Source: a virus
Direction: 5' to 3' (one strand)
Length of the DNA: 29,776 nt
Virus record (IMG/VR): IMGVR_UViG_3300028592_000060
Location: 1-29,776 of that record
Under the pieces are notes generated by a model that was not told the DNA's origin, ran no database searches, and saw nothing but the letters and a program-made list of their open reading frames with translations. The translations under genes were made by a program, and so were the position numbers. This document shows positions 1 to 29,776 of the stretch, piece by piece. How positions within the stretch are numbered: position 1 is the stretch's first letter; each line of letters begins with the position of its first letter.

Positions 1-74
1 CCGTGAACCCGTCCGCCGGGCCGCGCTCAGGGCGTGCGCCCACGCCTCCACCGGCCCGGCGGACGGGTTCACGG
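1..74. repeat. Perfect 23-bp inverted repeat with inner hairpin
   Basis: Bases 1-23 are the exact reverse complement of 52-74. The 28-base spacer holds a second small hairpin (GGCGTG, loop CGCC, CACGCC). The left arm begins at base 1, so the repeat may extend outside the window. No T-run follows on either strand, so it is not an obvious intrinsic terminator. It lies downstream of the leftward gene pair ending at 128. It could be an RNA-stabilising hairpin, a recombination or attachment element, or a mobile-element end; the sequence does not decide. Confidence 0.8.
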
Positions 75-127
75 CGGAGACCCGGAGCGGCTGCGGGCGG
101 CGCGGGGAAGGGGCAGGGGCGGCGGTA

Positions 128-343
128 TCAGGAAGCATCAGCCTGCCCCCTCTCCCGCCGGGCGTTCTCGAACGCGACCTGGCGGCGGCGGCGCTCCATC
201 AGCCCCTCGCGTATGTCCGCGTACTTCGCCTGGTGCTGGTTGAAGGCCACGTCCTCCTCGCAGAGCGGGCAGTCCCCGGGCTCCGCGTGCGTGGCGTTGT
301 GCTTGCGGCACAGCCGTTCAAACAGGGGGCAGTTGGCGTTCAT
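128..343 (-). CDS. Small cysteine-rich (zinc-ribbon-like) protein, 71 aa
   Basis: Unrecognised small protein. The ATG at 343 was chosen because GGAGGA lies about 7 bases upstream and the start overlaps the upstream gene's stop by 4 bases (ATGA), which indicates translational coupling. Cysteines at residues 5, 12, 25 and 28 (the last pair as CPLC) and two intervening histidines suggest a small zinc-binding fold. The C-terminal half is charged and helical (ERRRRQ stretch). It is the distal gene of a two-gene leftward operon. The zinc-binding role is inferred from residue spacing only; many phage proteins of this kind are inhibitors or accessory regulators, but nothing here shows which. Confidence 0.65.
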   Translation of the reverse strand: MNANCPLFERLCRKHNATHAEPGDCPLCEEDVAFNQHQAKYADIREGLMERRRRQVAFENARRERGQADAS

Positions 344-885
344 CGCCCGTTCCTCCCTTCCCGGGTCACGGGGATGACCGTTTCCGCCGCGCGCAGGGTC
401 TCCGCGTGGCGGGCCGCCAGCTCCTCCCGGCAGTCCTGCGCGACCTGGTGGGCGTAGGTGCCCGCCATCGCCAGGTCGCCGCTCTCCGGGTGGCGGAGCA
501 CGCGGCGGGCCGACTCCAGCGCGGCGGCGGGGACGCGCGGCGGGTGGATGGGCTGCCCGGTCAGGAGGGCGGCGGCGCGCTTGCGGCAGTCGCGGGCGGC
601 GGCGTGGTGCCGGTCGCGGGCGATGTGGTACCGCTCGCCGCTGACCGGGGAGCGGAAGAAGATCGCCTGCACGAAGCCCGCGTGGTGGCGCACGCCCGAC
701 ACCAGGACGAACGGGGCGAGGGTGGCGGCCTTCTCGGGGCCGGTGAGGGCGGAGACCCCGAGGCGGGAGAGCGCGTCGGCCAGCGCGGCCTTCGCGTCCG
801 CCATGACGGCGGCGAACAGCGCGCGGTAGTCGGTGCGCACCCGCTGCGGCTCCGATTCGTGTGGTATCATTTCGAAAGTAACCAT
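340..885 (-). CDS. Hypothetical phage protein, 181 aa
   Basis: No family recognised. ATG at 885 is preferred over the longer reading from 912 because AGAGGT sits 8 bases upstream, and the longer version would run into a 12-bp leader hairpin. The protein is soluble, Arg/Ala-rich and probably mostly helical. A central part (about residues 60-95) contains a histidine pair (RHHAGF) and a YHIARDRHH stretch. No signal peptide or membrane segment is visible. It is the first gene of the leftward pair, and its promoter appears to be the TATAAT at 968-973 embedded in the immunity-region repeat, so expression is probably controlled by the phage regulators next door. Confidence 0.65.
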   Translation of the reverse strand: MVTFEMIPHESEPQRVRTDYRALFAAVMADAKAALADALSRLGVSALTGPEKAATLAPFVLVSGVRHHAGFVQAIFFRSPVSGERYHIARDRHHAAARDCRKRAAALLTGQPIHPPRVPAAALESARRVLRHPESGDLAMAGTYAHQVAQDCREELAARHAETLRAAETVIPVTREGRNGR

Positions 886-899
886 CGCAGTTGACCTCT

Positions 900-939
900 G
901 GCCCGCTCTCATTGCCGTGAGAGCGGGCCTTTCGTTTTG
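900..939 (+). terminator. Rho-independent terminator, plus orientation
   Basis: A perfect 12-bp stem (GGCCCGCTCTCA at 900-911 pairing with 918-929) has a 6-base loop and is followed by TTTCGTTTTG at 930-939. The T-tract is on the plus strand, although no plus-strand gene precedes it. On the minus strand the same hairpin sits in the leader of the 885->340 gene, directly before its ribosome binding site. It probably blocks plus-strand transcription entering the regulatory region from the left, and may also shape the leader of the minus transcript. Confidence 0.75.
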
Positions 940-967
940 TCAGGCGGGGACGATCCCCCGTACTCCC

Positions 968-1004
968 ATTATACACAGTGGCACTTTATTTAGCACAGTT
1001 TCAT
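968..1004 (-). promoter_or_regulatory. Promoter of the leftward gene pair with two repeat elements
   Basis: On the minus strand a perfect TATAAT (plus 968-973) is preceded directly by GTGCCACTGTG (plus 974-984). A second related element ending ACTGTG lies 20 bp further upstream (plus 994-1004). No good -35 box is visible, which fits an activated or repressed phage promoter. The elements match those in front of the repressor-like gene at 1287. Their position over the spacer and -35 region suggests operator sites for one of the HTH proteins; this is inference. Confidence 0.55.
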
Positions 1005-1008
1005 TGTT

Positions 1009-1287
1009 TCAGGCTGGCAAATTTTTTTCGCGGCAGAACCAGGCGTCCGAGATCAGCGTCGCCACGTCCGTGTGCAGCGCGCGCGCGATCTGGGAGAGCC
1101 GCGCCGACCGGGGGATGTAGCGCCCGGTGCGCCAGTCCTGTACCGCGCGCCAGGTGACTCCGAGCGACGCGCCCAGGGTCTCGTCCGTCAGGCCCTGCTC
1201 CTCCATCAGCCGCGAGAGCGTCGGCCACACGTCGGTGACGCGCGGCCTGCCCAGTGTTTTTTTGGGGGGGACTGCTGTCAGGCTCAT
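1009..1287 (-). CDS. HTH (XRE/CI-like) regulator, 92 aa
   Basis: Candidate repressor of the immunity region. A helix-turn-helix spans about residues 25-60 (LSRLMEEQGLTDETLGASLG, then TWRAVQDWRTG), followed by helical sequence to the C-terminus; no protease or dimerisation domain is attached. ATG at 1287 is chosen because TACAAT (plus 1294-1299) lies 6 bases upstream and no Shine-Dalgarno sequence is present, so the message looks leaderless, as is lambda cI from PRM. A copy of the repeat element (plus 1301-1311) sits in this promoter, suggesting autoregulation. It is divergent from the 1383 gene. Whether it acts as CI or Cro cannot be told from sequence. Confidence 0.8.
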   Translation of the reverse strand: MSLTAVPPKKTLGRPRVTDVWPTLSRLMEEQGLTDETLGASLGVTWRAVQDWRTGRYIPRSARLSQIARALHTDVATLISDAWFCREKNLPA

Positions 1288-1382
1288 GGGGAAATTGTAC
1301 CACAGTCCCACTGGATAAAATCGCATTGATAATGCATCGTGTGTAGTGCAACATATACACAGTCTCACGACTCTTATCCTGC
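1288..1382. promoter_or_regulatory. Divergent switch region between two HTH genes
   Basis: This 95-bp region separates two divergent regulators. It holds two copies of the element written CACAGT-NN-CAC on the plus strand (1301-1311 and 1358-1368). On the minus strand each is followed by an AT-rich -10-like hexamer: TACAAT at plus 1294-1299, and TATATG beside the second copy. The second copy lies 15 bp before the plus-strand ATG at 1383. The layout resembles a lambdoid OR region. The exact plus-strand promoter is not clear. Confidence 0.55.
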
Positions 1383-1865
1383 ATGGAAGCGGTCTACTAC
1401 CCATTGAACACGCCATCCGGCCGGCGATCACGCCCGCAGCGCGCCCTGGAGCCTCCCTCGGAGAAGGAGAGGGAGCGGGGGCGGCGCTTCGGCCTGTGGG
1501 TCCGAGAGGCCCAGGCGCGGCGCAACGTCACCAACAAGGAAGCGGCGCACGCGGCGGGCATCAGCGCCACCTACTTCGGCATCCTCCGGAACGACTGCTA
1601 CGAGGCGCAGACGGACAAGGTGATCCGCCCCTCGGAGGAAGTCGTGCGCGCGCTGGCGCGCGCCCTGGGGGCGAACGCGGCGGAGGGGCTCGACGCGGCG
1701 GGGTGGGCGGCGGTCTCCCCCCTGGCCGGCAGTCTCCAGACGACGCCCTCGGGGGCGAGCGCCTACTTCGAAGTGGATGGTCAGCAGGTGGTTCTACCGG
1801 AGGATGCCCTCCGCCGACTCGACCTCGAAATCGAGCTTGCGAAGCGCAGGGGAGAGAGAAACTAA
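1383..1865 (+). CDS. XRE-family HTH transcriptional regulator, 160 aa
   Basis: DNA-binding regulator divergent from the 1287 gene. An extended N-terminal arm rich in Arg/Pro (residues 1-32) is followed by an XRE-type helix-turn-helix at about 35-95 (FGLWVREAQARRNVT, then AAGISATYFGILRND). A C-terminal tail contains a VDGQQVVLPEDALRRLDLEIE segment that may dimerise. The start is uncertain: ATG at 1383 has no good Shine-Dalgarno sequence, yet no better start precedes the HTH. Its 3' end overlaps an antisense ORF by 72 bp. The two regulators probably form the lysis-lysogeny switch with the intervening repeats as operators; this is inferred from layout. Confidence 0.8.
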   Translation: MEAVYYPLNTPSGRRSRPQRALEPPSEKERERGRRFGLWVREAQARRNVTNKEAAHAAGISATYFGILRNDCYEAQTDKVIRPSEEVVRALARALGANAAEGLDAAGWAAVSPLAGSLQTTPSGASAYFEVDGQQVVLPEDALRRLDLEIELAKRRGERN

Positions 1866-2012
1866 GTCGGCGCGCTGGCGGCCCGCGCGCAGGAACAGTA
1901 TGAGGGTCTGACGATCCGGCGTGAGGACGAAGCCCGGCGCGTCTATGGGCGCGGGCGGAACCATTACGCGAATGACGGCGGGTAAGAGCGGGGGCGGCGG
2001 CAGGGACGCCAT
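1794..2012 (-). CDS. Possible small protein convergent with the XRE gene, 72 aa
   Basis: Weakly supported. The ORF reads leftward from ATG at 2012 (GAGGAG about 11 bases upstream); a GTG at 2042 is an alternative start. A perfect TATAAT on the minus strand (plus 2068-2073) lies at a sensible distance upstream. The protein starts with a proline-rich stretch, then PGFVLTPDRQTLILFLRAG and a charged end. Its last 24 codons are antisense to the XRE gene, so that part could be a shadow of it. It may be a real small regulator or just open reading in GC-rich DNA. Confidence 0.4.
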   Translation of the reverse strand: MASLPPPPLLPAVIRVMVPPAPIDAPGFVLTPDRQTLILFLRAGRQRADLVSLSPALRKLDFEVESAEGILR

Positions 2013-2067
2013 GATCTCGGGTTCTCCTCGGTTCTCTGGCACTCCGCGACCGGCCCTCCTTACCCCC

Positions 2068-2073
2068 ATTATA
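2068..2073 (-). promoter_or_regulatory. Perfect -10 box (TATAAT), leftward
   Basis: The minus strand reads GGTATAATGGGGGTAAGGAGGG here. The context TATAATGGG-R-GTA also occurs at the promoter whose -10 is at 968-973, so the two leftward promoters share -10 and initiation sequences. No strong -35 is visible 17 bp upstream. It would drive the short ORF 2012->1794 and transcription towards the XRE gene's 3' end. Confidence 0.45.
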
Positions 2074-2372
2074 CCGGGCAGGCGGGCCGAAATAAAACAT
2101 TTGTTCGCTGGTTGTTTCTGTTTTTCCGGACGCCGGGTGTCGGGGCGGTGAGGAGGGGCGTCGGGACTTACCGGTTAGTCCGGTGCGGGCATTATGCCCC
2201 ACGTCACCGGAGGCGGGCAAGACGGTAATTCGCGTCGCTGCCCGCTTCGGACGCATTTAACGGGGGTCGCGGGCGCAAAAGACCGGCAATTAGAGGGGCG
2301 GGCGGGGAGAAAAAAAAGCGGCGGCTAACCGCGCGGCATGGATTCCGCAGTTAATCGCCCGGTCCTCCCCCC
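2074..2372. other. Non-coding structured region between regulators
   Basis: No convincing gene is seen. The stretch holds a nested palindrome at 2180-2210: outer arms CCGGTG and CACCGG, inner arms GGGCAT and ATGCCC around a single T. An A8 run at 2310-2317 is followed by a weak 4-bp GCGG/CCGC hairpin; read leftward this gives a T8 tract and could be a weak terminator. An AT-rich patch at 2090-2130 contains several T-runs. It may hold operators or an untranslated leader for the 2373 gene. Confidence 0.5.
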
Positions 2373-2732
2373 TTGCCCAGTACGAACAGCAGCGACGGCA
2401 CGCCGGGCGTCTCCCTGCGCGCCCTGCGCGAGCGCCTGAACATCAGCCAGTCCGAACTCGCCCGCCGCTCCGGCGTCTCCCAGTCGCGCATCTCGCGCCT
2501 GGAGAAGCACCCGGAGGAGGTGGGGGCCGCGCAGCCCGGCACGCTCTCCGCCCTCGCCGCGGGCCTGGGCGTCGGCGTGGAGCAGATGCGCGACGCGGCC
2601 GGCCTCTCCTCGCTCTCGGGGGTGTCCGAGACCGCGCGCCGGATCGCACTGGCCGCCGACCGGCTCACCGAGGAGCACCGGCTGCTGTACCTCGCCCTGA
2701 TCGAGCACGAGGCGGGGAAAGACAGACCGTAG
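2373..2732 (+). CDS. XRE-family HTH regulator, 119 aa
   Basis: Clear Cro/CI-type helix-turn-helix at about residues 14-70: LRALRERLNISQSELARRSG, then VSQSRISRLEKHPEEVG, and an AAGLGV helix. A helical C-terminal half (SETARRIALAADRLTEEHRL) may mediate dimers. The start is TTG at 2373, the only plausible one: an in-frame TAA lies at 2352-2354 and no ATG or GTG occurs before the HTH. No Shine-Dalgarno sequence is visible. It is the second plus-strand XRE gene of the region and may control the rightward early genes. The family is secure; the role is inferred. Confidence 0.8.
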   Translation: MPSTNSSDGTPGVSLRALRERLNISQSELARRSGVSQSRISRLEKHPEEVGAAQPGTLSALAAGLGVGVEQMRDAAGLSSLSGVSETARRIALAADRLTEEHRLLYLALIEHEAGKDRP

Positions 2733-2833
2733 ATAAATCGTAGACACAATGACGCCGAAACGATGCCAGGATGATGCCGGGGCGCTGTTACGCGCGGATG
2801 GGGAAATCGTTACAACTGCGTGGGAGATGTTAC

Positions 2834-3421
2834 GTGAGCACCAACAACGGCGCGGAAACCGAAGAATCGGCGGCGGGCGGCACCAGTGACGACCCGGGCG
2901 GCGAGCTGTACCTCAACCGGCTGCAGTTCGCCGACCGCCTGGGCGTGGACGCGGAGAAGCTGCGCCGCTACATGGAGGGCAATGAAGTCTTCTTCGGCGG
3001 GCGGAAGGCCGGGAAGGGGCACGTCTACCCGATCTCCTCGGAGGCGATGATCCGCAGCGCCCTGGCGATGACCCCCGCCTCGTTCCGCGCGCAGGTGCGC
3101 GAGATCTCCCAGCGGGGCGGCACCACCAGCGGCGCGGGCCTGCCCGCTCCGGTCGCGCAAAGTGCCAACGTACCGGCGAGCGCGAATGGCGGGCCGGAAC
3201 TGGTGGCGGCGCTGCGGGGCTTCGCGGAGGTGCTGCGGGCGCTCTCGGAGCGGTCGGCCCTGCCGCCGACGCCCGACCGGCTGCTGACGGCGGAGCAGGC
3301 GGCGGAGCTGCTGCTGTGCGCCCCGCGCTCCGTGGGCCGGTACGTCAAGCCGCTGCGCCCCGGCGTCTGGCGGCAATCGGACGTGCAGAAGTACATCGAC
3401 ACGGGGGAGCCGCAGGTCTGA
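2834..3421 (+). CDS. Two-domain DNA-binding protein (MerR/excisionase-like), 195 aa
   Basis: GTG at 2834 is chosen because GGGAG lies 7 bases upstream; a longer reading from 2771 lacks such a site. Two probable winged-helix domains are separated by a flexible linker. The N-terminal one is at about 24-80 (YLNRLQFADRLGVDAEKLRR, with a GRKAGKGHVYP wing). The C-terminal one is at about 147-192 (LLTAEQAAELLLCAPRSVGR, ending VWRQSDVQKYID), which matches the HTH_17/excisionase style. Three GTTAC motifs 20-22 bp apart (2787, 2809, 2829) precede the start. It could be an excisionase, an early regulator or a Nu1-like terminase small subunit. DNA binding is well supported; the exact role is not. Confidence 0.7.
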   Translation: MSTNNGAETEESAAGGTSDDPGGELYLNRLQFADRLGVDAEKLRRYMEGNEVFFGGRKAGKGHVYPISSEAMIRSALAMTPASFRAQVREISQRGGTTSGAGLPAPVAQSANVPASANGGPELVAALRGFAEVLRALSERSALPPTPDRLLTAEQAAELLLCAPRSVGRYVKPLRPGVWRQSDVQKYIDTGEPQV

Positions 3422-3478
3422 GGCGGGCGTATCGGCCCGTTGGCACTTTCCGGTTAACCAGTGGTACGTGGCGGACCG

Positions 3479-3796
3479 TTATTTACGGGTTCGAGGTCGC
3501 CGGTTGTTGGACTGCACCTTCATCGTAACCCATCGGCAGTTCTCCGGTGAGTATCCCCCATCGTTATCAATCCTATCCAGCGTCAGCCCCTCATCGTGGC
3601 CGTTCTCTATCGCCCATAGAACAAAGTTCTTCATGGAGTGTCGCCATTCCGGGCAAACCGTGATGCCGCGCCCGCCATACCGGTAGTATTGGCTGTGCCA
3701 TTCTTTGTGGCAACGCTTAATCATGTTGCGGTAGGCGTCTCGCAACTTTGGCGTTAAATGCTGCCGCCAGCCGTCTTTCCACTTACCTCTTGACAT
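3479..3796 (-). CDS. Free-standing HNH-type homing endonuclease-like protein, 105 aa
   Basis: Small nuclease of a family scattered through phage genomes as selfish genes. The hallmark order is present: RNMIKRCH, then [17 protein letters not shown], then [19 protein letters not shown] and QSNNRR at the C-terminus. ATG at 3796 follows AGGAGG. A near-consensus promoter precedes it (TTGACG, 17 bp, CATAAT with extended TG). The gene is visibly more AT-rich than its neighbours and opposes the genes on both sides, which suggests recent insertion. Expected activity is site-specific DNA nicking or cleavage; the target is unknown. At 105 aa it has little room for a separate target-recognition domain. 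Confidence 0.8.
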
Positions 3797-3823
3797 CTAT
3801 GCCCCCTCCTTTGCTTCTCCCTA

Positions 3824-3852
3824 ATTATGACATACTAACGCTATTACGTCAA
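3824..3852 (-). promoter_or_regulatory. Leftward promoter of the HNH gene
   Basis: On the minus strand: -35 TTGACG (plus 3847-3852), 17-bp spacer, extended -10 TGT-CATAAT (plus 3824-3829). The spacer contains CGTTAG, and TGTCATA overlaps the -10; both also occur at the same places in the divergent plus promoter 30 bp away. This shared core may be a common operator. Confidence 0.7.
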
Positions 3853-3858
3853 CGGCTA

Positions 3859-3887
3859 TTGACAAGAAACCGTTAGCCTGTCATATT
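3859..3887 (+). promoter_or_regulatory. Rightward promoter giving a leaderless message
   Basis: A consensus -35 TTGACA (3859-3864), 17-bp spacer and extended -10 TGT-CATATT (3882-3887) are present. The expected transcription start, about 7 bases downstream, falls at the ATG at 3895, so the gene is probably translated leaderless. The spacer carries CGTTAG at 3871-3876, as in the HNH promoter. Confidence 0.65.
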
Positions 3888-3894
3888 AGAAGTC

Positions 3895-4152
3895 ATGGGG
3901 TTGACCACGAGCGAGGCGGCGCGGGCGTTGGGGTCCGTGAGGAGTGAGAAGAAGCGGGCGTCCGCCGTCCGCAACGGCGCGCTGCGGCGCAAGCCCCTGG
4001 CGGAGTTTCCCTGTACCTGCGGGCGCGGGGACGCGGAGGAAGGGCACCCGACCACCTGCCCGCGTGGCCGGGTCATATGGAGAAGGAAGCGGGCGGCACA
4101 AAAAAGCGAAACGCCGGGGACTGCAACCCCCGGCGTCTCTAAAGTCCCGTAG
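3895..4152 (+). CDS. Small basic protein with Cys cluster, 85 aa
   Basis: Unrecognised. The start coincides with the predicted +1 of the promoter at 3859-3887, with no Shine-Dalgarno sequence. The N-terminus (LTTSEAARALG) looks like an HTH helix pair; the middle is highly basic, with PCTCGRG and a further Cys in TTCPRGR that could bind zinc. The last 20 codons run through a hairpin that acts as a leftward terminator, so the C-terminal sequence is probably constrained by RNA structure. A small DNA-binding early regulator is plausible but only inferred from charge and position ahead of the replication gene. Confidence 0.55.
   Translation: MGLTTSEAARALGSVRSEKKRASAVRNGALRRKPLAEFPCTCGRGDAEEGHPTTCPRGRVIWRRKRAAQKSETPGTATPGVSKVP
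4100..4136 (-). terminator. Rho-independent terminator, minus orientation
   Basis: A perfect 9-bp stem (ACGCCGGGG at 4111-4119 with CCCCGGCGT at 4128-4136) has an 8-base loop. Read leftward it is followed by TTTCGCTTTTTT (A-runs at 4100-4105 and 4109-4111 on the plus strand). It lies inside the end of a plus-strand small gene. It would stop leftward transcripts that run past the late operon across the early genes, protecting the regulatory region. The TCTCT after the stem on the plus side gives only weak termination in that direction. Confidence 0.65.
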
Positions 4153-4220
4153 GAAGGAACTATCTAATCGTGAAGGCATTATATCCTGACGCTCTGCAAG
4201 GCGTCAAGGGTGGCGGCGCT

Positions 4221-5024
4221 ATGCCGTCTGTACCGGCTCCCCAGGAACTGCCCGCCGCCCTGCGGCCCCTCTTCGACCTGGTCGCCGACCTCGCCCGCCG
4301 TACCGGCTACTGCTTCGCCCGCACGGTGTGGCTGGCCCGGCGGCTCGGCGTCTCCCGGCAGCACGTCTGCCGCCTCGTCAACAAGATCGCGGGCTTCGGG
4401 CGCTTCCGCGTCGAGCGGGTTCCCGGCTCCCACGAGCGGCGCATCTACCCCGTTTTTTTGGGCCGCCGCGGATTCCAAACCGGTTCCGAACAGGTTACGA
4501 AATCCCGCCGTACCTTTAGAGAGACAGAGCCTGCTACGCAGGAGACAGACAAACAGCCGGAGGCCGAAGCGGTGCCGGACGGGCCGGAGGTTGTTGCCCT
4601 GGTGGAAGAGAAGGTGAAGGAGAGCGCCGCCCGCAGGCTGGTCAAGATGTTCGGCCCGGAGAAGTGCCGCCGGGCTCTCGCCGCGGCGAAGGCGAAGCGG
4701 GCGGCGGGCAAGGTCAGCCACGTCCCGGGGTGGGTCGTCTCCTGCCTGGAAGGGGGATGGGACCTCGCCAGCCCCGCGAACGCCCCGGGAAGGCCCCTGG
4801 CTGCCCCGGAGACGGCCTGCGCGGACGCGGACCGCCACGACCGGGAGCGGGAGAAGGCGAGCCGCTGCGGGCACGTCCCGCGCGAGTTGTGGCCGGAGTT
4901 GGAGCGGCGGGCGCGGGCGAAGCTGGAAGAGAAGCGGATCTACCCGGGCGCGGTCAAGGTCGCGCAGTACATGGCGTTCGCGTATGAGGCGGATCTGCGC
5001 GACGGAAAGGCGGTACGGCGATGA
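4221..5024 (+). CDS. Replication-initiator-like winged-helix protein, 267 aa
   Basis: First gene of the rightward early operon. An N-terminal winged helix lies at about residues 5-80 (PLFDLVADLARRTGYCFART, then WLARRLGVSRQHVCRLV and a wing with RVERVPGSHERRIYP). A polar, Glu-rich linker follows, then a helical region (AARRLVKMFGPEKC, then KVSHVPGWVVSCLEGGW) of the kind at the C-terminus of phage and plasmid replication initiators. The end contains ELWPELERRARAKLEEK. ATG at 4221 is preferred (AAGGGTGG 7 bases upstream); GTG at 4170 with AGGAAGGA is an alternative adding 17 residues. It probably binds the phage origin and helps load helicase, by analogy with O/DnaD-type proteins. Origin repeats were not identified. 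Confidence 0.65.
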   Translation: MPSVPAPQELPAALRPLFDLVADLARRTGYCFARTVWLARRLGVSRQHVCRLVNKIAGFGRFRVERVPGSHERRIYPVFLGRRGFQTGSEQVTKSRRTFRETEPATQETDKQPEAEAVPDGPEVVALVEEKVKESAARRLVKMFGPEKCRRALAAAKAKRAAGKVSHVPGWVVSCLEGGWDLASPANAPGRPLAAPETACADADRHDREREKASRCGHVPRELWPELERRARAKLEEKRIYPGAVKVAQYMAFAYEADLRDGKAVRR

Positions 5025-5257
5025 AGCCACAGGCGGAAGACGCCCTGACGCACCCCGACCGGTACCCGCGCCCCGCCTACGTCCGCATGAGTTCCTGGGC
5101 GGGCACGACGCGCCACCGGGTTATCCTGCGCGGGAAGCGCGTGGACGGGAAGTACATGGCCTACTGGGATGACGAACCGGCGTTCCGGTACACGCGCGGC
5201 GTCGCCATGACGCCGCCGCCCTACGCGGTGGAGGAGGTTGACAACCATGCCGGGTGA
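5021..5257 (+). CDS. Small early protein, 78 aa
   Basis: Start overlaps the previous stop by 4 bases (ATGA), a sign of translational coupling. No family recognised. The sequence reads as a small mixed beta fold: YVRMSSWAGTTRHRVILRGK, then VDGKYMAYWDDEPAFRY, with several aromatics. No membrane segment or cysteine pair is present. It sits in a run of tightly overlapping small genes downstream of the replication-like gene, where phages often keep host-takeover or DNA-metabolism accessory proteins. Coding is supported by coupling and by the ribosome binding site of the next gene at its end. Confidence 0.65.
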   Translation: MKPQAEDALTHPDRYPRPAYVRMSSWAGTTRHRVILRGKRVDGKYMAYWDDEPAFRYTRGVAMTPPPYAVEEVDNHAG

Positions 5258-5411
5258 AGTCCACAACTTGACAACTGACATCGACTGCGTGGGGAGGACG
5301 GACGCATCGCCCCGGGGGAATCCGGCTTCGGTCCCGGATGAGGCGAACGACGTTTTGAGCGTGATAATCAGAGTTGTGGTGAACATAACGCCGGGAAGGG
5401 GGCCGCGATGA
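5247..5411 (+). CDS. Very small early protein, 54 aa
   Basis: A 55-codon ORF from ATG at 5247, preceded by GAGGAGGT 8 bases upstream. It overlaps the previous gene by 11 bases and the next by 4 (ATGA at 5408-5411), so it fits exactly into the operon. The product starts MPGEVHNLTTDID and ends with a hydrophobic VLSVIIRVVVNITP strand. No family recognised. Its local base composition is less GC-rich than its neighbours. The exact overlaps at both ends are the main reason to believe it is real. Confidence 0.55.
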   Translation: MPGEVHNLTTDIDCVGRTDASPRGNPASVPDEANDVLSVIIRVVVNITPGRGPR

Positions 5412-5647
5412 CCGGAACCGAGGAACTTGCGATGAGGATCAACGCGCAGTCGATGGCGAACATGGAGGCGCGGCTCGCGCGCGAGCGGGGGAAGGAAGCC
5501 GCCCGCGCCCTGCAACTCGCCGCCTGGGACGTGGCGACCATGCTGGTGCGCGACGGGTTCATCGCGCAGGAGCAGTGGGAGCGGGCGCGGGCCGCCGTAC
5601 AGGGCGAACTCGCCCGGTGCCGGGAGTTGACCGAAGGGGCTGCCTGA
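5408..5647 (+). CDS. Small helical early protein, 79 aa
   Basis: ATG at 5408 overlaps the 54-aa ORF stop and has GGGAAGGGGG upstream. The protein is Ala/Arg/Glu-rich and predicted helical throughout (MRINAQSMANMEARLARERG, then QLAAWDVATMLVRDGF and QWERARAAVQGELARC). No recognised family, membrane segment or motif. It is followed with a one-base overlap (TGATG) by the next gene, continuing the coupled operon. A helical bundle or coiled coil acting through protein contacts is likely, but its job is unknown. Confidence 0.6.
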   Translation: MTGTEELAMRINAQSMANMEARLARERGKEAARALQLAAWDVATMLVRDGFIAQEQWERARAAVQGELARCRELTEGAA

Positions 5648-5880
5648 TGGACCCGTCGCCGATCTCCTCGCCGCCGCGGAAGATGACGCCGCGCGTCCCG
5701 CCGGGCACGCCGCTCCGGGACCGCGTCGCCTTCGTGCTGACCTTCCGGGTGATCGTGCCCGTGCTCGCCCGCCTGCGGTCCGCCCCGGGGCCGCTGGGCC
5801 GGTACCTGCGCAAAAGACTGCCCGCCGGGGTGGCGTTCATCCCGGCGGGCTGGCCCCTCGCGCGGCGCCGCAAGCGGTAG
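5647..5880 (+). CDS. Small basic protein with one hydrophobic segment, 77 aa
   Basis: ATG at 5647 overlaps the preceding stop (TGATG); GAAGGGG lies 9 bases upstream. The proline-rich N-terminus is followed by a hydrophobic helix (VAFVLTFRVIVPVLARL, about residues 27-43) and a strongly basic tail ending ARRRKR. This suggests a membrane-associated or amphipathic protein. It is the last gene of the plus operon; its stop codon is part of a hairpin that separates it from a convergent minus gene. No family recognised. Confidence 0.55.
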   Translation: MDPSPISSPPRKMTPRVPPGTPLRDRVAFVLTFRVIVPVLARLRSAPGPLGRYLRKRLPAGVAFIPAGWPLARRRKR

Positions 5881-5904
5881 GCGCCTATCCGGCAGGCGCC
5901 TACC
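5876..5904. terminator. Hairpin between convergent genes
   Basis: A perfect 10-bp stem (GGTAGGCGCC at 5876-5885, complement at 5895-5904) with a 9-base loop includes the stop codons of both convergent genes (TAG ending at 5880 on plus, TAG at 5900-5902 on minus). No T-run follows on either strand, so it may pause polymerase or protect RNA ends rather than terminate fully. Confidence 0.5.
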
Positions 5905-6751
5905 AGTCGCCCCCCTCGAAGCCGCCGCCCGGCCCGCCGCCCGGCCCCTGCTGCGTCGGCGGGTTGATCGTGGCAAAGATCAGGTCGAAGTACGGCGGCA
6001 TCGTGGGGTACGTCCCGCCCGGCCGCGCGCCCAGCTCCGGCGGCAGCTGCGTCTGCCAGGTCGGCCACGGACGCCCGAAGTGGGGCGAGGCCGCCGTGGT
6101 CGCGCCCGTGAACTGCTCCCGCGCCCGGATGCGCGCCTGCCCCGAGTAGACGTAGGAGCCCGTATTCCCGCTCGGGTCGCTGGGGTCCATGACCCACTCG
6201 TAGGCGTCGCACAGCACCCACACGACGGCGAAGAGCTGGTCGTTGCCGTAGACGTGGGGGTACTGCCGCACGAAGCGGGATTCCATGTCCAGGATCGCGG
6301 CCATCCCCCCGTAGGCGGACGGGTTCGACGGAGCGCCGTAGGTCGTGGGCGCGAACGACGTCTCCCAGGGGTTGACCTCCAGTTCCGTGTCCGTCAGGAC
6401 CATGTTCCCCTCCGGCCCCCAGTAGATGCCCCATTCGTGTACCCACTGGCTCTGCACGACCACGGAGTTGGGCACGAACATGGTGGAGAACGAGTAGGCC
6501 CAGGGCGTGCCGTCCGTGCCGCCCGTGACGGAGAAGCCGACGCCGGCCACCGTGAGCGGCAGTTCGATGCTCTGCCCGTCCGCCCCGAGCATCGGGTCGC
6601 CCCACTGAATCCGGAAGTCCGCCCCCGGCCCGGTATGGACCGGGATCGACTCCCACCACTCCGTCGCCGTAGCTTGCGACGGTGTCATCAGGAACAGTAA
6701 CCCCAGTAGTGCCGCGAAGAACCCCGAGAACCCGCGATAACGCGCCCGCAT
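5900..6751 (-). CDS. Secreted protein of unknown function, 283 aa
   Basis: A clear Sec signal peptide opens the protein: basic RARYR, hydrophobic FFAALLGLLFLM, and a likely cleavage after SQATA near residue 29. The mature part is Trp/Tyr/Gly/Pro-rich with few charges (TEWWESIPVHTGPG, QSQWVHEWGIYWGPEG, VVWVLCDAYEWVMDP) and ends in a glycine-rich tail. No family recognised. ATG at 6751 has GAAGGG about 10 bases upstream. It lies in its own unit after the end of the tail operon and opposite the early operon. This is where lysogenic-conversion cargo is often found. It could also be the last late gene, expressed by read-through from 7007. Confidence 0.65.
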   Translation of the reverse strand: MRARYRGFSGFFAALLGLLFLMTPSQATATEWWESIPVHTGPGADFRIQWGDPMLGADGQSIELPLTVAGVGFSVTGGTDGTPWAYSFSTMFVPNSVVVQSQWVHEWGIYWGPEGNMVLTDTELEVNPWETSFAPTTYGAPSNPSAYGGMAAILDMESRFVRQYPHVYGNDQLFAVVWVLCDAYEWVMDPSDPSGNTGSYVYSGQARIRAREQFTGATTAASPHFGRPWPTWQTQLPPELGARPGGTYPTMPPYFDLIFATINPPTQQGPGGGPGGGFEGGDW

Positions 6752-6867
6752 CGTGCCTGTTTCCCTTCGACGTTGGTATTACACAATCGAATAACTTTGC
6801 GCAAAATCATGCAATATAATTATACAGTAATATGGCGATGACGATACGTTGCAGGAACCAGACGGGG

Positions 6868-6873
6868 TATAAT
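6868..6873 (+). promoter_or_regulatory. Perfect -10 box (TATAAT), rightward
   Basis: TATAAT sits in an AT-richer intergenic patch. A TTGCAG 13 bases upstream is too close for a normal -35, so the promoter may be weak or activator-dependent. A second TATAAT occurs at 6815-6820. Transcription from 6868 would give an RNA of about 125 nt ending at the terminator at 7005, with no convincing ORF. Confidence 0.4.
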
Positions 6874-6879
6874 TACAGC

Positions 6880-7005
6880 GTTCATTCACCCACTAGTCCG
6901 CGAAGGCACCGCGACGACCAGAGACTCGTAACCTCTGCGAGCGTGCCCACCGGACGTAAAGCCGCCGACACCCTCCGAAGGATCACTGGGAGGGTGTCGG
7001 TTTTT
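6880..7005 (+). ncRNA. Candidate small structured RNA
   Basis: Hypothetical transcript between the TATAAT at 6868-6873 and the terminator ending at 7005. It can fold into a stem GGCAC (6905-6909) / GTGCC (6942-6946) enclosing a CAGAG/CTCTG hairpin (6919-6923 with 6933-6937). A single-stranded linker with GGACGTAAAGCC and the 12-bp terminator stem follow. No ORF of note is in it. The simpler reading is that only the terminator matters and ends early-operon transcripts. Confidence 0.3.
6965..7005 (+). terminator. Strong rho-independent terminator, plus orientation
   Basis: A perfect 12-bp stem (CCGACACCCTCC at 6965-6976 with GGAGGGTGTCGG at 6989-7000), a 12-base loop and a T5 tract at 7001-7005 are present. 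It sits one base before the stop codon of the leftward tail-fibre gene, exactly where rightward early transcripts would collide with the late operon. On the minus strand it lacks a T-run. Confidence 0.85.
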
Positions 7006-7006
7006 G

Positions 7007-9988
7007 TTAGCTGAAGGTCTCCCCGTCCGCGCTGGTGACGGTCGTGGGAGTGCCACCGGAGGAGTACAATAAAAACCAGCGGCTTGCGGATTTGTCAAAA
7101 CGAACCGCAAACACGGAATCGTCCACCCCGGAGGCGACGGCGGTGAAGACGCCCACGACTTCGTTCCCCTGCCGGTCGAACACCTTGCCCTTGATCGCGC
7201 CCCCGCTGTCGCGCCAATAGTGGTGCTGCGCCCCGTTCGGGAGGATGTCGAACGCGGGGTACTCCCCGCTCGAAGTGATCGTCGTCGGCACGGACCAGGT
7301 CCCCCCCTCGTCGTCGCTGTGGCGGCGCAGGATGCCCCCGCCGCTCTCATACGCCAGGTACAGCCGCTGCGAGGCGCTCTGCCACTCGTAGCGGATCGTG
7401 GGCCGCGCCCCGGCGATGCCCGTGTCCCCGTCGTCCCAACTGCTCGCCAGGTAGTCCTCCGCGAACCCGAGCGTGACGCTGCCCCCGCTGGTGACGCCCG
7501 CCCTTGCCAGCCTGCCCGGGGCGCTGCTGTCCATCGAGAGCCACTCGATGACCAGCTCCTCCACGGAGACCAGCACGCCCCGGCCCCGCCGCCGCGGCCA
7601 GAACTCGCGCGTGAGCACCTGCGCCGCCGTCTCCAGCTGCGCCGTCCGGTGGGGAACGTCCGCGTGGAGGTACGGCCCCTCCGTCTGGAAGTAGCCGTCC
7701 GAGTCGCTCGAACCGCTGCCCCGGCTCGCCCCCGCCTCCTTCGCCGTCACCGTTTCGGACGCCAGCGGCTCCCAGGTCGCGCCGTCGAAGAGGAGGCCGT
7801 GCCCGCCCGCCCGCAGGATCTGCGCCGCCCGCAGCACCCCGGAGCCGTAGAAGAGCGACGCGCCGTGGAACCACTCCACCTCGTCGTACAGCGGCTGCGC
7901 CTGGGCCGAACCGGCGGCCAGGTCGAACCCGAACGACCACCCGCCGGACCAGAGCGCCCCGCCGCCCCGCAGGTACACCGCGTACAGGTCGCGGTTGTAA
8001 TAGCCGTCGTGCGCGTTCTCCGAGGCGTCGTTCACCGGGGCGTCCACGGTCGCCGACCAGCCGGGCCAGCGCGTGATCCCCCCGTCTACCGCGTTCACCG
8101 CCGCCGCCAGCTGCGCGATGCTCTGCGCGAGGAAGGCATAGCTCACCGTGCCCGTGACGCCCCCCACGGTCATCGTGTACTCCAGGTCCGTCTCGTCGAG
8201 GCCCTGCGCCCCGTCCGTGCGCCCGAGCAGGAACCGCCGCCGGTAGTCGTAACTCGTCGTCTCCGACTCGCTCACCTCCCGGTCCGGCCCCTTCCTTTCC
8301 GGCCACTCCTCGTCCATCTCCGGCACGGCGTCGTTGTACTGCCCCCGGTAGAACGTCGGCAGGTAGTCCAGGTAGGAGGCCGCCCCGAGCCGGACCAGCT
8401 GCACGCTGTCTATCTCCAGCGTCACGCCGGACGGGACGCCCTCGAAGCGCAGTTCGGGAATCCGCCACACGCCCATATAGCGGGGGCGGCGCGTCGGGCG
8501 CGGGAAGTCGCTGTCCTGGTCGTCGGTGGCGTCGGTGATGTTGTCGGGGCGGCACAGGTCGAGGTCTATGTCCACCCAGGTCCCGTCCGCGCCGCTCTGT
8601 GCCGCCCACTCCTTCGCCGGGGTCTCCGCGCCGCCGTAGACGTCCGTCTCGTTCGCGCCCACGGAGACGTCCGCCGGGGGGATGACCACGGTAAAGGGCT
8701 GGGAGGCGCTGCCCACGGTGCGGGCGCGGACGCGCAGGTAGCGGTAGGAGCTCGCCCCCTTCTCCGGGTCGAAGGTTGCCACGCCGCCCCCGGCGCTCCC
8801 CCCGGCGGCTATCGAGAGCACGCCCCCGGAGACGCCCACCGTCGCGCCCCCGATGGCCGTGATCGTCGGGTCCGTCCACGCACCCTCCACCGTGTGCGTC
8901 GCGGCCTGCGAGAGCGACAAGCCGCTAAAGAGCTTGCCCCTAATCGGCAGCCTGGTCAGGCGCTCCTCGTCGTCGTTGGCCGCCAGGGACGTGGAGACGA
9001 TCTGCGCGGAGACCGGGGCATAAGTGTCCTCCTGGTTCAGGTCCCCGTCCGCGAACGTGGGGGAGACGGGGTTGCGCCGCACCTCCGCGTCCGCCGTGTA
9101 AAACCGCTGCGTGAACGAGCGGGAGAACGCGCCGCCGCCCGCCGTGATCGTGGTCGGCGTCCCCAGGCCCGACACGGACACGTCCAGACTCTCCGGGTAG
9201 GGAACCTCCATCGCGTTGACCTGCGCGGCCCAGTCCACCGGCTTGTCCGGACGGTACGCCAGGTCGGCCTCCGCCTCGGTGAGCGGCATCGAGGAGGCGG
9301 TCAGGCGGATCTCGTCGGTGTCCACGGTCGCCGTCGCGTCGCCGTCCGCGTCCGAGTCCGAGGCCGCGGTGGGCGGCACGGACAGGGTCGCCCCGCTCAC
9401 CGTCCACGTCACGTCGCCCGCGCTGCGCGCCGCCGGGTTCGCCGAGCCGACGAAGGTGGAGAGGAACGCCGAAAGCGCGACCGTCTCCGTGATCTCCGCG
9501 CCCGGCGTGGTCGGCGCGGACACCGTCAGGGTCTCGCCGTTCAGGGTGATCGTCGCCGTCGCCGTGCCCGCCGCGACCCGCTCGAAGAACCGTATCCCCG
9601 TCCACGGGGGCGCGTCGGGGACGCCGTTGTGCCAGCCGCCCGAACCGCCGCCGCCGTAGGTCTCGAACCACTCCTCCACGGGCGTCTCGATGGACCACGA
9701 GCCGACGATGGCGAGGTCGTACCCGCCGTGGCCGTTGGTCAGCGACGAGTCCACGTCGCCCGGCACCGCGGCGTTCAGGGTGATCGGCCCCGTCCCCAGC
9801 CCCGGCCCCGCGTTGGTGAAGTCGGCGGAGACGCTGCCCAGCCCGCACGTCACGGAGAAGACGATCCGCGTGGAGAGGTCCTCGGTCTGGTCCTCCTCCG
9901 GGTCGAGGGTCGCGTCCCACGGCGACAGCGTCCCCGTGACCGTGCCCGACACGGTGTAGGTGCGAGAATTACCGGTTTTGAACGCCAT
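7007..9988 (-). CDS. Tail fibre / receptor-binding protein with sialidase-type repeat, 993 aa
   Basis: Very large acidic beta-rich protein at the end of the tail module, the usual place for receptor-binding proteins. Its N-terminus (MAFKTGNSRTYTVSGTVTG) and first 400 residues are Thr/Ser/Gly/Val-rich Ig-like strands. A SDDEGGTW Asp-box (S-x-D-x-G-x-T-W) lies at about 891-898, and a degenerate SADGETF ends the protein, indicating a sialidase/BNR-type propeller region at about 850-993. The catalytic residues of a sialidase were not identified, so binding rather than cleavage is likely. ATG at 9988 was chosen over an in-frame TTG at 10039; its Shine-Dalgarno sequence is weak. The plus-strand moron-like gene lies between it and the tail hub. 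Confidence 0.75.
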   Translation of the reverse strand: MAFKTGNSRTYTVSGTVTGTLSPWDATLDPEEDQTEDLSTRIVFSVTCGLGSVSADFTNAGPGLGTGPITLNAAVPGDVDSSLTNGHGGYDLAIVGSWSIETPVEEWFETYGGGGSGGWHNGVPDAPPWTGIRFFERVAAGTATATITLNGETLTVSAPTTPGAEITETVALSAFLSTFVGSANPAARSAGDVTWTVSGATLSVPPTAASDSDADGDATATVDTDEIRLTASSMPLTEAEADLAYRPDKPVDWAAQVNAMEVPYPESLDVSVSGLGTPTTITAGGGAFSRSFTQRFYTADAEVRRNPVSPTFADGDLNQEDTYAPVSAQIVSTSLAANDDEERLTRLPIRGKLFSGLSLSQAATHTVEGAWTDPTITAIGGATVGVSGGVLSIAAGGSAGGGVATFDPEKGASSYRYLRVRARTVGSASQPFTVVIPPADVSVGANETDVYGGAETPAKEWAAQSGADGTWVDIDLDLCRPDNITDATDDQDSDFPRPTRRPRYMGVWRIPELRFEGVPSGVTLEIDSVQLVRLGAASYLDYLPTFYRGQYNDAVPEMDEEWPERKGPDREVSESETTSYDYRRRFLLGRTDGAQGLDETDLEYTMTVGGVTGTVSYAFLAQSIAQLAAAVNAVDGGITRWPGWSATVDAPVNDASENAHDGYYNRDLYAVYLRGGGALWSGGWSFGFDLAAGSAQAQPLYDEVEWFHGASLFYGSGVLRAAQILRAGGHGLLFDGATWEPLASETVTAKEAGASRGSGSSDSDGYFQTEGPYLHADVPHRTAQLETAAQVLTREFWPRRRGRGVLVSVEELVIEWLSMDSSAPGRLARAGVTSGGSVTLGFAEDYLASSWDDGDTGIAGARPTIRYEWQSASQRLYLAYESGGGILRRHSDDEGGTWSVPTTITSSGEYPAFDILPNGAQHHYWRDSGGAIKGKVFDRQGNEVVGVFTAVASGVDDSVFAVRFDKSASRWFLLYSSGGTPTTVTSADGETFS

Positions 9989-10128
9989 TAACGCGATCCA
10001 TCCCGCACGATCAGGGGTGATTTCTGCGCCGGGGTGCAACCGGCGCCCGGTTCGGGGTGTCGGATGTCACTGTAAGCGCCGTTATAGTTGGTGTACGGTG
10101 TGACCGTCACAGGAGACACGAAGAGATC
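9989..10128. promoter_or_regulatory. Divergent intergenic region: fibre gene and plus-strand moron-like gene
   Basis: This 140-bp gap separates the fibre gene from the plus-strand membrane protein gene. Its right half is AT-richer (TGTAAGCGCCGTTATAGTTGG near 10071-10091), with TTATAG as a possible -10, and AGGAGA stands 13 bases before the plus ATG. A promoter for the plus gene must lie here if it is expressed independently, but no clear -35/-10 pair is visible. Confidence 0.35.
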
Positions 10129-10563
10129 ATGAAGCCCAAAGCCACCGCCGCCCCGTCCGCGATCCGCCCGCTGCCGCTGTTCCTGGCGGTGCTCGCCGTC
10201 CTGCTGCTCGCCCCGCTGGTGGCGGGCCTGGTGCGGGGCCGCCCCGGGACCGTCGCCCGCTCCCTGGACACCGGCTTGGACCACGTGACCCTCGCCGCCG
10301 CGCGGGAGGACTACGACGCCCTGCGGTCCGTCGCCGCCCGGTTCGCGCCCACGAACGCCGCCGACACGCGGGCGAAGGCGGACAACGGCGCGGTGGTGCG
10401 GCTGCGCGAGGCGGGGCGGCTGTTCAGCGTCCCGAACGGCACGCCGCTGTCCCTGGCGGAGCGCGACGGGTCCGCCTGCCGCGTCACGGTCCGCGGCGGG
10501 GAGGAGACGGGCCGCGCGGGCTGGCTGCCCTGCGCCCAGGTGGAAACCTCCCGCCCTCAATAG
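10129..10563 (+). CDS. Moron-like membrane-anchored protein, 144 aa
   Basis: The only plus-strand gene inside the late operon. A basic N-terminus (MKPK) and one hydrophobic helix at about residues 15-35 ([20 protein letters not shown]) suggest an N-terminal membrane anchor with the rest outside the cytoplasm. The C-terminal 45 residues look like a small SH3-type beta domain: [10 protein letters not shown], then [20 protein letters not shown] and GWLPCAQV with two cysteines. Its end overlaps the convergent tail-hub gene by 7 bases. Genes inserted against the local direction in phage late regions are typically morons that are expressed in the lysogen; exclusion or envelope modification are common roles. 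The exact function is unknown. Confidence 0.65.
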
Positions 10564-12830
10564 TTCGCCTCCGCGATCTGCAGCCCCCGGTACGTCGCCC
10601 GCCGCACCGTCTGCTTCGGGCTGGTGCTCGCCAGGGTCGCGGTCCGCTCGCTGGTGAAGCGGATCTCCGGGATCGCCACCACGCGGTAGTCCCGGTAAGG
10701 GTCGGTCGCGGAGTTGAACCCGCCGCACTCGAAGACCCGGATGACGTCGCCCTTCCAGATGGGCCGGTCGTCGCTGTGGCGGATCAGGAAGTCGGACGCC
10801 TGGAAGATCCCGTAGGTGCGCGCGGACGCGAGGCGGGCCGCCAGGATGTCTTTGGCCCGGTCCGCCGCCGCCTGCGTCGTGATGGCCGGGTCGAGGTGCT
10901 GTGTGCGCCGGACCTTCCCCGCCCAGTTCACCGGCCGGCTGGCCGGAGCCGTGGTCGGGTCCTGCGCGGCCGCGTCGTCGTACTGCGCCGTGAGGTAGCG
11001 CAGCGTGCGCGGGTCCTGCCCCACGACAATCACCTGGTTGGCCTCCGCCCGCACCTTCTCCCGCGTCAGCGACAGCACGCGCCGCTTCATCGCCATCGTG
11101 CGCGTCAGGCCCGCCGCCACCCCGTCCGCGACGTCCCGGTAGAGCACGGCGTGCGGCCCGGCCCCGAGGTCCGCCGGGTCTTGAAAGCGGTACTTATACC
11201 CCGACAGCGTCGGCACCCAGCCGCGCACCCACGTCGCCGCGAAGTCCGCGTGCAGCCGCTCCAGCCACTGCGCGACCGTGTCCCCGCGCTGCGGCAGCAG
11301 CTCCCACTGCGCCTGACTCATGCCGGGAGACGACGGAAGCTCGAAGGCGTCCACCGATATCAGGCAGTCCGCGGCTTCGAAGCCCGCGGTCTTGACCAGG
11401 TCCTCGATCGTCGCGGTGAGCGCCAATCCGTCATAGGGGAGCGTGTCCGCGAAGGTGTAGTCCACGAACTCCTGCTCCCGGTCGAGCAGGTTGTAGTCCA
11501 GCTTCGTGTTGCCGCTGCGCCTGCCCTCGGTGATCGTCGGGCGCTCCACGACGCCGCGCAGGACGTCCACGACCGGGCCGGGCTCTTCCTCGGGGTCCGC
11601 CGGTATCGCCCCGCCCACGGCGATCCTAAACGGCCGGTCCCCGATGTCTTCCGGCTGCTCCAGGCCCGCGGCTTCCAGGGCATCGGGGTCGGAAAGCCGC
11701 ATCGTCGCCGTCGCCCCGCCCGTCTCCGGGACGGTTATGACCAGCTCCTTCAGGCGACAGGTGATGTCGAACGGCTGGTCGGCGGTCGTGGTCGTGGTGC
11801 GCGCGCTGATCGCGTCCACGGCGTAGAGGCCGGGCGAGGCGTCCCCGTCCCCCGTGAGGGTGGTCTCGATGCGCAGCTGGTCCTCCGCCCCGTCCGGCGT
11901 GTAGGAGCCGAGCGCGGCCGTGACCAGTGCGGAGGATTCCCCGGTCGTGGGGGCGAGCGGGCCGACCCGGTCGCGCGCGTACAGGTAGCCGAAGGTCTGC
12001 CCAAGCGCCGGCGGGTAGCGGGTCGTGATGACCGGGCTGTAGACCTTACCAGTCTGGGCGAAGCGGCAGGGGGCGCACTGCACGCAGGCCTGACCGGTCG
12101 GCACCCGCCAGAAGAACGAAGCGCCGGGGGTGATCTCGTTCGTCTCGCTCGCCGCGTCGAGGTCGGCGAAGGCGTGGGTGAAGCCGCCGTCGCTGGTGAC
12201 GACGAGGAGCTCCCGGCGGCGACACGGCAGCAGCAGGAAGTCCACGGTCTTGCCCGCGCGTGACTGGGGGCGGCCCTTGCTGTTCGCGCTGTCGTAGCGT
12301 TCGCCCTGCCAGTCGTACACGCCCACCAGGTCCGCGCCCTTGTAGACGGCGGCGGCCCCGCTCGCCCGGAACCGGACCCACACGCTGCCCGCCTCCGCCT
12401 CGGTACCCCAGCCGCACACGAGCACGTCCTGGTCCGTCAGGTCCTCGAAGCCGGGCACGTGGGCGGACAGGAACACCGGCTGGTTCGCCGGGTAGGTGGC
12501 GGTCGTGGTCACGACTTCCGGCTGCGGCCCGCGCGACTGCAGGTAGACGTCCCCCGCCGCCCGGCGCGGGTTCTCGTACCACTGCGCGGCCGTGAGGAGG
12601 GTGTAGTCGGCCTTCGTGAGCCGGGCGTAGTCCCCGGTGAACGTGGTCCGCCACGCGGCCGACAGCGGGAGCGGGAGCAGCATCGCCGTGCGCGTCACGG
12701 GGTCTATGTAGACGTTCTCCCCCACGGCCAGGTCGAAGCTGGTGCCGTCCATCGAGAGCACGAGCCTGTCGCGCTCGATGCGCGGCTCGGGGACGTCGAG
12801 CTCTACCGTCAGCGGCCATTCCTCTGCCAA
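10557..12830 (-). CDS. Tail hub / tail-tip protein, 757 aa
   Basis: Follows the tape measure gene, the position of distal tail and hub proteins. The C-terminal half resembles gpD/gp27-type hub proteins: DVLRGVVERPTITEGRRSG, TATIEDLVKTAGF, DTVAQWLERLHADFAATWVR, and a barrel with IWKGDVIRVFECGG. The N-terminal third is beta-rich and may be a carbohydrate-binding or baseplate domain. A C249-x2-C252-x2-C255 motif (ACVQCAPCRF) could bind a metal or an Fe-S cluster; lambda gpL at the tail tip holds such a cluster. The start is TTG at 12830, with GAGGT about 8 bases upstream inside the tape measure gene's end. The hub assignment rests on position and motif style. Confidence 0.65.
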   Translation of the reverse strand: MAEEWPLTVELDVPEPRIERDRLVLSMDGTSFDLAVGENVYIDPVTRTAMLLPLPLSAAWRTTFTGDYARLTKADYTLLTAAQWYENPRRAAGDVYLQSRGPQPEVVTTTATYPANQPVFLSAHVPGFEDLTDQDVLVCGWGTEAEAGSVWVRFRASGAAAVYKGADLVGVYDWQGERYDSANSKGRPQSRAGKTVDFLLLPCRRRELLVVTSDGGFTHAFADLDAASETNEITPGASFFWRVPTGQACVQCAPCRFAQTGKVYSPVITTRYPPALGQTFGYLYARDRVGPLAPTTGESSALVTAALGSYTPDGAEDQLRIETTLTGDGDASPGLYAVDAISARTTTTTADQPFDITCRLKELVITVPETGGATATMRLSDPDALEAAGLEQPEDIGDRPFRIAVGGAIPADPEEEPGPVVDVLRGVVERPTITEGRRSGNTKLDYNLLDREQEFVDYTFADTLPYDGLALTATIEDLVKTAGFEAADCLISVDAFELPSSPGMSQAQWELLPQRGDTVAQWLERLHADFAATWVRGWVPTLSGYKYRFQDPADLGAGPHAVLYRDVADGVAAGLTRTMAMKRRVLSLTREKVRAEANQVIVVGQDPRTLRYLTAQYDDAAAQDPTTAPASRPVNWAGKVRRTQHLDPAITTQAAADRAKDILAARLASARTYGIFQASDFLIRHSDDRPIWKGDVIRVFECGGFNSATDPYRDYRVVAIPEIRFTSERTATLASTSPKQTVRRATYRGLQIAEANY

Positions 12831-12836
12831 GTTCGT

Positions 12837-14501
12837 TTACCTCGGGGCGAAGCGGCTTTTGGCCGCCTGCGTGCGCACGATCTGCCGGATGTTCTGCTCC
12901 AGGGCGCTGATCGGCGCGCGGTACTCCGACTCGCCCGGCGCTCTCCCCGTCCCGCCCGTCGCCGCGGCGAGTTCGGCGGGCGTCACCCCCAGGCGGGCGA
13001 GGGCACCCCCGCCCAATGCCTGCCGCCGGAGCGACAGCGCCTCCGCCGCCTGCGCCGTGTTGCGCTCGATCGCGGCCAGCAGGTCCGCGTTCCGGTCCGC
13101 CGTGCGCTGCTGCTGCTGCGCGGCCGGGGACGTCCCCCCCTGCGCTTGCCCGCCGAAGGTCAGCCCCTCCGGCAGTCCGAGCGGGCGGGTCGCGTCCCGG
13201 ATGCGGCGGCTGCGCTCGTCGCGGCCGTCGAGAAGGTCGATCTGCGGCGCGGCGGGCAGCGCGCGGTAGTTGGGCGCGGTGACGGGGTCGAAGACGTTCT
13301 TGACCTCGGTCTGCAGCACCTCCAGGATGCTCTGAAGCCCCCCCCGCAGCGGCACCAGGATCATGGGCGCGAACAGGCCCACCAAATCCAGCAGCGGCGT
13401 CGTGACCGCCTGCACCACCGCCGTGATGCCGGAGATGAAGGATCGCGTGGACTGCTCCGCGTAGCGGAACGTCTCGGCGATGTTACTGCCGAGCACGTCG
13501 AACAGGCTGCGGGCGTAGGCCGCGGCGTCCTGGAAGGCTTTGGGCAGGTTCGCCGCGATGGTGAGCACGGTCGCCGCCACCTCCACGACCACGGCCTGGA
13601 AGCTGCGCACGTCCGCGCCGAACAGCGCGCCGAAGCCCGCCAGCGAGTCGCGCAGGACGCCGGAGCGGCCCACCGCGCTCAGCACCTCGCCCACCGCGCG
13701 CATCCGCGCCTCCACGGCCCCCAGGAACCCATCCACGGCCGGACCCGCGGCGTTCAGCCCCTCGATGAGCCCCTGACCGAGCGGGCGGAGCGCCTGCTGC
13801 AGCCGGTCCCCGAAGTTCTCGATGGCGTTGGCCGCGCCGCCGGAGACGGAGGGGAGCCGCTCGAGCTGCCCCACCAGCCCCTCGATCACCTGCTGCGCGG
13901 ACAGGCCGCGCGCCTGCAGCTCCTCCCCGGAAAGCGTCCCGTAGAGCTGCAGCATGGCGGTGCGCACCTGCGGCACGCGCTCCGCGATCACGTTCAGGTT
14001 CTCCGCCGTCACCCGCCCGGCGGAGATGATCTGCTGCACCTGCCGCAGCGCCTCCCCGAGATCCTGGCTGGTGCCGCCCGCGCTCGCGGTCGCGTTGCCG
14101 AACGCGGCCAGCGCCCGCTCCGCGAACTGCGCGGAGAAGCCGACTGTCTGCAGGGCCAGAGAGCCGCGCACCGCCTCCTCGAACGAGAGGCCCGGCAGGC
14201 GCGCGACCTGCTGCAGCCGCGAAAGCTGCCCCTGAAGGTCCGCCGCCCCGGTGGAGACCGTGGCGAGGCCGCGCGTCAGGGAGTCGAACTGCACCGCCGT
14301 CCCGAAGGCGAGCGCGGAGGTGAGGCCCACCGCGGCCGTCGCCGCCAGGCCCAGGTTCTGCGCGAACGAGGCGGCCGACAGCGCCGCCGCCGCCGCGCCC
14401 CGGGCCGCGCCCTGCAGCCCGCGCTCCACGCCGTCGAGGTCGCGCACCGCCCGGTCCGCGCCGTCCATCCGTATCCGCACGAGCAGTTGTGACAGTGCCA
14501 T
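12837..14501 (-). CDS. Tape measure protein, 554 aa
   Basis: Sets tail length and is packed inside the tail tube. Typical features are a Gly/Ala-rich N-terminus with hydrophobic helix (FAQNLGLAATAAVGLTSALAF), and the conserved tape-measure N-terminal domain at about 70-250 with RLPGLSFEEAVRGSLALQTV, AGRVTAENLNVIAERVPQVR and AIENFGDRLQQALRPLG. A hydrophobic membrane-active region follows at about 360-410 (FISGITAVVQAVTTPLLDLV, GLFAPMILVPLRGG), and the C-terminus is helical. With the usual 0.15 nm per residue the tail would be roughly 80 nm long, short for a siphovirus. The frameshifted chaperone ends 7 bases upstream of its ATG. Confidence 0.9.
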   Translation of the reverse strand: MALSQLLVRIRMDGADRAVRDLDGVERGLQGAARGAAAAALSAASFAQNLGLAATAAVGLTSALAFGTAVQFDSLTRGLATVSTGAADLQGQLSRLQQVARLPGLSFEEAVRGSLALQTVGFSAQFAERALAAFGNATASAGGTSQDLGEALRQVQQIISAGRVTAENLNVIAERVPQVRTAMLQLYGTLSGEELQARGLSAQQVIEGLVGQLERLPSVSGGAANAIENFGDRLQQALRPLGQGLIEGLNAAGPAVDGFLGAVEARMRAVGEVLSAVGRSGVLRDSLAGFGALFGADVRSFQAVVVEVAATVLTIAANLPKAFQDAAAYARSLFDVLGSNIAETFRYAEQSTRSFISGITAVVQAVTTPLLDLVGLFAPMILVPLRGGLQSILEVLQTEVKNVFDPVTAPNYRALPAAPQIDLLDGRDERSRRIRDATRPLGLPEGLTFGGQAQGGTSPAAQQQQRTADRNADLLAAIERNTAQAAEALSLRRQALGGGALARLGVTPAELAAATGGTGRAPGESEYRAPISALEQNIRQIVRTQAAKSRFAPR

Positions 14502-14508
14502 TGGTACG

Positions 14509-15068
14509 CTACACGATCTTCCCGCCGCCCGCGATCACGGCCATCTCCGCCTCCTGCTTGTCGATCCGATCCCCCGCCACCACCAGGAGCGCCGCGGCGT
14601 CCCGGTCGAGGCCCGGCACCTCGTGGGGGAGCCGGTGCAGGTGCTTGACGCAGTAGTACAGGACGGTCTGCCCTACTGCGTCGAGTCGTTTTTTGCTTCG
14701 TCCACCGCGGCCGCCAGGTCGAACACGTCGGCGAACGCTTCGTTAAACTTGTTCTTGACGTCCACGAAGACGGACGGCATCCCCATCGCCAGCTCCGCCA
14801 GTCCGAGCACCGGGTCGAGCCCGGCGTCGTCGGTGGCGTCGGCGAGGTAGCACCGGCCCATGCTGATGACGTCCTTGTAGAAGGCGTCGGGCAGGCCGGG
14901 GAATTCCACGCGCACGGCGAGCACGTCTTCGGCGGTGGTGTACAGGTCCGGAAACACCGGGCGGCGGAAGCGGAGGGTGTCCCCGTCCGCCTCCACCACG
15001 AGCGCCGTGCGCATCTTCTCACTCTGGCGCTTCTCGCGCGCCTTGCCGCTGATCCGCTTCAGGCCCAA
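14509..15068 (-). CDS. Tail assembly chaperone, -1 frameshift product (GT-like), 186 aa
   Basis: Predicted fusion of the first 127 residues of the G-like protein with a 59-residue extension in the -1 frame, which begins RLDAVGQTVLYYCVKHL and ends AVIAGGGKIV. The frame change is at AAAAAAC (14694->14688); the extension stops at TAG 14511-14509, seven bases before the tape measure start. In lambda, G and GT bind tail tube and tape measure and fix the assembly ratio. Here the extension frame has no start of its own and stays open exactly between the slip site and the tape measure gene, as in other siphoviruses. Confidence 0.8.
14647..14694 (-). promoter_or_regulatory. Programmed -1 ribosomal frameshift signal
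   Basis: On the minus strand the canonical heptamer A AAA AAC (14694->14688) lies in the zero frame as GCA AAA AAC. After a 5-base spacer comes a perfect 10-bp stem, GACGCAGTAG (14682->14673) pairing with CTACTGCGTC (14656->14647), with a 16-base loop. The zero-frame TAG is the last three bases of the first arm. Heptamer, spacer length and stem all match the established -1 frameshift design. Confidence 0.85.
14673..15068 (-). CDS. Tail assembly chaperone (G-like), 131 aa
   Basis: The zero-frame product. It lies between tail tube and tape measure, where all lambda-like siphoviruses carry the G/GT pair. TTG at 15068 is preferred because AAAGGAGG stands 8 bases upstream; an ATG 18 codons later is an alternative. 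The sequence fits a small alpha/beta chaperone: LVVEADGDTLRFRRPVFPDL, YTTAEDVLAVRVEFPGLPDA and a C-terminal helical part (NKFNEAFADVFDLAAAVDEA). It ends with KNDSTQ just after the slip site. It is expected to hold the tape measure protein soluble during tail assembly and not to be in the virion. Confidence 0.8.
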   Translation of the reverse strand: MGLKRISGKAREKRQSEKMRTALVVEADGDTLRFRRPVFPDLYTTAEDVLAVRVEFPGLPDAFYKDVISMGRCYLADATDDAGLDPVLGLAELAMGMPSVFVDVKNKFNEAFADVFDLAAAVDEAKNDSTQ

Positions 15069-15092
15069 AGGGGAGCCCTCCTTTCCGGGTGC

Positions 15093-15503
15093 TTAGCTGG
15101 TCGGGTCGATGATCCGCGCGGTGACGCGCTGGGTCTGCGCCCGCCCCTGCGTGATGACCACGCCCACGTCCGTGATGACGGTCTCCACGGTCTTGTCCGC
15201 CAGCACGCCGTCCTCCGAGTACAGGAACTTGACGAAGTGCTGGTGCAGGTCGTCCCAGGTGAAGCCCCCGGTCCCCACGTAGGCGGTGAACGTGATCTGT
15301 CCGGTGGAACCGGTGATGACGAGCGTCCCGTTGTCCTCGCAGATGGCGGCGACCTCGTCGGTCTTGGAGCCGAGCGTCTTGTTCCAGTCGGACACCAGGC
15401 ACTGCATGGGCACGGTCGCCCCGTAGGTCGGCCCGGCGGCGCTGTACGCCCCGCCGTCCTGGTACCCCACCTCGAACACGCTGGCCGCGTTCACTACAGG
15501 CAT
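15093..15503 (-). CDS. Probable major tail tube protein, 136 aa
   Basis: Position between tail terminator and chaperones, and a beta-rich sequence (NGTLVITGSTGQITFTAYVG, TVETVITDVGVVITQGRAQT, ARIIDPTS), fit the tail tube subunit that polymerises around the tape measure. At 136 aa it is near the short end of the family, with no extra Ig domain. ATG at 15503 has GAGGAG about 10 bases upstream and lies 6 bases after the terminator gene's stop. The N-terminus contains VFEVGYQDGGAYSAAGPTYG. A minor structural protein is the alternative, but no other tube candidate exists in the operon. Confidence 0.65.
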   Translation of the reverse strand: MPVVNAASVFEVGYQDGGAYSAAGPTYGATVPMQCLVSDWNKTLGSKTDEVAAICEDNGTLVITGSTGQITFTAYVGTGGFTWDDLHQHFVKFLYSEDGVLADKTVETVITDVGVVITQGRAQTQRVTARIIDPTS

Positions 15504-15509
15504 TGCTTC

Positions 15510-15989
15510 TTACTCCTCCTCGGGTGCAGCGGTGACGTAGAACCGGTAAACCCCGCCCGCCGCGTACAGCCGGGTACCGCCGTTTTCGGGAACCGGGGGG
15601 GTCCGCGCGGACCCCTCCCGCTCGGCGCAGAGACGCCACCCGGCGTGCTCCGCCCGCGCGCCGGAGAGCAGGTCATCGATCCGCTTCTCCCACACGTGCA
15701 GCGCCGCGTAGCCGGTGTTCCGGCCCCACGCGCGCACCGCGAACGAGAGGCCGGTCAGCACCGGCACCCCGCACAGCGCCATCTCCGCGCCCGCAGCGCC
15801 GCCCTCTTGCAGCGAGAAGACGATAAACGGCAGGGGCGCGTCCACGGGAGCACGCTCCGCGTAGACCCGCGCCGCGCCCGTCCCGTCCGCCAGGGAAAGC
15901 CCGTCCGCGGGCTCGCAGAGCACCGGGTCCTCCCGGAGCAGCGCGTACAGGTATTCGCTGATCGCCGCGGTTTCCGTCACGTCCGGCAT
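15510..15989 (-). CDS. Tail terminator / completion protein (DUF3168-like), 159 aa
   Basis: Follows the gp10-like neck gene and precedes the tube, the usual position of the tail terminator that caps the growing tail and meets the head. The helical start EYLYALLREDPVL and the strand RVYAERAPVDAPLPFIVFSL are typical of the DUF3168 / lambda gpU-type fold, as are the later VLTGLSFAVRAWG and ALHVWEKRIDDLLSG. ATG at 15989 directly adjoins the previous stop (TAA-ATG without gap). The C-terminus ends with YRFYVTAAPEEE. The assignment combines motif style and gene order. Confidence 0.75.
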   Translation of the reverse strand: MPDVTETAAISEYLYALLREDPVLCEPADGLSLADGTGAARVYAERAPVDAPLPFIVFSLQEGGAAGAEMALCGVPVLTGLSFAVRAWGRNTGYAALHVWEKRIDDLLSGARAEHAGWRLCAEREGSARTPPVPENGGTRLYAAGGVYRFYVTAAPEEE

Positions 15990-16349
15990 TTAGGGCACGC
16001 TCCTGTTGGCCTTGTCGAACAGCCCCTCCACGGCCCGCTCGAAGGTCGGCATGACCTCCTCCACCGCGTCATCCTGGAAGGGCCGCGGCTCGCGCCCGTT
16101 CGCCCCGTTGTGGACGTAAGGGCCGTACTCCGCGCCGACGTAGCTCTCCCCCTCGAACGGGGAGACGATGCGCTCGCCCACGCTGTTGAGCATGAACGCG
16201 GTATCGACGGCCTGGTACTTCTGCGCGATGTTGACCTTCGTGCGGGCGGAGACGTCGAAGGTCGCCTTGCGCACGATCTGGCTCCCCTCGCCGCGCAGGG
16301 CGTCCGTGAGCGCCGGGATGCCGCTCCGGACGGTCGCCTCGATCCTCAC
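15990..16349 (-). CDS. HK97 gp10-like neck / tail completion protein, 119 aa
   Basis: Small connector-region protein joining filled heads to tails. Hallmarks are the N-terminal VRIEATVRSGIPALTDALRG, a helix IVRKATFDVSARTKVNIAQK, then the strand pair around GESYVGAEYGPYVHNG and the tail PRPFQDDAVEEVMPTFERAV, which is characteristic of the HK97 gp10-like family. GTG at 16349 overlaps the upstream 501-aa gene by 4 bases (GTGA), with GGGGAAG upstream. It would normally follow head-closure directly; here nearly 7.6 kb of other genes lie between. Confidence 0.85.
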   Translation of the reverse strand: MRIEATVRSGIPALTDALRGEGSQIVRKATFDVSARTKVNIAQKYQAVDTAFMLNSVGERIVSPFEGESYVGAEYGPYVHNGANGREPRPFQDDAVEEVMPTFERAVEGLFDKANRSVP

Positions 16350-17851
16350 GGCTGCTTCCCCGCCTTCACGACCAGCGGCCCCCAGTGGCCGACGTGGTGG
16401 TACGGCGCGCAGAGCACGCGGTACGGCTCTATCCCGGCGTCGCGGAACCCGTCGATCATCAGCTTGGTGTGGTAGACCATGTCGGTGACGTACCACCGCT
16501 TTTCGCCCGGCGGCAGGGGCGCGTGCGCGTAGTCGAGGCGGTAGTCGATGACCTCGCCGCGCGGCGTCGTCTCGCTCAGGTGCGCCCACGTCTCGGTCAC
16601 GCGGTAGCGGAACGTGCTGCGGTTGTCGAGGTTGCCGTAGTACGGCCCCTCCTCCCGGCGCGGGTTGTTCCGTCCGTTCGGCTCCCCGTTCCAGGTGGTC
16701 CGCCAGTAGCGCCACCAGTCCGGGTTGTCGAAGGAGACCGGCCCCTCCGCGAAGACGTTGCGCCTCCCGTCCGGCAGGGCGTCCATCCGGTAGGCGTACC
16801 ACTTCGCCCGGTCGAAGTAGGCCCAGAACGCCGGACGGCCGCCGGGGCCGGAGGGGAAGAGTTCCTTGTCCTTCGTCTCGTTCGGGTACAGCAGCGGGTC
16901 CGCCGCGTCGAGCAGCGTCGCCTCGAACCAGATGCGCTCGGTGACGCAGGCGTCCACGGAGAACTCCAACTCGACGTAGCCGCCGGGGGCCAGCGTCACG
17001 GGCGGCGGGGCGATCACCTGCGCGCTGTAGTTGCTGTGCGCCTCCCCGTAGGGCGCGGTCGGCCCGTCGCTGGTGACGGTCATCATGTGCGCCTTGTGCG
17101 CGAACCGGGACGTGTAACGCTCATTCGTGGAGTAGTCGTAGAACTCCACGCCCCCGATCCGGAACGCCTTGCGCTCGGAGAAGGGGTGCCCGACGTTGAC
17201 GTTGGGGGCGACCCAGTCCGCCGGGAAGGGGAACTCCTCCGCGTGCCGGTGCTCCCTGCCCGCCCAGTCCTCGAAGAAGACCGTGTCGGGGTCCTTCAGG
17301 GCCGGGTGGGGCGCGGCGTGGACGGGCACGGGCGCGGAGCGGGCGAGCGGCGTGCCGAGCAGCGCGAAGAGCCGCTCCGGGGTGTCCACCTCGAAGGGCT
17401 CCACGCCGGGGCGCGTGCCGTTCAGGACGGAAAAGGCGTCGTGCTCCGGGTCGAAGACGTAGGGGCCGACCACCGGCCACGCCTCGACGACGAGGGAGGC
17501 GGGCGTCCCGTTCGCCTGCCCGACGTTGTAGCCCGCGGTGAACTTGATCCATGTCGGGTCGTCGGGGTCGCGCATCGAGTAGTCGGCCGCGCCCGGCACG
17601 TAGGGCCAGGCGAGGCGGACCGCGTTGTGCTCCGGCGTGAAGGTGACGCCCGCCAGGACGGGCACGGCGGACGGGTCCGGCGGCGGCGGGTCGTCGTCGG
17701 GCACTTCCTCGTCGGGCGGCGGCGGCTTCGCTTCCAGGGCGGCGACGCGCGCGGTCAGGCCCGCCACGTCGGCGGCGAGCGTCGCCCGCAGCGCGGCGGC
17801 CAGCCCCCGCGCGGCCTCTGCCAGAACCTCGTCGGCGGTCTTCTCCGGCAT
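16346..17851 (-). CDS. Adhesin-like structural protein with coiled coil and FN3-like domain, 501 aa
   Basis: No family recognised for the whole. Residues 1-45 form a likely coiled coil (TADEVLAEAARGLAAALRAT), typical of trimerising fibre stalks. Residues 46-68 are a Pro/Asp linker. About 70-150 looks like a fibronectin-III-type domain (FTPEHNAVRLAWPYVPGAAD). The C-terminal 330 residues are rich in Trp, Tyr and His and read like a large concanavalin/jelly-roll fold (FWAYFDRAKWYAYRMDALPD, APYHHVGHWGPLVV). ATG at 17851 has GGAGG 7 bases upstream and overlaps the amidase stop by one base. It is probably a virion surface or receptor-binding protein; enzymatic activity cannot be excluded. Confidence 0.6.
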   Translation of the reverse strand: MPEKTADEVLAEAARGLAAALRATLAADVAGLTARVAALEAKPPPPDEEVPDDDPPPPDPSAVPVLAGVTFTPEHNAVRLAWPYVPGAADYSMRDPDDPTWIKFTAGYNVGQANGTPASLVVEAWPVVGPYVFDPEHDAFSVLNGTRPGVEPFEVDTPERLFALLGTPLARSAPVPVHAAPHPALKDPDTVFFEDWAGREHRHAEEFPFPADWVAPNVNVGHPFSERKAFRIGGVEFYDYSTNERYTSRFAHKAHMMTVTSDGPTAPYGEAHSNYSAQVIAPPPVTLAPGGYVELEFSVDACVTERIWFEATLLDAADPLLYPNETKDKELFPSGPGGRPAFWAYFDRAKWYAYRMDALPDGRRNVFAEGPVSFDNPDWWRYWRTTWNGEPNGRNNPRREEGPYYGNLDNRSTFRYRVTETWAHLSETTPRGEVIDYRLDYAHAPLPPGEKRWYVTDMVYHTKLMIDGFRDAGIEPYRVLCAPYHHVGHWGPLVVKAGKQP

Positions 17852-18411
17852 CAGGAATCCTCCATCTTCGCCGCCACCGCCGCCCGGACCGGTCCCAGCC
17901 GCAGAGACGCGCAGAACGGCTTCCCCCGGTCGTGGTCGGAGTGCTGCGTGATGACCGGGATCACCTTGCCCGTCGCCGGGTGCGTGAACGTGCCGAGCGG
18001 GTCGAGGCCGTACTGGCGGCAGTTGGCCGCCAGCCAGTGAACGAGCGCCCCGTACTGCCGCAGGGTCAGGTAGCGGCGCACCCGCACGTCCGCCGGGGCT
18101 TCGGCGACGGCCTTCCCTTCGGCGTCGGTCACGGGCCAGCCGGGGTTCCCGACGCAGCAGACGCCCAGGCTCACCGCGTTCATGCCGCCCGCCTTGCAGT
18201 GCGCGCCCTGCTGTCCCTCCGGCCTGCCGGGCTCGATCTTGCCGTCGAGGGCGACTGCGTAGGCGGCCCGGTACGTCCGGACGCCGTTGAGGATCACGCC
18301 GTGGTAGCCGATGTCCGCCCACCCGTTGCCCTCCACGTGCCAGGAGCGGATCGCCTTCGCGTCCCCCCAGGTGGAGGCCGAAACGTGTACGACGATGCCC
18401 CGGACTTTCAA
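17851..18411 (-). CDS. N-acetylmuramoyl-L-alanine amidase endolysin (T7 lysozyme type), 186 aa
   Basis: Cleaves the amide bond between muramic acid and the peptide stem to release progeny. It is a single Amidase_2/PGRP catalytic domain. Zinc ligands by comparison with T7 lysozyme are H9 (GIVVHVSA), H157 (TQHSDHD) and C167 (GKPFC); K164 and Y36 (GWADIGYHGVI) match the other active-site residues. The core strands YAVALDGKIEPGRP and MNAVSLGVCCVG are present. TTG at 18411 is the start: GGAGGT lies 4 bases upstream and the start overlaps the previous stop by 4 bases. There is no signal peptide and no separate wall-binding domain, so export depends on the holin. Confidence 0.88.
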   Translation of the reverse strand: MKVRGIVVHVSASTWGDAKAIRSWHVEGNGWADIGYHGVILNGVRTYRAAYAVALDGKIEPGRPEGQQGAHCKAGGMNAVSLGVCCVGNPGWPVTDAEGKAVAEAPADVRVRRYLTLRQYGALVHWLAANCRQYGLDPLGTFTHPATGKVIPVITQHSDHDRGKPFCASLRLGPVRAAVAAKMEDS

Positions 18412-18599
18412 TCGACCTCCTCCACCGCCTTCGCGGCGTTGCTTTTCTTCCTGCCGGTCTCGGTGCCCCAGATCCGCTGCATGACTTCGTCCTGGACCGT
18501 GTTCAGCAGATGGACGCGCTGCGGCGTGTCCTTCGGGAGTCGCTTCGCCCGCGCGATCTTCTCGATCAGCTTGACCGCCCACCCCAGGTCACCGAACAT
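18408..18599 (-). CDS. Small lysis-cassette protein, 63 aa
   Basis: Charged, helical protein (LGWAVKLIEKIARAKRLPKD, then LLNTVQDEVMQRIWG) without a membrane segment. ATG at 18599 has GGGAGG 6 bases upstream. It overlaps the holin gene by 11 bases and the amidase start by 4, so it is coupled to both. No family recognised. Its position between holin and endolysin, where PBSX-type cassettes have nothing, suggests an accessory or antiholin-like regulator, but the lack of a hydrophobic segment argues against a membrane role. Confidence 0.55.
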   Translation of the reverse strand: MFGDLGWAVKLIEKIARAKRLPKDTPQRVHLLNTVQDEVMQRIWGTETGRKKSNAAKAVEEVD

Positions 18600-18882
18600 C
18601 GCCGCCTCCCTTCGCTTTCCGCGCCTGCTTCGCCTGTTGGTGCAGTCCGGTCGCCACGATGGCCGCCAGCAGTCCCCGCAGGAGCGCCTCCAGGCCGTTC
18701 ACGGGCGGGTCGCCCGGCGTGAGCGTCACGCGCCCGTAGAACGCCATCAGGGACGTCGCCGCCGCAAGCAGGAGCGAGCAGGCGAGTACCCAGTAGTCTT
18801 TCAGCTTCAGGACCCGCTTCACGACCGACGTCGCCGCCAGGATCAGCGCGCCGAACGCCGCAAGTGCCAGGTAGTCGATCAT
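18589..18882 (-). CDS. Probable holin, 97 aa
   Basis: Small membrane protein. Two strong hydrophobic segments at about residues 2-20 (YLALAAFGALILAATSVV) and 31-49 (WVLACSLLLAAATSLMAFYG), a weaker one at 65-80 (LEALLRGLLAAIVATG), then a basic tail (QQAKQARKAKGG), all as in class I/III holins. It is preceded by an XhlA-like gene and followed closely by the amidase, the usual lysis cassette. ATG at 18882 adjoins the previous stop, with AAGGGG 9 bases upstream. It should form inner-membrane lesions at the programmed time and let the amidase out. Confidence 0.75.
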   Translation of the reverse strand: MIDYLALAAFGALILAATSVVKRVLKLKDYWVLACSLLLAAATSLMAFYGRVTLTPGDPPVNGLEALLRGLLAAIVATGLHQQAKQARKAKGGGDVR

Positions 18883-19584
18883 TTAGCCGAGCCCCTTCCC
18901 GCGCAGCACCAGGCCGATCAGCGTGAGCATGGTCCCGACGATGGTCAGCCCGATCACCGACGCCCACCGGATGCCGCCCACGATCTGGTCCTGCATCTTC
19001 TGCACGCGCTCCTCCGCCTCGCGCCGGTCGCGCTCCCGCGCGTCCTCCGCCTTCTGCGCCCGCGCCTCTGCCTCGCGCAGGTCGCGCTCCTGGGCGGCCT
19101 GCTCCTGCTTGTGCAGCGAAAGCGCCTGCTCCGCCGCGTACAGGCGGCGCTGCACCTCCGCCATCGCGGTGGAGGAGCCGTCGTTAATCGCGCGCTGGTG
19201 CATCATGTCCGCCCGAATCCCGATGACCGCCTCGTTGATCGTCCCGAGCAGGATGGAGTTCTGGCGCTCCCGGTCGGCGGCTTCCTTCTGCCGGGTCTCG
19301 AAGTTCATCAGCGCCCACTCAACCTGCCGCACCGCCGTCTTTAGCTGCTCCACGGCCTCTTCTCCCCCGTCCGCGACGCCGTTGAGGTCAGGGGAACCCT
19401 GCCCGCGCGACCGGGGAGCGGCCCTTCTCCGGTCGGCACCGTCGTCGTATGGTTTCGCTGTAGCTGCCATAACGGCCGGCCCTTCCGTCGTCTGTTTCGG
19501 CGGCTTCATCGACTGGGAATCTGCGCCGCCCACGGACACGCCCGGCGTGCCCGGCTTGACCATCAACCCCGCTGCCCCGCTCAC
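18883..19584 (-). CDS. XhlA-like coiled-coil protein with C-terminal membrane helix, 233 aa
   Basis: GTG at 19584 is chosen: GGAG lies 8 bases upstream and the start overlaps the previous stop by 4 bases (GTGA); ATG at 19563 is an alternative. Residues 1-70 are low-complexity; 75-200 form a long charged coiled coil (QERDLREAEARAQKAEDARE); 204-227 is one membrane helix (IRWASVIGLTIVGTMLTLIG). This layout, and the order coiled-coil protein, holin, amidase, match PBSX XhlA-XhlB-XlyA, though XhlA is only about 90 aa. It is probably a lysis partner anchored in the inner membrane. No lipobox is present, so a spanin role is less likely. Confidence 0.65.
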   Translation of the reverse strand: MSGAAGLMVKPGTPGVSVGGADSQSMKPPKQTTEGPAVMAATAKPYDDGADRRRAAPRSRGQGSPDLNGVADGGEEAVEQLKTAVRQVEWALMNFETRQKEAADRERQNSILLGTINEAVIGIRADMMHQRAINDGSSTAMAEVQRRLYAAEQALSLHKQEQAAQERDLREAEARAQKAEDARERDRREAEERVQKMQDQIVGGIRWASVIGLTIVGTMLTLIGLVLRGKGLG

Positions 19585-21101
19585 CGCGAAAGCTCCGCTT
19601 CCGGCACCCTCCACAGGAGCGCCGCGCTGCCGTTGAAGTCCATCAGGGAGCAGACGTACTCCGCGCCACGCCCGCCGCCCCGCCGCCACACGTGGAAGCC
19701 GCCGCGCGGCTCGTCAAGGGTGGAGTTCGGAGCCAGGTCCGTCGCCATCCGGCCCACCGGCTCCCCGGTGTCGCGCCGGAAGACGTCCACGCCGCCGCCC
19801 TGCCCGTGCGCGAGGAAGACGAAGTCGCCCTCCACGGCGAGCGCGCCGACCAGCTCGCCCGGCGCGAAGTTCGGCAGTTCGTGCGTCGCCGTTCCCCGGC
19901 GCACCCCCTTGACCCACGGCAGCGGCGTGCGCCAGATCGCGTAATCCGGCCCCCGCTTGTGCGCGGAAAGTTCCCACCCGTCGCCCTGGCGGCGCACGGC
20001 GTAGAACGTGCCGTCGTCAAAATGGTGGCGGGTCATCTCTACGCAGTCGCAGTCGAGCAGGGAAGCGGGGTAGTCGAAGTGATCCCACTCCCCGCCTTCG
20101 AGCGGCCACAGCTCGTAACAGCCCTTCGCGGCGTCGGAGCCGTAGCCCCTCCACGTCACCGAGCCGTACGGGCCGACCTGCGCGTCGAACTCGTTCCACA
20201 GCGGCGCGGGCAGGTCGGTCAGTTCGTACTCGCCCGCCTCCATGTGGCCGTCGCCGTCCGCGTCCCGCCACAGCAAGCCCTGCCCCCAGGCCACTTCCGG
20301 CGCTTCCGGCGGCCAGCCCGGCGTCGCGTTGTCGCTCCGCGGCGGGCGCACCATCACCGAGGCGGCGGGAACCCACAGGTTCGTCAGGGCGTCCCAGCGG
20401 TGGAAGTCCACCTCGTTCGCCCCGCTCGCCAGGTACGTCTCGCCCCCCGCCCGGAACGCGCGGAACGTGGTGCGGTGCGATCCCTGCCCGATGGCGTGGA
20501 CGTGCAGGCGCGGGTCGGTCGGGTACAGCGCCGGGGCGATCGTGTCCCCGGCGAAGTGCCACTCCCGCCCGTCGCCGCGCTCCGCCCAGCGCATTTTGTA
20601 GCGCGTGTTCGCGTCGTACAGCAGCGTCGGGTCCTTCGGGTCCGGCACCACGCAGTCGGTCTGAACGGTGCTGTGCAGCGTCGCCTCCGGGGTCGTGAGC
20701 GTGAAGCGCCCCCACGGCGTCTGCTCCCACGCCACGCCGCGCACGCCGCGCAGGACGGCCCCCTGGGGGACCTCCTCGGTCTGGTGCCACTCCCGGTCCG
20801 CGTCCGTGTCGCCCGGGGCGAGCCCCACCGCGAACGGGGGGGCCTCGAACGGGAAATCAAAAGCGTGCCCGGCCTGCTCGCCCCCGGGCGTGACCCACAC
20901 GGTGTGCCCGCCGCCCTCGTTCCACTCCGATACCAGGCGGATCTTCCCGTCCCGCTCCACGCCCACGCGCGCGACCGTCGCCGGGACCGCCGCGCGCACG
21001 GGCGAGCCGTCCGGAAAGGTCAGCCCCCGCGGCGACAGGCCGCCGATGCTGTTGCCGACGCGCGTGTGCGTCGCGTTCAGCGGGCGGAGGGCGGGAGCCA
21101 T
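19581..21101 (-). CDS. Propeller-like protein with EF-hand-type loop, 506 aa
   Basis: Not a recognised phage family. The sequence has repeating beta blades with Trp/Gly/Asp turns (GRFTLTTPEATLHSTVQTDC, HAIGQGSHRTTFRAFRAGG, LVGALAVEGDFVFLAHGQGG), as in bacterial surface propellers. Residues 280-291 (DADGDGHMEAGE) are a perfect EF-hand calcium loop with D280, D282, D284 and E291. The N-terminal part (about 1-130) includes GFSPRG-like turns and a WVTPGGEQAGHAFDFPFEAP stretch. ATG at 21101 overlaps the previous stop by one base. It looks like a bacterial extracellular protein captured as a virion component, likely for glycan or receptor contact; calcium binding is inferred. Confidence 0.55.
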   Translation of the reverse strand: MAPALRPLNATHTRVGNSIGGLSPRGLTFPDGSPVRAAVPATVARVGVERDGKIRLVSEWNEGGGHTVWVTPGGEQAGHAFDFPFEAPPFAVGLAPGDTDADREWHQTEEVPQGAVLRGVRGVAWEQTPWGRFTLTTPEATLHSTVQTDCVVPDPKDPTLLYDANTRYKMRWAERGDGREWHFAGDTIAPALYPTDPRLHVHAIGQGSHRTTFRAFRAGGETYLASGANEVDFHRWDALTNLWVPAASVMVRPPRSDNATPGWPPEAPEVAWGQGLLWRDADGDGHMEAGEYELTDLPAPLWNEFDAQVGPYGSVTWRGYGSDAAKGCYELWPLEGGEWDHFDYPASLLDCDCVEMTRHHFDDGTFYAVRRQGDGWELSAHKRGPDYAIWRTPLPWVKGVRRGTATHELPNFAPGELVGALAVEGDFVFLAHGQGGGVDVFRRDTGEPVGRMATDLAPNSTLDEPRGGFHVWRRGGGRGAEYVCSLMDFNGSAALLWRVPEAELSR

Positions 21102-21796
21102 CAGTCCAGGCTCTCCGCGATGCGCACGGCGATCCTGTGCCCGAGCGGGTAGGTCAGGCCCGCCACGCTCACGGTCATCTCGTAGTCCCCGGCCTCGGGA
21201 ACGGCGTCCTCCGCGTCGAAGGCGTCCGAGGCGACGAAGCCGAGCGCCCCGAACAGCACGCTGCCCCCGATCGTCGTGGCCGTCTCCGCGCCCTTCTTCC
21301 GGAGCACGAAGGAAACGGTTGCGTCGCTCGGGACAACCACGGCGCGGCCGTCGTTGCCCTTCACCTGGTAGAGAATCCCGCCCGCGACGTCGTCGGCGGT
21401 GAGGCCCAGCGCCTCGCGCGGGTAGCCGCTCCCGGCGTTCACCAGCGTCTGCACGGTCGCGCTCCCCATCGCCGCCAGGAGGAGGTTCGTCGGGGTGTCC
21501 AGGCGCGTCTGCCAGAGGGGCGTCGGCGGCGATGTCACGCCGTCCACGGTGGCGGTCGGGACCATCGAGACGCAGTCGCCCACGGCGTAGTCCGCCGGGA
21601 TCGTGAAGGAGGCGTTGAAGAGCGCGGACTCCCCGGCCGCCGCCGCGACCGTGACCGCGACTTCCGCGTCCGCCACGCCGTTGCGGTACAGGGCGGCGGT
21701 CGGCAGCGCGTCCGGCGCGGCCCCCGCCCCCTCCTGGTCCTGCGTGGGGAACTGCACCACCACCGCGTCGCCCGGCTTGAAGATGCCCGTTAACAA
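21101..21796 (-). CDS. BppU-like baseplate/fibre adaptor, 231 aa
   Basis: TTG at 21796 is chosen because GGAGGTGA stands 7 bases upstream; no ATG lies near. It overlaps the glycosidase gene by 7 bases. The N-terminal 90 residues resemble the BppU/Ig-like domain that attaches receptor-binding proteins (FKPGDAVVVQFPTQDQEG, PTAALYRNGVADAEVAVTVA, FNASFTIPADYAVGDCVSM). The middle (LLAAMGSATVQTLVNAGSGY) is a common linker motif in tail fibre proteins, and the C-terminal 90 residues form a second Ig-like domain (VSFVLRKKGAETATTIGGSV, GDYEMTVSVAGLTYPLGHRI). It probably links the neighbouring enzyme or propeller to the virion. Confidence 0.6.
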   Translation of the reverse strand: MLTGIFKPGDAVVVQFPTQDQEGAGAAPDALPTAALYRNGVADAEVAVTVAAAAGESALFNASFTIPADYAVGDCVSMVPTATVDGVTSPPTPLWQTRLDTPTNLLLAAMGSATVQTLVNAGSGYPREALGLTADDVAGGILYQVKGNDGRAVVVPSDATVSFVLRKKGAETATTIGGSVLFGALGFVASDAFDAEDAVPEAGDYEMTVSVAGLTYPLGHRIAVRIAESLD

Positions 21797-23898
21797 CTCA
21801 TCACCTCCACGTACTGCTCGAAGGGGGTTCCGCCCGGCTGCTCCCCCGGGTCCGCCGCCGCCAGCGACACCAGCAGCAGCGACCCGGGCGCGAGCGCCGC
21901 CGAAAAGCCGTCCGAATCCACGCTCACCAGCTCCGGCTCGGAGACGAGCGCCGCGTCCCCGCTCTCGAAAATGCTGGCGTGGTTCCTGTCCACGCGGTAG
22001 GCGGACTCCACGGCCATCCCGTCCGGGAGGTTGTCCACCGCGACGCGCACGCGGCTGCCCGCGCCCGGCGACGCCTTCAGGACGCTCACCTGGTAGAGCA
22101 GGCAGTCCAGGCGCGTCCCGGCGGCGTCGCGCGCGAGGATGCCCGCCGCCCGCCCCGAGGCCGTCACGGGCAGCACGCGCGCGGCCATCTGCGCGAACCA
22201 GTTCATGACGTGCGCGTGGGGCTTGTCCTCGCCGTCCACCGTGACGAGTCCCGTCGCGGTCAGGTCGCCGCCCACGAGCGCGGGATTCTCGCCCGCCGCC
22301 CAGTAGGTCCAGAACGGCACCGCGTCCGCCCCGAGCGAGGCGAACAAATCCAGCGGGGCGGCGACGGCGACCGCGCCCGCCCAGGCCCACCGGCCCGGGT
22401 TGACCGGCGTGGTCACGGGGGTCAGCCGCTCCAGGCTGATGTTGATGTTGCCCTCGGTCTGCGCGATCTGCTTGCCCGGGTAGTTGGTCCGCAGGTAGGC
22501 CACGTCCCGGGCGAAGTCCGCCGGTCCGCGGTGGTAGTTGTGAACCGCGATGATCTCGTAGGGCTCGGTCAGTGCGTCCAGGTACTCGTACAGCGCGGCC
22601 CCGTGGGAGTGCCCCCACTCCGCGACGCTCTGCGGCAGGTCCGGGTAGGCGGCGCGGACCGCGGCCAGGCGCGCGTTCGTGATCGCGGCGGCCTGCGCGG
22701 GCGTCAGGGTGCCGAAAATGTCCGGCTCGTTCATGTCGCCCACGGACAGTATGGTGATACCGGCGTTGACCCACTGCGCGAGCGCCGTCACGACCGCCGC
22801 CGCGACCGTCGCCGGGTCCGTGTCGGCGTCGGGGTGCTGCCCGTCCGCCGGGTCGTAGCAGAAGTTGAGGTGGACGCCCTCGCCGCCCGTGACGTTGGCG
22901 ATGTCGGCGAGCACCTCCGCGCCGGGCTTGGTGAGCAGGTCGCTGTACCGGTGGACGCGCACGGTCGCGCGGATCGGCGCGTCCGCCGGGACGTTCGCCT
23001 CCGGGTCGCCGAACACGGCCCCCTGCAAATTCGGGTTGCGCGCGACCCACGCGGCGTCGGCGTAGTCCGCCGAGAGCGTGGTCAAATCCCCCTCGGTCGG
23101 CTCTTCCTGCCCGTCCGCGCGGCCCGTGGTGTAGAGCGCGAGGCCCGCCCGGGAGACGAGGTGGGCGAGCGGGAAGGTAGCTCCGCCGCCCGCGTCCGCG
23201 CCGCCCGTCACCAGCCCCTCCCCCTGGAGGTAGCTGCCCCCGTCGAAGGCGAGGCCAGGCGCGAAGGCCGCGCCGGGGACGGCGTCCGCGACCAGAGCGC
23301 CGCCGTGCGGCTTCACCTGTACGGTCACGTCGCCGGTCGCCGGGGTGAGCCGGACCAGTGTGTGCGTGTAGGCGTCCGTCGTGACGGCCGCCCCGTCAAA
23401 GTTCGTCGCCCCGACGCGGAAGGACCAGACGAGCGCGCCGCCGACCTTGCGCACCTGGAAGCGCAGCGCGGAGGGGAACCCGTACTGCTCGGGGAGGCGG
23501 ACCGCCCACAGCGCGTGCGCCTGCCCCTCGGAGAGCGCCGCCGTCGCGGACGCCGGGACGTGGTACCGCTCCGCGACGGCGAACGCCCCGGCGGCGTTGA
23601 CGAGGCCGTTCGTCGGCACGGTCATCTCCGCGAGCGGCGCGCTGTACGCCCCGTCCGAGCGGGGGCGCAGGCTCGTCTCGCCGGGCACCGGGGACGGCTC
23701 CCCGGCCTCGTAGAAGGGGAACAGGGAGAGGCCGTCGCCGCCGCCGAAGTTGGCGTCGGGGACGTTCGCCCGCTGCATCGGCGCGCCCTGCACGCCCGCC
23801 GCGCTGTAGGCGGGCGTCAGCCCGTCCGCCTGCTCGGTCGAGTACGCGAGGTCGGGCGCGGAAAGGTTCACCGCGGCGTCTATCTGGTAGAGGGCCAC
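21790..23898 (-). CDS. Virion-associated glycoside hydrolase (clan GH-A-like TIM barrel), 702 aa
   Basis: Probable polysaccharide-cleaving protein. About residues 85-215 resemble a LamG/concanavalin domain (ALRFQVRKVGGALVWSFRVG). A TIM barrel follows at about 285-575. Clan GH-A hallmarks are in order: acid/base in N390-E391-P392 (ILSVGDMNEPDIFG), H454-N-Y-H457 after strand 6 (IIAVHNYHRGP), nucleophile E482 (IAQTEGNI), and a strand-8 Trp (AVPFWTYWA). The two glutamates are 91 apart, normal for the clan. A C-terminal beta sandwich (580-690) is also usual. GTG at 23898 follows the previous stop by 3 bases. It lies among structural genes, so it is probably in the virion and degrades capsule or exopolysaccharide. 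Substrate unknown. Confidence 0.7.
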   Translation of the reverse strand: MALYQIDAAVNLSAPDLAYSTEQADGLTPAYSAAGVQGAPMQRANVPDANFGGGDGLSLFPFYEAGEPSPVPGETSLRPRSDGAYSAPLAEMTVPTNGLVNAAGAFAVAERYHVPASATAALSEGQAHALWAVRLPEQYGFPSALRFQVRKVGGALVWSFRVGATNFDGAAVTTDAYTHTLVRLTPATGDVTVQVKPHGGALVADAVPGAAFAPGLAFDGGSYLQGEGLVTGGADAGGGATFPLAHLVSRAGLALYTTGRADGQEEPTEGDLTTLSADYADAAWVARNPNLQGAVFGDPEANVPADAPIRATVRVHRYSDLLTKPGAEVLADIANVTGGEGVHLNFCYDPADGQHPDADTDPATVAAAVVTALAQWVNAGITILSVGDMNEPDIFGTLTPAQAAAITNARLAAVRAAYPDLPQSVAEWGHSHGAALYEYLDALTEPYEIIAVHNYHRGPADFARDVAYLRTNYPGKQIAQTEGNINISLERLTPVTTPVNPGRWAWAGAVAVAAPLDLFASLGADAVPFWTYWAAGENPALVGGDLTATGLVTVDGEDKPHAHVMNWFAQMAARVLPVTASGRAAGILARDAAGTRLDCLLYQVSVLKASPGAGSRVRVAVDNLPDGMAVESAYRVDRNHASIFESGDAALVSEPELVSVDSDGFSAALAPGSLLLVSLAAADPGEQPGGTPFEQYVEVMSC

Positions 23899-23901
23899 GC
23901 C

Positions 23902-25353
23902 TTACGCGCCTCCCTCGTAGAAGCGGAACTCGGCGACGCGCAGGCCGTCGTCGCTCGCGCTGTCGCGGTAGCCGTAGACGCCCGCCCGGCCCGCCGCCGT
24001 GATCGGCGTGCCCGAAACGTCCGTGTAGGTCAGCACCTCCGCGCCGTCGAGGTAGACCGTGATCGTGTTGCCCGCGATCTCGGCGCGCAGGGTGCCGGTG
24101 TCGGCGACGCCCGACGCGGAGGAGGCGACCGGAGCGCCCCCGACGACCGTTCCCGCGGCGAACTTCAGGATGTCTACGTTGGTGCCGTACCCTTTGAGTT
24201 TGCGCACGGCGTAGGCGGTGATCGCGGCGCTGCTCGCCCCGTCGGCGCGCAGCGCGATGCCGTCCGCGCTGCTGGTGCCCCCGCCGCTGGTGAGATCGAC
24301 CTCGGCGGCGTAGTCGGCACCGCTGGGCGCGGGGTCGATGAGGCTGAACGTGTGCGCGCCGCCGCTGCCGTTCCACAGGTAGCCGCCGCCGCCCGCGACG
24401 AGGCGGTTGTTGCTGGTGCCGTTGTCGGGCAGGACCCAGTCGGTCCCGAGGTCGGGGATGTGCGCGGAAAGGTCCGTCTCCAGCGCCTCGGTGAACGTGT
24501 CGCGGAAGACCAGCGTCTCCCCGCCGCCGCCGCCGGTCTGCTCGGAGTTGTTCGTCACAGCCGCGTCCGTGAAGGCGGCCAGTTCGTTCGGCATTTCCGC
24601 GCTGTCCGTGACGTTGCCCGATCCCTGGGAGTAGGAGAGCGTGACGGTGTCCGTGTCCAGGACGGTCTCCGAAAGCGTCAGGGTGATGGCGAGCGGGGCG
24701 GTGCGCGCCGCGCTCTCGATCGTGGCGGGCGTGCCGTTGACCTCCACGGTGAAGCCCGTTATCCCGGAGGCCGGGAGGAGCGGGGGGCTGTCCGCCTCGG
24801 TGAAGAGCGCGACCACGGACGTACCCGCCGCCGGGACGGAGGCGGAGGCGAAGATCGGCGCGGTGGCGTCCGGATCGGGGTCGCCCCCGCCGCCGCCCGC
24901 CCCTATCCCGAATATTCTGCTCCCGATGATGGACGGCACCGCGACCTCCTCGCCTTCCCGCGTGACGCTCGCCACGAGGTTCACCGCGTCCGCGCGCCCG
25001 GCGTCCGTGCCCCGCGCGCGGAACAGCGTGCCCCTCTCGCCGCCCTCCGCGAACACCAGCAGCTCGTCGCCCGCCCGCACGTCCGCGCCGGGGGCGAACA
25101 GGATCTCCGCGTCGGCCTCGGTCTGTTCGCCCTCTCCAACCGGCGTGAAGCGGCTGCCGACCGGGCGGCGCACGCGGCAGGGGTGCTCCCCCACGGGAAC
25201 GGGCTCGCCGCGGCGCTCCCCGCCCGCCGCGTCGGCCTCGGACGGGGGGCGCGAGACGCGGCACCGCTGCGTCAGCAGGGCGCGCAGGGCGTGCTCCCGG
25301 CCCGCGCGGGTCGCCCGCTGCCGGGCGGCCGCGGCGACGCCCTCAGACGGCAT
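23902..25353 (-). CDS. Head-closure protein fused to SwmB and LamG-like domains, 483 aa
   Basis: Residues about 20-140 match head-tail joining/stopper proteins: LLTQRCRVSRP, PVPVGEHPCRVRRPVGS, LFAPGADVRAGDELLVFAEG and VNLVASVTREGEEV. After a glycine hinge (about 151-158) a SwmB-type Ig repeat follows (163-270, from DATAPIFASASVPAAG to FTDAAVTNNS), then a second Gly hinge and a LamG/concanavalin-like domain to the end (from VFRDTFTEALETDLSAHIPD to VAEFRFYEGG). Head-closure proteins are normally about 100-140 aa, so this one is more than three times the usual size. ATG at 25353 overlaps the connector gene by 11 bases. The extra domains would project from the neck and may bind sugars. Confidence 0.7.
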   Translation of the reverse strand: MPSEGVAAAARQRATRAGREHALRALLTQRCRVSRPPSEADAAGGERRGEPVPVGEHPCRVRRPVGSRFTPVGEGEQTEADAEILFAPGADVRAGDELLVFAEGGERGTLFRARGTDAGRADAVNLVASVTREGEEVAVPSIIGSRIFGIGAGGGGGDPDPDATAPIFASASVPAAGTSVVALFTEADSPPLLPASGITGFTVEVNGTPATIESAARTAPLAITLTLSETVLDTDTVTLSYSQGSGNVTDSAEMPNELAAFTDAAVTNNSEQTGGGGGETLVFRDTFTEALETDLSAHIPDLGTDWVLPDNGTSNNRLVAGGGGYLWNGSGGAHTFSLIDPAPSGADYAAEVDLTSGGGTSSADGIALRADGASSAAITAYAVRKLKGYGTNVDILKFAAGTVVGGAPVASSASGVADTGTLRAEIAGNTITVYLDGAEVLTYTDVSGTPITAAGRAGVYGYRDSASDDGLRVAEFRFYEGGA

Positions 25354-25810
25354 AGAACGGCCTCTGCGCGTCGCGCATCCTGACCCAATGCTCGTGCTGC
25401 TGCTCCAAATGCACGCTCTGCCCGGCGTCGGACGTGGCGATCAGCTCCGCCGTGCGCTGCGCCCGCAGGTCGTACAGGCGGCGCTTCGCGGCGGTGAAAT
25501 CGTAGGGGTCGTTGTGCGCGGGGCCGACGTCCTCCCAGCGCACCGTCCCGTCCGTGACGAGGTAGCCCCGGCAGGTGGCGGCGAAGCCGGAGGGCTCGGC
25601 GGCGGCGGTGGTGCCCGCCGCGACGGCGCGCAGGAGGCGGCCGGAAGCGGAGCGGACGAAGGCCCCGAACGCGTACTCCGTCTCCCCCGTCCGCTCGGAC
25701 CAGCGGGCGGACTCGGCGAGGATGTCGCCGGCCTCCTGGTCCGAGACGGGCGGGAACGCGTCGAGGTCCACCGTCCGCTTCAGCTTCGCGAGCGCCTCCG
25801 CGGCCGTCAT
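25343..25810 (-). CDS. Probable head-tail connector protein, 155 aa
   Basis: Lies between the capsid group and head-closure, the position of the connector (gp6/gp15-like) adaptor. The N-terminal helix MTAAEALAKLKRTVDLDAFP is usual in this group; a middle SGRLLRAVAAGTTAAAEPSG segment and a helical end (AKRRLYDLRAQRTAELIATS) follow. The C-terminal SVHLEQQHEHWVRMRDAQR is less usual. ATG at 25810 overlaps the previous stop by 4 bases (ATGA). Assignment depends largely on gene order. Confidence 0.55.
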   Translation of the reverse strand: MTAAEALAKLKRTVDLDAFPPVSDQEAGDILAESARWSERTGETEYAFGAFVRSASGRLLRAVAAGTTAAAEPSGFAATCRGYLVTDGTVRWEDVGPAHNDPYDFTAAKRRLYDLRAQRTAELIATSDAGQSVHLEQQHEHWVRMRDAQRPFYAV

Positions 25811-26121
25811 TTGGTCTTCGCCGGTCCCTTCAGTGCCTTGTCGGCGGGCGCCGACGCCACCGCCTTAGCCGCAGCCGGTTCGGCCTTCGCTTCGTCTTCG
25901 TCGTTCTCCGCGCGCTTGGGCTTGCCCAGCGTCGCCTTGCCGCCTTCGACGGTCAGGCCCGCCTCCTTCGCCTTCTGCGCGTCGATGACGCCGCCCGCGC
26001 CCACGAGCGTGGTCCGGCCCCGCTCGTCGCCGAAGGGAACGGCCTTGCCGTTTTCGTCCGCCCAGATTTCCTCGTCGCTGGTGATCACGGGTTTGCCCCC
26101 TTTCGCGAATTCCAGGGCCAT
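25807..26121 (-). CDS. Small capsid/connector-region protein, 104 aa
   Basis: ATG at 26121 overlaps the previous TAA by one base (TAATG). The N-terminal half has short beta elements (LEFAKGGKPVITSDEEIWAD, then GRTTLVGAGGVIDAQKAKEA). The C-terminal third is Lys/Glu/Ala-rich and disordered, with KPKRAENDEDEAKAEPAAAK. This resembles small head-region proteins of HK97-type phages whose tails are disordered. No specific family recognised. Confidence 0.5.
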   Translation of the reverse strand: MALEFAKGGKPVITSDEEIWADENGKAVPFGDERGRTTLVGAGGVIDAQKAKEAGLTVEGGKATLGKPKRAENDEDEAKAEPAAAKAVASAPADKALKGPAKTK

Positions 26122-26624
26122 TAGCTCTGTCCGCCCACGACCGTCCACGTCGGGTCGCCCGCGCTGCCCGTGTTGATGTAGAGCTTGCCGTTGGTGGTGT
26201 CGGTCAGCAGCGAGCCCTTCGCCGCCTCCCGGTGCGTGCCGGTGACGCCCGGCGTGTCCGTGCTGGTGGAGACCGAGGGCGCGGTGCCGCCGGTCAGTTC
26301 GTTGCGGGCGAGCGCGACCTGGGAGACGGCCTTCTGCGAGAGCGCCCCCTGGAAGGCCACCGAGAAGTTCGGGTTGGTGCCGGTGACCGCGACGTTGCCG
26401 GTGCCGACCACCGCTTCGAGCGCGGACTGCACCGCCGCCGCGTTGGCGTTGTACGCGATGTCGCCCGTGGCCGCGCCGTCCATCGACAGGCGGAAGGTGC
26501 CGCCGGTCGGCGTGCCGGTGATGTCCACGGACTGCACCTCGTCGGTGCCCGCGCTCGGAGCGCCCGCGTTGGTGTAGAGGCCGATCGCCCCGCCGATCAC
26601 GTTGCCCCCGCTGATTACTGGCAT
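26121..26624 (-). CDS. Capsid-associated Ig-like (decoration-type) protein, 167 aa
   Basis: Second gene after the major capsid, a common place for decoration proteins. Residues about 28-90 form a well-known phage structural module (VQSVDITGTPTGGTFRLSMD, then IAYNANAAAVQSALEAVVGT and NVAVTGTNPNFSVAFQG). The C-terminal half has TPGVTGTHREAAKGSLLTDT and a beta hairpin ending YINTGSAGDPTWTVVGG, as in tailspike-like trimer proteins. ATG at 26624 has GGGGGA upstream. A capsid hairpin separates it from the coat gene. It could decorate capsid vertices or be a small fibre. Confidence 0.6.
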   Translation of the reverse strand: MPVISGGNVIGGAIGLYTNAGAPSAGTDEVQSVDITGTPTGGTFRLSMDGAATGDIAYNANAAAVQSALEAVVGTGNVAVTGTNPNFSVAFQGALSQKAVSQVALARNELTGGTAPSVSTSTDTPGVTGTHREAAKGSLLTDTTNGKLYINTGSAGDPTWTVVGGQS

Positions 26625-26636
26625 CGTCTATCCCCC

Positions 26637-26662
26637 GGAGGGGCGGGCCGCCCCGCCCCTCC
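26637..26662. terminator. 11-bp hairpin between capsid and decoration genes
   Basis: A perfect stem (GGAGGGGCGGG at 26637-26647 with its complement at 26652-26662) and 4-base loop lie between the two genes. Read leftward no T-run follows, so it is more likely an RNA-stabilising or partial-termination element that raises capsid message over downstream genes. Confidence 0.55.
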
Positions 26663-26676
26663 CGTCGTCGTCAGGC

Positions 26677-27936
26677 TCAGATGCCGGTGACCTTCGCGAA
26701 CGCCGCGGGCCGGTAGATTTCCAGGCTCAGGCGCTCCTCCGCGCGGATCGTCTGCTGGTTCTTGATGAACTGGTCGTTGATCCACCCGGCGTCGATGGTG
26801 ATGCCCATGCGGCGGCTGATGTGCGAGTAGAGCTGGAAGTCGCCGGTCAGCGCCGTGTTCTCCGTCATGGCGCTGGTGATGACCACCGGCTTGCCCCAGA
26901 TGCGCTCCGGCCCGGCCTCGCTCGGGTTGCCCCAGATGTAAATGCCGTCCGTGGTGCGCAGCAGGCGCACCTCCTGCCAGTCGTTCGGGTGGAACACCGC
27001 GCCCGACGGCTCCGCCATGCCGGTCCAGCGCACGAGGGTGAACGCCTTGTAAACGGCGTCCGGGGCCGGGTCCGCGCCCTTCGGCTGGGTCTGCGTGCCG
27101 GAGACCACGAGGAACCCTTCGAGGTCCGGGGCGACGCCGGTGCCGGTGAGCAGCTGCACCTCCTCCGCCAGCATGAGCATGAGCCGCAGCCGGTTGTCGA
27201 TGACCGCGCGGATCTGCGGCACGTCCATGAGCTGCTCGTCGGTCACCGGGAGGACCGTCGCGATCTTGCGGACGGGCGACTCCACCTCCGTGAAGCCCAG
27301 CGCGGACTCGGGCTTGGTGCCGCCCTCCTCCACCGTGTCGGCGTTGTTGGTGAAGGTCGTCTCGCGCATGTAGCGGATGAGCGAGGCGGTGGTGGACGTC
27401 TGCGGGATGAGGTCGGCGACCACCGGGCGGCGCTGCGCGCTCGGGATGACGATGTCGCTGCGGTCGTTCGCCGGGGCGAAGCCCGCGCTCGTGGTCATGA
27501 GCGTCTTGACGTCGATCTCGCCCAGTTCGACGGACACCTTGTTGCCGCCGCCGGGCCGGAACGCCTTGAACGCCGCGGACTCCGCGAACAGCTCGCCCAG
27601 GCTCTTGCTCTGAACCCGCCCGCCCGCGATCTCCGCGTCCTTGCCGGGGAACGGCACGCGGCCCGCCGGGGCGTTCATCCCGTCGAGCAGGAGGCGGTTC
27701 TTCACGTCGATGATGACGACCTCGCGCTTCTGCTCGAACTCTTTGGTCAGGTCGTCCAGCTTGTTGTTGCGGTTGTGGAACTCGTCAAGGTCGGCCCCGG
27801 TCAGCCCGGTGATGCCGCCCTTCTCGTCCACCCACGCCTTGAACCCCTCGCGCTCCACGCGCACCTTCTTCGCCTCGTCGCCCATCTTCCTGGCGACTTC
27901 GGCGCCCACCCGCTCCATGAGCTGCTCTTCGGTCAT
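26677..27936 (-). CDS. HK97-fold major capsid protein, 419 aa
   Basis: Main coat subunit. ATG at 27936 follows AGGAAG and lies 13 bases after the protease stop; a longer reading in this frame is a basic shadow. Residues 1 to about 115 form a charged, helical delta domain ([40 protein letters not shown]), presumably removed by the adjacent protease. From about 160 the HK97 core follows: N-arm and P-domain with [55 protein letters not shown], an A-domain with [15 protein letters not shown], and the end [20 protein letters not shown]. The length is normal for the family. Whether covalent cross-links form cannot be told. Confidence 0.93.
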
Positions 27937-27949
27937 AGCTTCCTTCCGT

Positions 27950-28681
27950 TCAGAGGGAGACGCCCGCCAGCCGGGCCTCCCGCGCAAAGTAGCGGGACAG
28001 TTCGGCCTGCAGCCGCTGGTCCCGCGCGTCGTCGCCCGACGCGCCCTCCGGCGCGTCCGTTTGCGCGGCGTCAGGCTCCCCCTGACCGTCCGCTTCCTCC
28101 GCCGCGCGGAAGCCTTTGGCAACGATCGCCTCGGCCTTCGAGCGGCTGAACCCCACTTCCCGCAGGAACTCCTCGAACTCGCGCGCCGTCGCCGGGACCA
28201 CCCGCGGCGCGTTCTTCGCGCTGGTAACCTGGGCGAGCGGGTTGCTCGGCACCGTCACGATGGACACCTCGTAGAGCGTGCCCTTCGTGATGAGGCGGAC
28301 GTCCTTCTCCTCGTCCCACTCCCACCGGTCCACGGAAAAACCAACGGACAGCTTCACGGACTTGCCGCGCGCCTGCCGCTCGTTCACCCGCTGGCGGTAG
28401 ACCTGCGCCTCCGGGTCGGAGTGCCACTGCCAGCCGAAGAACAGCCCCTCCGGCTCCTCGCGCGCGTCCGTGATCGTGCCGACGCCCGTCTTCCAGTCGT
28501 GCCCCACGGCGAGGAACCCGTCCCGCACGAACCCTTCGAGCGAGTCGCCGAAGACGCCGGGCATGAGCATCTCGTTGTCCCGGTCGAGCACGTTGTACGC
28601 GTTGGCGAGCCCCTCGCCCCCGCCCGGCCCGTCGCCGGGGAAGTCCTTCACCCGCGCGTCAAAGCTTTTGGTCACGATCAT
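27950..28681 (-). CDS. HK97-type prohead protease, 243 aa
   Basis: Serine protease (family S78/U35) that matures the prohead by cutting the scaffold-like delta domain of the coat protein. The catalytic His is H61 in LAVGHDW and the Ser is S112 in VKLSVGF, in the usual order and spacing; [19 protein letters not shown] is typical of the family. The core continues with [20 protein letters not shown]. The C-terminal 60 residues are acidic and variable. ATG at 28681 overlaps the upstream head gene by 4 bases (ATGA). Length is within the family's range. Confidence 0.9.
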
Positions 28682-29776
28682 TGGGAAATCTCCGAGAGCG
28701 GGCGCACGGTGCGCGTCGTCCCCCACTGTCCGTCCGTCACGGCGCGCACGAACGCCGACAGCGGCGTGCCCGCCGCGTACAGGTCGAAGCCGCCCGGCCC
28801 GAGCACCGCGAGCTGGTCCGCCTCCGACAGCCGCGCGAACGACTCCGGTCCCGACCCGAGCAGCGGGCGCGTGTCGGGCAGCGACTCGTCGCCCGTGATC
28901 TCGGCCCAACTCTTCGTCACGGGGATGAGCGCGCAGCGGCACTGCGGGTGGCTGCCCATCGGCTCGCGCGTCGGGAACGTCTGCCCGTCCATCGCCCAGC
29001 AGGCGGCGCAGGAGCGCACGTCGCGGGCGGACAGCCACTGCCAGGAGGTCACCACGTCGGCGTTCGCCTCGTAGATGCGCCGCGTCGCCTCGCGCGCGGC
29101 CCGCAGCGTCTCGGTGCGCGCGATGTTGAGGGCGCGGGCGCGCGACACGCCCACGGCCGTCTCCACCCGCCGCGCGGCGTCCTTCGGGTTCTCGCCCAGG
29201 GCGAGGCTGCTGATGAGCGCGTCGCGCACGGCGGCGGCGGCGTCCGGCCCGATCTCGGAGAGCAGCACGTGCAGCGGGCTCCCGTCGCCCGCGAACCCGG
29301 CCAGCGCCTCGATCTCGGAGTCGAGCAGGATCGTCCACTCCCGCGCCCGCTCCGCCGCCTGCTCGTTGACGCCCGCGGGGACGGGTCCGAGCGCGGAGCG
29401 GAACAGGGCGTCCGAGGCGTCCTCCGCCTCCACGATCGCGGCCCGCTGCGCGGCGGCGAGGTCCGCGCCCGCCGGGCCGGAAAGGGCGCGGAAGGCGTCT
29501 TCCACCTGGGCGAGCAGTTCCCGGTACCGGGCCTCGCGCTCCACCCACGCGGCGTCGATGATCTCGCCCGCGGCGGCGGCCTCCTCCATGCGGGTGATGA
29601 GGGAGGCGAGCTTCTCCCGGATCGCGGCCTCCGCCGTCCTCAGGTGCCCCTCCATCGAGCGCACGGCCTGCGCCTCGCCCCGGGCGAGCGCGACGCGGTA
29701 GCGGGCGGCGGCCCGGCTCATGGCGTCGTCGCCCGGCGCGGCCTTGCGGCGGAGCGGGGCGAAGGCGCGCGTAGAG
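28678..29776 (-). CDS. SPP1 gp7 / Mu F-like minor head protein, 5' end beyond window
   Basis: Internal head protein that acts at the portal in head assembly and DNA delivery. The domain's hallmarks are an ARTETLRAAREATRRIYEAN stretch, the CAACWAMDG motif and HPQCRC (C238, C241, H258, C261, C263 counted from the ATG at 29721), which probably bind zinc. The helical N-terminal half (YRVALARGEAQAVRSMEGHL) is usual. The reading frame stays open to the window edge above that ATG (RRKAAPGDD), and no Shine-Dalgarno sequence precedes it, so the true start is probably outside. The next gene overlaps its stop by 4 bases. Portal should lie immediately upstream. Confidence 0.88.
   Translation of the reverse strand, partial: STRAFAPLRRKAAPGDDAMSRAAARYRVALARGEAQAVRSMEGHLRTAEAAIREKLASLITRMEEAAAAGEIIDAAWVEREARYRELLAQVEDAFRALSGPAGADLAAAQRAAIVEAEDASDALFRSALGPVPAGVNEQAAERAREWTILLDSEIEALAGFAGDGSPLHVLLSEIGPDAAAAVRDALISSLALGENPKDAARRVETAVGVSRARALNIARTETLRAAREATRRIYEANADVVTSWQWLSARDVRSCAACWAMDGQTFPTREPMGSHPQCRCALIPVTKSWAEITGDESLPDTRPLLGSGPESFARLSEADQLAVLGPGGFDLYAAGTPLSAFVRAVTDGQWGTTRTVRPLSEISQ

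Follow-up and report, generated by a model that had tools for sequence, protein, structure and literature searches.

A block of adhesin-like, enzyme-like and lysis genes between the stopper and gp10-like genes of an uncultured virus, with a possible role at the neck

Neck adhesins in described phages

The neck passage structures (NPS) of lactococcal P335 and 936 phages are the closest known system to the gene block described here. An NPS places a BppU-like ring at the neck and has CBM or hydrolase-like ends (PMC6669499, PMC4493119); ring, fibre and ends of the CBM, beta-helix or esterase-type CBM kind are swapped from phage to phage (PMC6669499, PMC10684548). The NPS gene of TP901-1 comes after the baseplate genes and outside the connector module, and its product is at the neck (PMC6669499, PMC4493119); bppU, bppL, a membrane protein gene and NPS stand together in that phage (PMC4493119). 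Hence gene position fixes no virion position, in either direction. In mycobacteriophage Douge, host glycans are bound by Ig-like domains of the capsid and the tail tube (PMC13033339).

What the block has in common with NPS is the idea of an accessory, swappable adhesin. An NPS, with its BppU-like N-domain, fibre and CBM or hydrolase-like end, is attached to the connector (PMC6669499, PMC10684548, PMC4493119), but it is one protein, non-essential in TP901-1, and no fusion to a connector ring is described for it. NPS-type neck adhesins are therefore known, and what differs here is the number of genes, their position between stopper and gp10-like genes, a segment fused to the stopper and the inclusion of lysis genes. 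Where NPS has the BppU-like N-domain, our locus has a 231-aa protein just weakly similar to BppU-like relatives, and where NPS has the CBM or hydrolase-like end, it has lectin-like and GH-A-like parts recognised by motif only. The Ig-like and BppU domains of Douge are likewise surface domains, with glycan binding shown in Douge, but they are reported on capsid, tail tube and baseplate and not on the neck (PMC13033339).

A different comparison concerns the lysis genes. Late operons of Gram-positive phages, for example PBSX, end at their 3' side in a cassette of fibre or BppU, XhlA, holin and amidase genes. The lysis part of our block, with its probable XhlA-like and holin genes, has the same gene content and order as such cassettes in PBSX and TP901-1, but it lies within the connector module and not at the 3' end of the operon.

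The block and its cargo

The window takes up an entire IMG/VR virus record; it is 29,776 bases long, with a GC content of about 71%, and the virus is probably a temperate siphovirus. Regulator-like genes lie at the left and a minus-strand structural operon at the right (Table 1). The operon runs through genes for a MuF-like protein, prohead protease, capsid, two small head proteins, adaptor candidate and stopper into the block, and continues with gp10-like protein, terminator, tube, chaperone, tape measure and the 757-aa and 993-aa tail proteins. The slippery heptamer of the chaperone gene stands directly before the stop and the -1 frame is open to about 14530, which we read as a classic G/GT programmed frameshift. 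The 993-aa protein (7007-9988, minus strand) has one Asp-box close to its C-terminus, sialidase/BNR-like, and is conserved in the window, L114, L116, L117 and L118. A 283-aa protein beyond the tail genes (5900-6751, minus strand), with a signal-peptide-like start, a Gly-rich end and no family match, is possibly a secreted moron.

Table 1. Features of the structural operon in the window, in order of transcription
Feature	Position	Strand	Basis
MuF-like minor head protein (context)	28678..29721	-	Pfam Phage_Mu_F 3e-15
Prohead protease (context)	27950..28681	-	Peptidase_S78 1.7e-13
HK97-fold major capsid protein (context)	26677..27936	-	Phage_capsid 2.3e-44
Ig-like head decoration candidate, 167 aa	26121..26624	-	PHROG tail families 1.9e-11; 42% identical in L002
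Small protein, 104 aa, conserved 3' of capsid gene	25807..26121	-	family in 58 capsid-family loci
Head-tail adaptor candidate	25343..25810	-	30% identical to L002 protein at equivalent place, also to L116; precedes stopper
Stopper (residues 1-131), SWM repeat (162-244), possible lectin-like C-terminal region	23902..25353	-	PHROG 615 1e-3; SWM_repeat 1.9e-8; AF2
N-terminal lectin-like region and putative clan GH-A-like glycosidase, 702 aa	21790..23898	-	motifs DMNEPD, AVHNYH, QTEGN by eye
Possible pair of BppU/Ig-like domains, 231 aa	21101..21796	-	similarity to L114 and L002 proteins
Propeller-like by eye, 506 aa	19581..21101	-	sub-threshold FG-GAP match, E 0.37
XhlA-like coiled-coil protein, one C-terminal TM (128-146)	18883..19353, start maybe 19584	-	PHROG 1193 hemolysin 1e-4
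Probable holin, 2 TM	18589..18882	-	PHROG 1129 holin 7e-6; Phage_holin_5_2 6e-4, below cut-off
63-aa protein of lysis group	18408..18599	-	coupled ORF
N-acetylmuramoyl-L-alanine amidase (endolysin), TTG start	17851..18411	-	Amidase_2 4e-12, above cut-off; PHROG 822 2e-16
Adhesin-like protein, 501 aa	16346..17851	-	no family or phage match
gp10-like neck/tail completion protein	15990..16349	-	PHROG 5 1.1e-8
Tail terminator candidate	15510..15989	-	Tail_completion_gp17 0.007; 34% identical in L114
Tail tube candidate	15093..15503	-	syntenic homologues in L113, L114
Tail assembly chaperone	14673..15068	-	L113 homologue 4e-18; AAAAAAC before stop
Tape measure protein	12837..14501	-	TMP_3 2e-12
757-aa tail protein, lineage marker	10557..12830	-	33-38% identical, nearly full length, in L113 and L114

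The first-pass annotation had put the head-closure and gp10-like genes about 7.5 kb apart. The distance is indeed 7,552 bp, and the gap holds eight genes, all on the minus strand, for proteins of 702, 231, 506, about 156-233, 97, 63, 186 and 501 aa. The stopper gene follows the adaptor candidate directly with an 11-bp overlap (-11), and the further junctions measure +3 (stopper/702-aa), -7 (702/231), -1 (231/506), -4 or +227 (506-aa/XhlA-like, set by an XhlA start at 19584 or 19353), 0 (XhlA/holin), -11 (holin/63-aa), -4 (63-aa/amidase), -1 (amidase/501-aa) and -4 bp (501-aa/gp10-like). Coupling by overlaps of 1 to 11 bases, as annotated, describes most of these junctions, but not stopper/702-aa or XhlA/holin. 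Codon usage in the block is that of the structural core (|z| < 2.5 for each block gene), hence there is no sign of chimera or recent import. The block, co-directional as had been claimed, belongs to the late structural operon.

The annotated head-closure gene encodes more than a head-closure protein, namely a 483-aa fusion with about 350 residues beyond the stopper part. Residues 1-131 are modelled as a stopper ring protein, a small beta-barrel (AF2 pLDDT mostly 76-95); the remainder is mostly of low confidence. PHROG 615/501 matches are weak. In comparisons by Foldseek and by VIA-align, the latter with a match list that covers the N-domain of the fusion only, residues ~26-134 gave the gene transfer agent (RcGTA) stopper at Z 11.9, phiXacJX1 at 11.2, Douge gp10 at 10.5 and SPP1 gp16 at 8.6. 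CR and PxGxDV motifs are common to the window stopper and the stoppers of ten relatives in an alignment. Fold and gene position are thus those of the SPP1, RcGTA and Douge stoppers, but most solved stoppers have about 100-130 aa. The C-terminal region of the fusion, read by eye, is possibly a lectin-like jellyroll (pLDDT mostly below 50).

The glycosidase, BppU-like and propeller labels of the first reading have motifs or weak similarity in their favour, but a profile match for none of them. The 702-, 231-, 506- and 501-aa proteins gave no above-threshold match in Pfam, PHROGs or NCBIfam, and PDB sequence searches with block proteins returned nothing useful. In the 702-aa protein, NE and TE motifs seen by eye would supply the candidate acid/base and nucleophile Glu of a clan GH-A TIM barrel; it matched nothing in Pfam (tried at E up to 10), PHROG, PDB or NCBIfam, and its putative glycosidase domain was modelled by AF2 at pLDDT 38. 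The C-half of the 231-aa protein is similar to a 150-aa protein of L114 (7e-6) and to the fibre C-terminus of L002 (2e-4); a PDB sequence search gave no match, and when its profile was compared with those of the Ig domains fused to adaptors (see below) the result was negative. IMG/VR peptide scans gave no close homologues of the 702- and 501-aa proteins, and INPHARED phages no close homologues of these or of the 506-aa protein. For the GH part of the 702-aa protein, plasmids gave no close homologues, and 396 genomes of L023's phylum just fragments at E 0.003-0.006. A lectin-like domain shared by the window, L028 and L073 was considered and rejected, the similarity being too weak (E ~0.003).

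The annotated XhlA-holin-amidase cassette is solid in its amidase, an identity certain by profile, while holin and XhlA-like protein are probable, with PHROG matches and Pfam below cut-off.

Relatives with and without a block

In a capsid-based survey we compared gene orders in the best 80 loci by capsid. Stopper and gp10 were both recognised in 16 loci, the window included, and 11 of these 16 have a gap of at most 80 bp, in agreement with the annotated siphovirus baseline of head closure followed directly by the gp10-like gene. The other gaps measure 201, 286, 948, 3,620 (L002) and 7,552 bp (window). The 948-bp gap holds an HNH-like gene on the opposite strand; in L056 the stopper and gp10 genes are separated by an HNH-like endonuclease gene of opposite direction (12665-13369, minus strand). 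L071 was dropped as a further insert, its 98-aa gene being unlike a stopper. Most relatives matched by capsid alone are without the block.

On the contrary, all relatives found via the 757-aa tail protein (L114, L116, L117/L118, L002/L113) have 3.3-6.2 kb in the stopper-gp10 gap, which puts a block at the same place in five distinct viruses, window included. Their cargo differs (fibres, BppU/Ig-like proteins, an SGNH-motif protein, in several also holin-like proteins). In L114 the order is stopper, 556-aa SGNH-motif protein, 360-aa fibre, 150-aa BppU-like protein and gp10. In L116 it is stopper, holin (PHROG 2359, 4e-12), an 88-aa protein, two beta-rich proteins, a 680-aa fibre, a BppU-like protein and gp10 (6371-6859). 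L117 and L118 have stopper, a TM plus coiled-coil protein, a 2-TM protein, an 89-aa protein, two beta-rich proteins, a long fibre, a 232-aa BppU-like protein and gp10. L113, a contig whose metagenome also yielded L003, is nearly identical to L002 where the two overlap; it extends the L002 order through gp10, terminator, tube, chaperone and tape measure to a 770-aa homologue of the 757-aa protein. In L002, L116 and L117/L118 membrane genes come first in the block, directly after the stopper, and block proteins of L002, L116 and L117 are mutually homologous.

Given this recurrence at one place with different cargo, the block is unlikely to be an accident. Gene-order comparison was the check proposed with the first annotation, and no relative found with such a block proved to be non-structural. 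The suggestion that lysis genes moved along with the block fits as well, because holin-like genes are also present in the L002, L116 and L117/L118 blocks.

GC content is 33 to 58% in the L114 and L116-L118 loci, against about 71% in the window. The L114 capsid is just 35% identical to that of the window, and for L116-L118 no capsid was matched, perhaps because the records are incomplete; hence the block appears to be tied to the lineage of tail and connector genes, and less to that of the capsid. Synechococcus phage Sc-Yong805-2, the one isolate whose tail protein is related (28%), has compactly arranged genes at the corresponding place and is probably without the block; a profile search confirmed neither its stopper nor its gp10.

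Among the capsid relatives, 12 of 57 distinct adaptors have an N-terminal extension above 90 aa, and at least two of the extended adaptors align with almost the whole of head-tail adaptor PHROG 442. The N-terminal domain is Ig/BppU-like in L023, L085, L087, L095 and L102-L105, and decoration-like instead in at least three (L038, L041 and L042); decoration-like domains are also found 3' of the capsid gene. Before the adaptor, L028 has an SGNH-motif protein and a BppU-like protein. Its 245-aa protein is 47% identical over 93 aa (1e-17) to the 232-aa block protein of L117, so that one module is present at two junctions of the connector genes. In L058 (7233-9022) a LamG-like protein and then a GH44 enzyme with a signal-like N-terminus (Pfam match above cut-off) lie between capsid and adaptor genes. 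Related repeat proteins of L071 (8287-9873) and L073 (12186-14012), 38% identical over 200 aa, lie on opposite sides of the adaptor gene.

What the block may do

In our opinion there is an even chance that the block is an accessory module for surface recognition and degradation, NPS-like at the neck, with lysis genes added. At the neck, up to six SWM/lectin-like arms would project from the stopper hexamer. The separate LamG-GH-like, BppU-like and 501-aa proteins would be fixed on or close to the stopper arm, as in lactococcal NPS, and would bind and trim glycans of the host surface prior to adsorption or in its course. The lysis genes would be co-transcribed passengers, acting late, whose products need not be in the virion. 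The stopper fold of the fusion N-terminus with its SWM repeat, the same-position blocks of relatives, the comparable cargo ahead of the adaptor in L028 and L058 and the lactococcal precedent speak for this module, and the stopper-SWM fusion of the window and the Ig/BppU-like adaptor fusions of capsid relatives are direct hints of display at the neck. The tail tip already has a conserved protein of its own (993 aa), to which the block fibres would be an addition. The neck-attached apparatus first annotated has partial support; neck attachment is plausible, directly suggested for the stopper fusion alone, and we infer the location of the other products.

A lesser but real possibility is that a 3'-end tail-fibre or baseplate and lysis cassette came to lie among the connector genes of an ancestral phage, with adhesins that continue to attach to the tail tip and just the stopper fusion sitting at the neck. 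The order BppU-like, XhlA-like, holin, amidase is indeed that of the Gram-positive cassette, and the rest of the record yielded no recognisable lysis genes; the grouping of bppU, bppL, a membrane protein gene and NPS in TP901-1 (PMC4493119) points the same way. Yet such a move leaves the Ig/BppU-like adaptor fusions and the stopper fusion unexplained, the tail tip genes (757 and 993 aa) occupy a separate position and are shared by the block relatives, and in L002, L116 and L117/L118 it is the membrane genes that follow the stopper first.

We consider it improbable that these proteins are general head and neck decorations that sit on capsid, adaptor and stopper and bind glycans weakly, with neither a defined neck apparatus nor an enzyme role. 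The decoration-like domains 3' of the capsid gene and on the adaptors of L038, L041 and L042 would suit such a role, as would the glycan-binding Ig-like domains on capsid and tail tube of Douge (PMC13033339), but the cargo includes long repeat fibres and enzyme-like proteins. Very improbable is an assembly artefact, or a set of morons without virion role: the contig is metagenomic, but the junctions are coupled, codon usage is uniform and the same arrangement is found on several independent contigs (L002, L114, L116, L117, L118), and on these grounds we rejected a chimera. That the members are known only as sequences counts in favour of that reading and against the neck module alike. Against the neck module we also count the position of the TP901-1 NPS gene outside the connector module, the negative profile comparison of the 231-aa protein, the 702-aa protein with its low pLDDT and absent profile match, and the low pLDDT of the lectin-like part.

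Returning to the neck module, we propose a wider idea, held tentatively and with some doubt: connector rings serve as display platforms, the stopper in the window and the adaptor in capsid relatives carrying glycan-binding arms, and the stopper-gp10 slot is a hot spot that exchanges fibres, glycan-active enzymes and lysis genes as a module in a widespread uncultured siphovirus lineage. If this is true, the use of the neck to recognise the host and degrade its surface would be a modular strategy of general occurrence, not confined to lactococcal phages, and proteins of the connector rings would themselves evolve into carriers of adhesins. Annotators would then be cautioned that fibre or lysis genes in between those for head and tail are no sure sign of an assembly error, and the stopper-gp10 slot would be a defined place to seek new polysaccharide-active phage enzymes.
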